From NCBI GenBank assembly GCA_029906195.1, contig JARWSJ010000001.1, positions 2,728,001 to 2,792,000 of the forward strand: a DNA stretch of 64,000 nucleotides, read 5' to 3'. Below, in pieces: positions 1 through 64,000 of the stretch (the first letter of the stretch is position 1; each line of letters opens with the position of its first letter). The translations under genes were made by a program, and so were the position numbers. The notes under the pieces are model-generated. The model made no database searches, was not told where the DNA came from, and worked only from the letters and a program-made list of their open reading frames with translations. This DNA comes from Chitinophagaceae bacterium 26-R-25 (GTDB lineage Bacteria; Bacteroidota; Bacteroidia; Chitinophagales; Chitinophagaceae).

Positions 1-2183
1 ATAAGCGGATGATCGAGAGGAGCCACTGCGATACCGCGGCCATTTTCATCAGATAAGGTGACGCCCTGACCCACTGAATAGATATTTTTATTGGCCCCGG
101 TAAGAATGTCTGATGCCGGATTCATTATTCCTAAAGGACGATACACATTAAAAACAGGGTTCTTGATATTAAACGGCAACGCAAGCCAGTCCGCCTCGGG
201 CCAGTTGTCTTTTGCTTTGTCGATAATTGTTATTTCCAAATCAAGGAATGGTTGATTGTCAGATAAGCTTACCCTCAATCTTGTCGCAGGCAAATGATTG
301 GCTGTATCGCCGGGCAATTCCAGCAAAGCAGTTTGTGTTAACCCGCCGGAGTGAATGCTTAACTTTCCACCAACAGGGGATGCTTTGCGATAAGGAACAA
401 TTTTTTCCGAAATCATTCCGGGCTTGTTGATGCCGGGATGAAGCCAGTCCTCATTTTTACCCTCTAAATTAAATGCCCGTTTTTGCTGGTATGCTTCGGT
501 ATAAGCTGCAGCCTGCTCATAGGTGAATCGTTCATTTATGTACTGGCCAGTTTGCTGACCTGAGATATCAGCAGCCCAGTCATATCCTGTACGCTTGTCG
601 ATTAATGAACTGATAACTCCCTTTTGCGCATCGAATGTTATTTTATAAAACTGGTTCTCGATGACATCGCCAGCGATAGCGTTTGATTCCAATTTGGAGG
701 GAACAGATAAAGTCGTATAACCATTGGCGGGAATATCTTTTACAAAAACATCTTTTCCCTGGACGTTTACAATACCGCTTCGCTTCCACGGCAGAGGATT
801 ATAGACGATGGCACTACCAGGTTTACAGGAAACAGATGTTGCGAGCCATTGAAGATTATCATTTTCCAGTCTTCGTGAAATATCCAATGCATTGCGAACA
901 TAGTTGGTCTTGTCGTTCCATGAAGCTTCCAAATCTGCATACTTTGAAGATGGTAGTTGCTGAAAGGCTTTGCCATATTGTTTGATAGAAGCGGACCCGC
1001 CCCATGTATGTTCCGCATACAACGCCATTAACTCATAAGCCCGGGCCACAGAGTCAGCAACAGACGAAACAGGTAGTCCCCATATTTTCAATTGCGTATT
1101 CAATACTTCCCCAGTAGCCAGTAAAGGTGCTGATTCTCTTGACATCTTTGAGCCCCCGGGGTCGGACATGGAGCCATGCACCCAGGTATCTGGCATTTCT
1201 TTTTTTACCATCGGCAATGTGGGGTTCTCCGCTAGAATGAGATTCGCAAAATCTTCCATTGTCCCGAACCGGATTTTTACACCGGGCATTTTTCTTTGTG
1301 CCTCTTCAAATAACTTTTTAACGTCCTCTGCTTTTGGCGGACCGCTATTATCCAAGGTTACAAAGATGGCGGGCCATGCCTTGTAGGGCCAATCTTTCGG
1401 TGGCAGCAATCCATGCCCAACAAAATGATCGTTGCCTCCCCACGAATTGGGCCAGTTAAGACCGGTTGCTGTTCCATAGATACTCGAATAAAATGTCAGC
1501 ACTTTTGCACCGTCTGGTCCTTCCCACCAGAACAAACCGGGCGTTTGCACAGCACCACTTGGCCAGTTACATCCGATGTGTAAAAACTTCACGCCGGCAT
1601 TACCAAGAATGGTTGCGAGCTCTCCTGAATGCGAAGGCATATCTGTAACCTTTGCGGCATGCGGCAGTGGAAGATTATACCGTCTTGACAATCTCGAAGC
1701 AAATCCAAGTCCGCGCGTCAACACTTCGGGTTCACATATATCCGTTTCAATGGTAAAAGGCATGGCATGGGTTACAAACTTTCCACTGGCAAAAGCTTCA
1801 TCCAGTTTTTTTCTTCTCTCTGCAGTTTGTCCCTCCCACGGCTCCATCACTTTTGACATCACCCATCCCGGGCATGTCCATTCAAATTGCTGATCTGCGG
1901 GTAGCTGCTTCGAATCGTCCATCGCTTTGAGTGCGCGGTCAATCATCGAGGTACGGTAATATTGAACGAGGTCTTTCACGCGGTGCGTATAGCCAATATC
2001 AAAATGCGTTTTAAACACTACTATAATTTCTTTTACGGGTGTGTTGTAAATAGCATTTTCGGTATTCTCTTTTTGCAGTGCCTGCTTTTGTCCTATTGAA
2101 ATTTTTACAAAGCCGGACAATATCACGAGACTAATAATTCTGAATAACTTTATGGACCTAAACATTGATGCTGATATTTTCAT
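1..2183 (-). CDS. GH38-like alpha-mannosidase, C-terminus beyond window
   Basis: Open reading frame starting at the ATG complementary to 2181-2183 and running off the left edge; about 727 codons are visible. An N-terminal hydrophobic segment with a final Gln (ILSGFVKISIGQ) looks like a signal peptide. KTHFDIGYTHR carries the HxD metal-binding signature of GH38 enzymes, and FWWEGPDGAKVL matches the GH38 W-x-GPDG block. It is clearly homologous to the complete gene at 52160-54865, which is 901 residues, so roughly 150 residues are missing here. Families of this kind in Bacteroidota are also labelled DUF5054. The expected role is removal of alpha-mannose from oligosaccharides in the periplasm. 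A 216-bp gap separates it from the upstream lyase gene, so it may have its own promoter. The GH38-type fold is well supported; the exact substrate is not. Confidence 0.85.
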   Translation of the reverse strand, partial: MKISASMFRSIKLFRIISLVILSGFVKISIGQKQALQKENTENAIYNTPVKEIIVVFKTHFDIGYTHRVKDLVQYYRTSMIDRALKAMDDSKQLPADQQFEWTCPGWVMSKVMEPWEGQTAERRKKLDEAFASGKFVTHAMPFTIETDICEPEVLTRGLGFASRLSRRYNLPLPHAAKVTDMPSHSGELATILGNAGVKFLHIGCNWPSGAVQTPGLFWWEGPDGAKVLTFYSSIYGTATGLNWPNSWGGNDHFVGHGLLPPKDWPYKAWPAIFVTLDNSGPPKAEDVKKLFEEAQRKMPGVKIRFGTMEDFANLILAENPTLPMVKKEMPDTWVHGSMSDPGGSKMSRESAPLLATGEVLNTQLKIWGLPVSSVADSVARAYELMALYAEHTWGGSASIKQYGKAFQQLPSSKYADLEASWNDKTNYVRNALDISRRLENDNLQWLATSVSCKPGSAIVYNPLPWKRSGIVNVQGKDVFVKDIPANGYTTLSVPSKLESNAIAGDVIENQFYKITFDAQKGVISSLIDKRTGYDWAADISGQQTGQYINERFTYEQAAAYTEAYQQKRAFNLEGKNEDWLHPGINKPGMISEKIVPYRKASPVGGKLSIHSGGLTQTALLELPGDTANHLPATRLRVSLSDNQPFLDLEITIIDKAKDNWPEADWLALPFNIKNPVFNVYRPLGIMNPASDILTGANKNIYSVGQGVTLSDENGRGIAVAPLDHPL

Positions 2184-2399
2184 TTTTGTGTAAGTTGACT
2201 TACTCACCGGCAAGCCGTCGTTAATACAAGTCGTTATCGTTAGTTTCTGTTTCTGTCGAAAGAATGCACATCCAAGTTAGATCAAGATCAAAACCTGATC
2301 CATGTCGGTTTGCGAAAAAAAACAATCATTTTGCGCGCACAACAGGTCATTTTACAAAGCAACGAAATCACCTGACCAACGCGATAGATCTTAAGCCCT

Positions 2400-5300
2400 T
2401 TATTGCTTCACAATTGTTTTTCTGAAAACATCTTTGCCATTTGTCACCACTAATAAATAGGTTCCGGCAGTAAGCTCTCTCAACAATAGCAACTGCTTTT
2501 TCTGCACCAGCGGGCATGAACGAACCAACTGTCCTGTGCTACTGAATATCTGAATTGTAGCTTTGCTATACAAACTGTTTAAAGAAATATACAGCTGATC
2601 CTTTGCAGGATTAGGATAGACCATGAATTTATAACTGGATTCTGTAAGACTAACCCCAGTGTTGCTTACAGGGGAGCTCTTAGCTATAGTCGGCAACGCA
2701 TTTACGGTAATTCCTACCGAGTCGGAAGTAGTAATTGCGCCGCTGTTATCAGTAGCTTTTGCGGTAATGCTATAATTTCCTGCCACTACATTGATCCAAT
2801 CAAAGCTGTAAGGCACAGTACTGTCTTCGCCCAACTTATTGTTTCCTTCAAAGAACTCCACTTTCACAATGCTACCATCTGCATCGCTTGCGTTTGCAGT
2901 AATTGTAACCGTTGTAGAGGCATTAACACTTGTGTCATTTGACGGTGAAGTAATCGCTACAACAGGCAATGCATTTACGCTAATATTTACAGAGTCTGAA
3001 GTTGTAGTCAATCCATTGTCATCGCTGGCTTTTGCGGAAATGCTGTAATTGCCGGCCGCTACATTGGCCCAATCGAAACTGTAAGGTGCTGTACTGTCTT
3101 CGCCCAGTTTAGTTGCACCCGCAAAGAACTCCACCTTCACTATATTCCCATCAGTACCCGCTGCATTTGCAGTAATCGAAACAGTTGCAGGAGCGCTAAA
3201 TCCTGTATTTGCGGCAGGTGAAGTAACAGATATTGTTGGAGGAGCTGGTGTCGCCAATTTTACTTCAACGGGAAACCCATCACTTGTAGTGAATTGGATC
3301 GTTGTACTTGCTGCTGTTGCAGAAACAATGGATGCATTGACATTTGTTTGAGAGAACTTCCATTTGCCATTCAATGTTAAAGAAATTGTTTTCAGCGTAG
3401 AAGGCGATGCGCCCATATCAGGATTACTAACGGAAAGAACGATTTCTGTAGCATTAGCATTCAAACCTTGGTACATAACCAAACATGGCGTGTCATTTGA
3501 TCTTACCAATCCATCTTTAATGGAATCATTGGCAGCAGGCAAGGCATAGGCCCAGGTTCCGGAAGCCTTGTGTTCAATGATCTGCTGACTGGTATTGTTT
3601 TGATGAACAATGTAAGGTTTACTCGAATCGGATAGCATTTGTTGGGCAAAAGCCGTCATTGTGGAGGCATTTGCCGATGGGATGCAAACAAACTCATAGG
3701 AACTATTAGTTGGCGTACTTCCGTGATCAAGATAGGCCAGGTGATAATCGTTTGATGAATTACTTGCTATGGTACCCGCCGATGGGAAAACCTGGCTTTG
3801 ATAAGGTGTCGTTTGGGTAGTGTTTCTGATTTTTAAAGTTCCGGAATTGGGCGATATGAAATACCCTGTATTGTAATTATCAATTATCCAGTTAGGCGAG
3901 CTTCCTGAAAATGATGCCTGGCTTTGACTTGAATTTACGTCGCCATTTACGATAATGTCTGTTGAATTGTTATTAAGTCTTTGAAACAATGTTGTTACCG
4001 TGGAGTCGGCAGCATCAGTGTTTTTAATACCGCTCCCCAAACATATAATGTAGTTGCCAATGGCAAAACAGGTTTTTGTAAATTCAAAGGAGCTATCATG
4101 GGTGTTAGGTCCATAAACAGCGCCAAAGCCCAGATCGGTGCGCTCTTTAAACTTCATTGCAAACAATCCGGATTGTCCAATGGTATTTGACAGCACATCC
4201 TTGTTTGCCTGACCCAGTGCTAGAGAACCAGCAAAACCATAAGTATTGTACTCGTCCATCCGTTCTTTTTCGGCCTGCAATTTATCCCATGGCAATACTA
4301 TTGTTGTAGTTCCGGGATTGTAGTTCCAGTCCCAGCCAATATCGCTAAAACCGTTTCCTGTAGTGCTGTTTCCCTGATAGATAATTTCCATTGCCCCGTA
4401 ACTTTGGTATCTTCCATATCTGTTTTGAGTTGAATAAATTTCAGAGCCCCATAACTGATTTGATTGTCCTTTCATGGAAGCGATCCAATTGTTTTTTCTA
4501 TACACGCCTAAATTTCCATAGTTGAACTGGATATAGCCTTCTTCAAATGGAGTGACGGTGCTGTTGTTAAACAGGCTGTCAACACCGTATTTTCTATTAT
4601 AGATTCCTGCCAGAATTGGATCTGCTCCTCCAAGTCCTAAAATTTTTCCACCGGTTATAGCAAGACTAGACAAGGTAGATGACACTAAGCTGGATCCTTT
4701 TGATTGCGGGCTTCTTCCTGCCATTGCCAGTGGCTTCATTCCTGCATCATTGGCATACATTGTTTGTGCATAAACTGCATCTCTAAATCTGAGATAGGTG
4801 GGTTGGTCAATTTGAAAACCGGTTCCTTCTAAGGATTTTAAAGCCAGCGCAACAGACCCGAAAGCATACATATAAGAATCGTAACTGTTGTTGTGATGAT
4901 AACTCAGACCATCTTTTTTCAAACCATCTGCCGTACCATAAGTATATATTAAGAAGCGGTCAATAAACCTTTTAACAGTTTTTAAAAACCGTACTTTTTC
5001 ATCGTTTGTTTGGAACCAATCTGCATAAGGTAACAATATAGCTATATCCAGATACGTAATATCTGTAGAGATGGCGCCATTTTGAGTGGTGTTAAAGTCG
5101 TAGTTGGGATCAAAAAGATATTGGAAAGAATTTGTCTCCGTAGAAAGTGTATTGCCAAATAATTCTTTCACATTATCGGGAAGATAATTGTTTAAAAACA
5201 CGGCGTAAAGAGCATAATAACGATAGTTATAAAACGTTAAAGCAGGATTGGAATTAGCACCACAATTATTACTTGCCGCATACCAAACGGTCTTCATTGC

Positions 5301-7196
5301 CATGTTGCTTATACTGGTATCTGTAGGGTTAAATTTCAAGTAGCATGCAAACGTTTTTAGGAACCCGAGTTGGTTGACATTTGTTATTGGATTTCCAGTT
5401 ATATTATATCCTGAAACTGCAATATTTAAAGCATTATATTGAGTAACTGCAGTGTTTAACTGGGCTGTTGTAGGGGCCGTTGTTCCAACAATCAGATCTG
5501 ACAACCTATTATGAATTGTATCCATGTCGTTTATCGCCGAAGTGCTAGCAGTTGTAAGTGGTAAATCAAAATTAAATGTAGGTTGACATATCACCGTCAT
5601 ATTAACGAATTGCCCATTTACTTTTACATAATCTAAAGCAGCAATTCGAAGAGTACTTAAGTCACCTGCACGGACGAATCGTACCATAATTTGATCACCG
5701 GCACTTGAGGTCTTAAAAACATGCGATAGTGTGGCGGTACCAACAGCTCCAGAACTAGTGGTAAGAATGCCTGTTTCTGCCAAAACAAGACTGTCGGTCA
5801 CATCATAAACCTGCATTTTGAATTGCGCATATGACGACGACCCCTGATAATATTTTACTTCAAGACTTATTTGTCCACCGTTAAAAGGAGTGCCTGATAA
5901 CAAATACTGCACTCCTTGTAAGGGAGGTGTACTTGCAGATCCATTAACAAGCATTGCTCCATCATTAAGGCCATCGCCGTTGTCTGCATCAGTATAAGCC
6001 AGTGATACCGGATTGCTATTTTCAATTCTTGACCAATTAAAATTGCTCACATCAAATGAAACCGGCGGAGCCGGCGGAGGCAGCATGCCAATGAATTGTC
6101 CATTTACTTTTACATAATCTAAAGCAGTTACGCGTAGCGGATTTAAGTCATCTGCACGAACGAATCGTACCATGATTTGATCACCGGCACTCGATGCGGT
6201 AAAAATATACGAGAGTGTGGCTGTACCAACAACTCCGGTGCTTGTAGTAATCACCGCTGTTTCTGCCAGCACGAGACTATCGGTCACATCATAAACCTGC
6301 ATTTTGAATTTCGCATATGATGATGTACCCTGGTAATATTTTGATTCAAGGTTGATTTGCTCGCCGGCATGCGGAGCTCCTACCAATAAATACTGAATGC
6401 CTTGTAACGCAGGTGTAGTATTTCCCGTAAGGAGCATTGCCCCATCATTAAGGCCATCACCATTGTCTGCGTCAGTATTAACAAGGGTTATAGCGGTAGA
6501 GTCTCCGATTTTTGACCAATTAAAATGGCTTACATCAAATGTAGCCAGTGGAGCGGGCGGTGGCTGCATGCTAATGAAATGTTCATCTACCTTTAAATAA
6601 TCTATGGCTACTCCCCGAAGAGGGTTCAGGTCATCATTATGGACAAATCGTACAATAATCTGATCGCCAACATTTGAGGTCGTAAAGGTGTACGATAATG
6701 TGGCTGTACCCACTACTCCTGAACTAGTAACAATCGTGGATGTTTCTGCCAAAACAAGACTGTCCGTTACATCATAAACCTGCATTTTGAATTTTGCATA
6801 TGAGGACCCATATTGGTAATATTTTGACTCCAGATTGATTTGCTCGCCGGCAAGCGGACTTCCGGACAGCAAATATTGAATGCCTTGTAATGCAGGCGTA
6901 GTAGCAGCTGCCTTAATGAGCATCGCCCCATCATTAAGACCGTCACCATTGTCAGCATCATTGTAAACCAGGGCTATCGCGGTAGTGTCTTCAATTTTTG
7001 ACCAATTAAGGTGTGTAGTATCAATTGTAATTTGCGCAGTGGATGCACTTGAAATTAAAACCAAACAAAATAGTAGAAATGTAATTTTAGTTTTGATGCC
7101 GGAAGTTACTGCCACATCAAAACCAAAATAGGTTTGTTTTCCGTTAACGGATATGCCACCCGGCCGGAAAAAGACGGTGAGTAATTTTTTTAGCAT
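2400..7196 (-). CDS. Giant modular PL8-type polysaccharide lyase with T9SS sorting domain
   Basis: A 1598-residue protein. Residues 1-35 form an unusual extended N-region before a signal-like hydrophobic stretch (about 36-54, ending SSASTAQ). Three homologous modules of about 155 residues follow (about 57-211, 219-371, 380-533), each with DADNGDGLNDGAM and YDVTDSLVLAET motifs; they are probably beta-sandwich binding modules. The lyase part spans about 545-1320: His768 with Tyr at +7 (775) and +9 (777), and Arg828 in GRSPQSKG, give the His/Tyr/Arg layout of PL8 enzymes, and WDWNYNPGTTT is typical of the PL8 supersandwich domain. Two tandem Ig-like domains (about 1330-1510) precede a T9SS type A C-terminal domain (YPNPAKDQLYIS). 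PL8 members cleave uronate linkages in hyaluronan, chondroitin or xanthan. It is likely surface-exposed or secreted. Target polymer unknown. Confidence 0.85.
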   Translation of the reverse strand: MLKKLLTVFFRPGGISVNGKQTYFGFDVAVTSGIKTKITFLLFCLVLISSASTAQITIDTTHLNWSKIEDTTAIALVYNDADNGDGLNDGAMLIKAAATTPALQGIQYLLSGSPLAGEQINLESKYYQYGSSYAKFKMQVYDVTDSLVLAETSTIVTSSGVVGTATLSYTFTTSNVGDQIIVRFVHNDDLNPLRGVAIDYLKVDEHFISMQPPPAPLATFDVSHFNWSKIGDSTAITLVNTDADNGDGLNDGAMLLTGNTTPALQGIQYLLVGAPHAGEQINLESKYYQGTSSYAKFKMQVYDVTDSLVLAETAVITTSTGVVGTATLSYIFTASSAGDQIMVRFVRADDLNPLRVTALDYVKVNGQFIGMLPPPAPPVSFDVSNFNWSRIENSNPVSLAYTDADNGDGLNDGAMLVNGSASTPPLQGVQYLLSGTPFNGGQISLEVKYYQGSSSYAQFKMQVYDVTDSLVLAETGILTTSSGAVGTATLSHVFKTSSAGDQIMVRFVRAGDLSTLRIAALDYVKVNGQFVNMTVICQPTFNFDLPLTTASTSAINDMDTIHNRLSDLIVGTTAPTTAQLNTAVTQYNALNIAVSGYNITGNPITNVNQLGFLKTFACYLKFNPTDTSISNMAMKTVWYAASNNCGANSNPALTFYNYRYYALYAVFLNNYLPDNVKELFGNTLSTETNSFQYLFDPNYDFNTTQNGAISTDITYLDIAILLPYADWFQTNDEKVRFLKTVKRFIDRFLIYTYGTADGLKKDGLSYHHNNSYDSYMYAFGSVALALKSLEGTGFQIDQPTYLRFRDAVYAQTMYANDAGMKPLAMAGRSPQSKGSSLVSSTLSSLAITGGKILGLGGADPILAGIYNRKYGVDSLFNNSTVTPFEEGYIQFNYGNLGVYRKNNWIASMKGQSNQLWGSEIYSTQNRYGRYQSYGAMEIIYQGNSTTGNGFSDIGWDWNYNPGTTTIVLPWDKLQAEKERMDEYNTYGFAGSLALGQANKDVLSNTIGQSGLFAMKFKERTDLGFGAVYGPNTHDSSFEFTKTCFAIGNYIICLGSGIKNTDAADSTVTTLFQRLNNNSTDIIVNGDVNSSQSQASFSGSSPNWIIDNYNTGYFISPNSGTLKIRNTTQTTPYQSQVFPSAGTIASNSSNDYHLAYLDHGSTPTNSSYEFVCIPSANASTMTAFAQQMLSDSSKPYIVHQNNTSQQIIEHKASGTWAYALPAANDSIKDGLVRSNDTPCLVMYQGLNANATEIVLSVSNPDMGASPSTLKTISLTLNGKWKFSQTNVNASIVSATAASTTIQFTTSDGFPVEVKLATPAPPTISVTSPAANTGFSAPATVSITANAAGTDGNIVKVEFFAGATKLGEDSTAPYSFDWANVAAGNYSISAKASDDNGLTTTSDSVNISVNALPVVAITSPSNDTSVNASTTVTITANASDADGSIVKVEFFEGNNKLGEDSTVPYSFDWINVVAGNYSITAKATDNSGAITTSDSVGITVNALPTIAKSSPVSNTGVSLTESSYKFMVYPNPAKDQLYISLNSLYSKATIQIFSSTGQLVRSCPLVQKKQLLLLRELTAGTYLLVVTNGKDVFRKTIVKQ
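5598..7028 (-). repeat. Three tandem coding repeats (about 160 codons each)
   Basis: The N-terminal modules of the lyase gene are repeated at DNA level with a period of about 480 bp. For example, the block encoding KMQVYDVTDSLVLAET recurs three times with few changes, and the linkers between modules are proline-rich (PPPAPL, PPPAPP). Modules 1 and 2 look closer to each other than to module 3. This suggests duplication of a carbohydrate-binding-type unit. Confidence 0.85.
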
Positions 7197-7350
7197 ACAG
7201 CAAGCTTTAGTTCGTATTAAAGCTAAACGAACTTTATAAGCGAGGGGGTTCTCATGTTCCCATTCTAGGGGTAAAATTGTCTTTCTCAGTATTCAGAATT
7301 ATGAATCAGGCTCATCGTTCTGCATTTAAAGAACTTAGTTCTATAAAGCA

Positions 7351-7379
7351 TAAAAAAACGGCCCTCATCGGACCGTTTC
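7351..7379 (-). terminator. Rho-independent terminator after the esterase operon
   Basis: On the minus strand a 9-bp stem (AAACGGTCC / GGGCCGTTT, one mismatch) with a six-base loop is followed directly by a run of T. It lies 67 bp past the esterase stop codon and before the next gene, so it ends the 15768-to-7446 operon. Confidence 0.85.
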
Positions 7380-7445
7380 TATACTTTATATGATGCACTT
7401 CCAAACGTATTGCTGCACTTTAAAAATCAAAGATGGGTTGAATGC

Positions 7446-8876
7446 TTACCAATTATCGGTTCTGAATGAAGATGCTGGTAATCCTTCGGTACTGAACAAC
7501 AATCCATCCTCAGGAACATTTTTAAACGCATAGCGAACAGCAACGGGTTGTTTCACTTGTGGAGAAGAAACGACCACCACGTTTCTTGCAATCACTGCAG
7601 TCGCAGAATAGAACACTTTGTCGCTTCCTGCAATTTCGAAATTGGATATTTTTTTGCCGAAAGAAGTTAGCCAGTTCTCTGCATTTTTAAAAGATATAAT
7701 GGCAACAGTATCTTTAATCTTTATAGAATCATAGAGCGGTGCAAGATATCCGAATCCTTTTACGCCGTAAGTTTTCGCCAGTGCTATGTAAGCGAGGCGA
7801 AGAGCCGGAGTTTCTTTATCCATAGGATGAATTGTCTTTGCATCGCCTGCATCAAGTAACACGGACATTGCAGCGTTGGGAATTATGTCAGCTGTTTTTC
7901 TTTGCGCATCACGCAAATAAGCAGAGTTGTTTTTTTCTGCGCTCTTTTCAGGCTGTTGCTTATATGCATACGGAGCAATTTGTGTGTAATAGAAAGGGAA
8001 GTCGCCAATGCCCCACTCGCTGCGCCATTGCTTCACTGCAGCCGGCAGTAATTTTTCATATAGATAAGGATCTTCGCAGTTCGTTTCTCCCTGGTAGAAA
8101 ATACAACCTTTAATAGCGTAACCTTCTATGGGATACATCATGCCATTGTATAAGGTAGTTGGGGTGCGGGCCTGGTCTTTTATAGTGTCGCCTTTTTTAG
8201 GAATCTTGATGGATGGAAAATCTTTCAGTGTTTCAGGATTCATCCATGCCTGTATGGAGGAGCTACTACGACTGCAATTGATCATTCCTATGGGAACATC
8301 GTTCAGTATAGCATTCAAACGTTTGCCAAAGTAATATCCAACAGCGCTGAAATTACTTACAGATTCAGGATTTGCTTCTTTCCATTCAGAAGGCTTTGTA
8401 TTATCTTCCGGCGTTGTAAAAGCAGAGGGAGGCACCGTATACAGTCTGATATTTTTGTTTTTAGACATGATGATCGCTTCATTGGAACCGATGAGTGGCT
8501 GCCCCGGAAAGCCTTTCATCGCCATCTCCATATTCGATTGGCCGCCGCACAACCATACTTCGCCAATCAAAATATTTTTCAACGTTACAGGTTTGCCATC
8601 ACTGATGGTAAGCTCATAAGGACCACCATAAGATGGCGTGGCGATCTTTACTTTCCATCTACCATCCTTGCCTGCCTGCACTGTATATTTTTTCTTGTTC
8701 CAGGAAGATGTTACCGAGACATTTGCTCCTGCTTTTGCCCAACCCCAAACAGCAACTTCTGTTTCTTGTTGCAAAACCATATTATCTGTAAATAAAGACG
8801 CCAGTTTAACCTGTGCCGGCATTGAATTGTGCGCGACCAGCAATACAAATAGAAGTAATGATATTTTTAGTTTCAT
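7446..8876 (-). CDS. Sialate O-acetylesterase-like SGNH esterase
   Basis: A 476-residue secreted protein; residues 1-21 form a signal peptide ending MPAQ. The catalytic serine is Ser114 in GGQSNM, block III is YQGETN (261-266), and the C-terminal catalytic motif is DAGDAKTIHP with His350. This is the SASA family, with the usual LFTDNMVLQQ opening and an inserted beta-sandwich at about 40-100. Such enzymes remove O-acetyl groups from sialic acid or, in many polysaccharide loci, from other acetylated sugars. It is the last gene of an operon, 24 bp after the PL8-like lyase. With no sialidase nearby, acetylated uronate or hexose side groups are as plausible as sialic acid. Confidence 0.9.
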   Translation of the reverse strand: MKLKISLLLFVLLVAHNSMPAQVKLASLFTDNMVLQQETEVAVWGWAKAGANVSVTSSWNKKKYTVQAGKDGRWKVKIATPSYGGPYELTISDGKPVTLKNILIGEVWLCGGQSNMEMAMKGFPGQPLIGSNEAIIMSKNKNIRLYTVPPSAFTTPEDNTKPSEWKEANPESVSNFSAVGYYFGKRLNAILNDVPIGMINCSRSSSSIQAWMNPETLKDFPSIKIPKKGDTIKDQARTPTTLYNGMMYPIEGYAIKGCIFYQGETNCEDPYLYEKLLPAAVKQWRSEWGIGDFPFYYTQIAPYAYKQQPEKSAEKNNSAYLRDAQRKTADIIPNAAMSVLLDAGDAKTIHPMDKETPALRLAYIALAKTYGVKGFGYLAPLYDSIKIKDTVAIISFKNAENWLTSFGKKISNFEIAGSDKVFYSATAVIARNVVVVSSPQVKQPVAVRYAFKNVPEDGLLFSTEGLPASSFRTDNW

Positions 8877-8900
8877 ATGCCATTCTTTTTTTTTGTCATA

Positions 8901-11816
8901 TTATTTTTTCAGTGTGAGGTTTTGATTGGTGTTTGTATGCACCAATAGGATTGTTGATGAAAAGCCATCTATTAGTGAAAAACCCGCAGTCAATGAATTA
9001 TCATTGTTGGTAATAGTGGCATTATTGGGATTGTCGATCACCTTCCATGTTCCGTTTAATTGAATATTGACATCATACCTAGCAGATCGCCAGCCATTAA
9101 CGGCATCATCCACGGCATTAAGATCCGGATTATTAATCGTTATGATAAGACTATCATTCTTTTCTTTCACTCCCACCAATGCTTTTCCTGAAATACTTTT
9201 AATGTAACCCATATTCACGTTATTGTTCGCGCTGAAAAAAACATAACTCGTCAAATTTTCCGGAATGTATTTTACCGCATGTAAAGAATCAGTTTGACTT
9301 AACACCTCAAACAATTTACCACTTGCTATATTGTCCGCAATTTTTTTCATTTGTTTAGGAGCAGTTCCGGGCACTACCACAAAACGATAGCTTGCATTTA
9401 AAGGTGATGTGCCGTGATCAATGTAAGCCTTGCTAAAATTACTCGTAGACGAAAGTGAGCCTGTTAACGATGTTTCTTCAGGAGTTGTTTGCTGTCCGCG
9501 CTCTACAATTACATTACCCGATCCTTTCGGAATATAAAACCCAGTCGTTTGTCCATTTACCAGCCAAACTCCCTTGCTTGCCGCCGATAATACTTTTGTA
9601 TAATTGCCGTTACTAATTGCTTGGGCACTATTCACATAAACAGCTGGATTTGCAGAGGCAGACACCGCCTGGAACAAGTTCGTTGCCGTAGTATCTGTCG
9701 CATTTGTAGAGCTGATCCCACTGCCTAAGCAAACAAGGAGGTTGTTGAATGAAAAAACAGACTTATGAAATTTTAAATTGTTTGGCGTATAATTTTTTCC
9801 GGCCCTTTCTTTAAAATCCATTGCAAAAATTCCATTGTTACCAAGTGATAATGCCCCTGCAAAACTATTTTGATTGAATTCATCTGCCCTTCCCTGCTTT
9901 GCCTGTAATTCGGCAAATGGAATATGTACAGTTGTGGTTCCCGGCGCAACGTTCCAATCCCAGCCATTGCCACCAATTGCGGGGTAACCGGAAGCAGTTG
10001 AGTCGCCGTCGTACAGTACTTCCAGTGCGCCATAACTCTGATAACGGCCATAGCGATTCTCCTGAACATAAATTTCAGCCCCCCATAATTTATTGGTAAA
10101 CCCTTTCATTACAGCTGTCCAATTATTCTTATGTGTCACACCCGTCTGCGCGTAATTGAATTGATAAAAACCATCATAGTCGCCTTTTGCCTGTGGATAC
10201 TTATTTGTTTTAAAAATATAATTGTACAATGCTGCCAAATCCGTATCATAAGGCTTCCCTTCTATATCGCCGCCAACTTCGGCAAGCTTTTCTAAAGAAT
10301 TGCCAGTTAACGTGAACCCACAAAATGGATTTCTGCCAGTTAAAGAGTTTGCCAACAGAACTCCTTTTGATGATTGCAGAAAAAGGGCCTTGAATGCTAG
10401 GGCAATATTTCTAAAGGCTTTTGGCGTAATACTGTAAGAGGTTCCTTTCAGTGAATACATTCTATCGACATAGACTGGTAAAGCATAACAATAACCAATA
10501 TAATGCGTTTCATGATGAAAATAACAGCCATCGGTTTTCATACCATCCTGCTTGCCTGGTGCGGGCTCCGAAAACAAACTCAAATAACGGGAAGCACATT
10601 TCAGATCCCTCACCCATTCATTCGTAGAATGTGTCAATGCAGTTAATTCAAACAAAAAGTTCGACCGCAAAAACATATAGTCTATGCTACGATCAGGATC
10701 AATTATGTTTTTATAAATCTTGTTATATCCAATATGCCATTTCAGCATTTTAATTACTTCTGCTTTCATATCGGGGGGATACAACTGCATACTCTCCAGA
10801 AATCCAACCGGAAAGGTACGGGTGGAGGTATAATGCCCAAGGTGTAGAAAAAGTCTTCCACCCTCTGCCAAACCCTGATCCAATAAATACGCTGTAAAAT
10901 CCAGCAATTTGTTTTTCGCATCTTCATCGCCGTCATGAATGGCTGCTTCTGCCAGGTAAGCACAATATTGCGACACCTGCACGAGTGTATCTTCATCTTC
11001 AAGGTCAAAGAAAAGTTGTCCCCTGCCAGAAATGGTGCCATCTGCATTGCTGCGAATGGCACAAGCTTCCACAAATTTTTTTGCGGCAACAAGCTTTGCA
11101 GATTCTACTTTCGGTATATTGCGGACATAATATAAAGCCACAGCTTGCGCATCTAAAAGTTCTTTTGCAGTAGCGGGGCCTGCTTCTATATCCGGCGCGA
11201 GCAAAAAGTCCTTTAGTAAGTCTACATGCCCGGTAAAATGGCGTAAATCCAGCTTCATATGTGGTCCAGGCACACGGTCTTTTATATCACCAACCATCCT
11301 GAATGCATCTAAATACAAAGTCGACTTGGTAGCCGGGTTTTCGGGTTTGTACACAATCTCCATTTTATCCAAAGCAAAACCAGGAAGCTCTCTCCCATTG
11401 TTGTAATCGAAGCGGTAACTGCGATGGTAATCTCTCCATCCTTTATAATTCAGTAGCATGTGGCCCTCCCTTTTCAGTGTGCCATCTTTGTCGTAGAACC
11501 TGAACACAAGCGTATCGTTGGTTACCTGTTTGCTATAGATAAAAAACTGGGCAGAACTTGCCTTAACATCACCGGTTTCATTGCCGGAAATACCAAGGTC
11601 CCGGGCAGCTAATACAACGCCCTTTGTTACCTGCCATTTAAGGCTGTTTGTACCATCTTTCGCGTGCTCGGCACTAAGGCTGAGCGAATCACCGGAGCTG
11701 GAAAAATTAGCAGGTATGTTTGTGTTGAAATCATAGAGCTTCTGTTGGCCAAAACTAAGCAGGCAGATAGCAACCGCAAATGTTGTTAACAAAGCATATT
11801 TCATTTGTATGGTCAT
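8901..11816 (-). CDS. PL8-family lyase, chondroitinase-like architecture
   Basis: A 971-residue protein. Met5 (MKYALLTTFAVAICLLSFGQ) may be the true start and opens a signal peptide. Residues about 26-176 form a beta-sandwich like the N-terminal domain of chondroitinase ABC-type lyases (GWRDYHRSYRFDY, then STLYLDAFRMVGD). The (alpha/alpha) catalytic part follows with His435, Tyr442/Tyr444 and Arg495 in NSLTGRNPF, and the supersandwich domain has NRYGRYQSYGALEVLY and WDWNVAPGTTTV. It lacks the extra modules and T9SS tail of the lyase at 2400-7196, so it is probably periplasmic while the other acts outside. It lies 17 bp from the fucosidase gene in an operon. The PL8 class is well supported; chondroitin specificity is not proven. 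Confidence 0.87.
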   Translation of the reverse strand: MTIQMKYALLTTFAVAICLLSFGQQKLYDFNTNIPANFSSSGDSLSLSAEHAKDGTNSLKWQVTKGVVLAARDLGISGNETGDVKASSAQFFIYSKQVTNDTLVFRFYDKDGTLKREGHMLLNYKGWRDYHRSYRFDYNNGRELPGFALDKMEIVYKPENPATKSTLYLDAFRMVGDIKDRVPGPHMKLDLRHFTGHVDLLKDFLLAPDIEAGPATAKELLDAQAVALYYVRNIPKVESAKLVAAKKFVEACAIRSNADGTISGRGQLFFDLEDEDTLVQVSQYCAYLAEAAIHDGDEDAKNKLLDFTAYLLDQGLAEGGRLFLHLGHYTSTRTFPVGFLESMQLYPPDMKAEVIKMLKWHIGYNKIYKNIIDPDRSIDYMFLRSNFLFELTALTHSTNEWVRDLKCASRYLSLFSEPAPGKQDGMKTDGCYFHHETHYIGYCYALPVYVDRMYSLKGTSYSITPKAFRNIALAFKALFLQSSKGVLLANSLTGRNPFCGFTLTGNSLEKLAEVGGDIEGKPYDTDLAALYNYIFKTNKYPQAKGDYDGFYQFNYAQTGVTHKNNWTAVMKGFTNKLWGAEIYVQENRYGRYQSYGALEVLYDGDSTASGYPAIGGNGWDWNVAPGTTTVHIPFAELQAKQGRADEFNQNSFAGALSLGNNGIFAMDFKERAGKNYTPNNLKFHKSVFSFNNLLVCLGSGISSTNATDTTATNLFQAVSASANPAVYVNSAQAISNGNYTKVLSAASKGVWLVNGQTTGFYIPKGSGNVIVERGQQTTPEETSLTGSLSSTSNFSKAYIDHGTSPLNASYRFVVVPGTAPKQMKKIADNIASGKLFEVLSQTDSLHAVKYIPENLTSYVFFSANNNVNMGYIKSISGKALVGVKEKNDSLIITINNPDLNAVDDAVNGWRSARYDVNIQLNGTWKVIDNPNNATITNNDNSLTAGFSLIDGFSSTILLVHTNTNQNLTLKK

Positions 11817-11833
11817 AGGAACTTATATTACAA

Positions 11834-13366
11834 TTATTTTAATTGCACTTCAATTACGTCTGGCAGTTTAGAACGGATACCTGCAGGCACTTCAATCGTC
11901 AACTTACCCTTTTCAACGAGATAACTTAGATTCTTTTTGCTCGCCAAAAGCCGCACGGCTTTGATGGTTTTATCAGTGCTGAAAACCACCATCTCGTCGC
12001 CAACAGGTATTTTTTCACCTGGTGCCAGCAAAAACAGGTACCGGTAATTTTGAGTTTGTGTAGCCGGTACAGAAGCATACTCAGTGGAATCAATTGCATG
12101 CGCACCATTAACCGAAGCGCCGTTTATTTTCATCCAACCTGCAATTTCTGTTAAGCTTTTGTACATACCGGGTGAGAGCACACCGTTCTTATCGGGCCCG
12201 TAATTCAATAACATATTCATGTTGTAAGCCTTCGACTTGACCAGATAATTGAGCACATGACCAGAAGATTTCAACGATGCTGGTGTATACCCCCAACCAT
12301 TGGTAGCAATAGTGGTGCAAAACTCGGCCCATCCATCTTGTTTAACTGTGGGAAAATTTTTATCACTTTCAAATGTTTTGTAATCGCCGTAACCAAAGAG
12401 CCTTGGGCTCACAATAATGCCTGGCTGCAATTCCCTCACTCTTTCCATTGTAATACAGTCTTTCCATGCCAGGTGCCCTTTGGGGATGATGGGCACTCCA
12501 TCTGTGTCGAACCATATCATATCAATCTTGCCATAGCTGGTCAGCAGTTCTTCTACCTGCCCTTTCACATAAGCTGCTACCTTGCGATAGTGCATCATGC
12601 TATCCTCAGCTGAGAGCACATTGGTTCGCGGTTGTAAGTTTCTATCAAGCACCGGAATATTTGGATATCTTTTGGCTAGGCCATAGTACATGAAATTTTG
12701 AAAATCGGGATCAAAGTGCCAGTCGGGTGGAGAAAAATACAGCCCGACTTTTAAGCCATATTTTCTGCAAGCCGTTACGAACTCCTTTACAAAATCGCGA
12801 CTTCCTAAATAACTCTTTGTATTAAAATCACCGTAACCACTTGGCCACATTGCAAAACCATCATGATGCTTAGCTGTAAAAACAGCGTACGTCATGCCCG
12901 CATCTCTGGCAGCCTTTATTATTTTATCAGCATCGAAATTTTTAGGACCAAAATATTTTGCTAGCGCAAAATATTCGTTCGGCGTAATGCAATTGCCGCC
13001 TGCTTCACATTCATGCCCAGCAAAATAATTTCCGGAATCCATAATCTTTTTTACGGTAACAGAGTCAAGTCTGTCGCTGGCGGGCCTCCATCCTATTTGT
13101 GTGCCTGCCATCATCGGCCACGACAAATCAATTTGCTTTACAGAGGCTATGCTCCAGTGAATAAACATCCCGAACCCGGCTTTAGGGTACCACTGCGCAT
13201 CAGGATGATTGGTATGCTGGTACAGAGCAATATTGGACTCTCCAAAAACGGGAGCTGGCACCAGCTTTACACTATCCGCTTTTTTTGCTTGCGTAAATGC
13301 ATAGTGATAACCGGCACTTAAAAAAGTACAGGCGATCAATTTTACAAGTGCAATTCTTTGTTTCAT
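11834..13366 (-). CDS. Alpha-L-fucosidase, GH29
   Basis: A 510-residue secreted enzyme with a signal sequence ending about residue 26. GH29 hallmarks in order: FGMFIHW (65-71), AKHHDGFAMW (165-174), GLYFSPPDWH (208-217) and IDMIWFDTDG (281-290), where Asp287 is the expected nucleophile. C-terminal residues after about 400 form a beta-sandwich. GH29 enzymes release terminal alpha-L-fucose by a retaining mechanism. It lies 71 bp downstream of the DUF5703 glycosidase and 17 bp upstream of the lyase, so fucose removal is co-expressed with uronate cleavage. Confidence 0.93.
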   Translation of the reverse strand: MKQRIALVKLIACTFLSAGYHYAFTQAKKADSVKLVPAPVFGESNIALYQHTNHPDAQWYPKAGFGMFIHWSIASVKQIDLSWPMMAGTQIGWRPASDRLDSVTVKKIMDSGNYFAGHECEAGGNCITPNEYFALAKYFGPKNFDADKIIKAARDAGMTYAVFTAKHHDGFAMWPSGYGDFNTKSYLGSRDFVKEFVTACRKYGLKVGLYFSPPDWHFDPDFQNFMYYGLAKRYPNIPVLDRNLQPRTNVLSAEDSMMHYRKVAAYVKGQVEELLTSYGKIDMIWFDTDGVPIIPKGHLAWKDCITMERVRELQPGIIVSPRLFGYGDYKTFESDKNFPTVKQDGWAEFCTTIATNGWGYTPASLKSSGHVLNYLVKSKAYNMNMLLNYGPDKNGVLSPGMYKSLTEIAGWMKINGASVNGAHAIDSTEYASVPATQTQNYRYLFLLAPGEKIPVGDEMVVFSTDKTIKAVRLLASKKNLSYLVEKGKLTIEVPAGIRSKLPDVIEVQLK

Positions 13367-13437
13367 TTTTTGAGTTTAAAAGGATATTATTTATTCTGTG
13401 TAGTTGTTGTTTTTTCACAAGAAAATCAAACCCTCAT

Positions 13438-15768
13438 TTACCGGAATCCAGCGTCAACTATCACATCCTTTTCGCGGGATTTTGGACTCACATTCAGTGA
13501 AACAATCTTCCCATTACGCACAGTCGCTTCAACGATCGTTTGCTGTGGGGCACAAAGTTTAAAATCCACATCCCATTCTTTTGGCCATGCCGGCAACAAA
13601 TAAATTTTACCATCACCATACGGGTCGGCAGCCATCAGCATTTCCTGCACTCCGACAATACCCGAACCTCCCCAGTTATGATCAGGCAGCCAATCGTGAC
13701 CAGGCCCGAAGAATGCAGGAAAACGAGCTTGTGGTGCAATCATATTTGACAACTTGTACGTAGCTCTTTTCTGTGCGGAGTCGGGCCATCCTAAAGCAGC
13801 CATATTGACAACGTTTGCCATCCATGAATAATCCTGTTTGCAGAATTTAGCCCTGTTATCAGATATCGTCAGCCACGTATTCCTGGCAAGAGAAAGCGTC
13901 GCCGGTTTTGTTACGCCCACCATGCGGTAGGGCCAATAAGCATACATTTCAATGGGCTCCGACAAATTGTATTCCTTTTCCCAGGTCGCCGCAGGCAGAA
14001 GTGATTGTGTACCATTCCTGACACCTTCTGGTAAAGGAGGCAATGAAGCTCGTACACGAAGTAATTCTTTTTTGTCTGCAGCATTGACTTCATCAAGGGT
14101 AAGCAAAGCATCTGTTATACGAGTAAGGCCGCTTACTACTTCAATGGGATTGGTGGCGCCGCCGGCAAATTCCAGTCCACATGCAGGATAAATAACAAGT
14201 TTCCCGCTATCATTTAATTCCTGTCCAGTTCGGCTTCTATACTGCTTTCTATAAAAACTATCATAAAAAAACACCACACCTTCAAGCCAGTCCAAATCGC
14301 CTTTAATAGGAATGCCCAATTGACTATGTGCCTGCAAAGCCATCCAGGCATGTTCAATCATCATAGAGAAATGGTACTTCAAATGCGGAAGGTTGGTCAA
14401 ACCATCTGGTCGCGGAGCAACCCCCGAACTACATAAGCCCCATATATCAAGTGGCTCGGGGTAAACTACACCACCAGCGTTATTTGTTCTCGCACGTGCA
14501 GCTGCAGTTTTGGAACGATTACGGTAAAACGACAGAGAGGGCGATAACAAATCGATATCACCATTTGCAATTGCGGGCCAACCAAGCCAACGCTGATTTT
14601 GCGACATGAAAGAGCAATACATCCATCTCCGAAAATCAGGCGTGCTTTCTCCTTTTTGATAAATGGGCAATGCATCGTTGTTGTTACCTGTAATTCCACC
14701 AGGGATATTGTCTACTGTAAATATTCCCCCATTGAAAAGCAATGGCAGTTCGCCTTCTCTGTTGCATGCCAGCATATATCGAAACAGCTGATAATTGCGA
14801 CCAATAGCAAAAGCTGTATCATCTAAGGATTTATCAGCATTAATAAATACATGCGAACGATTCCAAAACTCTTTCCAGTACTTCAATTCGTGCTCTTTCG
14901 CCTTTTTTCGATTTGTCTCTGATAATAACGAACTTGCCTGCCTTTCCCATTGTTTTGTATCGGCAAAAAGGCTTCCGCCCAAATGCACCGTCACAACATG
15001 CTTCTTACTTTTAGTATTTGTATATAACCATGCTTTGCCCTTCCAGTTTTGCCATTGCACCTCTTCAGTTGATGGCATTCCGACAGCATTATCAAAACAC
15101 AGTACTCCTCCAAAAATTCTTTTTGTGGTGGCATCGTAAACAGCATCTGCTGGAATGCCTTGAGAGCTGCCTTTCTTTATAATGTCGACAGAAAAATCTT
15201 CATTCCTGTGATAAAAGAGCAAAGTGTTTTTCAGTGATTTAATAGAGTCAGCACTAACATTGGTAATGCGACCCATGTCTAAACGCAAACTGTCCTTTTG
15301 TTTTTCACGCCAACTTCCATATGCCACTTTCATTATAACAGGTTGTTTTGCCAATGCCTCGTAGATCAATGTTTCCCCCGCAAACCACAGGGACATGTTG
15401 AAATCGCCCTGCGAAATTTGAATAGTACCGGTTGCAATATCAAGAGTTTGTTTGAAACCAGATCCACCAAGAGTAATCCCCCGCGGTGTTATGCGAAGGC
15501 AACCAAGTTTTAAAAGCCTGCCCTGCTCATCATAGGCACCATTGTGTGAAAGATAAATCCATACCGAACTATCCTGCACCCATACATTTGCACCGGCCCC
15601 TTTTCTCCCGGATAAAGGCATGGAACCTAAAGCATCTTTCGAAGGTGTTTCCCAAACAATGTTATATGATTTCGGAAGTACACTTTGTGATTTTAATTGA
15701 GCGCAAAAACAATTGAATAAAATAATTGCAATAAATTGAACCCTTACAAAAAAACCTCCCATACACAT
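13438..15768 (-). CDS. DUF5703-type GH95-like secreted glycosidase
   Basis: A 776-residue protein with a signal peptide (hydrophobic VQFIAIILFNCFCAQLKSQ). It opens with VWETPSKDALGSMPLSGRKG and NVWVQDSSVWIYLSHNGAYDE, the N-terminal pattern of DUF5703 proteins. A long (alpha/alpha)6-type region from about 300 includes FNGGIFTVD and W-rich loops (RRWMYCSFMSQNQRWLGWP). The C-terminal beta region has LLPAWPKEWDVDFKL, typical of GH95-like proteins. GH95 includes alpha-L-fucosidases and alpha-L-galactosidases; the DUF5703 branch has no activity I can state. It is the first gene of the operon that also carries GH29, PL8 and the esterase. The 235-bp upstream gap holds the terminator of the preceding unit and presumably the promoter. 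Confidence 0.75.
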   Translation of the reverse strand: MCMGGFFVRVQFIAIILFNCFCAQLKSQSVLPKSYNIVWETPSKDALGSMPLSGRKGAGANVWVQDSSVWIYLSHNGAYDEQGRLLKLGCLRITPRGITLGGSGFKQTLDIATGTIQISQGDFNMSLWFAGETLIYEALAKQPVIMKVAYGSWREKQKDSLRLDMGRITNVSADSIKSLKNTLLFYHRNEDFSVDIIKKGSSQGIPADAVYDATTKRIFGGVLCFDNAVGMPSTEEVQWQNWKGKAWLYTNTKSKKHVVTVHLGGSLFADTKQWERQASSLLSETNRKKAKEHELKYWKEFWNRSHVFINADKSLDDTAFAIGRNYQLFRYMLACNREGELPLLFNGGIFTVDNIPGGITGNNNDALPIYQKGESTPDFRRWMYCSFMSQNQRWLGWPAIANGDIDLLSPSLSFYRNRSKTAAARARTNNAGGVVYPEPLDIWGLCSSGVAPRPDGLTNLPHLKYHFSMMIEHAWMALQAHSQLGIPIKGDLDWLEGVVFFYDSFYRKQYRSRTGQELNDSGKLVIYPACGLEFAGGATNPIEVVSGLTRITDALLTLDEVNAADKKELLRVRASLPPLPEGVRNGTQSLLPAATWEKEYNLSEPIEMYAYWPYRMVGVTKPATLSLARNTWLTISDNRAKFCKQDYSWMANVVNMAALGWPDSAQKRATYKLSNMIAPQARFPAFFGPGHDWLPDHNWGGSGIVGVQEMLMAADPYGDGKIYLLPAWPKEWDVDFKLCAPQQTIVEATVRNGKIVSLNVSPKSREKDVIVDAGFR

Positions 15769-15891
15769 TTTTTTAGTTTAGCAGCAAAGAAGTGAAATTG
15801 CTATTTAACAACACACATCTGATCATCCAACAGTTTCCACTTATCAAATAAACTTTTAATGGTAGCTATCTCGTTACAATAAAAAAACAAG

Positions 15892-15928
15892 AAAGGCAAA
15901 CCGCACTTTCATGCACTGGTTTGCCTTT
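15892..15928 (-). terminator. Terminator after the SusC/SusD/DUF5017 operon
   Basis: Perfect 11-bp stem (AAAGGCAAACC / GGTTTGCCTTT) with a 15-base loop, followed on the minus strand by a T-rich stretch (CTTGTTTTTTTA). It lies about 75 bp beyond the stop of the DUF5017 gene. Confidence 0.85.
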
Positions 15929-16003
15929 GCACAATACCTAACTACGATATAAAACAAAACCAGAAGCCAAACAATACAACTGCCTTGACCATATTATTTT
16001 TAT

Positions 16004-17029
16004 TTATTTAATAACGATCGGAATCGTTTTCGAAATACTATCTCCAGTATATACAGTAGCGTTGGTTGCTACAAAAGTGGCGTTGTAGGTTTCCTTGTTT
16101 CTATAGATGTATGAATAAGATACAGGATAAGAGGATATATTGGTAACCCCAGACGACACCGCTAAATCAGGCGTTACTTTAGTTAAATCAATACTCCCCA
16201 GCAATGTCCAGGATTCCTCATTGGAAGTAGCTACTGCTGTAGGCTTAGTGTTTGGGACCAATAATCGGGAGGTGTTAATGTTCCAATCAACCGTGCCATA
16301 CTTAAATCCCACCCAACCCGGACTATACGTAGATGCCCCATAATTGACGATTGGCGTTGCATTGGTATTCAAATTGGCCAGGGTATAAACGGAGTTATCG
16401 GCCAGGCTATTAGTGAGGCTGATATTGTTGATGGTCCACTGATTTTGAACAGAGCCTGATTGGCCTGTGTATTTGAAGGCGATATACACCTTTTTACCGC
16501 CCTTTGTAAAATTAGTGAGGTCAATCGTATCGGTAACCGCTGTTGCATTCGTTGCCAGGTTTGCAGGAGTGATATCTGTCCACGTAGCCGTGCCAATATT
16601 AACCAGCGTTGAAGCAGTGTCATAAACCAGCGTCGAATAAGTTATCCCCGAATAAGTATAAGTGCTAACCACCCCCTTAAAATCTGAGGACAACATTACA
16701 TGCAGCGAGTTTGGCTGTGTACCGCCATTTAATTGATTGGTAAAAATAAAGCGGGAGATACCGTCCGCAGATGTACGGTTACGATAATTAAAATTATGTC
16801 CCAATTCGCCGGAATAAAAAGCAATATTGGCCGGATTGCCGGTAAAATAGAAGTTTACTTTAGAACCCAAAGGTGCAAACGAATAGTAGCCGGTATCCTT
16901 TGTAGCATTCATGCTATCAGCCACTGCGCTGAAGGAGCTGATAGGCTTCAAATCCAATACTGCTTTATTACAAGAAGCAGCAAAAATGCCGGCAATGATA
17001 ATCAAAAAAAGATTTTTATATGAAAACAT
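16004..17029 (-). CDS. DUF5017-like surface lipoprotein of a SusCD locus
   Basis: A 341-residue protein with a lipoprotein signal (IIIAGIFAASC, acylated Cys20). The N-terminal domain with VNFYFTGNPANIAFYSGE and NYRNRTSADG resembles DUF5017 proteins, which sit beside SusC/SusD pairs as accessory glycan-binding lipoproteins. A second part (about 190-340) contains WTINNISLTNS and an Ig-like tail. It lies 39 bp downstream of SusD and is the last gene before a terminator. The role is inferred: retention of oligosaccharides at the cell surface. Confidence 0.75.
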   Translation of the reverse strand: MFSYKNLFLIIIAGIFAASCNKAVLDLKPISSFSAVADSMNATKDTGYYSFAPLGSKVNFYFTGNPANIAFYSGELGHNFNYRNRTSADGISRFIFTNQLNGGTQPNSLHVMLSSDFKGVVSTYTYSGITYSTLVYDTASTLVNIGTATWTDITPANLATNATAVTDTIDLTNFTKGGKKVYIAFKYTGQSGSVQNQWTINNISLTNSLADNSVYTLANLNTNATPIVNYGASTYSPGWVGFKYGTVDWNINTSRLLVPNTKPTAVATSNEESWTLLGSIDLTKVTPDLAVSSGVTNISSYPVSYSYIYRNKETYNATFVATNATVYTGDSISKTIPIVIK

Positions 17030-17068
17030 GATGTTCAGTTTTTATGATGATAAATAGGCATGAAACCA

Positions 17069-19213
17069 TTACCAACCGGGATTTTGTTTGATACTTCTGT
17101 TTTGGTTCATTTCCGATGAAGGAATAGGCAGGAACTGGTATTTAACAGGATTATTATACGCCACGTTGCTATATCCAGTTGCTGCCATGGTTTGGTTGAG
17201 TGAGCCTGAAAAGTTGCTGCTGGGCCATGCAAGTATCTGGTTGTTCACATCTGTCATCGTTTGGAAAAATATACCCCAGCGAACCAGGTCACCCTTACGC
17301 AAGCCTTCGTAACAAAGTTCTCTGGCCCTTTCATCTATAATATTCTGAAGGTTAACCGTAGTCAGATCCACATCGGATTTCGTTAGCTGAACACCCTGGG
17401 CCGTTGCAGGCACACCTGCCCACGTAAACACAAGACCTGTGCTGGCAGCAGTAGAAGAACCGCTTGTATGCGTAGGCGGCGTACCGTTAGATGTGCCAGC
17501 TGTAGGCACCGTATATAAATTACCGTTATAATATACCTGCTGATTAGCAGCAAAGGTCGTATTGGCCGTCCATGGGGTACCTAAGGTAATGGTAGTAGTA
17601 CCGCCAGAAAAGCCTAAGCCTCCCGATAAAAGGGTCAAGGCGGTTACCTGACCATCGGCTGCACCTAAAGTGCCCGTTATGGTGGAAGCATAACCCAACC
17701 AATTACCCGTTTTGATATTGCCAACAGTTGTATTGTTTACATTACCAACACTTGCGTTGTTATAGTTATTGATGAACACCTCGACATTACTGGTGTTTTT
17801 GGGCCTGAGATAGCCCGATCCCGGAGTTACCAGGGTTAATGATTTAAGCGGAGCAGTAGAGCCAACCAAACCATAACCCCTTTCCCTAACGGCATTTATG
17901 GCAGCTATGCCTGCAGTCGTACATGTACCGCCATTTACCTGGAGATCGGCTTCGGCAAACATCAGCAATACATCAGAATAACGCAATAGCGGGAAATTGA
18001 TAGCGCTATTGTTTACCGTTTTTTGATTTCCCTGCTCAAATTCCCGTCTCCACTTGGAAGTATTTCGATAATAATTATAGGGTGTACTAGTAAGCGGTGA
18101 CAATGCAACTTTAGATATCATGGGTGAACTGGTTGTATTTACAGTGTAACTGAAGTTTTGAATATTCCAGTCCCTCCTGACATCTGTGCTGTCGTACAGA
18201 TCGTACAATTTTTTGGTCGCAAAAATAAACCCATAAGAAAAGCCTAATGTTTGCTGAACATTATATGTAGAGCCTGGTAGTATGGTGGTGCTGCCAAATG
18301 CAATGCCATTTTGAGACCCAACCAAACCCACCGATTTGATGGTATTAGCATCATTGCCCCAAAAGTCAATTTCCCAGATACTTTCTTTTGTTTCATACAC
18401 ATCGGCCGCCTGGTTAACAAACACCTGGCTGTAGCTTGGATTAAGGCTATGCAAGCCCGAGTTAATCACTTTTTGGCTATAGGTCAGAGAGCTGTCGTAC
18501 ATGGCCTGAGCACCGGTTTTTCCTCCGTTTAAAGGATAACCGGCCATATAGAGATACACGCGGGCCAAAATACCATCTACCGCACTTTTTGACACCTTGC
18601 TTGCGCCTGCCTTAGAGATAGGATATACTTTAGATTCAGCAGCTTTCATATCGGCAACCACCTGGTTATAAACCTCCTGAACCGGCGTTGCAGGCACATT
18701 AAAATTATCGGTTGCTACTGTAGGTTTTAACTTAAGAGGTACAGACCCAAAATTAGACACCAGCAAAAAATGATAATACGCCCTTAAAAACAGGGCCTCG
18801 CCATAAGCCGCCTGCAAATCGGCACTACTGGATGTGGAGCTTGTTTTGGTGGTGTCAAGATTTTGCATAAACACGTTTGCCCGCTCAATGCCTGTGTAGC
18901 AATTTTTCCAAAGGTTATTGACGTTTCCGTTTGTATAGTCATAAAAATAATCCTGAGCTGCAGAGGCAGTCCTGCTTTGACCTCCATAATACGTTTCATC
19001 GGTACACGAAAAAAGACCATTTAAATATTCTCCACTAACGCCATTAAGCGGATTGTAGACGCCGGCCAACGCACTGGTTATATTTGTGCCAATATAGTAC
19101 TGGTCAGGTGACAGAAAGCTTTGTGGTGTGGTATCTAAAAATTTTTTACAAGACGTAAACGAAACCAGCCCAAGGGCTATTATGATATATATATTACGTT
19201 TCATGTGATTCAT
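17069..19213 (-). CDS. SusD/RagB-type lipoprotein with a large inserted domain
   Basis: A 714-residue protein with a lipoprotein signal (LGLVSFTSC). It keeps the SusD pattern: DTTPQSFLSPDQYY, EALFLRAYYHFLLVSNFG (139-156), PLLRYSDVLLMFAEA (408-422), INAVRERG (439-446) and the C-terminal IDERARELCYEGLRKGDLVRWG (626-647). Between the last two blocks lies an insert of about 150 residues (455-606) not expected in SusD. It has GSGY/GGLGF repeats and then a W...V-Y-Y-G-N-L-Y / PTHTSG module. SusD proteins bind glycans and act as the lid of the SusC channel. It lies 11 bp downstream of SusC. Confidence 0.95.
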   Translation of the reverse strand: MNHMKRNIYIIIALGLVSFTSCKKFLDTTPQSFLSPDQYYIGTNITSALAGVYNPLNGVSGEYLNGLFSCTDETYYGGQSRTASAAQDYFYDYTNGNVNNLWKNCYTGIERANVFMQNLDTTKTSSTSSSADLQAAYGEALFLRAYYHFLLVSNFGSVPLKLKPTVATDNFNVPATPVQEVYNQVVADMKAAESKVYPISKAGASKVSKSAVDGILARVYLYMAGYPLNGGKTGAQAMYDSSLTYSQKVINSGLHSLNPSYSQVFVNQAADVYETKESIWEIDFWGNDANTIKSVGLVGSQNGIAFGSTTILPGSTYNVQQTLGFSYGFIFATKKLYDLYDSTDVRRDWNIQNFSYTVNTTSSPMISKVALSPLTSTPYNYYRNTSKWRREFEQGNQKTVNNSAINFPLLRYSDVLLMFAEADLQVNGGTCTTAGIAAINAVRERGYGLVGSTAPLKSLTLVTPGSGYLRPKNTSNVEVFINNYNNASVGNVNNTTVGNIKTGNWLGYASTITGTLGAADGQVTALTLLSGGLGFSGGTTTITLGTPWTANTTFAANQQVYYNGNLYTVPTAGTSNGTPPTHTSGSSTAASTGLVFTWAGVPATAQGVQLTKSDVDLTTVNLQNIIDERARELCYEGLRKGDLVRWGIFFQTMTDVNNQILAWPSSNFSGSLNQTMAATGYSNVAYNNPVKYQFLPIPSSEMNQNRSIKQNPGW

Positions 19214-19224
19214 TTAGTGTTAAG

Positions 19225-22200
19225 TTAAAAAGTAACGTCCAGGCCTACAGTAATGGTTCTTGCCCTTGGGTACGATGAGTAATCAAACCCGCCGGTTAGT
19301 ACAGAATTATACACATTCACTTCAGGATCCTGGCCCGAATATTTAGTCCAGGTCATGACGTTCTGCATAGCGCTGTATACTCTGATGCCTTTCATTTTCA
19401 GGTGTTTCATCACAGATGCAGGCACATTGTAGCCTATAGCAAGAGTTTTAAATCGGAGGAACGAGCCATCTTCAACCAGATATGTAGAAGGAACAACCCC
19501 CGCTCCAAAAGCGCCGTTATTAAAGCCACCGGCTCTGGGGATATTGCTATTGGTATTGGTAGGCGACCATCTGTTTACATAGTCTGCAAACTGATTATTA
19601 CCGCCACTACCTGTCATGAAATAAGCCTTGTTAAAATTAACAGCATTGTTTCCGGCCGACCATTGGAAGAAAATATTCAAGTCGAAGCCCTTGTACGTGA
19701 AATTGTTGCTGAAACCTCCGATATGTTTGGGCAAGCTACGTCCAATAACGGTAAAGTCGCTGGCATCAATGGTTTTATCGCCATTCAAATCTTTATACTT
19801 AATGTCCCCAGGACGAATATTGGCCCTGGTAGCGCCGTTACCGGTAACCTCATTCTTCAACACATAGGTGCCTGCCGTGGATTTATCGAAATCGCTGTAC
19901 TGGTACACGCCATCAGCTTCCAGTCCATACATCAATCCCAGCTGCTGCCCTACTTTACTGATATAAAAAGGGCTGCCGGAATACGGTATAGTGCTAAGCA
20001 GTGATTCCTGATTGTCGGAGAGTTTTATTAGCTTGTTGCGGTTAAACGAAATATTAAAACTGGTGGTCCACGTGAAAGCTTGGGTTTGAATAGGAGTAGC
20101 ACTTAAAGCTAATTCAAGACCCTGGTTCTGCATTTTACCGATATTCTTATATACCGTTGTATAACCAAATGAAGTGGGCACATTTGCATTCAGAAGCAGG
20201 TCCGAGGTCACCTTGTTATACACATCGGCTTCAAAAGACAACCGGTTTCTAAAAAAGCTCAGGTCCAACCCCAGATCGCTTTGCGAAGTGGTTTCCCATT
20301 TGAGGTTATGGTTGCCAAGGGTTTGAACAACAGCCCCAGTAGTTACCACGTTATTGAATACATAAGGATTTGAGCCAGCTGCTTGACTATACTGTGACAG
20401 GTAAGCAAAATCACCAACCTTGTTATTACCCGTTTGACCATAAGAGACCCTTAGTTTAGCGTCAGAAATGACATGACTAAGTTTGCTCATGAATTTCTCA
20501 TTTGAAATTCTCCACGCAAAAGCCCCTGAAGGGAAATAGGCCCACCGATTTTCCGGAGCAAACTTAGATGTACCATCAGCCCTGAACGATGCCGTAAACA
20601 AGTATTTGGATTTATAGGAATAGTTTACACGGCCTAAAAATGAAACGCCGGTATTATTCGATGCGCCGGATAAAACAGTTGTCGGCACCCCCTGTGGTAA
20701 CGCGTTTATACCCAATTGTTCATTAGGCACTTTATTGGCGGCTAATCCATCATTGGACACTTTAGTCTGTTGCTCCGTCATACCCACCATTGCAGAAAAA
20801 TCATGAACCGTGTTAAAGTTTTTGGTATAGGTTAAAGTGTTTTCGTTCAGGAATGAGGTAAAGCGACTGTTACTGATTGACCCATTCGGTGTTCCGGAGA
20901 ATTTGGGGTTGGAGCCCTGCCAGGTATGAGAATTATAAAACTGCTGATTTTGCGAATTCCTGTCGGTTACACCCCCGGTTATCCTCAGCACTAAACTGGG
21001 CATGAATTTATATTCAAAATAAGCGTTGCTCATCAGTTCTTTAAACAGGTTCCTGTTAAAGGTATTCAGCAACGATGTATAAGGATTGGAACGGTAATCA
21101 TTTGTGGTGTTAATAAAGGCCTCATTGTCATTCTGCGTCATATCAAAAGGCAGAATACCAAGTACCGCAGCACTTGCAGGGCTCGGATTTGTGGGTCTGA
21201 ATCCCCAAACATTAAACATCAGGTTCAATTGACCATTGAAGGTAGGGCCGGAAACCTGCGTTCCTATTTGATCCTGATAACTATAATTGGTATTGAGCCC
21301 CACTTTCGCTTTATCATTAATGATTTGATCTATTGAAAACCGGCCCTGGTATCTTTTATATCCCGAGGTAATAATAATTCCCTTCTGGTCAAAATAATTT
21401 CCGGAAAAGCTGTATTTGGTTTTATCGTTACCGCCGGCAACTGACATGGTATGGCTCATTTGAACGGCTTTTTGGAATATGGCATATTGATAATCCAATG
21501 TTTGAGCCGTATCCTTATAGTAATTGAGCGTAGTGCCTCCACTCATCCAATATTGATAGGGACTGGGAGCACCACTCCCCGGGTAAGGGGCTATAGTAGG
21601 ATTGGTCTCTAATTGATATTTCACGTATTCGTATGGCGAAAGTGTCGCCACTTGCCTGATATTTTGTTGCGTGCCATAAAAACCATTATACTTTACTACC
21701 GGCGGCCCGGATTTTCCCCGCTTAGTCGTAATCATGATCACACCATTGGCACCACGGGCACCATAAATAGCAGTAGCCGAAGCATCTTTTAATACCTCGA
21801 TCGACTCAATATCAGCCGGATTAATGGAACCGAGAATGTTATTGGAATTTGTATAGGAATTGCTATTGGCAGGTGTATTGACATTGGTATTGATACTCAT
21901 GTCCTCAACCGGGAACCCGTCTATTACGTACAGAGGCGCATTGGACTGGGTAACAGAATTGGCACCACGTATCACTATATTGATAGAGTTACCGGGTTGT
22001 CCATCGGTAGAAGTTACCTGTACACCCGCTACTCTACCCGCCAAGGCCTGGTCTAAAGAGGAAACCGGGGCCTTCATCATGTCAGACATATTTACCCTGC
22101 CCACAGAACCGGTAAGGTCTCTCTTTTTAACAGTGCCATAGCCAATAACCACCACTTCTTCCGTTTGAGTAGCCTTTAATTTTAGCGTGGCATTAATTGC

Positions 22201-22464
22201 AGTGTTTGTTGTTCCTACAGTCAGGTCCTGTGTTTCGTAGCCGATAGAGCTCACAACAAGATGGGCATTTGTACCAGAGGCATGAATGATATAATTACCA
22301 TCCCTGTCAGTTTTGGTGGCGGTCTGGGTTCCCTTTACGGTTACCGTTATTCCTTCAATTGGGCGACCATCGGGCCCAGTCACCTTTCCTTTAATAACAT
22401 TGTCTTGGGCAATGACGGGCAAAATTGCCAGGAAAAGAAGCAGTGCAAGCAAACATTTTTTCAT
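19225..22464 (-). CDS. SusC/RagA-type TonB-dependent outer-membrane transporter
   Basis: A 1079-residue protein with a signal peptide (LLALLLFLAILPVIAQ). A carboxypeptidase-regulatory-like domain follows (about 22-105: IKGKVTGPDGRPIEGITVTVKG), then the plug (EEVVVIGYGTVKKRDLTGSV, VYVIDGFPVEDMSIN, DASATAIYGARGANGVIMITTK) and a 22-strand-type barrel ending DVTF. There is no STN signalling domain, so it is probably not a sigma-regulated transducer. It imports oligosaccharides with the adjacent SusD. Expression probably runs from the GH88 gene or its own promoter in the 107-bp gap. Confidence 0.97.
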   Translation of the reverse strand: MKKCLLALLLFLAILPVIAQDNVIKGKVTGPDGRPIEGITVTVKGTQTATKTDRDGNYIIHASGTNAHLVVSSIGYETQDLTVGTTNTAINATLKLKATQTEEVVVIGYGTVKKRDLTGSVGRVNMSDMMKAPVSSLDQALAGRVAGVQVTSTDGQPGNSINIVIRGANSVTQSNAPLYVIDGFPVEDMSINTNVNTPANSNSYTNSNNILGSINPADIESIEVLKDASATAIYGARGANGVIMITTKRGKSGPPVVKYNGFYGTQQNIRQVATLSPYEYVKYQLETNPTIAPYPGSGAPSPYQYWMSGGTTLNYYKDTAQTLDYQYAIFQKAVQMSHTMSVAGGNDKTKYSFSGNYFDQKGIIITSGYKRYQGRFSIDQIINDKAKVGLNTNYSYQDQIGTQVSGPTFNGQLNLMFNVWGFRPTNPSPASAAVLGILPFDMTQNDNEAFINTTNDYRSNPYTSLLNTFNRNLFKELMSNAYFEYKFMPSLVLRITGGVTDRNSQNQQFYNSHTWQGSNPKFSGTPNGSISNSRFTSFLNENTLTYTKNFNTVHDFSAMVGMTEQQTKVSNDGLAANKVPNEQLGINALPQGVPTTVLSGASNNTGVSFLGRVNYSYKSKYLFTASFRADGTSKFAPENRWAYFPSGAFAWRISNEKFMSKLSHVISDAKLRVSYGQTGNNKVGDFAYLSQYSQAAGSNPYVFNNVVTTGAVVQTLGNHNLKWETTSQSDLGLDLSFFRNRLSFEADVYNKVTSDLLLNANVPTSFGYTTVYKNIGKMQNQGLELALSATPIQTQAFTWTTSFNISFNRNKLIKLSDNQESLLSTIPYSGSPFYISKVGQQLGLMYGLEADGVYQYSDFDKSTAGTYVLKNEVTGNGATRANIRPGDIKYKDLNGDKTIDASDFTVIGRSLPKHIGGFSNNFTYKGFDLNIFFQWSAGNNAVNFNKAYFMTGSGGNNQFADYVNRWSPTNTNSNIPRAGGFNNGAFGAGVVPSTYLVEDGSFLRFKTLAIGYNVPASVMKHLKMKGIRVYSAMQNVMTWTKYSGQDPEVNVYNSVLTGGFDYSSYPRARTITVGLDVTF

Positions 22465-22571
22465 TTTTCAAATATTAGCAGTTAGAAAATCGTCAGGGTC
22501 TTACCCCTCATTTCCAATAAAAGAAATATCAGGTGGACCTATTTTTCAAAGGATGGTTCTTTCTAAGTAAT

Positions 22572-23840
22572 TTAATTGCCTATTTTTTGGTAACGAAGCA
22601 AAGCTTCTAAATAGTAATAATCAGCGTACACTATAGGCACGTCAATTTCGGCGTTGTGAGGGAAACTACCCACAGAATGTTTCAGTAAAAAAAACGCATT
22701 GCTTCCCGGCGTAGCCATGTAATTTGACGTACTTAAGGTTTTGATGGATGAAACAGCAAAATCTTTGTACTTTTTTCCGTCATTTCCAAGGTAACTACTT
22801 AACTCAAACAGCGCAGAACACACAACTGCAGCGGCTGACACATCACGCACCTTGTAATTTATTTTTGTTGGTTCATAATTCCATTGTGCAGTATATCCTT
22901 TCTCATTAACATTAAAATCCCAGTACGGAATTTTATCGCCAGGCAAATTTTGATTGTTCATATAAAAATCTGCCATCCTTTTTGCCGTGGTCAAAAAGCG
23001 CTTATCTCCCGTTTCGCGATAGATCATTGTATAACCATATATTCCCCACGCCTGTCCTCGTGCCCATGTAGAATTATCTGCAAAGCCCTGGCAGGTTTGT
23101 TGATTCAACACTTCGCCACTAACTGTATCATAGTTCACTACATGATACGAGCTATAATCAGCTCTTATATGATTTTTCATTGTTGTCTCTGCGTGGCGAA
23201 TGGCTATATTTTTATAAACGGGATCACCCGTTGCTTTAGAGGCAAAGAACAAAAGCTCGAGGTTCATTAAATTATCAATAATAACAGGATAGTGCCATTC
23301 TGTTTTCCCATCCCAGGATTTGCGGTAGTTCCAGGATTTAATGCAGCCAACCGTAGGGTTAAAGCGGCTTATAAGAGATTTGGCTGACTGCACAAGTACA
23401 TCTTTATATTTTTCGTTGTGCGTAATGCGGTAAGCGTTTCCGTAACTACAATACATCATAAAGCCGAGGTCATGGTGCGCTGTATTGAATTGATTTTGTT
23501 CAAGACTTTCCGTCCATTTGATGGCAGCTGCCTTCCAGGCTGTATCATGCGTGTACTCAAATACGTACCAAAGATTGCCTGGCCAAAAACCACCTGTCCA
23601 ATCAGATATAGCAGCATATTTTGTATTGCCTGTACTGTCGCTTGTACGTGGATAACGGGACAGGTCATTCGTTTGATCCAGCATCATGCGATATTGCTTT
23701 TCGGCTATATCGAATGAATGCTCGACCATGTTCTTCCCTTCTTTTTTACTAATGAATGCAATTATAACAACAGTAGCTGCCATTAGTAAAATCACGCCCA
23801 AAAATCCATTTCGTTTCATCGCCGTCATCGTTAGAATCAT
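22572..23840 (-). CDS. Unsaturated glucuronyl hydrolase, GH88
   Basis: A 422-residue reading frame. Met8 (MKRNGFLGVILLMAATVVII) is the likelier start and gives a signal or membrane anchor. The (alpha/alpha)6 fold carries the GH88 acidic pair Asp124 (HHDLGF) and Asp189 (PVIIDNLMNLELL), plus ARGQAWGIYGYTMIYRETGD. GH88 hydrates the vinyl ether of 4,5-unsaturated uronates left at non-reducing ends by polysaccharide lyases, so it fits the two PL8 lyases here. It lies 107 bp upstream of SusC on the same strand. Confidence 0.93.
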   Translation of the reverse strand: MILTMTAMKRNGFLGVILLMAATVVIIAFISKKEGKNMVEHSFDIAEKQYRMMLDQTNDLSRYPRTSDSTGNTKYAAISDWTGGFWPGNLWYVFEYTHDTAWKAAAIKWTESLEQNQFNTAHHDLGFMMYCSYGNAYRITHNEKYKDVLVQSAKSLISRFNPTVGCIKSWNYRKSWDGKTEWHYPVIIDNLMNLELLFFASKATGDPVYKNIAIRHAETTMKNHIRADYSSYHVVNYDTVSGEVLNQQTCQGFADNSTWARGQAWGIYGYTMIYRETGDKRFLTTAKRMADFYMNNQNLPGDKIPYWDFNVNEKGYTAQWNYEPTKINYKVRDVSAAAVVCSALFELSSYLGNDGKKYKDFAVSSIKTLSTSNYMATPGSNAFFLLKHSVGSFPHNAEIDVPIVYADYYYLEALLRYQKIGN

Positions 23841-24154
23841 TTTTATGAAAGTAGCAAACTGTGCCGCTTATGTACTGGCAAGTTGGTAAGATTTATTTGA
23901 AAAGAAGGGCAGACTTGTTCCAAAAAGGGGGTAAAATTTTCTTTTATTTTGTTCTATTTCTATTCTCTTTGCGCGTTCGATAAACTCGAAAGTGTTTCCA
24001 AATATTTTTTGAAACTCTTTGGCGAAATATTTACGATTGCCGCTTTCCATGCTACTTTCGTCATATTCAATTGACCTTTTAAAAGCAATTCTGATAATTT
24101 GCAAAACGCACTAAAAGCTTTAGCTTTGGCTGAGTTTACTTAAGTGAACAAGAA

Positions 24155-24348
24155 GGTGAACAAAATAATTAACGTATTTGAAAGTATTGCTGGATAAGCA
24201 TTATAGATATTGGTTTGAATCCTGATAGGGTCAAAAAAAAGGGTTTTGAAACCAACTAAAAGCCAGCAAAGTATTGATTTTGCTGGCTTTTTTGTTTTTA
24301 GGCATATCAAAAAAACACAAAAGAATTCAAAACTCTGGTGAACAAAAT
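24155..24348. repeat. 12-bp direct repeats bounding a terminator segment
   Basis: GGTGAACAAAAT occurs at 24155-24166 and again at 24337-24348, enclosing about 170 bp that contains the orphan terminator. The arrangement resembles attachment-site or target duplications, but no integrase or transposase is present. Confidence 0.5.
24258..24293 (+). terminator. Orphan plus-strand terminator hairpin
   Basis: The AAAAGCCAGCAAA arm pairs with TTTGCTGGCTTTT around an 8-10 base loop and is followed by T-rich sequence on the plus strand. No plus-strand gene lies upstream within the window. The surrounding 58 bp closely match 52088-52146, where the same hairpin does follow a plus-strand operon. Confidence 0.65.
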
Positions 24349-24379
24349 TTTTCGCAATTCATATACGTTTCGACACAAC

Positions 24380-24410
24380 AAAAAGGCCCCTGCATAGACA
24401 TGCAGAGGCC
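24380..24410 (-). terminator. Terminator of the giant surface protein gene
   Basis: Stem GGCCTCTGCAT / ATGCAGGGGCC (one mismatch) with a four-base loop, followed on the minus strand by TTTTTGTTG. It lies about 30 bp past the stop of the 24439-30339 gene. Confidence 0.85.
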
Positions 24411-24438
24411 ACCAAAACTAACACTTTAATACACTGCT

Positions 24439-27400
24439 CTATTTCATTAATTTCAACACAATTGTTTTGTCTTTTTTGGTACATCTCACAACGTACATTC
24501 CAGCACCCAAACCAGCTGTGGAGAAATCCACCTCGCCACTTTGAACATACTTCGTCGCGAGCTTGGCTCCTTGCATGTTGAACAGTTCCACAGACACTTG
24601 CGTATCTTCTGAGTTCTGGATCATCACACGGATGGCATCTTGACCGTTGACCATGTTGCCCAGTAGCGTGGCCGAGAAGTTCTGTGTCACTGCCAGCATT
24701 TGTTCCGGAACGGATTTGTTAATGATCTCAAACCTTCGCTCATTAATGCCCACTTCCTGTTCACCAATGGCAAAACCATATACTGCATCATTCTTTAACC
24801 GTGTGTCTGTATGCAGTTTGTTGTCGCGCAGGTAAAGCTCATTGGCGTTCCACAGACTGTTCTTCTTCACCACAAACTGATAATCTCCTGTTGCCGCCGC
24901 TCTCACACCCAAAGGCACAGGCTGAACGATTTCTCTCCTAAAATCTACCGCTAATCTCGCCTTGTCTTCAGCCAACGTATAAATGTTCAATCCTTTATTA
25001 TACAGCTTCTCCATATCCGCCTGATCGGTGCCTTTGTCCACTCCTTTTGCATCATAGCGAACGAAAAGGCGATCTCTGTAAACTCCTTTTTCCTGTACCT
25101 CCAGCTCCAGGTATTCCATGGCGCTTTCATCACCCTTGTTCGATTTTGCGCTTGAACCACTGCTCTTCTCTACCGATGACACTTGCATTTGCATCGTGCC
25201 GGACGTTGTCATTGCTGAAGTTGGAATGGAAATGGTCGACGAAGCCGTTGCCTGTTTAAACGCCATGGCAGTCATCACCGGTAACAACCTGTTGCCCGGC
25301 AGATAAGGCACCCATTGTCCAGCATCTGTGGTTCTTGCAGACGGCGTTGTTCCCAAAGGAATTTCCCAAACATAATAGGAAGTATTTCCTGTTGCGTCAC
25401 CCGTCATTGCCAGCGTGGTTACAGGAGCCGTAAAAGGATTGCCCGCCATCGTAAACGTTGTAGTGCTATTGGCTGCAGGAATGGAAACGTTAGTTCCTGT
25501 ATTGGTGGTTCCGCTTACAGTAAAGGCAAAAGGTGATGGGCCATAAGTGCCGGTCAGGCTGTCGAAGGCCGTTGCCAATCCTTTATAATAAAGCGCATAA
25601 GGGATATTTGGACTAGCCGATCCATTTACCATATTTGTCCATGCATTGGCCGAAAATATTTGTGCGTCAGAAATCGTCTTGTCAGGTATCGCCGGCGTCG
25701 AAGAAGAAGGCGCTGTTGATCCGCTGCCACTATTGAGTTGAAGGTTCAACCCATTGTTGGCAGATGCGGTGGACAAGAAACTACTTTGCGAAACAGAGAA
25801 AGGATAAGCCAGCACACGGAAGCCCTGCTGTCCCACCATCCATTTTTGGATCGTGGTTGTTCCCAAAGATGCACCGGCGGTATTGATTACGTATCCCGCA
25901 GCCGATGGACTTGCAAGTAAGATCACTTTAGGAGCTGTGCCGCTAAAGCTGCCGCTTGAACTGATACTCACCGTAGCGCCGGGTGCCACAATAAGAGAAT
26001 CGGGCGCTGTCACACTACTACCTATTGTTGGCTGCTGCGAAACTCCTGCAGGAATAAAAATACTTTCAGCCGTGCCTGGAACCCTTCCACCGGACCAGTT
26101 ACAGGCATCGCTCCAGCTTTGGCTGCTGGCACCCGTCCAGCTGGTAATGGCTCTTGTTTTATAGTACGATTGCTGGCTTGTTGTAAGCAACCGGATGTCC
26201 TCACTTTTCAATACAGAATCTGTCAAAACGATCTCCTGGATATATCCGTCCCAATAATTAGCGCCAGATGCTCCGCCGTAACCGCTGATCTGGAAAGGCT
26301 GTGCACCCGAGCCCAATGCAGGAAGCGTTGCACTCACAGAACCCAAGGGAATGCCATTCCCCAATACGGTTTGGCCCGCATTGCCGTACTGGCCAGTGAT
26401 GCTCACTACTTTGTTTTGCGAAGGCAGACCAAATGCTACGAACCGCGTCACTGAATCGCTCCACGCCGTTCCATTCTGGCTGCTGTTAAAGGAACCTGCA
26501 CCGTTTACACCATTGGTGCCCAAAATAAAATTCCAAACCTTATCCTTGCCGATCAACACTTGGCTGTTGACCGTTTTCTGATAACAGATTGCATTAACGG
26601 TAACACTGCTGAACCCATTAATCTCATGCACGTCTCCCTGCAAATAGCTCTTACCTGATTGACTGAACAGCAACGCTGGACGATTGTTGCCAGGGGCAGT
26701 GACAAAAGTATCGGCCTGGATCAAAAGGGGTTGATTGGCATCTGTAGCCTGAATGGCATTCCAACCTCTTCCACTTTGATCATACCAGGTGGACACTGTG
26801 GCGCTGTTGACAGAACCCGCGATCAGGCTGTCGAGTGTATTATAAGTAATGCCAGTTGTATCAGCATTATATGAGGTGTAGGACGTTGAAACATAAGAGT
26901 TCATTGTGAGGTTGCCATCGTCGTCAGGATAGACATCGTAATAGCTGCCGCCAGCTTTGATCCTTACTAACGGTCCCGCATAGCCGGTATTTACCTGCCT
27001 CAGCGAGAATACCTCCGCTGGTTGTATGGCGGGTAACCAGGCTCCTGCGAGATTGTTGGCTTGCACTGGTATGCCATTATAGCCACCTGTATTTTTATCA
27101 ATCATATCCTTGTCGTTTCCGGACAATGCTGTGTTGAATTCCAGCAGCTCTGACATGTAGCCATCCATCGGCTCATTAAAGGCTCCTGCCGCGGATACGC
27201 AGATTGAACCAGGCAATGCTTTGTATGCATTGGATACGTTGAGTACCTTCAATCCGTTACGGTACATATCGTTAACACCATTTGCCGGCTCAATCACTGT
27301 AAATATTTCTCCCGTAGTCTTCCAGGCACTGTTGGCATCGTCAACGATAAATCCGCCTCCATACCAGGAGCTGTGATTGTTGTATGGCCCAACCAACCAG

Positions 27401-30339
27401 TTCTGTGTTTTTCCCTGGATAGCTCTGCGGGAAGCTGCCGTCGAAGAATTGCTCCAAGCCGTCAGTACAACAGACACATCGCCTGCACCCAGATAATCCG
27501 GAGCTGCACCAATAAGCCCCACTCCCGAAGTGGCCGGAAGATAGATCACTGGTTGCCCTCCCTTACGGTAAACAACACCCGCATTTACGATTTGTGGCTG
27601 CAGCGTTGCTGTCGGCTGGGTTTTATCCCGCTTTTGACCGCTCTGGTCATACCAAGTGCTCACATAACCGTTGCCACTGCCTACAAATGTCTTCAATGCG
27701 GCAGTATCCAGATCACCTGCACTCGTGAACCCAATGTCCTGTACAGCATTATCACTGCTGCGGCGTGCCTGGATCGCTTTGCCAAGGTAACCTGTACTTA
27801 ATTGTCGCAAGCTGAAAGCCGCCGCAGGATTGGATGCCAGCGTTCCTATTTTATCCAACGGATTTGTTACAGCAAAATATTTCATCTGGCTGCTATCGAT
27901 CACTTGTCTGTCTGCATCAGACAATACTGTGTTGAACAAGATGGTCTCGGAAAAAGCTCCTGGACCTCCTGCTCCCAGATCATTTCGGATACCGATCATT
28001 CCGGTAAGGGAAGAGCCAAATGCACTAACCCCACTGGTGTTCGTGCCCAGCAACGTTCCATTCACATACAGCTTTGAAGCACCATTGTCACGAATAGAGT
28101 TGACAGCCATAACTGCATTTGTATTTCCTACTGCACCGTTCACCAGAATGCTGCCACCGTTTACCTGGATAGCCATAGAGTTGGTAGATATCATCTGGCA
28201 ATCCATTTGATAACTACCTAACCCGTCTATAATCGCCAATGAATTACCATTGCGGGAACGGGCCACTGCCATTCTGGTCGCCTGGTAGCCGCCATTAAAC
28301 TGTGTCATCCCCGCATATGACAGGTAGCCGTTGGCAGAAGTGTAAATAGATGGTCTTCCATTATCGATATTAATGACGCCATTTGTTACGATCAATGGCT
28401 GGTTCGATGTAGTGGTTTGTGTGGCATTAATTCCATTGCCGCTTTGATCATACCAAATGCTCACATAACCATTTCCGCTGCCAACAAAGGTTCTTAGGGC
28501 TGTTGTATCCAGATCACCGGAGGAGGTGAACCCGATGTCTTGCGTCGTATTATCGCTGCTGCGGCGCACCTGGATTGCTTTGCCTGCATAATTTGAACCC
28601 AGCTGACGCAGACTAAAGGCTGTGACGGGCTTGGCAGCCACAGTCCCTATTTTGTCTAAAGGACTCATCAGCGTATAATAGTTGATCTGGTTGTTGTCGA
28701 TCGCCTGCCGGTCCGCATCAGAAAGTACAGAGTTGAACAGGATGGTTTCAGAAAAAGCACCGGGTCCTGCTGCACCAAGATCATTCCGCACACCGATCAT
28801 CCCTGTTACAGAAGATCCGAACGTTCCAATGCTGCTGGTATTGGTTGCGTTCAGTGCACCGTTGATGTAAAATTTTGAAGCACCATTGTTCCTAATAGAA
28901 TTAATGGCCATTAAGGTGTTGGTATTGGGTACAGATCCCTGCACTACTATACTGCCTGTGTTCACCTGGATACCCATCGATGAAGTAGATATCATTTGGC
29001 AGTCTAGTTGGTAACTGCCCAGCCCATCTATAATTGCCAATGAGTTGCCATTACGCGAACGACCAACCGCCATGCGTGTGGCTGTATAGGCCCCGCTAAA
29101 CTGGGTCATACCGCTATAAGACAAATAGCCGGTTGCCGAAGTATAAACGGCCGGCTTTCCATTGTCACGGTTGATCACACCACTTGCCACAATCTGAGGC
29201 TGATTGGAATTAGTGGACTGCGTAGCATTGATGCCGTTACCACTTTGATCATACCAAATGCTCACAAATCCATTGCCACTGCCAACAAATGTTTTCAGTG
29301 CCGCAGTGTCGAGGTCTCCTGCTGTAGTAAAGCCAATGTCCTGCGTAGTATTGTCGCTGCTACGACGCACCTGGATCGCCTTACCTGTATAGAATGAACC
29401 CAGTTGTCGTAAGCTAAAAGCTGTTACTGGTTTGGCGTTTGGTGCACCCACTTTGTCTAAAGGATTCACCAATGAATAATAATTCATCTGATTATTATCT
29501 ATCGCTTGCCGGTCGGCATCCGACAATACTGAATTAAATAAAATGGTTTCCGAAAACGCCCCGGGTCCTGCTGCACCAAGATCATTCCGCACACCGATCA
29601 TGCCCGTTACAGAAGAGCCGAATGTTCCGATGCTGCTGGTATTGCTTGCGTTCAGTACGCCATTGATATAAAATTTTGAAGCACCGTTGTTGCGGATGGA
29701 ATTGATCGCCATTAAAGTATTCGTATTCGTAACTGATCCTTGCACTACGATACTACCACTGTTCACCTGAATGCCCATTGAAGTGGAAGATATCATCTGG
29801 CAGTCCAATTGGTAGCTGCCCAGTCCATCTATAATTGCCAATGAACTGCCATTGCGGGAACGGCCAACTGCCATGCGCGTAGCTGTATAGATTCCATTGA
29901 ACTGGCTCATGCCACTATAGGACAAATAGCCGGTTGCTGAAGTATAAATAGCAGGTTTGCCATTATCCCGGTTGATCACGCCACTTGCTACGATCTGTGG
30001 CTGATTGGAAGTAGTGGACTGCGTAGCATTGATGCCATTACCGCTTTGGTCATACCAAATGCTAACGAAGCCATTGCCACTGCCGACAAACGTTTTCAAT
30101 GCCGCGGTATCCAGATCTCCCGCAGCCGTGAAGCCTATGTTCTGCGTGGTATTGTCGCTGCTGCGACGCACCTGGATCGCATTGCCGGCATATGATGAGG
30201 TTAACAGCCGCAAGCTGTATGCAGTGATGGGCGTAGCGGTGGGATTGCCCGCTTTGTCCAATATATTTCCTGCCATCAAAGCATGCGGCAGCAGGAAAAA
30301 ACAGATCATTGTGAAAATGATCGCAATATTTTTTTTCAT
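24439..30339 (-). CDS. Giant repetitive T9SS surface protein with concanavalin-like repeats
   Basis: A 1966-residue protein with a signal peptide (about 1-23, ending ALMAG). Residues 28-828 are three exact-length 267-residue repeats; a fourth (from 829) diverges in its second half and a fifth, more remote copy starts near 1140. Each carries AFSLRQL, IQVRRSSDNTTQDIGFT, DLDTAALKTFVG and WYDQSGNGINATQ. This is the sequence style of the catalytic-fold domain of GH54 arabinofuranosidase B, also found in adhesins, so lectin-like binding is more likely than catalysis. A region from about 1440 (SWTGASSQSWSDACNWSGG) is typical of Bacteroidota cell-surface proteins. The C-terminus (VSVELFNMQGAKLATK to VLKLMK) is a T9SS type A sorting domain. 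It lies just downstream of the 30397-32700 gene. Probable role: attachment to polysaccharide or cells. Confidence 0.8.
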   Translation of the reverse strand: MKKNIAIIFTMICFFLLPHALMAGNILDKAGNPTATPITAYSLRLLTSSYAGNAIQVRRSSDNTTQNIGFTAAGDLDTAALKTFVGSGNGFVSIWYDQSGNGINATQSTTSNQPQIVASGVINRDNGKPAIYTSATGYLSYSGMSQFNGIYTATRMAVGRSRNGSSLAIIDGLGSYQLDCQMISSTSMGIQVNSGSIVVQGSVTNTNTLMAINSIRNNGASKFYINGVLNASNTSSIGTFGSSVTGMIGVRNDLGAAGPGAFSETILFNSVLSDADRQAIDNNQMNYYSLVNPLDKVGAPNAKPVTAFSLRQLGSFYTGKAIQVRRSSDNTTQDIGFTTAGDLDTAALKTFVGSGNGFVSIWYDQSGNGINATQSTNSNQPQIVASGVINRDNGKPAVYTSATGYLSYSGMTQFSGAYTATRMAVGRSRNGNSLAIIDGLGSYQLDCQMISTSSMGIQVNTGSIVVQGSVPNTNTLMAINSIRNNGASKFYINGALNATNTSSIGTFGSSVTGMIGVRNDLGAAGPGAFSETILFNSVLSDADRQAIDNNQINYYTLMSPLDKIGTVAAKPVTAFSLRQLGSNYAGKAIQVRRSSDNTTQDIGFTSSGDLDTTALRTFVGSGNGYVSIWYDQSGNGINATQTTTSNQPLIVTNGVINIDNGRPSIYTSANGYLSYAGMTQFNGGYQATRMAVARSRNGNSLAIIDGLGSYQMDCQMISTNSMAIQVNGGSILVNGAVGNTNAVMAVNSIRDNGASKLYVNGTLLGTNTSGVSAFGSSLTGMIGIRNDLGAGGPGAFSETILFNTVLSDADRQVIDSSQMKYFAVTNPLDKIGTLASNPAAAFSLRQLSTGYLGKAIQARRSSDNAVQDIGFTSAGDLDTAALKTFVGSGNGYVSTWYDQSGQKRDKTQPTATLQPQIVNAGVVYRKGGQPVIYLPATSGVGLIGAAPDYLGAGDVSVVLTAWSNSSTAASRRAIQGKTQNWLVGPYNNHSSWYGGGFIVDDANSAWKTTGEIFTVIEPANGVNDMYRNGLKVLNVSNAYKALPGSICVSAAGAFNEPMDGYMSELLEFNTALSGNDKDMIDKNTGGYNGIPVQANNLAGAWLPAIQPAEVFSLRQVNTGYAGPLVRIKAGGSYYDVYPDDDGNLTMNSYVSTSYTSYNADTTGITYNTLDSLIAGSVNSATVSTWYDQSGRGWNAIQATDANQPLLIQADTFVTAPGNNRPALLFSQSGKSYLQGDVHEINGFSSVTVNAICYQKTVNSQVLIGKDKVWNFILGTNGVNGAGSFNSSQNGTAWSDSVTRFVAFGLPSQNKVVSITGQYGNAGQTVLGNGIPLGSVSATLPALGSGAQPFQISGYGGASGANYWDGYIQEIVLTDSVLKSEDIRLLTTSQQSYYKTRAITSWTGASSQSWSDACNWSGGRVPGTAESIFIPAGVSQQPTIGSSVTAPDSLIVAPGATVSISSSGSFSGTAPKVILLASPSAAGYVINTAGASLGTTTIQKWMVGQQGFRVLAYPFSVSQSSFLSTASANNGLNLQLNSGSGSTAPSSSTPAIPDKTISDAQIFSANAWTNMVNGSASPNIPYALYYKGLATAFDSLTGTYGPSPFAFTVSGTTNTGTNVSIPAANSTTTFTMAGNPFTAPVTTLAMTGDATGNTSYYVWEIPLGTTPSARTTDAGQWVPYLPGNRLLPVMTAMAFKQATASSTISIPTSAMTTSGTMQMQVSSVEKSSGSSAKSNKGDESAMEYLELEVQEKGVYRDRLFVRYDAKGVDKGTDQADMEKLYNKGLNIYTLAEDKARLAVDFRREIVQPVPLGVRAAATGDYQFVVKKNSLWNANELYLRDNKLHTDTRLKNDAVYGFAIGEQEVGINERRFEIINKSVPEQMLAVTQNFSATLLGNMVNGQDAIRVMIQNSEDTQVSVELFNMQGAKLATKYVQSGEVDFSTAGLGAGMYVVRCTKKDKTIVLKLMK
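27856..30258 (-). repeat. Three tandem 801-bp coding repeats
   Basis: Units begin at the codons for Asp28, Asp295 and Asp562 (DKAG, DKVG, DKIG) and are each exactly 267 codons. Long stretches are nearly identical at nucleotide level, for instance the segments encoding GMIGVRNDLGA. A fourth unit begins at Asp829 (27855). The even length and high identity point to recent unequal crossing-over or gene conversion. Confidence 0.9.
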
Positions 30340-30396
30340 AACAACATCCTTTATAAATGATGGTATTTATTAATTGAAATTGTACAGCCACAAGGA

Positions 30397-32700
30397 TCAG
30401 TACCCTGAAGCCCTGGTGAGGGACTGGTAGAGCACAGGATTATTACCTGAAGCATCTACTGCATACAGGTTCCAGCTGTTTGCATTTACCTGTGACAGAT
30501 GCCAATATTTTGTTGGATCTGCCAGTTGCTTTTTCAGCATTCGTGAAAAAGCCCCTGCTGCCCTTGCATTCTCCCAGGCACGTATAGCCGAAAAAATGCC
30601 GTATTTCACAGAACATGCTTCTACATTGCTTTGCTGCAGTTGCAACATATATGTAACACCGACTCCTACCGAGATCGCCTCGAGGTTCTCGAACTGCTGA
30701 ACAGTGGACCCTGAAGCTATTCCATAGGTGATCCCGAAGGTGGCGGGAAAATAATTGCAGTAAGCAACATTGCGGATATCCTTTCCTTCTATGCCCCAGC
30801 TACGACTGCCTGGAGTGTACATATTTGAACCGCCGCCTACGTTCCAGACACTCTGGTAATGCCATGCGCCTTCACTGAGTGTGGCTCCCATGATCCGCAG
30901 ATAAGGCATTCCTCCCGCCGTAGTGGTAGCGAATAATTTTCGGTGAAACCGTTTGACTGAATAACTGCCAAGCCCCTGATCAAACAGAAACTCCTCACCG
31001 TCCCAGTCTATATAACCAATACCATTTATGAGGCTTACATTGCCGTAGTAGGTTGCAATGGCATCCTGCAAATTCATGTTCGGCACCAGGCCATCATATC
31101 CATAGCTAAGAGTAGGTTGGATCTTGTAAATGGTATCTCCAGCCTGATGGCCCGCGGCTGTTGTTCCCCAATACCCCCTCGTCACATTCTGTAGTGTATA
31201 TGGCGGTGTGCTGCTCACGCCCAAATAATGAATAAGCTCTTTGCCGATCTTGACAATGTTCAGGGATGCATCGTGCCCCTCAGCGCTTCCCACTTCATTT
31301 AGATAAGCAGGATCAACCACCGTAATATTTTGATCGGTTGCGCAGATGCCCTTTGCCAGTATCCGCTTATTGATTACACAGAGGCTATCGCTCGGAATGG
31401 GGCTCACATCCTTTGTTCCATTTCCAAGAGATGTGGTCACTGTATGGCGCCCCATCAATATGCCAAGAGGATTGGATATATCGGTAAATTGTTTGTGCGT
31501 TTTATTGCCTGCGGTAAAATGGAAAGGAAATGAACTTGCAGGACTTCCGTCGATGTAGCCGTTATTGGCTCTGTTCGGCCAGTAAAAAGGCAGGTCTTCG
31601 GCCTGTATAGCCTTGAATCCCATTTGGCTCACATAAGAGATCGTGCTGTCGAATAAGCCACCTGCTGTTGCTACGTCCGGTGTGTACCGTGCCGGGTCCT
31701 TGATCCACACCTGAGCACTGCTGCCATTGATGGCGTATGTGGGATAAGGCAATCCTTCAGTCAATACAATGTTCTTTATCGCTCCAAGCAGGGCCACACT
31801 GTCCGGGCAGCCATAGAGTGCAATGGCGCTGCCCTTGATATCTACAAAGGGAACGGGCTCAATATCCTGGTGATTTGGCGCATTGGAAGCCAGGTTGTTC
31901 GCTGGAGGAGGATATACACTTCTTTTCTTTCGTCTATCCCTTGCATGATATTGAATGGAGATTCTACCTTGATTGTCGACATACGCAGCGTCTCCATAAA
32001 GTATTCTATAATATTCTTCGGGATGCGAGTAAAAAGCAACATCGCTGATGCCATCACCACCAATAGAGAATATATCCCCTTCATGCAGGTTGGATGGCAG
32101 CGGAAAACGCACCGGATCGGGGGAGTGAATAACATACCAAAAATTACCATTATCCATGGGGTTATTGGCCGGCCCTCCCATCGTCGTGTCATTCAGGGCC
32201 ATCATGCCAATGGCAAAATTCCCTGCCTCGCTGGTATCCCGCGCTACTCCGAGGATTTCCCCAAACAGGTTGGTAATACCGGTATTAACAGGTCCCCATT
32301 GCACCACATCTACTCCATTGCGGGGTACTACATCCTGCAATACGAATTTGAAATAAGTGTTGTTTACCGTGCTGAAATTGACTGTTGCCACAGAGCCATT
32401 CGGATAGTTCAGCTGCACGCTGCCACTTCCAAACGTAGCGGTGGTGGGATAATAATAAACGTTCTTTTTGCTATCGAATAAGCAAAGCAACGGAGATGGC
32501 TTATCCGAGGGACTAAATTCCTTGTTGGGTGTCACCGATGTATTCTTCATACTGGTGATATACCCCGTGTTGTCTATGGTCACCGAAAAATAGGTGGAGG
32601 ACAGACTCGTCTGCCCAATGGCACAGAATGTAATCAGAATGAAGCATGCGGCTGCAGTCAGCCTGCTCAACGCATTGCCCGGAGAGTAACGATTGTTCAT
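30397..32700 (-). CDS. Uncharacterised secreted glycosidase-like protein
   Basis: A 767-residue protein with a signal peptide ending FCAIGQ at about residue 30. An N-terminal beta-rich domain (YFSVTIDNTGYITSMKN) resembles the sandwich that precedes TIM barrels in glycoside hydrolases. The middle and C-terminal part alternates hydrophobic strands with acidic loops: MGFKAIQAEDLPFYWPN, and INGIGYIDWDGEEFLFDQG with Asp565, Asp567 and Glu569/570 as candidate catalytic residues. I do not recognise the family. Only 57 bp separate it from the downstream surface protein gene, so the two may be co-transcribed. A barrel-type hydrolase is an inference from the pattern. Confidence 0.6.
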   Translation of the reverse strand: MNNRYSPGNALSRLTAAACFILITFCAIGQTSLSSTYFSVTIDNTGYITSMKNTSVTPNKEFSPSDKPSPLLCLFDSKKNVYYYPTTATFGSGSVQLNYPNGSVATVNFSTVNNTYFKFVLQDVVPRNGVDVVQWGPVNTGITNLFGEILGVARDTSEAGNFAIGMMALNDTTMGGPANNPMDNGNFWYVIHSPDPVRFPLPSNLHEGDIFSIGGDGISDVAFYSHPEEYYRILYGDAAYVDNQGRISIQYHARDRRKKRSVYPPPANNLASNAPNHQDIEPVPFVDIKGSAIALYGCPDSVALLGAIKNIVLTEGLPYPTYAINGSSAQVWIKDPARYTPDVATAGGLFDSTISYVSQMGFKAIQAEDLPFYWPNRANNGYIDGSPASSFPFHFTAGNKTHKQFTDISNPLGILMGRHTVTTSLGNGTKDVSPIPSDSLCVINKRILAKGICATDQNITVVDPAYLNEVGSAEGHDASLNIVKIGKELIHYLGVSSTPPYTLQNVTRGYWGTTAAGHQAGDTIYKIQPTLSYGYDGLVPNMNLQDAIATYYGNVSLINGIGYIDWDGEEFLFDQGLGSYSVKRFHRKLFATTTAGGMPYLRIMGATLSEGAWHYQSVWNVGGGSNMYTPGSRSWGIEGKDIRNVAYCNYFPATFGITYGIASGSTVQQFENLEAISVGVGVTYMLQLQQSNVEACSVKYGIFSAIRAWENARAAGAFSRMLKKQLADPTKYWHLSQVNANSWNLYAVDASGNNPVLYQSLTRASGY

Positions 32701-33044
32701 ATGGCTGTATTTTTAGCGTTCTCCTCTATAAAAGGTGAACGCTATTTTATGAATTAGCATCGTATTCCATTGTGGAAAGGGGTTGGGTGTATCGCTGTCT
32801 CGGTCTTATTTGCCAGAAGCCGGGATTCTCTAGAGATATCGCTTACGGATTTATGGACACGGTGATTGGGAGGGGTCAGATTTGTTTAACAAGGATTAGG
32901 ATATACAATGAAAACAGTACAACCGACAGCACTTGTTTTCAGAAATAAAATCTTTAACAAGGTGAAAACAATTCGTTCGATAAACCACTCCTGTATTGAT
33001 ACTTTTTACAACTATTTTGCTCGGAGAGGTGCTGAGTGTTTTTG
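32701..33044. other. Intergenic region, no gene seen
   Basis: 344 bp between two minus-strand genes. I see no open frame worth calling, no strong hairpin and no repeat. It must contain the promoter or leader for the 30397-32700 gene if that gene is transcribed separately. Confidence 0.5.
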
Positions 33045-35414
33045 CTATTCACTTTTTTCAATGTGAACCAATTTTGTTTCTCCTGATTTCACGTTTACTT
33101 TTTTCCAGTTAATAAAACCGTTTAGGGGCAGGGGTTGCTTTGCTTCTGCTGCTGTTTCTGACAAAATGGAAACGGTAGCATCGTATTGTGTGGGGTTTGT
33201 GATGCTGACCACTACGCTGGTTTTACTGCGCTCAACAATTTTTGCTTCTACATGGTCCATCACCAAAAATGTTGAATCATCTGTATGCAAATAAATGCCG
33301 GGGTTCATGGTAGCAGAAAGCGCTGCCAGTATTTCCCATGCAGTGTTTGAATCGCCGTAATCTACAAAGCCCTGGTTGTTTCCTTCCCAATCTGAAATCT
33401 GAACTCTCTCTGTTACAAAACCACTTTGCGTTCGCAGTGGATTATATGGCGCTCCAACATATTGTATGACGTTATGGGTTTGATCTTTGTATAGCGCTGC
33501 AATTTTTTCGTCGCCCGTAGCTCTGTATAGCTTAAGCAACATATCTCCGGGCAAGATGTAATAACCTGGAGCGCTATGATTATTTTGTGCACTGGCCATA
33601 ATACTTCCCGCGGCATGCGTACCGGCTTTTTGCATGGCACTTTCGGCTGGAAATTGATAATCATATGACACCATGAAAGTTGATAAATAATGCGTGATAA
33701 ACTTTGCCTTTTCAATCCACTCTTCTTCACCGGTTACATCAAAAAGAACGATGCATGCTTCAAGCATATTGGCAAGAGACTCGCTGTCTGGTGCCTGCAA
33801 AATTTCTGCAGGACTTCCACCGGCATAGCCTTTTGAAAAATGATGCTGATAATAATATCTTGTTGTCGCTTTTGCTAGATCCAGATATTTTGGTTCGTTA
33901 AAATAAACTGATGCCAATGCCAAACCTGCACCGGCGTACCCTCCCGCAGTAGAGCCGTTTATATCCATTTCAAGATTGTCAACATTAATGAACTGGCCAA
34001 ACTGACCATACTTTAACCAAACCTGCGTTAACGCATCCGCACATTTTCGAAGTCTTCGCTCCCATTTGGGATCAATTAGATCTGCATGATTTTTTTTCTT
34101 CAATAAATCCAGAGACTTGATGCCAAAGTATAACACTTCCATGCTGCGGCGTATCATGGCTATATTGGTCAGTGTTTGCATTTGGCCGTGCGGGTCACCA
34201 TAGATTGTTCCATTATGGTTAGCTGCATAAAATAAACCAGAGGGCGCCTGGGATGTAAAAAGCATATTGTCGAATGATTTGACAACACGACCCAACTGTT
34301 CAGGTGTGCCAGAAATAAGTTGAGGAAATGAAAAGATGGGCAAACCACTCCAACCAATTTGATATGCATACGGACTGCTATCGCCGGGTTTAGAACAATA
34401 GTAAGCAGTTGTGTCATTTTCAAACCATTTATTTTTATTGTGCATTTCGACGATCAATGCAGCGGCTTCGCTATATGGTGTGATGTTTGAAAACTCATTC
34501 TGACCACTTAATGCTTTTCGAACAAAAAATGCTTTTTCAAAAAATGCAGGAAGATCAGCTGCATCGAAATTATATATTTTAAACCGAAGGGTTATTTCTT
34601 CTCCAGCTTTCCAATCCACTGTTTTGTCACCAGAGGCTTCTCTTCCACACATTACATATTTTTCTTTTCTTATGCCGGGTGCATTGACCACAAAACTTAT
34701 TTGTTTATGAGACGTATTGACGGCAGCATCTTCTTCAACTATCAAACCGTTGTTGCCAAAGCGGGTACACTGATCTGTGAGCAACAAAAACCCACGACGC
34801 TTTTGTGGATCAAAAAAACCCATCATCGGTGTGGCTACATTGCCTGTATTCATTTCCACTTTTGTGTGGGAGCCATCAGGGTTCAGATGCAAAATATTTG
34901 TTGTGGTTACAGGAATATCGAGTGGTTTGTCATTTGCATTTCGTATGTAAGGGGGATATTGCATCGTCAAAATCTTAAACCGGTTGCCACCATATAACAT
35001 CGCAGGAGCAAACACATAGTTGTTCGTGGTCCATGAATTAAAGTCTATGGCAAGGGCAACGCCTGATGCTTTCATATCGCCGCTTAGCAACTTGAACTTT
35101 ACAATGCAAGTCAACTCGTCGTTATTTGTTCTGCTTATTGTAGTTTGTGCCTGCCATTTGCAGTCATTTATTTTGACAATATTTTTTTCGAAGCAGGCAG
35201 TATTGGCAGGCAAGTTGTTTTTATATCCGGTAACCAGTAAACGAATTCTCCCATCCAGGTTCTGTAGGAACTCATTAGCAGCAGACTGTGTTTTTTCACC
35301 GTGAAGAGGCAACCATGACCCTTTATTTTCTTCTTGCATTTGCTGCGAAAAAATAGGATTGCCTATGATAAAAAGTATAGCAAACAGGAAAGTCAGTTTC
35401 TTCTTAGAATACAT
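33045..35414 (-). CDS. Uncharacterised secreted protein, probable (alpha/alpha)6 glycosidase
   Basis: A 789-residue protein with a signal peptide (FLFAILFIIGNPIFSQ). Residues about 30-300 are beta-rich; from about 310 onward helix-pair repeats resemble the (alpha/alpha)6 toroid of GH88/GH105/GH127-like enzymes (INGSTAGGYAGAGLALASVYF, SPAEILQAPDSESLANMLEACIVLFDVTGEEEW). A C-terminal beta domain closes the protein. I cannot name the family. Placement beside RraA and SusD/SusC suggests a role in processing uronate-type oligosaccharides, which is inference. The 449-bp region upstream holds inverted and heptanucleotide repeats. Confidence 0.6.
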   Translation of the reverse strand: MYSKKKLTFLFAILFIIGNPIFSQQMQEENKGSWLPLHGEKTQSAANEFLQNLDGRIRLLVTGYKNNLPANTACFEKNIVKINDCKWQAQTTISRTNNDELTCIVKFKLLSGDMKASGVALAIDFNSWTTNNYVFAPAMLYGGNRFKILTMQYPPYIRNANDKPLDIPVTTTNILHLNPDGSHTKVEMNTGNVATPMMGFFDPQKRRGFLLLTDQCTRFGNNGLIVEEDAAVNTSHKQISFVVNAPGIRKEKYVMCGREASGDKTVDWKAGEEITLRFKIYNFDAADLPAFFEKAFFVRKALSGQNEFSNITPYSEAAALIVEMHNKNKWFENDTTAYYCSKPGDSSPYAYQIGWSGLPIFSFPQLISGTPEQLGRVVKSFDNMLFTSQAPSGLFYAANHNGTIYGDPHGQMQTLTNIAMIRRSMEVLYFGIKSLDLLKKKNHADLIDPKWERRLRKCADALTQVWLKYGQFGQFINVDNLEMDINGSTAGGYAGAGLALASVYFNEPKYLDLAKATTRYYYQHHFSKGYAGGSPAEILQAPDSESLANMLEACIVLFDVTGEEEWIEKAKFITHYLSTFMVSYDYQFPAESAMQKAGTHAAGSIMASAQNNHSAPGYYILPGDMLLKLYRATGDEKIAALYKDQTHNVIQYVGAPYNPLRTQSGFVTERVQISDWEGNNQGFVDYGDSNTAWEILAALSATMNPGIYLHTDDSTFLVMDHVEAKIVERSKTSVVVSITNPTQYDATVSILSETAAEAKQPLPLNGFINWKKVNVKSGETKLVHIEKSE

Positions 35415-35474
35415 GTATTGAATTTGTGTTCGATCTTGGTTTATACGAGGTGACTGCAGAAGGGAAGAATTAAG

Positions 35475-35683
35475 AATTCAATGTCGTTTAGTTAAGCAAC
35501 TTTTCACCTACTGGTTGCCATGACCAGGAACGAAAGGCTGCTTGTCATCCCGACGAAGGAGGGATCTGAGTCTAACACAAACGCACACTATGCGTAAATA
35601 ATCACGCAGATCCCTCCTTCGTCGGGATGACAAGCGACATGCTTTTTATTTTCCAAACAACCTAAACTAAACGACATTGAATT
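35475..35683. repeat. Nested inverted repeat, possible MITE-like element
   Basis: Outer arms are 19-bp perfect inverted repeats at 35475-35493 and 35665-35683 (AATTCAATGTCGTTTAGTT). Inner arms are 29-bp perfect inverted repeats at 35540-35568 and 35607-35635 containing GTCATCCCGACGAAGGAGGG. The loop is 38 bases. No coding potential is seen; the whole could fold into one long hairpin if transcribed. Confidence 0.9.
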
Positions 35684-35810
35684 AGGAATTACGAATTAAG
35701 AATTCTTCCGGTGTAAAATTCTTTACTTAAGCAGACCTTCGTGTAGATGAGACATTTCGCGGAAACTTTTTCCTATTTTGAAATTCATTTCCGTGACCGA
35801 ATGCCACACA

Positions 35811-35861
35811 GAAACAATTCTTAATTCCTAATTCTTAATTCCTAATTTCTAATTCCTAATC
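35811..35861. repeat. Heptanucleotide TAATTCC/T tandem repeat, downstream of RraA
   Basis: Tandem heptads of TAATTCC and TAATTCT preceded by GAAACAATTC. Read in the opposite orientation, the same GAAACAATTC-plus-heptad block occurs at 36591-36620, on the other side of the RraA gene, with one heptad fewer. Confidence 0.85.
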
Positions 35862-35863
35862 CC

Positions 35864-36559
35864 TCACAATATTCCATACTTAGCAAATGCTTCCACACTC
35901 GTCATTCCGTTTTCAATTGCCTGTCTTACCAGTCTTTCGCCTCTTGCTTTTTGAAGGGCCCGGGCGATGACTTCTTTTTCTACTTTTTGTGGCACCACCA
36001 ATACACCATCAAGGTCACAAAAGATAAGGTCACCGGGAGATATTGAAAGGCCCTGTATTTCTATGTTGCAGCGATAATCTACCGCCTGTGTTCTTCCCGA
36101 AGAATCCTGGGCATACCGGCCTCTACTGAACACGGGCCAATATTGTGCAAGTACTTGGGCTGTGTCGCGATGGAAGCCATCAATCACAGCACCACGTGCC
36201 CCTCGCTTACTCGCTGCGGCGGTGAAAATTTCGCCCCAATAGGCACAGCGCATACTGCCGCCGGTGGCAATATAGACCTCACCCTTCTGCAGTTGATCCA
36301 ATGCTTCGGGGAGTTTACCAAATGATCTTTTTTGTGGCCCAAACACATCCATCATGAGGACGGGCATGGCCCGGCCCGCTAGCTTATCCTGAATGCGCAT
36401 GGGTTGTATCGGTTGTGGCAGAAACTGGTGACCGTAACCTAATTCATCAAGGATATCTCCTACAACAGGGGTATACAATTCACTTTCTACGAGGTCAAAT
36501 AATTCTTCATCCGTTTTACAGTCACTCAATAAATTCCGTTGTATTGTAATTGGGTCCAT
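35864..36559 (-). CDS. RraA-family protein (aldolase/demethylmenaquinone methyltransferase-like)
   Basis: A 231-residue cytoplasmic protein with the RraA fold signature [13 protein letters not shown] (120-132), where Arg131 and Asp132 correspond to the substrate and metal residues of HMG/CHA-type aldolases, and WGE (108-110). The C-terminus [22 protein letters not shown] is conserved in the family. It is longer at the N-terminus than the regulator of RNase E, matching the sugar-acid-associated branch. Possible role: retro-aldol cleavage or decarboxylation of a keto-acid from uronate breakdown (inference). It sits between SusD and a putative glycosidase and is bracketed by heptanucleotide repeats, so it may have been inserted as a cassette. 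Confidence 0.85.
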
Positions 36560-36590
36560 GGCATTTGGTTTAATGATTATTGCTATGAAA

Positions 36591-36620
36591 AATTAGGAAT
36601 TAAGAATTAAGAATTGTTTC
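36591..36620. repeat. Heptanucleotide repeat, inverted copy upstream of RraA
   Basis: AATTAGGAATTAAGAATTAAGAATTGTTTC on this strand is split into heptads GAATTAA/GGAATTA; its complement matches the block at 35811 with one heptad fewer. Confidence 0.8.
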
Positions 36621-36681
36621 GGTGCACCATGCTTTGTCGAACTGACGAAGCTGATACCGCAAGAATAAAATGCTGCACTTG

Positions 36682-36725
36682 TTAATTCTTAATTCCTAAT
36701 TCCTAACTCCTAATTCCTAATTTCT
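36682..36725. repeat. Heptanucleotide repeat abutting the SusD stop codon
   Basis: A third tract of TAATTCC-type heptads reaches to within two bases of the stop codon of the SusD gene, in the same orientation as the tract at 35811. Confidence 0.8.
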
Positions 36726-36726
36726 C

Positions 36727-38598
36727 TTATTGGAATGGATCAAATGCTCCACCCCAGTCTTTACTTTGAACTAGTTTCGGATTACGGGATAAGAAACTAT
36801 AAGGCAAGCCGTACAGATACATTTTATCCGGGATTGACAAGTCAGCTTTATCTGTAGTAATGACTTTATAGTCAAACCTGTTGTATACCGTGTTAATATC
36901 ATCCATTGGAGCAGGATCTGTTTGACCGGCTTTGAGCGTGATTGCCAAGCCATGTCGTTGTTTGCCTCTTAACAGATCAAATCTTTTCCAACGTCTGATA
37001 TCATCCCAACGTTTACCTTCAAAAGCAAACTCTACAAAACGTTCATCCTGGTAAGCAGTTCTTATGTCCACTTGTGAAGATGCTGTAATTCCATAGTTTC
37101 CTGTTCCGGCAGCAATGCCTGCACGTTTGCGAATGTCATACAATACCTGTAATGCCTCGCTGCTTTTGCCCAGCTCATTAGCCGCTTCACCGAGGTTCAT
37201 TATAACTTCAGCATAGCGTATTTCCGGCCAGTCAACATCTGATTGTTCAACAACGGCAGCGTCACGATCCACACCTTTTATTTTCGCAAAGAAGCCGTTC
37301 AACTCTCCCATTCCTTCTCCAACCCAGCCCGGTGTAAGTTTATTGAAAGTACCAAGCACTCCACCTTCTGCAGTAAATGTAGCATTAACGAGGTAGGACC
37401 AGTAGTACTCTTTGTTGGTCACCATTTTCGGCGTAAACTGTACGGGTGCTCCGTTGTACTGAATGGTTGCATAGAACCTGTCATCTCTGTTCTGAAACAA
37501 AGTAGGATAAGTAGCAGCAGAAGGAACAAACTTACTTCCATCCTTCATTGGATATGCATTGACCAACTCCAAAGAAGGCATATCATTATCCCAGTCATCA
37601 GCCGAGTATCTTAGTGGCGCACTGCCCGGTGCAGCATAATAAGCATCGGGATAGGTGAAGCGACGAAACATAATTTGCTCTTTGTTCAGCTCCACATTCC
37701 AGATATCGCCATATACAGGATACAATCCCTTGCCGTGGCCATCCAAAAAAGTTTTAGCAGCAAGGTTGGCATCATACGCTTTTTGCCATGTGGCGATACC
37801 ACCCAAACTGTTGAACAAAGGACTCGCAAAAAACAGTAACACTCTGCCTTTGAAAGCCATGGCAGCTCCTTTGTCTATGCGTCCCAAATCAGCGCCACTC
37901 CAGCTATCGGGCAACACAGCTATTGCATCATCCAGGTCTTTCAATATTTGGGTAACGCATTCTGATGTTTTATTACGTGGCATCTGTATTTGTGTAAGAT
38001 CGGATACAGCATCCTGTGGTGTTAATATCAAAGGAACGCCACCTACATCTTTTACTAATTTATTATAGGCCCATGCTCTCCAGAATAAGGCCTGTCCCTT
38101 GATGTTGTTTTTCGCAACCGGATCAAAAGTGGCTTTATCAATGTTTGCCAGTATATTGTTGCAACCACGGATATCTGCATAGGTATTTACTGCCCAGTTG
38201 AGTTTTACGCCAAGCGCTGCGTTATCATAATTTTCCAACCAGTCATATGTTGCAGTGCCCAACAAAACTTTGTCTGAGTATCTGTGTGGAGAAATGGCCT
38301 CGTCTGTGCCATTACCCGTACCAAAGTTTACATATTGCCAATTTTTTACCCAACCATCCCAAAACCAGTTGTTATACACTCTCGAGCAACCTCCGGGGTT
38401 ACCCATTCCATAGGGCCAGCATGGCATTATATCATTTTGTACACCGTCTAAATAAGCAGTTGCAGCTTTTGATGATCCCCATAGTTGATCGCTGGTAACG
38501 GAACTCAGCGGTTGTCTGTCCAATATTTTTGTACAACTTCCAAAAATAGCCGGGACAAGACCTAACATGAATATATTTTTAAAAAGATGCTTTTTCAT
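36727..38598 (-). CDS. SusD/RagB-type glycan-binding lipoprotein
   Basis: A 623-residue protein with lipobox GLVPAIFGSC. Conserved blocks: LDRQPLSSVTSDQLWGSS, KGQALFWRAWAYNKLVKDVGGVPLIL, DVDWPEIRYAEVIMNLGEAANELG and the C-terminal YQDERFVEFAFEGKRWDDIRRWKRFD. It ends KDWGGAFDPFQ. It forms the binding lid for the SusC encoded 19 bp upstream. Tryptophan-rich blocks near the N-terminus (WFWDGWVKNWQYVNFGTGNG) are plausible ligand-contact loops. Confidence 0.95.
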   Translation of the reverse strand: MKKHLFKNIFMLGLVPAIFGSCTKILDRQPLSSVTSDQLWGSSKAATAYLDGVQNDIMPCWPYGMGNPGGCSRVYNNWFWDGWVKNWQYVNFGTGNGTDEAISPHRYSDKVLLGTATYDWLENYDNAALGVKLNWAVNTYADIRGCNNILANIDKATFDPVAKNNIKGQALFWRAWAYNKLVKDVGGVPLILTPQDAVSDLTQIQMPRNKTSECVTQILKDLDDAIAVLPDSWSGADLGRIDKGAAMAFKGRVLLFFASPLFNSLGGIATWQKAYDANLAAKTFLDGHGKGLYPVYGDIWNVELNKEQIMFRRFTYPDAYYAAPGSAPLRYSADDWDNDMPSLELVNAYPMKDGSKFVPSAATYPTLFQNRDDRFYATIQYNGAPVQFTPKMVTNKEYYWSYLVNATFTAEGGVLGTFNKLTPGWVGEGMGELNGFFAKIKGVDRDAAVVEQSDVDWPEIRYAEVIMNLGEAANELGKSSEALQVLYDIRKRAGIAAGTGNYGITASSQVDIRTAYQDERFVEFAFEGKRWDDIRRWKRFDLLRGKQRHGLAITLKAGQTDPAPMDDINTVYNRFDYKVITTDKADLSIPDKMYLYGLPYSFLSRNPKLVQSKDWGGAFDPFQ

Positions 38599-38617
38599 AT
38601 TCCAAAGAATTTGATTA

Positions 38618-41600
38618 TTAGAATTGAAGATTTAGTCCAACTGAAAGTGATTTCATGATTGGATAGCTACCAAAAGAATAGACTTCCGGATCATACAATT
38701 TGAACTTCCTGAAACAAAATAAATTGGCACCACTAACAAATATCTGAGTTGAACTAATGCCTGCTTTATGCAATGTGCTTACTGGCAAACTATACGAGAG
38801 GTTTATATTCTTCAACCTGAGAAATGCACCATTGAAAGTGTTGAGCTCCGAAGACACTGAGTAGTCAGAACGCTGGTTGCCACTGGCGTTATATAGTTTC
38901 GGAAAACTCCCGTTTGGATTAGCGTCCGAATATGAATCAGCATAGTAAGCAGGGAAAGGAATGTTGGCGGTATTTGCTCTGTTCCATGGATCGTTATAAC
39001 TCACTTTGTAACCTGCCAGGCCACCGAATACAGCATTCAATGCAAAGGCTTTGTACTGCATGTTAAGAATAAAGCCATACGCAATTGGCGCATTGAGCAT
39101 GCTGCCGGTTTGACCATAACCGCCTGAAGAAGTGTTTGAATAATTCGCCAGCACTACTTTGTCATAGTTATCAATAATACCGTCTGCTTTACCATTAGGC
39201 CCACTTACATCCTGGAAGTTCATCATTCCTTTTTGTGGTGCCACGCCAAAGATTTTGTATCCTGCCGGTAATGCAGCCACATCCGCATCCGTTCTCAATA
39301 TTCCCGTGGCATGATAACCAACAAGGTAATTCAATGGTTTGCCTACAGGATCTTCAGCCGGCAATGCACCCAGTGGTTTATCCTTTAAAACAACATTGGT
39401 TGTAGCAAGTCCGAAGTTTGCTTTTACATCAAATGTAAAGTCGCGTCCTATTTTGCCATTCATATACCCAAGCTCTATATCCATTCCTTTGGCATCCATT
39501 TTACCATAGTTTTCAACTGGGTAACTTGTACCAAACTCCACAGGTGTTTGAAGTATACGTTGTCCTAAAATATCATAGGTATTTTTCGACCAGAAATCAG
39601 CGGTGAAATTCCAATGTTTCAGGAAATTAAATTCTACGCCCGCATCAAACGATTTGGCACCTTCCCATGTATAATTCGGTTGTGCCATACCGTTATAATC
39701 CAATGTAGGTTGCAATGCACCGGGAGTGCCCAGATAATATGAGTTGTTGGATGCATTATAATATTCCTTGTAAAGGAATGGAGGGATGTTGTCATTACCC
39801 GTTATTCCATAAGACATACGAAGCTTCAAGAAGTCTACCACATTGGATGTGTTACGCATGAAATTTTCTTTTGACACTACCCAGCCCAATGATACCGCTG
39901 GAAAATATCCCCAACGATTTTCTTTGGAAAACTTAGAAGAGCCGTCTGCTCTCATGGATGCTGACAAAAGATACTTCGACTGAAAATCATAATTCAACCT
40001 TCCAACATAAGACACTCTTGAGTCCAACGGTTTTTCATATCCGTTGGCCTTGGCATCACCAGGATTAGGGCTTGCAAAAGGCAACTGATCTGTTTGATAA
40101 ACCGGGAAATTGTACTTGTAAATACTGGAGTATCTGTAGTAGCCATCGGCTTGTTCATAAACACCCGTTACATTCAAATGATGATCACCGAAATGCGTAT
40201 CATAGGTCACGATACCATTTAGCTGATAAGAGTTGGTACGCTCATTTTCGTTACCAACATACGGCCTCGCAGGAGAGGTAGCGTATTGTGTACCGATGAC
40301 CTCATTCGTATACATTTGTTGCACCCCGCTATTGGGGTCTTTCTTGAACTTATATAGCAATGGCTGTATGCCATAAGCTTTAATGAAAGCATTGGTGTTA
40401 TATAAATCAGCAATTCCCTTTATCGACAATCCCTTTACAAAAGGCACTTTGTAGTCAAGTGAAATTAATCCGTCAATATTTTGTTGATTGGTGTTTCGAT
40501 AGCCGCCATTATTTATGGCCTCTACAGGGTTGGTTACCCAATCAGTCGCTATAGGCTTTCCATCAATGTAAGCATAAGAAAGCGGAGACATTATATATTT
40601 CAGATAGGCAATGTTGTAATCAGCATTATCTGTTTCGCTAGCAATTCGTCCCTTTAAACCATTGTTATAATTCAGGTTCAAGCCCAATGTAAGGTTGCGG
40701 GTAACATTCATCTGAATATTACTACGCAAGTTATATTTCCTGTAGTCCATGTGAGGCAGGAAACCATTCTCGTGGTAGTATGAGCCTGCAACGAAGTAGG
40801 TCATCATATCATTTCCACCAGATACATTGGCAGAATACCTTTGGTTTAGCGGCATGCGATACAATTCATCAACGTGGAGGTTGCCTTCTGGGTTATGCTG
40901 GTGTATCCAGTTCCTATCATAATCATTAAACCTGGCATCTCCGGGCTGCGAATGCATCGTATTATACATATCCATGCTCTCATCCATGCCCAGGTATTTT
41001 ACATCTATACCTTGCTTATTGTAAACACCAACAATAGAATTAAACTGGAATGTTGGCTTTCCTTTTTTGCCTGTTTTGGTAGTAACCAACAACACACCAT
41101 CAGAGGAACGCGAGCCATAAATAGCGGCGGCTGCAGCATCTTTTAGAATGGTCATGTCCTGCACCTGGTTAGGGTCCAGGGCATCAAAATAAACCTGGTC
41201 TCTTACAATACCATCCACCACATAAATTGGTCCTCCACTGTTCCATGATGATGAAGAGCGGATGCGCACTGAAGAAGGGCTGCCGGGCACACCCGTTCCT
41301 GTTTGTATAAATACACCTGCAGCTCTGCCGGCAAGTATATTAGACAAATTCGAAGTGGAAACATTGGCCATTTCCTTCGTATTGATAGTCGATACAGCTG
41401 TTGTCAGATTGCCTTTTTTCTGACTGCCATATCCTACAACAACAACATCATCGAGGCTCGTAATTTTGGGCTGAAGTCTAACGACCATACCCTCTGATGC
41501 TTTGATAGTCTGGGATTGATACCCTATCATCTCAATTTGAAGATAACTGTCTGCAGGAGCGTTTAGTTCGAATGCTCCTTTTGAATCGGCAACAGTTTTA

Positions 41601-41767
41601 GCGGATCCACCTACCTGAATAATGGTGGCCCCTGCCATTGGTTTTTGAAGTGAGTCGGTTATGACTCCTTTAATCTTACTGTTTTTTTGTGCGTAAGTAA
41701 AATGGGAACAAAGTAGCAGTGTTGACAGCACCAACACAAGGCGCAGCAATCGCAGTCGATGGTTCAT
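38618..41767 (-). CDS. SusC/RagA-type TonB-dependent outer-membrane transporter
   Basis: A 1049-residue protein with a signal peptide (LVLSTLLLCSHFTYAQ). Carboxypeptidase-regulatory-like domain at about 31-105, plug with DDVVVVGYGSQKKGNLTTAV, IYVVDGIVRDQVYFDALDP and DAAAAAIYGSRSSDGVLLVTTK, then a barrel ending VGLNLQF. No STN domain. It is first in its transcript and divergent from the AraC regulator, which is the likely controller. Confidence 0.97.
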   Translation of the reverse strand: MNHRLRLLRLVLVLSTLLLCSHFTYAQKNSKIKGVITDSLQKPMAGATIIQVGGSAKTVADSKGAFELNAPADSYLQIEMIGYQSQTIKASEGMVVRLQPKITSLDDVVVVGYGSQKKGNLTTAVSTINTKEMANVSTSNLSNILAGRAAGVFIQTGTGVPGSPSSVRIRSSSSWNSGGPIYVVDGIVRDQVYFDALDPNQVQDMTILKDAAAAAIYGSRSSDGVLLVTTKTGKKGKPTFQFNSIVGVYNKQGIDVKYLGMDESMDMYNTMHSQPGDARFNDYDRNWIHQHNPEGNLHVDELYRMPLNQRYSANVSGGNDMMTYFVAGSYYHENGFLPHMDYRKYNLRSNIQMNVTRNLTLGLNLNYNNGLKGRIASETDNADYNIAYLKYIMSPLSYAYIDGKPIATDWVTNPVEAINNGGYRNTNQQNIDGLISLDYKVPFVKGLSIKGIADLYNTNAFIKAYGIQPLLYKFKKDPNSGVQQMYTNEVIGTQYATSPARPYVGNENERTNSYQLNGIVTYDTHFGDHHLNVTGVYEQADGYYRYSSIYKYNFPVYQTDQLPFASPNPGDAKANGYEKPLDSRVSYVGRLNYDFQSKYLLSASMRADGSSKFSKENRWGYFPAVSLGWVVSKENFMRNTSNVVDFLKLRMSYGITGNDNIPPFLYKEYYNASNNSYYLGTPGALQPTLDYNGMAQPNYTWEGAKSFDAGVEFNFLKHWNFTADFWSKNTYDILGQRILQTPVEFGTSYPVENYGKMDAKGMDIELGYMNGKIGRDFTFDVKANFGLATTNVVLKDKPLGALPAEDPVGKPLNYLVGYHATGILRTDADVAALPAGYKIFGVAPQKGMMNFQDVSGPNGKADGIIDNYDKVVLANYSNTSSGGYGQTGSMLNAPIAYGFILNMQYKAFALNAVFGGLAGYKVSYNDPWNRANTANIPFPAYYADSYSDANPNGSFPKLYNASGNQRSDYSVSSELNTFNGAFLRLKNINLSYSLPVSTLHKAGISSTQIFVSGANLFCFRKFKLYDPEVYSFGSYPIMKSLSVGLNLQF

Positions 41768-42132
41768 GTTACATAATTTAAGTTATTCGAATTCAATAGT
41801 GCAAAATTCGCCTCCATAGAACGAACTGGAATTCAAGTACATGAATTCATTGATACCGTATATGAATCGCCTAATACGGTATTCAAATTCGTTCGTACGA
41901 TGCTAGAATTTCAGCAATACGATATTCCAAATTTTTTTAGCGATTTACCACAGCGTTTTTGACTGTTAGTGATGGTTTTTTTGCGATACGTTAAAAAGAG
42001 CTTTTTCAGAAAGTGTTTTTGTTTTTTTTATTGAGCAAATTGGTTACTTTAATATCACCAAAACAAAAGAGCAGTCTTAAGAAGTCAGAATGCTGTTCTT
42101 TTACGATTGCTTAATCTGCCAAAACACAACGC
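41768..42132. promoter_or_regulatory. Divergent SusC/AraC control region
   Basis: A 365-bp gap between divergent genes must carry both promoters. It shows an inverted pair ATACCGTAT (41853-41861) / ATACGGTAT (41874-41882), a wider inverted pair GAACGAA (41819-41825) / TTCGTTC (41888-41894), and repeated GAATTCA words between. These are candidate operators for the AraC protein; no binding consensus is known to me. Confidence 0.5.
42065..42102 (+). promoter_or_regulatory. Hairpin in the AraC leader
   Basis: The AAAAGAGCAG arm pairs with CTGTTCTTTT (one mismatch) around an 18-base loop, ending 30 bp before the AraC start codon. It could be a leader structure affecting translation, an attenuator, or a protein-binding dyad. 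Confidence 0.45.
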
Positions 42133-43026
42133 ATGCAATATATCTATGAGAATTTTACTTTCCCGCCAGATCAATCATTTACTATTCGCCGAGATATATA
42201 TGAGCCAAAGATGTATACCTCACTGAAATCCCATATCAATTTTGAAATTGCATTGATTGAAAACTGTGTTGGAAAGCGCTTTATTGGAGACAACATAGAA
42301 GATTTCGAAGGAGCTGAACTTGTCCTCCTTGGAAGTTATCTTCCACACTGTTGGCAATTTTACAAAGTAATTGAACCAACAAGTCCTACAACATGTATCG
42401 TCATTCATTTTTTTCCGGATTTTTTGGGAAAACAATTGCTTGAAAGACCAGAAGCGAAACACTTACACAAACTTTTCAACGACGCTGCAAAAGGAGTACA
42501 CTTTTCGGGTGCTACAATCACACAGGCAAAAATTTTAATGGAGCAAATGTTATGTGAAAATGGATTGTCGAAAGCCGCGCTCATGCTTCGACTGCTGGAT
42601 CTCCTTTCCAGCTCCGCCTCATCAAAAGTATTATCTTCTCCTTTTTTTAACATCATTGAAAACTCCGCAGAGGCACAAAAGATAGACAAGGTATTTGATT
42701 ACATTTTTGAGAATTTTAGAAAAGAGATTGCTTTAACCGACGTTGCGAACATCGCGCATATGTCACCTGCAGCGTTCTGTCGCTTCTTTAAATCAAAAAC
42801 CAACCGCACACTGATTGATTTTGTAAATGAAGTGCGTATCGGTCATGCAGCAAAGCTTTTGATCGAAGGAAAACATAACATTACTGAAGCATGTTTCAAC
42901 AGCGGTTATAATAATCTTTCGAACTTCAATAAACATTTCAGGAATATAAAAGGTATGTCGCCGCGGGATTTTTTGAAACAATACAATACCGATCCTCAAG
43001 ATCTTCTATTAGAGACTACCGAATAA
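42133..43026 (+). CDS. AraC-family transcriptional regulator
   Basis: A 297-residue protein. The N-terminal half (about 1-150) is a cupin-like sensing domain (FEIALIENCVGKRFIGDNIEDFEGAEL), and about 190-287 is the double helix-turn-helix domain with DVANIAHMSPAAFCRFFKSKTNRTLIDFVNEVRI and ITEACFNSGYNNLSNFNKHFRNIKGMSPRDF. It is transcribed away from the SusC/SusD operon across a 365-bp region. Carbohydrate-responsive activation of that operon is the natural reading. It is the only plus-strand gene outside the lipid island. Confidence 0.92.
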   Translation: MQYIYENFTFPPDQSFTIRRDIYEPKMYTSLKSHINFEIALIENCVGKRFIGDNIEDFEGAELVLLGSYLPHCWQFYKVIEPTSPTTCIVIHFFPDFLGKQLLERPEAKHLHKLFNDAAKGVHFSGATITQAKILMEQMLCENGLSKAALMLRLLDLLSSSASSKVLSSPFFNIIENSAEAQKIDKVFDYIFENFRKEIALTDVANIAHMSPAAFCRFFKSKTNRTLIDFVNEVRIGHAAKLLIEGKHNITEACFNSGYNNLSNFNKHFRNIKGMSPRDFLKQYNTDPQDLLLETTE

Positions 43027-43095
43027 ATAGATTACAAGGGAATACTTCCGGCGTGCATCGCGCCATTTTTAATTTTGATAGTGCAATCAAATAAA

Positions 43096-43130
43096 AAAGC
43101 TCTATGATTAATTGTTAATCATAGAGCTTT
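43096..43130 (-). terminator. Bidirectional terminator between AraC and symporter
   Basis: Perfect 15-bp stem (AAAGCTCTATGATTA and its complement) with a five-base loop. On the minus strand it is followed by TTTATTTG, which suits the symporter operon; it can also end the convergent AraC transcript. Confidence 0.9.
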
Positions 43131-43153
43131 CGAAATTACATTAAGACGGAAGT

Positions 43154-44722
43154 TTAATTGAACAAAATATAAATGAGCGCCATTACAACAGCTAAGGCTC
43201 CCCACAACAACCATACTTTTTTACCATTACCAAGAGCCATTTTTCGATTGGTTTCTAATAGCGATGGTAAAGCCTTGCCATTTGTTTGTTTGGTAAGCAA
43301 GGACACAATTACCATAACCACCAGCAAGACACAAAAAATATAAAACGACAACATCAAAAAGTGTGGCCAGAATCCTTTGTAAGGATATCCCACCACATAA
43401 CACACGCCTATGATAAGGCAGGCGAGGCCGCCTCCATAAAGCACTACATTGGCAGCAATACTGGTAACGCGCTTCCAAGTAATGCCAGCGAGAAACACTA
43501 CTGAAAGAGGTGGCGCCAGTATGGAAACCAATCCCTGCACAAGGTCGAAAAAGCCCTTGCCAGAATGCGAATACAGAGACGCAATACCAATAGCAAGTAT
43601 TGCAGCAACGACAGTGAACAGTTTACCAAAACGTCGCAGCGTTGTATCATCCATCTTTTTAAACCGGCTTACCACATCCAAAGTAAAAACGGTGCTAAAA
43701 GAATTGAGAGCCGAAGAGACAGTATCAATCAAAGCCGCAACCAAAGCCGCTACACATAAACCAAGTAAACCATGCGGCATTAATTGCTTAATCATTGTAA
43801 CGTAAGCATTATCTGGTTGGGCAACATTTCTGAACAAAACAAAACACATGATACCAGGGAAAATGAAAATAAGTGGCATCATAATTTTCAAAGCCGCAAT
43901 AAACATCGCACCATATTGCCCCTCTTCGATATTTTCCGCAGCCAATACTTTCTGAACAATCGTTTGGTCCGCACACCAGTAATAAATAGCCACAACAGGA
44001 TAACCAAGCAAAACAGCTATCCATGAGTATTCAGGATCTGACGCGGGTCTGAACAACATCCAGTAATTTTTAGGTGTTTGTTGAACCAGTCCCGATATAC
44101 CACCTATTTTATGGAGCCCCATATAAGTGAGGATGATGGAAGACACTATAATAATGATGGATTGAAAAATACCGGTACGAACGACCGCCTTTAACCCGCC
44201 AATGGCTGTAAAACTTGTAGCAATAACGGCAACAATAATCATCGACTGCATTAACGACCAACCAAATATTTGCGAAATAATAAGCCCTCCTGCATACAAC
44301 GCCCCACCCAACCATACTACCAGGATGGAAATGAGACTATAAATCACCAGAAAATTGTATGATTTTTTACCAAATCGCAATAACAGAAATTGCGGCATGG
44401 TACTTATTTTAGTGGTGAGGTAATGCGGGAGGAAAAACATCGCAAGCATTAACAGGAATACCCATGCGAGCCATTCAAAGTTACTTCCTACAATTCCCTG
44501 GGAAAAACCTATGCTGGCAAAACCAACCAACATCGTAGGGCCCGCATTGGCACTAAACATGGAGAACCCTATTTGCCACCACTTTAAAGAGCGGCCACCT
44601 AAAAATATGTCTGCATTTGATTGATTCTTTCTCGACAGGTGAATCCCTACAGTGAGAAGTGCTACCAAATATAGCAGCAGGACCAAATAATCTAACCAGG
44701 AAAGTGTAACATTCACAAGCAA
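43154..44722 (-). CDS. Sodium:solute symporter (SSS/SLC5 family)
   Basis: A 522-residue integral membrane protein with about 13-14 hydrophobic segments. NADIFLGGRSLKWWQIGFSMFSANAGPTMLVGFASIGFSQG is the SSS N-terminal signature region, and LVAALIDTVSSALNSFSTVFTLDVVSR matches the Na2-site helix. It probably imports a sugar, amino sugar or sugar acid across the inner membrane with Na+. Last gene of a four-gene operon, 14 bp after the enolase-superfamily gene and before a strong terminator. Confidence 0.92.
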   Translation of the reverse strand: MLVNVTLSWLDYLVLLLYLVALLTVGIHLSRKNQSNADIFLGGRSLKWWQIGFSMFSANAGPTMLVGFASIGFSQGIVGSNFEWLAWVFLLMLAMFFLPHYLTTKISTMPQFLLLRFGKKSYNFLVIYSLISILVVWLGGALYAGGLIISQIFGWSLMQSMIIVAVIATSFTAIGGLKAVVRTGIFQSIIIIVSSIILTYMGLHKIGGISGLVQQTPKNYWMLFRPASDPEYSWIAVLLGYPVVAIYYWCADQTIVQKVLAAENIEEGQYGAMFIAALKIMMPLIFIFPGIMCFVLFRNVAQPDNAYVTMIKQLMPHGLLGLCVAALVAALIDTVSSALNSFSTVFTLDVVSRFKKMDDTTLRRFGKLFTVVAAILAIGIASLYSHSGKGFFDLVQGLVSILAPPLSVVFLAGITWKRVTSIAANVVLYGGGLACLIIGVCYVVGYPYKGFWPHFLMLSFYIFCVLLVVMVIVSLLTKQTNGKALPSLLETNRKMALGNGKKVWLLWGALAVVMALIYILFN

Positions 44723-44736
44723 AAATTTAATACGGA

Positions 44737-45909
44737 TTAAATAGAAACCAAAGGCGAAAAGGTTCTGACATCTCTTCTACTCCAGCATTTCTGAGAGACA
44801 ATCTTATTACCCCTTGCACAGAGGTCCCAATCCACCTGCGCTCCACTACCTTCAACGGAAGGCAATACAAACTTCCCGTTCTTTCTCTCAGGCAGCACAA
44901 GGAAGTATTTTTCAAGACCATGCATAATCGCATATAAATATTCAACCTGGCAATGCTGATTAGCAGAAGCCATCAGGGAAGCGGTAAACCACGAGTATCC
45001 TCCCGACGTAAACTGAATGCCTGTTTGATGAGCGAGATCTCTTACTTCCATCCATTCTCTCACACCTCCTATTTGAGTAGGAACGGGTTGTAAATGGCGC
45101 ACGCCCATGTTTACAAGTGCGGGAAATGTCTTCGACGTTCGTTCAGATTCGCCATACGAAATAGCAATCGTTGTACTGCGGGTTAGTTTCTCTATCTGGT
45201 CAAGTGCTGCTGAATGAACAGGTTCCTCGAACCATGCCAGATCTTCACCACCAGTCATATCAATAAATTGTAAAGCCTGTTCACATGTCCATATCTGGTT
45301 TGCATCAACTGCAAGCTTAACATCTTTTCCCATCAAACGACGAACAAATTTCACACGTTCCACATCCTCTTTCATTCTTGAACCAAAGTCCTTACCAACT
45401 TTCATCTTGTAGCAACGTGTGCCTGCATTGAGAAAGCAGGTCAACTCTGCTTCCAACTCTTTCAAAGAATAGTTTGTTCCTCCACCGCTTCCATAAAAAT
45501 CCACCTCATTTCTTTCTGCATTTAAATACTTATGTAGTGGAAGTTTATGACGACGTGCTGCCAGGTCGTGCAGGGCAAGGTCTATCTGACCGAGCACAGC
45601 GGAAGCCTGTCCCCTGAAACCTTCATTTCGTATTGACCAGTATAACTGCGGATATAACTTGTTATACGGTTGGTTTTGGTTGTGTAATAATATCGGTAGT
45701 ATAAAATTTTCTAAAATATTATTGTATGAACTGAATACAGGAGCTTCACCTATAACACCGTCTTCATCTTCCAATGTAAGTATAGCAATACCAAAAGTAT
45801 GAAACGGCCCCATGGTAGCGTCTTGAAAGGGAGGCGCAGCACATGAGGGCTCAAGCGTTCTGATGCGGGCACTGCTGATTTTAAAAACTTCATTATCTAT
45901 TGTATTCAT
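44737..45909 (-). CDS. Enolase-superfamily enzyme with altered catalytic dyad
   Basis: A 390-residue protein of the mandelate racemase/muconate lactonizing type. Lys168-x-Lys170 (CYKMKVGK) and the three metal ligands Asp202 (VDAN), Glu228 (WFEEP) and Glu254 (YGES) are in place. The His-Asp dyad seems absent: the LQPV-P position expected to hold Asp has Val276, and FTSGG has Gly303 where the usual PHG histidine would be. Members dehydrate sugar acids or epimerise their substrates through an enolate. Placed between a kinase and a symporter, it probably acts on an imported sugar derivative. The changed dyad argues against assuming a standard acid-sugar dehydratase. Confidence 0.88.
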   Translation of the reverse strand: MNTIDNEVFKISSARIRTLEPSCAAPPFQDATMGPFHTFGIAILTLEDEDGVIGEAPVFSSYNNILENFILPILLHNQNQPYNKLYPQLYWSIRNEGFRGQASAVLGQIDLALHDLAARRHKLPLHKYLNAERNEVDFYGSGGGTNYSLKELEAELTCFLNAGTRCYKMKVGKDFGSRMKEDVERVKFVRRLMGKDVKLAVDANQIWTCEQALQFIDMTGGEDLAWFEEPVHSAALDQIEKLTRSTTIAISYGESERTSKTFPALVNMGVRHLQPVPTQIGGVREWMEVRDLAHQTGIQFTSGGYSWFTASLMASANQHCQVEYLYAIMHGLEKYFLVLPERKNGKFVLPSVEGSGAQVDWDLCARGNKIVSQKCWSRRDVRTFSPLVSI

Positions 45910-45942
45910 CTGGGCTATTTTTTGTCGTCAGTATTTTGTCAT

Positions 45943-46965
45943 CTATTTAATGTCGTCTATTTCGTGCAATCGTTTTAGGAGCGTCATTTGATTTTTTGCT
46001 CTTACCAGGTTGTGTCCTTCATACTTTACTCCATAATACACATCGTTGTTTAAGTAGTCTGTCAAAAAACGCAATGCCTGCATATAGGTCATGAACTTTC
46101 CCGAAAACATAAACTGCTTTTTTTCCATTGCCGTTAGCTGATCTTTCATCTCATCACTATAACCTTCAATAATTGATACATAGAAGTCTTCCCGCAAAAC
46201 TATCTTCTCAACATCACACTCCTCTTCACTAACGGGTGATACATAGGTTCGAATCATATCTCCCACATCACTGATAAAATATCCCGGCATTATGGTATCC
46301 AGATCAATTACGCAAACACCTTTCCCGCTTTGATCAAATAACACGTTGCTGATTTTCGTATCGTGGTGTGTTACCCTTAGTTTAAATGCAGGATTACCAA
46401 CCATTGACTGGTATTGTTCAACTATGCATTTATGGTAAAGCAACTCGTTGATTAAACTTCGTGCTTCTCTTTTTCGCTTTTCATTTCCGTTTGCAATGGA
46501 ATTGAGAAATTGTTGATAGCGTAAACTGAGATCGTGAAACTGTGGAATGGTAATTTTCAATTGTGTTGAATCAAATCCAGATAGCAGCCTCGTGAATCTT
46601 CCAAATTGCCTTGCTGCTTCGTAGGCTTGTTCCGGGGTTGTGGCTACATCAAGTGTAAAAGAATTTTCAACAAACGGCATCAGGCGAAACCATCCATTTC
46701 CTTTACAAAAGATAATATCGTCTCCGGAAGCAGCATGCAGCGGAGATACAAATTGATACCCGGGGTGATACTTTTGCAAATAATCGGCTATCAACCTGAC
46801 ATTGTAAGCAATGTCCTGGGGTTGCTTGAATACATCGACATTTATCCTCTGAAGGATGTAGTTTCTTTCTGGTGCATATACTTTCCAGGTCCTGTTAATT
46901 AACCCACTTCCAAAAGGTTCCAACTTTGCTTCCGTTAAAGCAAATGAGCTGAGAATTTCCTGCAT
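45943..46965 (-). CDS. N-acetylhexosamine 1-kinase-like phosphotransferase
   Basis: A 340-residue cytoplasmic protein of the aminoglycoside phosphotransferase fold. The catalytic loop is THHDTKISNVLF with Asp202 and Asn207, and VIDLDTIMPG supplies the metal-binding Asp (221/223). SDVGDMIRT follows, as in NahK enzymes that phosphorylate GlcNAc/GalNAc at C-1 with ATP. The N-terminal LINRTWKVYAPERNYILQRIN is the nucleotide lobe. It starts 4 bp after the GH109-like gene, tying phosphorylation to released N-acetylhexosamine. Specificity is inferred from motif similarity; no phosphorylase is nearby. Confidence 0.8.
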   Translation of the reverse strand: MQEILSSFALTEAKLEPFGSGLINRTWKVYAPERNYILQRINVDVFKQPQDIAYNVRLIADYLQKYHPGYQFVSPLHAASGDDIIFCKGNGWFRLMPFVENSFTLDVATTPEQAYEAARQFGRFTRLLSGFDSTQLKITIPQFHDLSLRYQQFLNSIANGNEKRKREARSLINELLYHKCIVEQYQSMVGNPAFKLRVTHHDTKISNVLFDQSGKGVCVIDLDTIMPGYFISDVGDMIRTYVSPVSEEECDVEKIVLREDFYVSIIEGYSDEMKDQLTAMEKKQFMFSGKFMTYMQALRFLTDYLNNDVYYGVKYEGHNLVRAKNQMTLLKRLHEIDDIK

Positions 46966-46969
46966 GGTA

Positions 46970-48322
46970 TTAATATTCGTTATTCAAAGCAAAAACAGGT
47001 TGACGATACATCCATTGTCCTCCTGTAAAATCCGGGAACTCGACCGTTTCATGTCCCAACTCAATTGACTGTTCGCTTAAAGGGGTAATGGCGCTCCAGG
47101 TAGCGGCATCGTAGACATCCATGGGCGTAGGTAATTTTCTTTTTACAGATTCAATGAATGCATTGATTACAAAAAAGTCCATTCCACCGTGTCCTGCTCC
47201 TTCTGCATCTTTGCTCCATTTTGCCCAAAGTGGATGATCATATTTGTCAAGCCACGCTTTTGCGTCGTCCCATTCATCCAATTTATTTGATTTGCCTTCG
47301 ATATACACGCTCTTGTTAACATCCATCCAAAGCCCCTCGGTGCCCTGCACCCTGAAGCCAAGTGAATAAGGCCTTGGCAAATTGGTATCATGCTGTAATA
47401 AAATCGTCTCGCCGTTGGCGCAATCAATGGACGTTGTTACAATATCTCCCAGTTTAAAATTCACCTTTGCATTTGGATGATTTTCACCGCCCAGTTTTAC
47501 AATATGATTGTGCAGCCCTCGCGACTTTGATGAGTAAGAACAGAGTGAAAGAAATCTGTTTCCACGATTTATGTTTGCGTAGTGCGCTATTGGCCCTACT
47601 CCGTGTGTTGGATATAAATCTCCATTTCGATGTACCGAATGGTTTGTTCTCCATTTCGCTTCAGAAAAACCTTTCTCGCCAAACTCAACACCGTAGCCAT
47701 AAGGATGGACTCCATCATTAAATTTTACACCACGCAAATCATGCTGATAGCCTCCCTGTAAATGAATTATTTCTCCGAACAAACCTTGTCTTACCATGTT
47801 CAGCACCGCCATTACATCGCGGCGATAGCAAACATTTTCCAACATCATTACGTTGGCGTTGTTTTTTTCCGCTGTCTTTACAACCTCCCAATGATCATCT
47901 AGCGTAATCCCCAATATTACTTCTGTTGCAACATATTTTAGCCCTGCCTCCAACGCACCGATAACCATAGGCTTATGCCATTCCCATGGGGCTGCAATAA
48001 CTACCGCATCCAATTTTTCTTTTTCAAGCAGCTTCTTCCATGCATAAGGATCGCCCGTATAAATCTGCGGCATTTTCTTACCAACTTTTGAAATCATCTC
48101 CTTGGCGGAAGTAAGCATGCGTTCACTCACATCGCAAATTGCCACCACATCAACATCGTTTCTTTTCAGTAATAGTTCGAGATGGTTTTGTCCACGGAGG
48201 CCCGTTCCCAATAGTGCAAGCCGAACATTCGCATCTCCCATGTTGGCAAATAATTTTTTTCCGGGAACCGCTATCGCTCCGACAGCAAGTGCAGTTGTCT
48301 TAATAAAGTCCTTTCTTTTCAT
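46970..48322 (-). CDS. GH109-like Gfo/Idh/MocA protein (NAD-dependent glycosidase)
   Basis: A 450-residue protein with an export signal of Tat type in which the twin-arginine is Arg-Lys (MKRKDFIKTTALAVG). NAD-binding GTGLRG at 39-44. MLENVCYRR (160-168) and HRNGDLYPTHGVGPIAHYANINRGNRF (231-257), with Tyr237 and His240, match GH109 alpha-N-acetylgalactosaminidases, which act by an NAD-assisted oxidation/elimination mechanism. The usual EKP of dehydrogenases is replaced by TEVIL, as in GH109. First gene of the operon with the kinase, enolase-family enzyme and symporter. The family is well supported; GalNAc specificity is not shown. Confidence 0.85.
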   Translation of the reverse strand: MKRKDFIKTTALAVGAIAVPGKKLFANMGDANVRLALLGTGLRGQNHLELLLKRNDVDVVAICDVSERMLTSAKEMISKVGKKMPQIYTGDPYAWKKLLEKEKLDAVVIAAPWEWHKPMVIGALEAGLKYVATEVILGITLDDHWEVVKTAEKNNANVMMLENVCYRRDVMAVLNMVRQGLFGEIIHLQGGYQHDLRGVKFNDGVHPYGYGVEFGEKGFSEAKWRTNHSVHRNGDLYPTHGVGPIAHYANINRGNRFLSLCSYSSKSRGLHNHIVKLGGENHPNAKVNFKLGDIVTTSIDCANGETILLQHDTNLPRPYSLGFRVQGTEGLWMDVNKSVYIEGKSNKLDEWDDAKAWLDKYDHPLWAKWSKDAEGAGHGGMDFFVINAFIESVKRKLPTPMDVYDAATWSAITPLSEQSIELGHETVEFPDFTGGQWMYRQPVFALNNEY

Positions 48323-48648
48323 ACAGCAATTAAAAAATATTAAACTGTTAGGGAGAGCTGTAATTGTTGGAGACTATATTAATTTCTCGTTCAAAACAGT
48401 AGTCATCCTTGGCCCAACTCTCCCTTGTTCATAAAAGTAGCTGTCGACAACACCAAAAAACAAAGTCAGTTTTGACATTTTCGCATGCTTTTTTGATTAA
48501 TCGTAAAATATAAGCGGCGCTGGCTGTTTGCACGTATATGCGAAACGTTATAAAAAAGCCGTTGCATAATCACTACTAATTGATTAACTTAAACGAGCAG
48601 GAGATGAGGCGCATGGTATTTAATTGGTAAAAGTAAACCCGACCAGTA
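48323..48648. promoter_or_regulatory. Divergent promoter region of catabolic operon and lipid island
   Basis: A 326-bp gap between divergent genes, expected to hold both promoters. I see no strong dyad, repeat or RNA structure that I could name. Confidence 0.4.
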
Positions 48649-49368
48649 TTGAACAACCCCTATTACTTAATATTCTTCTATTCAATAAGCTATTTTTCAT
48701 TTGCCATATTGTTATGGCTAAGCAAAGCAAAACAAGGGCTTCGCTTGTTTGACGATAGTGGCTTTGTTGCTAATCCGTCAATGCTCATCCTGCTACATGC
48801 AGGCGGTATCATCCTCTTTTTATTTCCTTTGTTATTTAGTCATTTCAATTCATTTATACTTTTTTCAAATGATGACTTTGAAAGTCCGGCTGCCTGGGTA
48901 ACCATAATTTGTTTCCTCCTTTTATTATTTATTTCTCCAAAAATTGCGCAAAAAAAATATAGTAAGTCTGGAGGAAATGTATTGCCAGCCAAGTTGCCTG
49001 GGATACACTTTATCATCCTCTATTTTATCGTTCGTATATTATTTATCTGTGTTTATGAAAGTTGGTTCAGGGGTTATTTATTAAGTGATTCTATCAGCAG
49101 TTTGGGATGGGTGTTGGCGGTTTTGCTTAACGTTATCCTGTATGCGCTTTTGCATATTGTGAATGGGAAAGATGAAGTGATTTCCTGTTTTCCGTTTGGG
49201 ATATTGCTTTGTTGTTTATGTATATGGCAAGGAGCAGTATGGCCTGCAATTGTATTGCATTTGGCTTTGACACTTCCCTATGAGATCAGCCTGTTAAAAA
49301 AAATGTACACTAATAAGCAGCAGCCACATGAAAATTTTAGTAACGGGAGCTTCAGGGTATCTCGGTAA
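48649..49368 (+). CDS. CPBP-like integral membrane protein, probably degenerate protease
   Basis: A 239-residue protein with about 7 membrane segments. YESWFRGYLL (136-145), LYALLH (164-169) and VLHLAL (202-207) match the three CPBP (Rce1/abortive-infection) motifs. The first glutamate of the usual EE pair is Tyr136, so peptidase activity is doubtful. The start is a TTG in the best frame; no ATG lies upstream in frame and no clear ribosome-binding site is visible, so the N-terminus is uncertain. It overlaps the next gene by 41 bp, implying co-translation in the lipid island. Confidence 0.7.
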   Translation: MNNPYYLIFFYSISYFSFAILLWLSKAKQGLRLFDDSGFVANPSMLILLHAGGIILFLFPLLFSHFNSFILFSNDDFESPAAWVTIICFLLLLFISPKIAQKKYSKSGGNVLPAKLPGIHFIILYFIVRILFICVYESWFRGYLLSDSISSLGWVLAVLLNVILYALLHIVNGKDEVISCFPFGILLCCLCIWQGAVWPAIVLHLALTLPYEISLLKKMYTNKQQPHENFSNGSFRVSR

Positions 49369-50317
49369 TAAACTGGCGAATAAACTTGCCGGCCTTGGTA
49401 ACGAGGTCCATGCCCTTGTGCGGCCCTCTTCTTCAATACAATTTCTAGAGCACCCTCATATAAAAATATTTAAAGGCGATATTTTAGATAAAGAGCGTTT
49501 GATGACGGCCATGCATGGTTGCACACAAGTATACCATGCCGCAGCCAAAGTGGGTGCATGGGCAAAAGATCCGGCTGTTTTTTATGATGTGAATGTAGAA
49601 GGCACTAGGAATGTTTTGGATGCAGCTTTGGCATTGGGTGTTGAAAAAACAATTTTTACCAGTAGCTCCGGAGTGCTTGGCCCAACGCTTGATAAACCTC
49701 TCGAAGAAAACGATTCCCGCCAGATTGATTTTGTGATTGATTATGATCTTTCAAAAAAACAGGCAGAAGATATTGTTGGCGCTTATGCAAAAGAAGGAAT
49801 GAATGTAGTGATTGTGTCGCCTTCAAAAGTGTACGGCCCGGGCAATGTTTCTCATTCACTTACAGCCAATGCTATCATTGATACTTTTCTACAAAAAAGA
49901 ATCGCATTTATTCCATCGCCCGGTAACAACTGTGTTTGCTTTGCATTTGCAGATGATGTAGTGGCGGGTCATATACTGGCTATGGAAAAAGGCCGCAGCG
50001 GTGAGCGATATATTTTGGGTGGAATAAACATTTCCTATTATGATTTCTTTCACCGTATAAGGACATTGGCGCACTGCCGTGCAAGTATTATCAGATTATC
50101 AAAAGGCACTATTAAAACATGGGCCGGTTTGCAGGAAATAACCAATAAAGTTTTTGGTGTACCGGTTCGGTTTCCTGTAAAATCAGTGGACCATGTTTTT
50201 AGCAACTATACATTCTCCAGCAGGAAAGCAATTGAGGAACTTGGTTATAGCATCACGCCGCTGGATGAGGCATTGCTGCAAACTATTCATTTTTTAAAAC
50301 GCAACCAACATGCCTGA
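49328..50317 (+). CDS. Extended short-chain dehydrogenase (3beta-HSD/epimerase type)
   Basis: A 329-residue soluble enzyme. Rossmann motif GASGYLG (7-13), TSSSGVLGP with the catalytic Ser/Thr (about 111-119) and Tyr139-x3-Lys143 (YDLSK). SPSKVYGPG and the C-terminal region resemble 3beta-hydroxysteroid dehydrogenases, OleD-type ketoacid reductases and hopanoid-associated HpnA. It is likely an NAD(P)-dependent oxidation or decarboxylation catalyst on a lipid alcohol. Start ATG lies inside the CPBP gene; the end overlaps the next gene by 8 bp. Confidence 0.88.
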   Translation: MKILVTGASGYLGNKLANKLAGLGNEVHALVRPSSSIQFLEHPHIKIFKGDILDKERLMTAMHGCTQVYHAAAKVGAWAKDPAVFYDVNVEGTRNVLDAALALGVEKTIFTSSSGVLGPTLDKPLEENDSRQIDFVIDYDLSKKQAEDIVGAYAKEGMNVVIVSPSKVYGPGNVSHSLTANAIIDTFLQKRIAFIPSPGNNCVCFAFADDVVAGHILAMEKGRSGERYILGGINISYYDFFHRIRTLAHCRASIIRLSKGTIKTWAGLQEITNKVFGVPVRFPVKSVDHVFSNYTFSSRKAIEELGYSITPLDEALLQTIHFLKRNQHA

Positions 50318-51200
50318 TCGTTTTTATACCTTAATTACCGGCGCCAGTGAAGGCTTTGGTAAAGCCCTGGCCATTGAATGCGCAAAGCGAAAAATGAATC
50401 TCATACTGGTAGCATTGCCCGGTATTGAATTACACGATTTAGCTACGCTGATAAAACGTGATTACACAGTGGAAGTAATCGTTATTGAGAAAGACCTCTG
50501 TGAAGAAAATAGTTGTTATGAAGTGTTTGACCATGTAATGTCGTTGGGGCTATGCGTAAATATGCTGCTCAATAATGCGGGTACAGGCAGTACGGGCTCA
50601 TTTGCAGCAGGTGACATTCGTTTGTTTGAAAGACAGATCAAATTGAATGTACTTGCCAGCACTATTATTGTTCGCCTTTTCATTGATGAGTTAAAACAAA
50701 ATAGCCCTTCCTATATTTTAAATGTTGGAAGCCTAGCTTCTTTTTTTCCTCTGCCCAAAAAACAGGTGTATGGTGCTACAAAATCATTTATTTATTATTT
50801 CTCAACATGTTTACGCAAAGAATTAAAGCAAGACCAGGTGTATGTGAGTCTTATATGTCCGGGCCCTATGCTTACAAATATCACTGTCCGGTCGGTCATT
50901 GAAAATGGAAATTGGTTGATCAGGAATTGCTGCTTTCACCCGGAAGCAGTTGCTCCGATAGCTATTGATGGCTTATTAAAAAAGAAGAAAGTGATGGTTC
51001 CCGGAAAGCTCAACAATCTTTATATACTAGTGTATACCTTATTGCCTGATTTTATTAAATCGATCATTACAAACCGTTCTACAAAAAAATTAAATTCTGC
51101 CTCTTTCGAAAATATTGCTTTAGAAAGCTCATTAGCGGTGAACGCGCCACAGTTTGGTCATAACAATGATAGAATTGATTCGAAAAACAGCCATTTTTAA
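50310..51200 (+). CDS. Classical short-chain dehydrogenase/reductase (keto-lipid reductase type)
   Basis: A 296-residue protein. Cofactor motif GASEGFG (11-17), NNAG (88-91), Ser141 and Tyr154-x3-Lys158 (YGATK). Sequence style is that of 17beta-HSD12/3-ketoacyl or 3-ketosphinganine-type reductases. The C-terminal part after about 215 includes VYTLLPDFIKSIITNRS, a likely membrane-association segment. It ends 3 bp before the hydroxylase gene, so coupled expression is clear. Expected reaction: NAD(P)H reduction of a ketone on a lipid. Confidence 0.87.
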   Translation: MPDRFYTLITGASEGFGKALAIECAKRKMNLILVALPGIELHDLATLIKRDYTVEVIVIEKDLCEENSCYEVFDHVMSLGLCVNMLLNNAGTGSTGSFAAGDIRLFERQIKLNVLASTIIVRLFIDELKQNSPSYILNVGSLASFFPLPKKQVYGATKSFIYYFSTCLRKELKQDQVYVSLICPGPMLTNITVRSVIENGNWLIRNCCFHPEAVAPIAIDGLLKKKKVMVPGKLNNLYILVYTLLPDFIKSIITNRSTKKLNSASFENIALESSLAVNAPQFGHNNDRIDSKNSHF

Positions 51201-51203
51201 ATT

Positions 51204-52004
51204 ATGTTAACCTTCAATATTATAGGAGTAAGCTTAATGCTCATCGTTTTCGCCGTAGAAATTACGCTGGTGATCATACATACGCCGGAGAAGAAAATGA
51301 TTAAGGATATAAAGGCTAACTTTTTGCTGGGACTGTTTTATTTGATAACGGGCCTGTCGGTGAAGGGTTTGGCTTTCAGTGTTTATTCCTTTTTCTATTA
51401 TTTCTCTATTTTCAAGCCAGACTTAACCTGGTGGTTATGGATTGCTGGGTTTTTGGGTTGTGAGTTTTGTCATTACTATTATCACTGGCTTGGGCATAAG
51501 ACAAGAGTTTTTTGGGCAGCTCATGTAACACATCACTCTTCCGAATACTTTAATATTTCTACAGGATTTCGCAATAATTTTTTACATGTATTTTACAGGT
51601 TCCTTTTCTGGTCACCGCTTTGTTTATTAGGAATTCCCCCAGCGATGATTTTATTTTTTGAATCAATAACAGCTATTCAAAACTTCCTGGTACATACAGA
51701 AAAAATCGGCAAGCTTGGAATACTGGACCGAATATTTAATACGCCGTCTAATCACCGGGTGCATCATGGTGTAAATCCCGAGTATATCGATAAAAATCTT
51801 GGCGGCATAACACTTATCTATGATCATTTATTTGGTACTTATGCCCGGGAAGTTGAACCAGCCATTTACGGAATCACCCATAATATTCATACCCATAATC
51901 CGTATAAAATAATTTTACACGAGTACATCCGCCTTAAAAAAGAGTTAGCTACCATCAAAGGTTTTTCAGCCAAACTCAGGTATTTATTCTCGCCCCCTGA
52001 TTAA
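51204..52004 (+). CDS. Fatty acid hydroxylase/sterol desaturase superfamily protein
   Basis: A 266-residue membrane protein with the full di-iron histidine set: H90-x3-H94-x3-H98 (HYYYHWLGH), H107-x2-H110-H111 (HVTHH), H164, and H184-x2-H187-H188 (HRVHH). About 4-5 membrane segments flank these. Family members hydroxylate or desaturate sterols, carotenoids, sphingolipids or fatty acids using O2. The last gene of the lipid island, followed by a terminator at 52104-52139. A fragment matching its final codons recurs at 62627-62690. Confidence 0.93.
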   Translation: MLTFNIIGVSLMLIVFAVEITLVIIHTPEKKMIKDIKANFLLGLFYLITGLSVKGLAFSVYSFFYYFSIFKPDLTWWLWIAGFLGCEFCHYYYHWLGHKTRVFWAAHVTHHSSEYFNISTGFRNNFLHVFYRFLFWSPLCLLGIPPAMILFFESITAIQNFLVHTEKIGKLGILDRIFNTPSNHRVHHGVNPEYIDKNLGGITLIYDHLFGTYAREVEPAIYGITHNIHTHNPYKIILHEYIRLKKELATIKGFSAKLRYLFSPPD

Positions 52005-52103
52005 GATTTTTATCTCGCCTGAAAAGATATTCTTCGCCGTCTATCGACTATCAATATGCTCTCTTTTTTCTTTGTTACTTTTTTTGTGGTTTTCAAAGCC
52101 AAC

Positions 52104-52139
52104 AAAAAGCCAGCGAAGAATTGACCTTGCTGGCTTTTT
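52104..52139 (+). terminator. Terminator after lipid island, shared with convergent mannosidase
   Basis: 11-bp stem AAAAAGCCAGC / GCTGGCTTTTT with T-rich flanks on both strands, lying between the convergent hydroxylase and mannosidase genes. The surrounding 58 bp are a near copy of 24242-24299. Confidence 0.85.
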
Positions 52140-52159
52140 GTTTTAAGACGCCCTCTTCA

Positions 52160-54865
52160 CTACTCTAGCACAAAACTTACAGGGGCAAATGCATGAAGAA
52201 AAAACGACATCGAATTATTTGTAACGGCCATTTTTTTCCCAACTATTTCACCGCGAAGATTGACCGGTGTAGCGCTTGTATATTTCAGGCCATCCGGAAA
52301 TGTAACGGTAACATTTCCCGATACACCCTCCTGCTCCCAAAGACGCAACAAAGTGGCTTTATTGCTAGCCGCATTTGATGCAAAAACAGGGTTAAAAGGA
52401 CTGTCATGCCGGAAGGCCGTAACCTCCACACCTCGTCTCGAAACGGAGATGCCTTTTTGTTCTACAGGAAGTTTGCCGGCAGGGCCATCAAATTTGGCCA
52501 ACAGCAGTGGATTGCCTGCTTCAAGTGACGGCGTTACCAAAGCCGATTTGCCAGTTTGATTTTTGCCGAATGTCCATATCCGCACTTTTGAACTCCATGT
52601 GCCGGTGTACCAATAGCGATAATTTGTGTTCCACTGGTTGTTGTAAAGATTAAGATAAATAGCGGGTTTATGAGGAACAAAATCTTTGGTAAACTTCCAT
52701 ATGCCGGGTCTATCCAAACTCACAAGCGAATGATCAAATGGATAAAACGCAATGCCAGCCCCATCTTTATCAGCAATTGTTACGCCTGTTCCCACGGCGT
52801 ATAAGTCTTTGTCGGCGTCTTCCATAATGTCTGTCGCAGGATCCATCATTCCTAAAGAACGTCCTACAGTGAATTTCGGCGAATTAATTTTAAACGGAAA
52901 ACAAAACCAGTCTGCTTCCGGCCAGTTGTCCTTTGCTTTGTCGATGATCGTCATTTCCATATCGATAAAAGGTGCATCTTTTTTTAGGGTCACCTTTAAG
53001 GAAGATGCAGGAAGATGATTGGCCGTATCAGCAGGCATGTCAACAACAGCAGTTTGCTCATACGCATTTTGCGTAATTTTTAGAATTCCATTGGCAGATA
53101 CTGCAGCACGATAAGGAACTTTTTTTTCTGATACCATGCCTGGTTTATACATATTCGGATGCAGCCATTCACCTGTCGAACCAAAGGCGTGCAATCCGCG
53201 GCCTTGTTGGTAATCTTTTACATACTTTTCAGTTTGTTCATAAGTAAACCGCTCATTCAGGTATTGACCCAGTCCTTGTTCGGCATTTGCGTCAACCCAT
53301 TCACGGCCGGTTCGCTTGTCGATAAGCGAAGAGATCATTCCGCGGGCAGGGTCAAAGGCGATTTTAAAGAATTCATTTTCCAATGTATTTGCCGCAGCAG
53401 TAACAGGCACATTTTCTACCAGATCTTTTTCTGTGAATGTTTTGTAACCATTTGCAGGAATATCTTTGGCATAAATCACTTTATGCAGATCACTTACTTC
53501 AACCCATTCCGATCTGCTCCACGGCAAGGGATTATACACCACGTAGCGCTTGCCTGTCTTATTCACGTTTTGAGCAAGCAAAGACAGGTTATTTGCCATC
53601 ATCGGTTTTATGATATGCTCCGTTGTGCGTATGTAATCCGTCTTATCCTCCCATGAAGCTTCAAGGTCCTTATAAGTTTCCGGTGACACCTTTTTAAAAT
53701 CCTCGCCGTATTCGTCAATATGTTTTGAACCGCCCCATGTATGCTCCGCATACAGTAAAGCATTTTCATAAGCTTTTGAAATATCTTTTGAAACATCAGG
53801 TGTTGTTATGTTCCAATTGCGTAGTTGTGTGTTGAATTCTTCGGCTGTTGAGATGAGTGGATGAATGTTGCGGAATATCTTCATGCCGCCGGGATCACTC
53901 ATGCATCCATGTATCCAAGTATCAGGCGCTTCTTTGCTGATGACAGGCAACTGTGGATTTGTTTTAAGAATAGCATCGGCAAAATCTTCTAGTCGGCCAA
54001 CGCGAATCTTTACGCCGGGGATTTTTTTTGCTGCCTCGTCAAACAATGCCTGCACATCTTTCGGGGAAGGAGGACCCGAGTTGTCAGGTGTAACGAAGAT
54101 TGCGGGCCATACAGCATAAGGCCAGTTCGGCGGTGGAATTAAATTGCTACCAACTCGTGTATCATTTTCATCGCTCCAATCTTTCGGATATGTCAATCCT
54201 ACAGTAGTACCGTAGATAGGTGAGTAAAGCGTCAACACGCGGCTTCCATCGGGGCCTTCCCACCAAAAAAGGGGCGGATACTTTACGTCGATACTAGGCC
54301 AGTTACAACCAATGTGCATAAACTTTACACCACCGTTCGCCAGCCCCGTTGCCAATGCACTGGTCTGCGATGGAACGTCTGTCATTTTTGCTGCGCGTGG
54401 TAAGGGCAAGCCATATTTTCTTGTAACAAATGAAGAAGGCTCATAGAACCTCGCAAAATCTTCAGGAAACATTATCTGCGATTGGACGGTAAATGGAGCT
54501 GCATGCGTTACAAACCGGCCCGAAGTAAACGCTTGCTCCAACCTGCTGCGGCGCTCTGGTGTTTGGCCAGGCCAATCTTCCAGCACCTTGGCCATTACCC
54601 AACCTGGTGCGGTCCATGCGAACTGCTGCTGTGGCGGCAACTTTTTAGTTTCATCCATTATGTTCAGCGCCTTGTCAATCATGTCAGTCCGATAATATTG
54701 TAAAAGATCTTTGACACGGTGCGTATATCCAAGATCAAAGTGTGTTTTGAATACTACAATGATCTCTTTTACATTTGGATTTACAGCAGCAGAATCGATT
54801 TGTTTCTTTTGCGCAAAACCTCCCATGCAGAAAAAAAGTGCGACCATCAATTTTATTGCTTTCAT
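52160..54865 (-). CDS. GH38-like alpha-mannosidase
   Basis: A 901-residue secreted protein with signal peptide MVALFFCMGGFAQ. Residues 40-50 (KTHFDLGYTHR) carry the HxD metal motif with His42 and Asp44. FMHIGCNWPSIDVKYPPLFWW followed by EGPDGSRVLTLYS is the GH38 block, and DTWIHGCMSDPG is conserved with the copy at 1-2183. The C-terminal third is beta-rich. GH38 enzymes are retaining alpha-mannosidases. It lies downstream of a SusD/SusC pair after a terminator, so it has its own promoter in the 180-bp gap. The paralogue at the left edge suggests two regulated versions. Confidence 0.87.
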   Translation of the reverse strand: MKAIKLMVALFFCMGGFAQKKQIDSAAVNPNVKEIIVVFKTHFDLGYTHRVKDLLQYYRTDMIDKALNIMDETKKLPPQQQFAWTAPGWVMAKVLEDWPGQTPERRSRLEQAFTSGRFVTHAAPFTVQSQIMFPEDFARFYEPSSFVTRKYGLPLPRAAKMTDVPSQTSALATGLANGGVKFMHIGCNWPSIDVKYPPLFWWEGPDGSRVLTLYSPIYGTTVGLTYPKDWSDENDTRVGSNLIPPPNWPYAVWPAIFVTPDNSGPPSPKDVQALFDEAAKKIPGVKIRVGRLEDFADAILKTNPQLPVISKEAPDTWIHGCMSDPGGMKIFRNIHPLISTAEEFNTQLRNWNITTPDVSKDISKAYENALLYAEHTWGGSKHIDEYGEDFKKVSPETYKDLEASWEDKTDYIRTTEHIIKPMMANNLSLLAQNVNKTGKRYVVYNPLPWSRSEWVEVSDLHKVIYAKDIPANGYKTFTEKDLVENVPVTAAANTLENEFFKIAFDPARGMISSLIDKRTGREWVDANAEQGLGQYLNERFTYEQTEKYVKDYQQGRGLHAFGSTGEWLHPNMYKPGMVSEKKVPYRAAVSANGILKITQNAYEQTAVVDMPADTANHLPASSLKVTLKKDAPFIDMEMTIIDKAKDNWPEADWFCFPFKINSPKFTVGRSLGMMDPATDIMEDADKDLYAVGTGVTIADKDGAGIAFYPFDHSLVSLDRPGIWKFTKDFVPHKPAIYLNLYNNQWNTNYRYWYTGTWSSKVRIWTFGKNQTGKSALVTPSLEAGNPLLLAKFDGPAGKLPVEQKGISVSRRGVEVTAFRHDSPFNPVFASNAASNKATLLRLWEQEGVSGNVTVTFPDGLKYTSATPVNLRGEIVGKKMAVTNNSMSFFLHAFAPVSFVLE

Positions 54866-54971
54866 AATACGTGCTTTGAAATTATAATGATTTTAGTGCT
54901 ATGGTTTTGTTGCGCCGCACCCCAATAATTCTTAAAAGTTACTTCTTGTGCTACATCTTTCCAACAAATAA

Positions 54972-55000
54972 AGATGCACGCGCAATTTACGCATGCATCT
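54972..55000 (-). terminator. Terminator after the third SusD
   Basis: Stem AGATGCATGCG / CGCGTGCATCT (one mismatch) with a seven-base loop, followed on the minus strand by TTTATTTGTT. It lies 46 bp beyond the SusD stop codon. Confidence 0.75.
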
Positions 55001-55045
55001 GTAAAAGAATTGTTTGATATGGATAAGTATTTCGATGCCTGGCTA

Positions 55046-56569
55046 TTAGTATCCGGTATTCTGTATCAAGGCAGGTTTCAATATATCGATTTCAGATTGA
55101 GGAAATGGCCACAAGTAATGCTTCTGCTCAAAAACTCTGTGTGCGCCGCCAGGATCTACTATTAGAGGAAGTACCTGGTCAGCAATATGCCATCTCTTAA
55201 GATCAAAATAGCGTGTTCCTTCCATTGCAAATTCTATTCGTCTTTCTTGTCTGATGCGACTTCTCATTTGATCCTGAGATAATCCGGCAGGAACCGACGG
55301 CATGTTTACACCTGCTCTGCCACGTACTTTGTTGATGGCTGCATATACAGTAGCATCGGGCCCCTGCGCTTCATTTTGTGCTTCAGCGTACATCAATAAT
55401 ACATCTGCATATCGTATAAAAACGAAATCCTGTGTGCTTTGATAAGCGGAATTCATGTTCGGATCAGCAAATTTTTTTGACAAAAATCCTGTATGATTAT
55501 CACCCACAAATGGCTCAAAGTGTCCCGTAGCACTACCTACATAAGGATCTCCGGGTAGTAAGATAGTTTTCTTCAATCTTGGATCCCTATTGTTATAGGG
55601 ATTTGCAGGATCCACTGGGGAACCGTCCACCGTTTCATATGCATCTACAAGTGATTGGATGGGCTGTAAAGATTGCCAGTAAGTATAATAAAGATCCATA
55701 TAAGAAAATGCATCCGTCGCCTGGTAACGAGCCGAAAACATAATCTCAGGATTGTCCATTTGGCCCGGTTTTATAAACAGACTGTTGTAGTCATCACTCA
55801 ACTTGAATTTTCCACCATCAATTATCGCTTTGGATACGGCAGCACTCTCTGACCACTTTGCATTGTAAAGCAACACTTTTGCTTTTAGAGCCTGTGCGGT
55901 GCCTTTAACAACATGGCCACTGTATGAATCGTCATTCAGTTTGCCAATTGCATATTCAAGATCGTCTAAAACGGTTTTTACTACTTCGTCTTTTGTACTC
56001 TTCGGTCTTTTAACATTATTTATATTTTCAGGAGTCAGGCTTAAAATAACCCCTCCATAAATTTCTGATAACCTAAAGTAATAATAAGCACGAAGCGTCT
56101 TTGCTTCAGCTTTATAACTGTCCTTGAGTGATGCATCCATGTTAACGTTATCAATGTTGGCCAGGAAAAAATTACTGGCTGCAATTCCCTGATAATCGAG
56201 TTTATATTCGTTGGAAAGCGCACCTCCGGAAGTGGATGTAATTATACCTTTTGCAATGTTGGTAAAACCGCCTTCCCATGGAAAATTACAATAGGCATTG
56301 TCAGACAATCCTTCAAAGTGAGGAGTTAGCGCGCCATACCCTTCGTCCATTGGAGCAAGGAGTTTGTAACAACCTGCCAGAGCCATATCAGCATCGGCCT
56401 GTGTTTTCCAGAATGATTCTGATGAAATGGCATCGAGTGGTTGTTTGTCCAGAAAATCTTTTTTACAGGACGTCAGAAAAAATGGAACAGCGAATAAAAT
56501 TCTAATCCAGTTTATATATAGATGTTGTTTTTTCATTTGATTCTTTTTTAATGACATGTTCAATGCCAT
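55046..56569 (-). CDS. SusD/RagB-type glycan-binding lipoprotein
   Basis: A 507-residue protein; the start in this frame precedes a lipobox VPFFLTSC at about residue 35. LDKQPLDAISSESFWKTQADADMAL, EAKTLRAYYYFRLSEIYGGV, DFVFIRYADVLLMYAEAQNEA and IRQERRIEFAMEGTRYFDLKRW are typical. Met12 (MKKQHLYINWIRILF) may be the real start. It lies 21 bp downstream of the STN-type SusC. Confidence 0.95.
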   Translation of the reverse strand: MALNMSLKKNQMKKQHLYINWIRILFAVPFFLTSCKKDFLDKQPLDAISSESFWKTQADADMALAGCYKLLAPMDEGYGALTPHFEGLSDNAYCNFPWEGGFTNIAKGIITSTSGGALSNEYKLDYQGIAASNFFLANIDNVNMDASLKDSYKAEAKTLRAYYYFRLSEIYGGVILSLTPENINNVKRPKSTKDEVVKTVLDDLEYAIGKLNDDSYSGHVVKGTAQALKAKVLLYNAKWSESAAVSKAIIDGGKFKLSDDYNSLFIKPGQMDNPEIMFSARYQATDAFSYMDLYYTYWQSLQPIQSLVDAYETVDGSPVDPANPYNNRDPRLKKTILLPGDPYVGSATGHFEPFVGDNHTGFLSKKFADPNMNSAYQSTQDFVFIRYADVLLMYAEAQNEAQGPDATVYAAINKVRGRAGVNMPSVPAGLSQDQMRSRIRQERRIEFAMEGTRYFDLKRWHIADQVLPLIVDPGGAHRVFEQKHYLWPFPQSEIDILKPALIQNTGY

Positions 56570-56590
56570 GCTATGAAAAAAAATTGTTTA

Positions 56591-59500
56591 TCAGAATTTT
56601 GCTCTTACTCCGAAGGAATAAATTTTGTTTTGCGGATAAACAACATACCTGCCACTATTGCTTACTCTTTCAGGATCCAGTCCCGGATACTTACTGAACG
56701 TTATCAAATTATCTCCTGAGAAATAAATTCTCAGACTCTGCATTCGCAGTTTTTGGATAACTGCTTTGGGAACGTTGTACCCTATCTGTAAATTTTTTAA
56801 TCTCAGGAAAGAAGCATCGTGGAGGTAATATGTGGATGCATAATTGCTAACGGCAGGGTAAGCACCCCATACATAAATGTTCGGCATCGAATTCGTGTGA
56901 TTGGTCGGTGTCCATCGGTTTCTCCAATCAACGGAGGGCACTGATCCTTGCGCAAATGGTTCAATACCCCAATCAGTTGCATAGGTCTTCTGCCCTTCCG
57001 ATCCAAAAAAGAAAGCAGTAAAATCAAAATTTTTCCAGCCTGCATTAAAATTAAATGAATAAGTGTACGATGGGAAAGCACCCTTTACTTCAACCCTGTC
57101 CTTTTCATCGATAACTCCATCGCCATTAACGTCACGAAACTTCAGATCTCCCGGGTGGGGCGTAACAGGCTGCACTGCGGATTTATTTATTTCATCCTGA
57201 GATTGGAAAACACCAATCCAGTCATACAGATAAAAAGTATTGTATGGCTTTCCCTCTTCGAGGATCGTTCTTGAGTCTATTTCTGTAGCGCCAAATCCCG
57301 TGAGCTTATTCTTATAAGCCTGAATATTTGCCCCAATACCATAGGATACATCTCCTATGTGGTCGCTAAACTGCGCCGCCAATTCAAATCCTGTATTTCT
57401 CATTTTTCCGTTATTCACCGTAGGCGCACTCAAACCGATATAAGTTGGAATTTGAGCACTACGAAGAATATTGAACGTGTTTTTCTGATACCAGTCTGCA
57501 GAGAAGTTCAGCTTTCTTTTAAACAGGCTCAGATCTAAACCCAAATTTGCGATCTCGGTTGTTTCCCATGTAATGTCTTTATCTACAAGACGGGTCTGCT
57601 GTATCCCGGGTGAAACTGAGCTACCATCAAATGGATAACCGGAAGAACTTAAAATATTCTGGTAAGGATACGGATATGATCCACCTATATTTTGATTTCC
57701 GAGCCTACCCCATGATGCCCTGATTTTACCATCACTGAGCCATGAGATTTTGTTGTCAAGAAATCCTTCTTTGGTAAAGCGCCATCCCGCGGATACAGAA
57801 GGGAACAGTCCCCAGCGATTCTCCGGTGCAAATCTTGATGAACCATCATAGCGTGCGTTTGCTTCTAAAAGATATTTTCCTCTAAAATCATAGTTCAGAC
57901 GGCCATAATAAGATCTTATGGACCATTCGTATGTGGTGCCTCCTGTAGATTGCCCGTTAGTTGAACCTGCATTAATTTCCCTTACATCGTTGCTTGGGAA
58001 GTTTAACCTGCCAGCTGATAACACCTGATTTTTAAAGTATTCTTCCTGCGCTCCCCCAAGTACTGAAAAACTGTGGTTTCCGAAAATTTTATTATAAGTC
58101 AACTGACTATAAATCATCGGGTAAACACTTTGATTGTCGGTGACATTCAAAGAATTTCCAGTTACACTTGCAGGATAGAGCTCGCCCGTTCCCCAAAAAT
58201 ATCTGGGCATGGTGGGTGTAAAAACTTTGTTGTTATTAAGCGAAAAGTTTACTCCTCCTCTTGTTTCCCACTGAAGACCCTCTAGTACTTTGATGTTCAG
58301 GAAAAGGTTTGAAAGTAAATAGTATGACTTTTGCTTCCCCGGCGCCTGATCAGCCATTTGAACCGGATTTTTGTTGTTGTTTTCAAAGGCATAAGCTTTG
58401 TAGGTATATCGTCCGCTGCCATCGGGCAAAATGGGTCCATATGTAGGCGCTTGTGCCAGTGTAGCCAAATATTGATCGTCTGTGCCAAGCTGGGCATAAG
58501 TTCTGTCTCCATAATTCATAGTGATGGATGTACCAAATTTCACACTCTTGTTTATCACAGAACTAAGATCAAATTGCAGATTGTATTTTTTATATTCAAT
58601 ACCTCTCATCGTTCCCGGCTGATCAACGATTCCTAACGCAACATTGTAATTGGTTCCATTGTTTCCTCCACTAAGGTTTAAATAATGATTCTGAACGTAC
58701 GCAGTGTTGAACATAATGTTCTGCCAATCGGTATTGGGAAACAACGTTTTGTCTGTAGCGTTTTTGTATTGATTAATTACATCGTCTGAGTATAACGGTG
58801 CCAGTCCTGAATTCTTCGCAGCTTCATTATATAGCTGCATGTACTCTACAGAATTTGTGATCAGCTTTGGTAGCGCTGTAGGATTGGTTATTCCTAAATT
58901 GTAGCCATACTCTAAAGACATGCGTCCGCTTTGTCCATTTTTTGTAGTAATTAAAATCACACCGTTTGCAGCCCTTGAACCGTAAATAGCCGCCGACGCA
59001 GCATCTTTAAGTACCGTGGCAGATTCAATGTTGTTAGGGTCCAAACTGGTTATGTCGCCAGGTAAGCCGTTGATAATAACAAGTGGGCTGTTACCTGCTC
59101 CGCTGAATGTCCCCTGTCCACGTACAAGCAAAGAGATTCCCTCATTTCCCGGTTCTCCGGAATTTTGAACTACCTGTAGTCCCGGAAGCTTTCCCTGCAA
59201 AAGGGATGCGGGGTTTGTAACAACCCTTTTGTTAAGCTCAGCTCCGCTTGCAGTTGCAATGGCTCCGGTAAGGTTTACTTTCTTTTGCGTTCCGTAGCCA
59301 ACCACCACCACATCCTGCTGAATGGCTGTAGCCTGCTTCAACACCAAATTGAAACTTGTTCCGTTGTTAGCACTTCGCTCTACCGTTTCGTATCCTACAT
59401 AGGACACAACTATTACAGCGGAATTATCCGGAATCTCTAAAGCAAAATCTCCATTGTTATCAGTTAATACCGTCTTCTTTGACCCTTTAATTGAAACAGT

Positions 59501-59980
59501 CGCTCCCTGAAGTGGCTGCCCCTTTTCGTTGGTAATTTTACCTCTAATCGGAGGAGTAAGTGGAATGGTAGCTATTACATCCCGACTTTTAATTTCAATT
59601 TTATCGTGTATAACAATGGAGTTATTAACGATAGAAAAATCAATGTTTGTATTTTCAAAATACTTTTTCAAAACCGTTTCTACCGGCACATTTTTTTCGT
59701 GGATCGTAATGCGACCTGCATTTTGTAACGACTTTGAACTATAAAAAAAGCTGATCCCTGTTTGTGTATTGATTTCCTCGAACAGCTCCTTGTATGAGGC
59801 ATCAGTTAGCGAAAGTGAAACCTTCTGAGCCAGCCCTTTCCCGGAAGAATCCAAACAGAATGCAACAAGGAAAATGAAAGTTAGTTTCATGGCGATAAGC
59901 AATTGTTTTGGCAAAAAATGTTTTGTACACTTTTTTAGATAAGTTATATCCATAACTTTACAATGTTTAGAAGTTAACAA
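56591..59980 (-). CDS. SusC-type TonB-dependent transducer with STN domain
   Basis: An 1129-residue frame; Met10 (MDITYLKKCTKHFLPKQLL), starting at 59953, is the more typical start. After the signal peptide (LTFIFLVAFCLDSSGKGLAQ) comes an STN signalling domain (about 53-125, SLTDASYKELFEEINTQTGI). A carboxypeptidase-like domain (RGKITNEKGQPLQGATVSIKG), plug (QDVVVVGYGTQKKVNLTGAI, DAASAAIYGSRAANGVILITTK) and barrel ending FGVRAKF follow. The STN domain can contact FecR, whose gene lies 114 bp upstream. Substrate import here is therefore linked to sigma factor release. Confidence 0.97.
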   Translation of the reverse strand: MLTSKHCKVMDITYLKKCTKHFLPKQLLIAMKLTFIFLVAFCLDSSGKGLAQKVSLSLTDASYKELFEEINTQTGISFFYSSKSLQNAGRITIHEKNVPVETVLKKYFENTNIDFSIVNNSIVIHDKIEIKSRDVIATIPLTPPIRGKITNEKGQPLQGATVSIKGSKKTVLTDNNGDFALEIPDNSAVIVVSYVGYETVERSANNGTSFNLVLKQATAIQQDVVVVGYGTQKKVNLTGAIATASGAELNKRVVTNPASLLQGKLPGLQVVQNSGEPGNEGISLLVRGQGTFSGAGNSPLVIINGLPGDITSLDPNNIESATVLKDAASAAIYGSRAANGVILITTKNGQSGRMSLEYGYNLGITNPTALPKLITNSVEYMQLYNEAAKNSGLAPLYSDDVINQYKNATDKTLFPNTDWQNIMFNTAYVQNHYLNLSGGNNGTNYNVALGIVDQPGTMRGIEYKKYNLQFDLSSVINKSVKFGTSITMNYGDRTYAQLGTDDQYLATLAQAPTYGPILPDGSGRYTYKAYAFENNNKNPVQMADQAPGKQKSYYLLSNLFLNIKVLEGLQWETRGGVNFSLNNNKVFTPTMPRYFWGTGELYPASVTGNSLNVTDNQSVYPMIYSQLTYNKIFGNHSFSVLGGAQEEYFKNQVLSAGRLNFPSNDVREINAGSTNGQSTGGTTYEWSIRSYYGRLNYDFRGKYLLEANARYDGSSRFAPENRWGLFPSVSAGWRFTKEGFLDNKISWLSDGKIRASWGRLGNQNIGGSYPYPYQNILSSSGYPFDGSSVSPGIQQTRLVDKDITWETTEIANLGLDLSLFKRKLNFSADWYQKNTFNILRSAQIPTYIGLSAPTVNNGKMRNTGFELAAQFSDHIGDVSYGIGANIQAYKNKLTGFGATEIDSRTILEEGKPYNTFYLYDWIGVFQSQDEINKSAVQPVTPHPGDLKFRDVNGDGVIDEKDRVEVKGAFPSYTYSFNFNAGWKNFDFTAFFFGSEGQKTYATDWGIEPFAQGSVPSVDWRNRWTPTNHTNSMPNIYVWGAYPAVSNYASTYYLHDASFLRLKNLQIGYNVPKAVIQKLRMQSLRIYFSGDNLITFSKYPGLDPERVSNSGRYVVYPQNKIYSFGVRAKF

Positions 59981-60017
59981 TTCAGTTAAAAGCAGTTTAA
60001 TTTTTTGTTCTTTCTAA

Positions 60018-60049
60018 ATGCCGCCGGGAATCAGCACAATTCCCGGCAT
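60018..60049. promoter_or_regulatory. Bulged hairpin between FecR and SusC genes
   Basis: ATGCC-GCCGGGAAT pairs with ATTCCCGGCAT apart from a three-base bulge, with a short loop. A T-run follows on the plus strand, opposite to the genes, so it is not a textbook minus-strand terminator. It could attenuate read-through from FecR into SusC. Confidence 0.45.
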
Positions 60050-60094
60050 TTTTAATAGAACTTTTTGTGAGTGTCTTTTTTTTAACTCATAAGT

Positions 60095-61270
60095 TTAAAT
60101 TTTGGTGATGATTAGTTGGTTATTTGAAATCTGATAATTGAGGCCGGCAAACTTTAAAACCTGCATGACTTGCAGCAAAGAAAGTTTCTTGCTGATTATA
60201 CCAGAATAGGTTTCACCGGAAAAATCTCCTTTGATATTTACGTCGATATTATACCACCGCTGGAACTGCCTTGAGATTGTGTAAATATTTTCTTCATCAA
60301 AATTGAATGTCCCTTCCTTCCACGCAATTACCTTGTTCACGTTTACGTGCCTGACCAATAATGACCTGCCATTACTCCTTTGTGTTGCCTGCTGGGCGGG
60401 CATTAACAACACTTTCTCTTCGCTATTGTGCACTTGCACCCGTCCTTCAATTAGTGTAACAATGCAATTATCTTCATCATCATAACTATTAATATTAAAG
60501 TGCGTACCCAGTACCTCTGTTGTGATTCCTCTGTCTGTGGTTACAATAAATTTTTTGGTGGCACTTTTCGCCACTTCAAAATAAGCTTCCCCTTTAACGG
60601 AAACACTTCGCGCAGTGTCGCCAAAAGAAATCGGATAAGTAATGGAACTTTCACTGTTTAGCCACACTTTAGTGCCATCGCTCAATACAACTGTTATAAT
60701 ATTACCCCCGCGAGGGTTGAATAAAGTATTATTCGTTGGTGCACCTGAATTACTCCTGTAAATTATTTGCCCGGAATCGTTTTTGATTACATCTGCACCA
60801 TTCAATGAAAATACTGTGTTCGCCTTAATTGTATCTAAAAGGATCATGCGTCCATTATCAGCTTTGATAAAGGCTTTGGAGATTATTGGAGCTTGCACGT
60901 CACTAACCTTTTTGGCGGCAATGACAGGTGCCTTCCGGTCATATCTTTCCGTTAAATAAAATGCTAAGCAAATCAGGCCCAACACAGCCGCGGCAGCAGC
61001 GAAAGAAAGCCATTTCCTACGCACAGACTTTGCTCCGATGCCTATTTCCGCAGGCCCCTGATTGGAGATTGCCTGCAACTTTTCCGCGTCAAACAGATCA
61101 AATATTTTCAGCTCCTCCACCAAAAAATCATCATTGGTCAATCGTGAGAAAGTCTCTCTGTTCTCGCTTGAATCATCTAACCATTTATTCAATATTTGTT
61201 CCTGCTCAGGAGTGATTTCATCTTTTAACCAGGCAACAAGAATATCGCGCATAATTTCGTTGTTAGGCAT
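60095..61270 (-). CDS. FecR-family anti-sigma factor
   Basis: A 391-residue inner-membrane protein. Cytoplasmic N-terminus about 1-85 (LVAWLKDEITPEQEQILNKWLDD), one membrane helix about 87-107 (WLSFAAAAAVLGLICLAFYL), then the FecR domain (VLSDGTKVWLNSESSITYP, GEAYFEVAK, TEVLGTHFNINSY) and a C-terminal DUF4974-type domain (FNFDEENIYTISRQFQRWYN). It holds the ECF sigma factor inactive until the STN domain of SusC signals substrate. It is separated from the sigma gene by 358 bp, an unusually long gap. Confidence 0.95.
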   Translation of the reverse strand: MPNNEIMRDILVAWLKDEITPEQEQILNKWLDDSSENRETFSRLTNDDFLVEELKIFDLFDAEKLQAISNQGPAEIGIGAKSVRRKWLSFAAAAAVLGLICLAFYLTERYDRKAPVIAAKKVSDVQAPIISKAFIKADNGRMILLDTIKANTVFSLNGADVIKNDSGQIIYRSNSGAPTNNTLFNPRGGNIITVVLSDGTKVWLNSESSITYPISFGDTARSVSVKGEAYFEVAKSATKKFIVTTDRGITTEVLGTHFNINSYDDEDNCIVTLIEGRVQVHNSEEKVLLMPAQQATQRSNGRSLLVRHVNVNKVIAWKEGTFNFDEENIYTISRQFQRWYNIDVNIKGDFSGETYSGIISKKLSLLQVMQVLKFAGLNYQISNNQLIITKI

Positions 61271-61628
61271 TGCTATGGAAAGGTTTTATTTTGAAGTGAT
61301 TTCGACAAACACAAAACATGCAAAAACACGCAGTGCTTATAATTTTGTAAGATGGAAATGAATTGACTTCTTTCCACTGAAAGCAGTTTGATACGTCGTT
61401 TGGCATTTAGCAATGGTTTACCTGATTACTTTAAGAAAACTGAGTAACTGTGTCTCTCAAAAAACGTTACTGGTAGATAACACAGATCATGGCTATCTGT
61501 AAGTAAGACGGAATGGTGAACATTTTAACCATTCAAATTTTCACATTTTTTAAAAAAAATTCGAAAACAGAGGTTTTTCGATGTGGGTCAATTGGCAAAC
61601 AAAAGTAGTGAGCGCGAAAGAATGCAAA
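61271..61628. promoter_or_regulatory. Long gap between sigma factor and FecR genes
   Basis: 358 bp with no gene. It shows a small hairpin ACAGAT/ATCTGT (61482-61500) and an inverted pair GTAAC/GTTAC close by. A separate FecR promoter is likely; no sigma-specific motif can be identified. Confidence 0.4.
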
Positions 61629-62222
61629 TCATTTAAGCAATATATAAGAAGCTGCCAGCAGAACAGCCAGGTCGTATTTGCCCGATTTTAAAAGACTGAT
61701 CTTTATCGTTTGCAGTGCTTTTGCTTTTTGGTTCAGCACCGTTTGCTGGCTAATATTGAGTTCTTCAGCAATGGTGCAGGTTCTTTTTCCTTCAAAATAA
61801 ATTGACTTGAAAATTATCCTTCGCTGTTCGGGCAAATTTTCGATTTCCTGATGGATTGCCTGCAACACTTCGGCAATGAGTATTTGTTTATTGTCGGAAA
61901 CATCAAAAACTTCGTTTGCCGATTCAAGATGTCGATAGTAATTGCTTTTTGATTTCTGCTTTCTTATATAGTCAATACATCTGTTATATACCGCCGTATA
62001 TAAAAATGATTTAGCCGATATGGAATTTTTAAGATCGGATTTATGTATCAGTGACATAAAACTATCCATCACTATGTCCTGTGCCTCTTCCCTATCATTT
62101 ACAAGCTTAAAGGCGAAATAACACAAAGCCAAATAATTTGCATTGTAAACATCACGGATAACGTTCTGGCCTTCTTCCTGAAGTACAGTATCGGATATAT
62201 TCTGCAGTTTACTAATTTTCAT
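61629..62222 (-). CDS. ECF-type RNA polymerase sigma-70 factor
   Basis: A 197-residue protein. Region 2 at about 25-95 (DREEAQDIVMDSFMSLIHK, FLYTAVYNRCIDYIRKQK) and region 4 at about 120-180 (LPEQRRIIFKSIYFEGKRTCTIAEELNISQQTVLNQKAKALQTI). It starts with ATG at 62222. With FecR and the STN-bearing SusC it forms a substrate-induced relay for the third SusCD locus. Confidence 0.95.
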   Translation of the reverse strand: MKISKLQNISDTVLQEEGQNVIRDVYNANYLALCYFAFKLVNDREEAQDIVMDSFMSLIHKSDLKNSISAKSFLYTAVYNRCIDYIRKQKSKSNYYRHLESANEVFDVSDNKQILIAEVLQAIHQEIENLPEQRRIIFKSIYFEGKRTCTIAEELNISQQTVLNQKAKALQTIKISLLKSGKYDLAVLLAASYILLK

Positions 62223-62626
62223 TTAGGCATAAGCTTGAGACAAAAATGCAATTTCATTTTATGCGCAATTGTAGGGAAGGTAAGTTTATCTTCTATGCTT
62301 GTTAAGAATATTATATCCTCAATACAATAGCAAACAATCGTATTACCCCGGTAAATCTAATGACGTGAGTCGGTGTATGCCGGGTTTTTCTAGAGGACAA
62401 AAATATTGGATTAGGGTTAAAACGTTTTAAAGCCGGGTATTTTTTTGCAAAATAAATTGAGGCTAAAGCAAAAAGCGTAGGAGATATTTCTAACGCGCAT
62501 TTCTTAAACCGCTGTATCACTTCTATGTAATCGGTGGCATTATAATTTTTAACCCTATATATGGTGTCTTATTTAATACAGCGGTGCGACAATTACAATG
62601 CCATTTAATAACAGGCGAGTTCATGC

Positions 62627-62690
62627 ACCATCAAAGGCTTTTCAGCCAAACTCAGGTTATTTATTCTCGCCTACTGATTAATATTCTTGT
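62627..62690 (+). pseudogene. Relic of the 3' end of a hydroxylase gene
   Basis: ACCATCAAAGGCTTTTCAGC and the following bases match 51951-52011 almost base for base, covering the last 15-16 codons and the stop of the hydroxylase gene. A one-base T insertion breaks the frame. Nothing of the rest of the gene is visible upstream. Confidence 0.75.
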
Positions 62691-62700
62691 CGACACACAT

Positions 62701-62744
62701 AAAAGGAATAGCCATTTCAAAAAATTGAAATGGCTATTCCTTTT
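62701..62744 (-). terminator. Strong bidirectional terminator
   Basis: Perfect 20-bp stem beginning AAAAGGAATAGCCATTTCAA with a four-base loop. It lies just past the stop of the DUF5018-like lipoprotein gene and blocks read-through toward the sigma factor gene. Confidence 0.9.
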
Positions 62745-62791
62745 ATATACCTTTTGCATTTAATGCTGATCAATGTCTCATCACAGGCAAA

Positions 62792-63625
62792 TTATTGCAG
62801 GGTAAAGATGGTGTGAAACTTTCTCCAGTTAGCTGGATTTCCACCGCTGTAATAGTAATAATAAAGGTCGAAACGCTTGGCCACAGGATCATATGTTGAG
62901 GCCTGCGTATTGTCTTGCTGAACAGTTACCGCAGCATCCGGATCGGCAGAAATCGTAACTGAATTATTAGTATTGATAGTAATGAAATAAGTTATACCCG
63001 GGTTGCTAAAATACCAGTACCCTGCCGTTGCCTTTAAAGAATTTGGACTTGCTGTTACCAACTCCTGTGTGTAGTTGTCAGGACATGTTTGAAGTCCGGC
63101 AGATGCATGGTTCAAAGTACCAGTCTCCACGTACACGCCTTCCCACTTATTTACAACAGGCAGCGGCGCAACGGAAATCACCCATTTCTTTTGACTTCCA
63201 TCTGCAGCAGTTACATTGTATGCAACAGGTGCCGAATAGTCACCCGGAGTGCCCAGCTTAGGCGCGCCGTTCATGGGGTTGATGATTGCTGCATCGGGAA
63301 CATTAACAACACACCAAATGTTTTTCAGACTTGCCTTCAGTTTTTCTTTTTGAGGAAATCCTGCAGGGTAACTTGATGTTACATACACGGTATCATTTGA
63401 TATGGTAAGTTTCCTGTCCAGTTTAATGGTCTGGACTGTAGTACGCGTATTTTCATTGGTTGTGCCTTTGTTGTCCACAACAGTGTCAACATACTTGTAG
63501 ACGAGGTAACAATCCGTAATGTTATTCAGGGAAGAATTATTTGTCGCCGGAAGATTTTTCTTCAAACACGAAGTCATTAAGAATGGCAAGGCAAATAATA
63601 AACCCAGCTTTAAAATATTTTTCAT
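62792..63625 (-). CDS. DUF5018-like SusCD-associated lipoprotein
   Basis: A 277-residue protein with lipobox ALPFLMTSC. The central part (about 80-155) with IINPMNGAPKLGTPGDYSAPVAYNVTAADGSQKKWVISV is the DUF5018 pattern of surface glycan-binding lipoproteins. The C-terminal half (NKWEGVYVETGTLNH to the end, with a Tyr-rich DLYYYYYSGGNP) is a second beta-rich domain. It follows a SusD gene by 30 bp, so it is an accessory binding protein of a fourth SusCD locus. Confidence 0.75.
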   Translation of the reverse strand: MKNILKLGLLFALPFLMTSCLKKNLPATNNSSLNNITDCYLVYKYVDTVVDNKGTTNENTRTTVQTIKLDRKLTISNDTVYVTSSYPAGFPQKEKLKASLKNIWCVVNVPDAAIINPMNGAPKLGTPGDYSAPVAYNVTAADGSQKKWVISVAPLPVVNKWEGVYVETGTLNHASAGLQTCPDNYTQELVTASPNSLKATAGYWYFSNPGITYFITINTNNSVTISADPDAAVTVQQDNTQASTYDPVAKRFDLYYYYYSGGNPANWRKFHTIFTLQ

Positions 63626-63655
63626 AATTGATAATTATTTGATGTCAAGAATAGT

Positions 63656-64000
63656 TTACCAGCCTTCGTTCTGGGTCAAGGTTGGCAATGCAGTTATTTT
63701 GCTCTGCGGAACCGGGAACAGGTATCGTTTAGGCGTAAATTTGAGAGCCTGTCCATTATTATCAGTCACCTCATACACCTGGTAAGAAGTTCCGTCGGTG
63801 CTTATTGCAATTCCGTGCGGCTTTCCATTTAACTCAGGTATAGCAAGCGCTGAGTTTGAATAGCCGGTTTTTAAACCACCCGAAAGCTGCATTCCCCATC
63901 TCAACAAAGACCAATACCTGTCGCCATTTTCAAGAATTAATTCAACGTGGCGCTCTCTTCTGTAAGTAGTCAACAGATCGTCACCGGAAGCAGTGACAGC
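63656..64000 (-). CDS. SusD/RagB C-terminus, gene continues beyond window
   Basis: The reading frame is open to the right edge, so the ATG is outside. The visible 114 residues hold the SusD C-terminal block (TYRRERHVELILENGDRYWS then LLRWG) and end PVPQSKITALPTLTQNEGW, as in other SusD proteins. It shows that a further SusC/SusD pair lies just beyond 64 kb. Confidence 0.92.
   Translation of the reverse strand, partial: AVTASGDDLLTTYRRERHVELILENGDRYWSLLRWGMQLSGGLKTGYSNSALAIPELNGKPHGIAISTDGTSYQVYEVTDNNGQALKFTPKRYLFPVPQSKITALPTLTQNEGW

What the first reader, a model, noticed from the sequence alone, without database searches (positions are those of the whole stretch)
49328..52004. Plus-strand trio with the fold set of eukaryotic sterol C-4 demethylation (ERG26/ERG27/ERG25)
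An extended SDR with YxxxK and 3beta-HSD-like layout, a classical keto-reductase SDR and a di-iron hydroxylase are overlapped or spaced by 3 bp, so they act together. In eukaryotes the same three enzyme classes remove C-4 methyl groups of sterols. Bacteroidota are not known for sterols, so the substrate may be another polycyclic, carotenoid or sphingoid lipid. Seen: motifs and gene overlaps. Known: the ERG25/26/27 families. Inferred: a joint lipid oxidation-decarboxylation-reduction pathway.
Basis: partly seen in the sequence, partly recalled or inferred. Interest (0 to 1): 0.75.

Follow-up and report, generated by a model that had tools for sequence, protein, structure and literature searches.

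The report
Mobile Bacteroidota lipid-oxidoreductase gene cassette
A small, recently transferred set of four bacterial genes belongs to a conserved but unstudied gene block that probably modifies a membrane lipid, and it is not the sterol pathway it was first taken for.

Summary
The three genes are real, but are three of four: a CPBP (Rce1-like) gene at 48649-49368 overlaps the first SDR. The sterol reading fails: no squalene-cyclase C-domain in this genome; SDR1 misses the SdmB, OleD and HpnA cut-offs; the oxygenase has the nine histidines of AGMO but only 3 of 6 further AGMO-essential residues. "They act together" holds: among 79 loci found with SDR2, SDR1 lies beside it in 77, CPBP in 32, and a DUF6134 gene is in 59. 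The oxygenase is an optional, exchangeable extra (13 of 79 loci). DUF6134 folds like EipB (weakly like LolA) and is fused to an SDR2 relative in one genome. The window's 3.5 kb block is 94% identical to that of Pinibacter soli inside unrelated flanks: a recent transfer. Best reading: an inner-membrane redox module that modifies a lipid, often with a periplasmic carrier. The substrate is unknown. Against: this genome lacks DUF6134, and DUF6134 does not co-occur with SDR2-like genes genome-wide.

The parts
48504..52025 (+). 3.5 kb unit shared with Pinibacter soli, 94.0% nucleotide identity, unrelated flanks
   Evidence: blastn of window 40001-60000 against L079; boundary sequences and flanks of G001 and G002
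48649..49368 (+). CPBP / Rce1-like intramembrane protein, 239 aa, TTG start, YESWFRG motif (one Glu; motif reading recalled)
   Evidence: CPBP beside SDR2 in 32 of 79 loci
49328..50317 (+). SDR1: extended SDR of the HpnA/SdmB/OleD/3beta-HSD kind, 329 aa, S112-Y139-K143, R32
50310..51200 (+). SDR2: classical SDR, 296 aa, N113-S141-Y154-K158, clade signature L36-P37 after the second strand
51204..52004 (+). FAH: AGMO-like membrane di-iron oxygenase, 266 aa, nine histidines 94, 98, 107, 110, 111, 164, 184, 187, 188
52101..52142 (.). perfect 14-bp inverted repeat after the unit, probably a terminator; lies outside the shared 3.5 kb
   Evidence: function inferred

Best explanation
It is a horizontally transferred copy of a Bacteroidota redox cassette whose fixed core is the SDR1-SDR2 pair, usually with a CPBP membrane protein and/or a DUF6134 protein. 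Proposed mechanism (inferred): SDR1 and SDR2, on the cytosolic face of the inner membrane, carry out paired oxidation or reduction at the carbonyl/hydroxyl end of a long-chain lipid; where present, a membrane di-iron enzyme (AGMO-like hydroxylase, a second FA_hydroxylase type, or a desaturase) adds an oxygen or a double bond to the same lipid; DUF6134, periplasmic and EipB-like, binds or ferries the product or a lipoprotein. CPBP is a membrane partner of unknown role. The window's copy has CPBP, both SDRs and the AGMO-like enzyme but no DUF6134. Shown: gene order, conservation, selection, transfer, fold of DUF6134. Inferred: the lipid substrate, the reactions, their direction, and any hand-over.
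For: SDR1 beside SDR2 in 77 of 79 loci, directly upstream in 71 of 78 with mostly overlapping or touching ORFs (median gap -4 bp). SDR1 and SDR2 distances correlate, r 0.949 over 72 pairs, 0 of 1000 permutations reach it. CPBP beside SDR2 in 32 of 79; DUF6134 cluster in 59 of 79 loci (Pfam confirmed on the two members tested), 51 of 78 in the same strand run. The CPBP-SDR1-SDR2 order also in the more distant G664 (L186). Membrane di-iron enzymes: 14 of 196 near ORFs (13 loci) against 3 of 812 far ORFs. The window's FAH clade (window, L085, L099 twice, L094; support 100/100, 31 rows) lies in cassettes only. DUF6134 model pLDDT 90; best fold match EipB 6ntr, E 1.7e-5, then LolA at E 2.7e-3. SDR2-DUF6134 fusion, 469 aa. 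Distant SDR1 genes lie by PAP2 and Rce1-like genes. Recent transfer.
Against: No substrate, product or activity is known. DUF6134 is absent from the window's genome (the same model rang in 53 of 345 genomes). Genome-wide there is no co-occurrence: 4 of 30 genomes with an SDR2-model match have DUF6134 against 49 of 315 without (the 30 include looser SDR2 relatives); of the 5 genomes with the strongest SDR2 matches only G267 has it. The fused gene has no SDR1 beside it. EipB's own ligand is unknown (PMC10787603, passages) and TM-scores are only 0.49 (EipB) and about 0.3 (LolA). The di-iron test used query proteins taken mostly from the cassettes, and loci are related, so its P value is optimistic. 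The mirrored distances partly reflect shared descent.
Confidence: 0.5

Rival explanations
1. Ether-lipid or fatty-aldehyde metabolism: the AGMO-like enzyme cleaves an alkyl-glycerol lipid to a fatty aldehyde, which SDR1 reduces to the alcohol; SDR2 removes another carbonyl.
For: Nine AGMO histidines at AGMO spacing and D196, N198, D207 kept. Best solved relative of SDR1 is 3wj7, which I recall as an aldehyde reductase of Gluconobacter; no paper on it was seen (listing only).
Against: Three of six further AGMO-essential residues differ (Q162 to N124, Y236 to L199, W243 to Y206; mapped by constant offset). The oxygenase is absent from most SDR1-SDR2 loci. Ether lipids in this genus were not looked for.
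Confidence: 0.13
2. Sphingoid, capnoid or ceramide-type lipid: SDR2 is a 3-keto reductase like KDSR, SDR1 a CerR-like ceramide reductase, FAH hydroxylates the chain.
For: SDR2 best named family is mycolate reductase, a beta-keto lipid reductase, 132 bits against a cut-off of 380. In L136 an aminotransferase I/II-type gene (alpha-oxoamine synthase by my reading) and a DUF3419 gene follow the block. Distant SDR1 genes lie by PAP2 genes.
Against: The L136 neighbourhood was seen in that one locus. The core pair is rare (strong SDR2 match in 5 of 345 genomes of the class, 4 of them rows of the query alignment) while sphingolipids are common in the phylum (recalled). No CerR or KDSR sequence could be compared.
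Confidence: 0.17
3. Nucleotide-sugar or glycan chemistry: SDR1 is a sugar epimerase or dehydratase serving the polysaccharide-utilisation genes around it.
For: HpnA is annotated as a sugar epimerase and is the best named family; the window is rich in SusC/SusD-like and glycosidase-like genes by my reading.
Against: The block sits between different genes in P. soli and elsewhere next to regulators or housekeeping genes; it travels as a unit with membrane proteins.
Confidence: 0.1
4. Sterol or triterpenoid C-4 demethylation or an analogue, as first proposed, acting on made or imported polycyclic lipids.
For: Same three fold classes; SDR1 shares a superfamily with SdmB and NSDHL.
Against: No squalene-cyclase C-domain here or full-length in 31 other block-bearing genomes; SdmB cut-off missed by far; oxygenase AGMO-like and usually absent; bacterial C-4 demethylation uses Rieske SdmA.
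Confidence: 0.04
5. Peptide maturation: CPBP is a protease and the SDRs reduce a modified peptide.
For: CPBP fold; ElxO, an SDR that I recall from lantibiotic pathways, is a weak relative of SDR2 (42 bits); an asparagine-synthetase-like gene (my reading) is near one locus (L076).
Against: No recurrent precursor peptide or peptide-modifying enzyme showed up among the gene clusters shared by four or more loci.
Confidence: 0.04

Closest known systems
Eukaryotic C-4 demethylation ERG25/ERG26/ERG27
   Same: One membrane di-iron oxygenase, one extended SDR, one classical SDR
   Different: Oxygenase is AGMO-like and optional; SDR1 is nearer HpnA than SdmB and nearer Gox2253 than NSDHL by score; no squalene-cyclase C-domain
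Bacterial sterol demethylase SdmA/SdmB/SdmC
   Same: Extended SDR (SdmB model matches SDR1 along its length, 152 bits)
   Different: Cut-off is 600; SdmA is a Rieske oxygenase, absent from the block
HpnA, hopanoid-associated epimerase (TIGR03466)
   Same: Best named family for SDR1, full-length, 247 bits; also best for 10 of 10 relatives tested (176-241 bits)
   Different: Cut-off 367.65 missed by all 11; no squalene-cyclase C-domain in this genome
OleD, 2-alkyl-3-oxoalkanoate reductase
   Same: Extended SDR of long-chain lipids
   Different: 106 bits against 580; OleA, OleB and OleC were not searched for
Alkylglycerol monooxygenase (AGMO)
   Same: Nine histidines with matching spacing (one residue shift), D196, N198, D207
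   Different: Q162, Y236 and W243 equivalents differ; 266 aa; substrate untested
EipB (DUF1849) and LolA
   Same: Fold of the partner DUF6134 (EipB E 1.7e-5, prob 1.00)
   Different: 11% identity; not encoded in the window; ligand unknown in both

Membership tests
ERG25/26/27 sterol C-4 demethylation | Substrate supply: squalene/oxidosqualene cyclase | tested here: not met
   SQHop_cyclase_C absent from this genome, control rang in 2 of 14; 4 of 31 block-bearing genomes with partial matches only. Import of sterols is not excluded.
ERG25/26/27 sterol C-4 demethylation | Oxygenase of the ERG25/SMO type | tested here: inconclusive
   No ERG25 sequence or structure was comparable; AGMO-type residues found instead
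ERG25/26/27 sterol C-4 demethylation | SDR2 orthologous to ERG27 | not tested
   No ERG27 sequence at hand; best named family mycolate reductase below cut-off
SdmB | NCBIfam NF052578 cut-off 600 bits | tested here: not met
   151.6 bits; 142.8-166.4 in the 6 of 10 relatives listed at E 1e-40
HpnA | TIGR03466 cut-off 367.65 bits | tested here: not met
   247 bits; 10 of 10 relatives below it
OleD | NF042422 cut-off 580 bits | tested here: not met
   106.3 bits
AGMO | Nine catalytic histidines | tested here: met
   H94, 98, 107, 110, 111, 164, 184, 187, 188, invariant in 31 of 31 rows; positions from PMC7911779 legend
AGMO | Six further essential residues Q162, D233, N235, Y236, W243, D244 | tested here: not met
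   3 of 6 (D196, N198, D207) by constant offset; the others are N124, L199, Y206 (and the window sequence)
AGMO | Tetrahydrobiopterin-dependent cleavage of alkylglycerols | not testable with these tools
   Needs an enzyme assay
Ornithine-lipid hydroxylase OlsE | NF052566 cut-off 475 bits | tested here: not met
   62.7 bits
Mycolate reductase | NF040690 cut-off 380 bits | tested here: not met
   131.9 bits
CPBP / Rce1-like | PF02517 cut-off 22.4 bits | tested here: met
   45.2 bits; proteolysis untested

The most novel reading that the evidence does not exclude
An undescribed Bacteroidota lipid modification-and-export module: a coupled SDR pair at the inner membrane, with an exchangeable membrane di-iron oxygenase or desaturase that tailors the product, hands an unknown envelope lipid to an EipB-like periplasmic carrier (DUF6134), to which an SDR2 relative is fused in one genome; the whole moves between species as a cassette of about 3.5 kb and would alter the envelope of the recipient.
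Probability: 0.3. Interest if true: 0.75.

Novelty: new variant of a known kind. Interest (0 to 1): 0.5.

Why it matters
Every enzyme class here is known, but I found no description of the block (DUF6134: 0 papers; a search for its gene names together gave one unrelated-looking paper; open-licence papers only). It occurs in genera with laboratory strains (Flavobacterium, Pedobacter, Mucilaginibacter), so one knock-out plus lipidomics could reveal a new envelope lipid and give DUF6134 a function. The swap of oxygenase types beside a fixed SDR pair, and recent transfer of a compact unit, suggest a tunable envelope trait.

Tried and rejected
Sterol C-4 demethylation: rejected as above. Solved structures for FAH: nothing by sequence, profile or fold. 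Mobile-element ends: no inverted repeat at the 5' edge and only a terminator-like hairpin past the 3' edge; no clean empty site in G001 or G002, where only the Gfo/Idh-like flank gene (and, in G002, a weaker match to its neighbour) aligned. Plasmids: no DNA match; the protein search found only relatives under 60% identity. Genome-wide co-occurrence of DUF6134 with SDR2: none. Papers: searches (two papers naming Gox2253) gave listings; passages were read in PMC10202945, PMC7911779 and PMC10787603; nothing else was opened. A first ungapped comparison of the flank gene was wrong for want of an alignment and was replaced. A first architecture script stopped with an error and was finished.
Full report
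What is there. The window lies in G000, a genome of 6.5 Mb in the same unnamed genus as G002. The three ORFs are at the stated coordinates. A fourth gene, CPBP (48649-49368, Rce1-like), overlaps SDR1 by 41 bp. All four are under purifying selection between the two species (dN/dS 0.34, 0.13, 0.07, 0.09 for CPBP, SDR1, SDR2, FAH).

Conservation. One scan of genome contigs with an alignment of six SDR2 proteins gave 98 relatives, of which the best 80 were kept as 79 loci. By tblastn SDR1 is on the same strand within 2.6 kb of SDR2 in 77 of 79 (not L093, L119), CPBP in 32 of 79 (33 anywhere), and FAH in 7 of 79 (8 anywhere). ORF-based: SDR1 is the directly preceding ORF in 71 of 78 loci with a called SDR2 ORF; in L094, L126, L129 and L143 one called ORF lies between, L091 starts at a contig edge, L093 and L119 lack it, and in L133 my ORF caller missed SDR2. 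The median gap is -4 bp. Distances of the pair correlate at r 0.949 (71 loci plus the window; 0 of 1000 permutations), partly by shared descent. The query rows mostly came from loci already seen to have the pair or CPBP, so the loci are a sample of that clade.

Partners. A gene cluster shared by 59 of 79 loci, 51 of 78 in the same strand run, is DUF6134 by Pfam for the two members tested. 29 loci have both DUF6134 and CPBP, 30 only DUF6134, and 4 only CPBP (L085, L093, L099, L105). Regulators differ: AraC-type genes with a membrane N-terminus in 19 loci, ECF sigma and FecR genes in 20 of 78 runs. The more distant G664 keeps the order CPBP-SDR1-SDR2. SDR1 relatives in G132 and G185 lie beside Rce1-like and PAP2 genes, and that in G281 beside a PAP2 gene.

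The oxygenase is an exchangeable extra. Near SDR2 I found 14 membrane di-iron enzymes in 13 of 79 loci: the window's FAH type (L085, L093, L094, L099 twice), a second type (L102, L103, L106), a third, shorter FA_hydroxylase (L087, L090, L098 partial, L111), and FA_desaturases (L114, L128). That is 14 of 196 near ORFs against 3 of 812 far ORFs (odds ratio 21, Fisher P 3e-8). The query proteins were drawn mostly from the cassettes and the loci are related, so the P value is optimistic. In a 31-row tree the window's FAH, L085, L094 and both L099 copies form one clade (100/100); the partial L093 copy was left out. In 59 genomes of relatives no FAH outside P. soli exceeded 42% identity to the window's.

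What the oxygenase is. Human AGMO needs H132, 136, 145, 148, 149, 201, 221, 224, 225 and Q162, D233, N235, Y236, W243, D244 (PMC7911779, figure legend). With a constant offset (38, then 37 after one shift) the window has all nine histidines, invariant in 31 of 31 rows, and D196, N198, D207; the other three are N124, L199, Y206 (and sequence). I had no AGMO or ERG25 sequence to align, so this is a position match, not an alignment. That ERG25 has a different motif context is recalled only. No solved structure matched by sequence, profile or fold, although the model is confident (pLDDT 91).

What the SDRs are. SDR1: HpnA 247 bits (cut-off 367.65), SdmB 152 (600), OleD 106 (580); of the solved structures 3wj7 157 bits and human NSDHL 78. 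Ten relatives score 176-241 for HpnA, all below the cut-off. R32 after the second strand, in 71 of 72, suggests NADP(H) (inferred). SDR2: mycolate reductase 132 (380). Where classical SDRs often carry an Arg after the second strand (recalled), this clade has L36 (72 of 72) and P37 (69 of 72), so its cofactor use is open. Its C-terminal region is hydrophobic and in a G377 relative runs on into DUF6134.

DUF6134. The model (46 rows, pLDDT 90) is a long N-terminal helix plus a curved beta-structure. Foldseek: EipB/DUF1849 6ntr E 1.7e-5, prob 1.00, TM 0.49; then LolA at E 2.7e-3 and VioE; only one match has E below 0.001. EipB is periplasmic, affects envelope integrity, and has an unknown ligand (PMC10787603, passages). 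In G377 one 469-aa ORF joins an SDR2 relative (43% identity) to DUF6134 (23%, E 3e-13); no SDR1 lies beside it.

Results against. The window's genome has no DUF6134, and since the same model rang in 53 of 345 genomes of the class (51 over its cut-off) but not in G000 this absence is meaningful. Genome-wide, DUF6134 is in 4 of 30 genomes with an SDR2-model match at 1e-70 (G267, G377, G642, G664) and 49 of 315 without (odds ratio 0.84, P 1), so the link is one of gene neighbourhood only. Strong SDR2 matches (1e-90 or better) are in 5 of 345 genomes, four of them rows of the query alignment (6 candidates scored per genome). DUF6134 is missing in four of those five.

Transfer. Window 48504-52025 is 94.0% identical to the P. 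soli block (3525 columns); the rest of window 40001-60000 shares only a 61-bp repeat with the 18 kb around it. The Gfo/Idh-like flank gene is 77-78% identical in protein in G001 and G002, with saturated synonymous sites (pS 0.79 and 0.82) against dS 0.15-0.25 in the block; orthology of that flank gene is assumed. In window 1-20000 the best match in either genome is 80% identical. G001, in the same genus, has no CPBP match and its best FAH match is 38%. The block has 38.7% GC against 42.3% for the window. No transposase or repeat ends were found at the edges, so the vehicle is unknown.

Sterols. SQHop_cyclase_C: none in G000. I gave the search 33 of 79 loci; 31 genomes were held; 4 had partial matches, 2 over the cut-off (72 and 171 of 319 positions). 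Characterised bacterial C-4 demethylation uses SdmA, a Rieske oxygenase, with SdmB or SdmC (PMC10202945, passages). Modification of imported sterols is not excluded.

Verdict. The co-operation claim is well supported; the sterol claim is not. I commit to a lipid-modifying redox module (0.5), with sphingoid-type (0.17) and ether-lipid (0.13) versions as the leading specific chemistries.

Noticed in passing
window 48504-52025 and L079 6683-10207: The four-gene block is 94% identical to that of Pinibacter soli while all surroundings differ: a recent transfer without visible mobile-element ends.
   Followed up: partly
L184 5583-6992 (-): Natural fusion of an SDR2 relative with DUF6134 in one 469-aa ORF.
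   Followed up: partly
L136 10550-16771: Downstream of the block in Seonamhaeicola: ThiL-like (my reading), aminotransferase I/II-type (426 aa), DUF3419 (357 aa), an acyltransferase-like and an RND-like gene (my readings) in one run; may be a lipid biosynthesis cluster.
   Followed up: no
L120, L127, L130, L137 and other Pedobacter/Mucilaginibacter loci: SDR1-SDR2 followed by ECF sigma, FecR and a protein of about 618 aa with a CarbopepD_reg-like domain (just below its cut-off), i.e. a surface-signalling set.
   Followed up: no
window 52088-52147, 36564-36722 and 2302-2336: Short repeats that recur at other places in G001/G002, one about 135 bp before the block in P. soli (L079 about 6515-6548); possibly REP-like or terminators.
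   Followed up: no
L089 353-3560 and 5549-8807: Two tandem copies of DUF6134-CPBP-SDR1-SDR2 in Flavobacterium gawalongense.
   Followed up: no
L182/L183 and window flanks: In this genome the block sits between genes of sugar metabolism and a large minus-strand hydrolase-like gene followed by SusD/SusC-like genes (my reading). L182 and L183 were fetched but not analysed.
   Followed up: no
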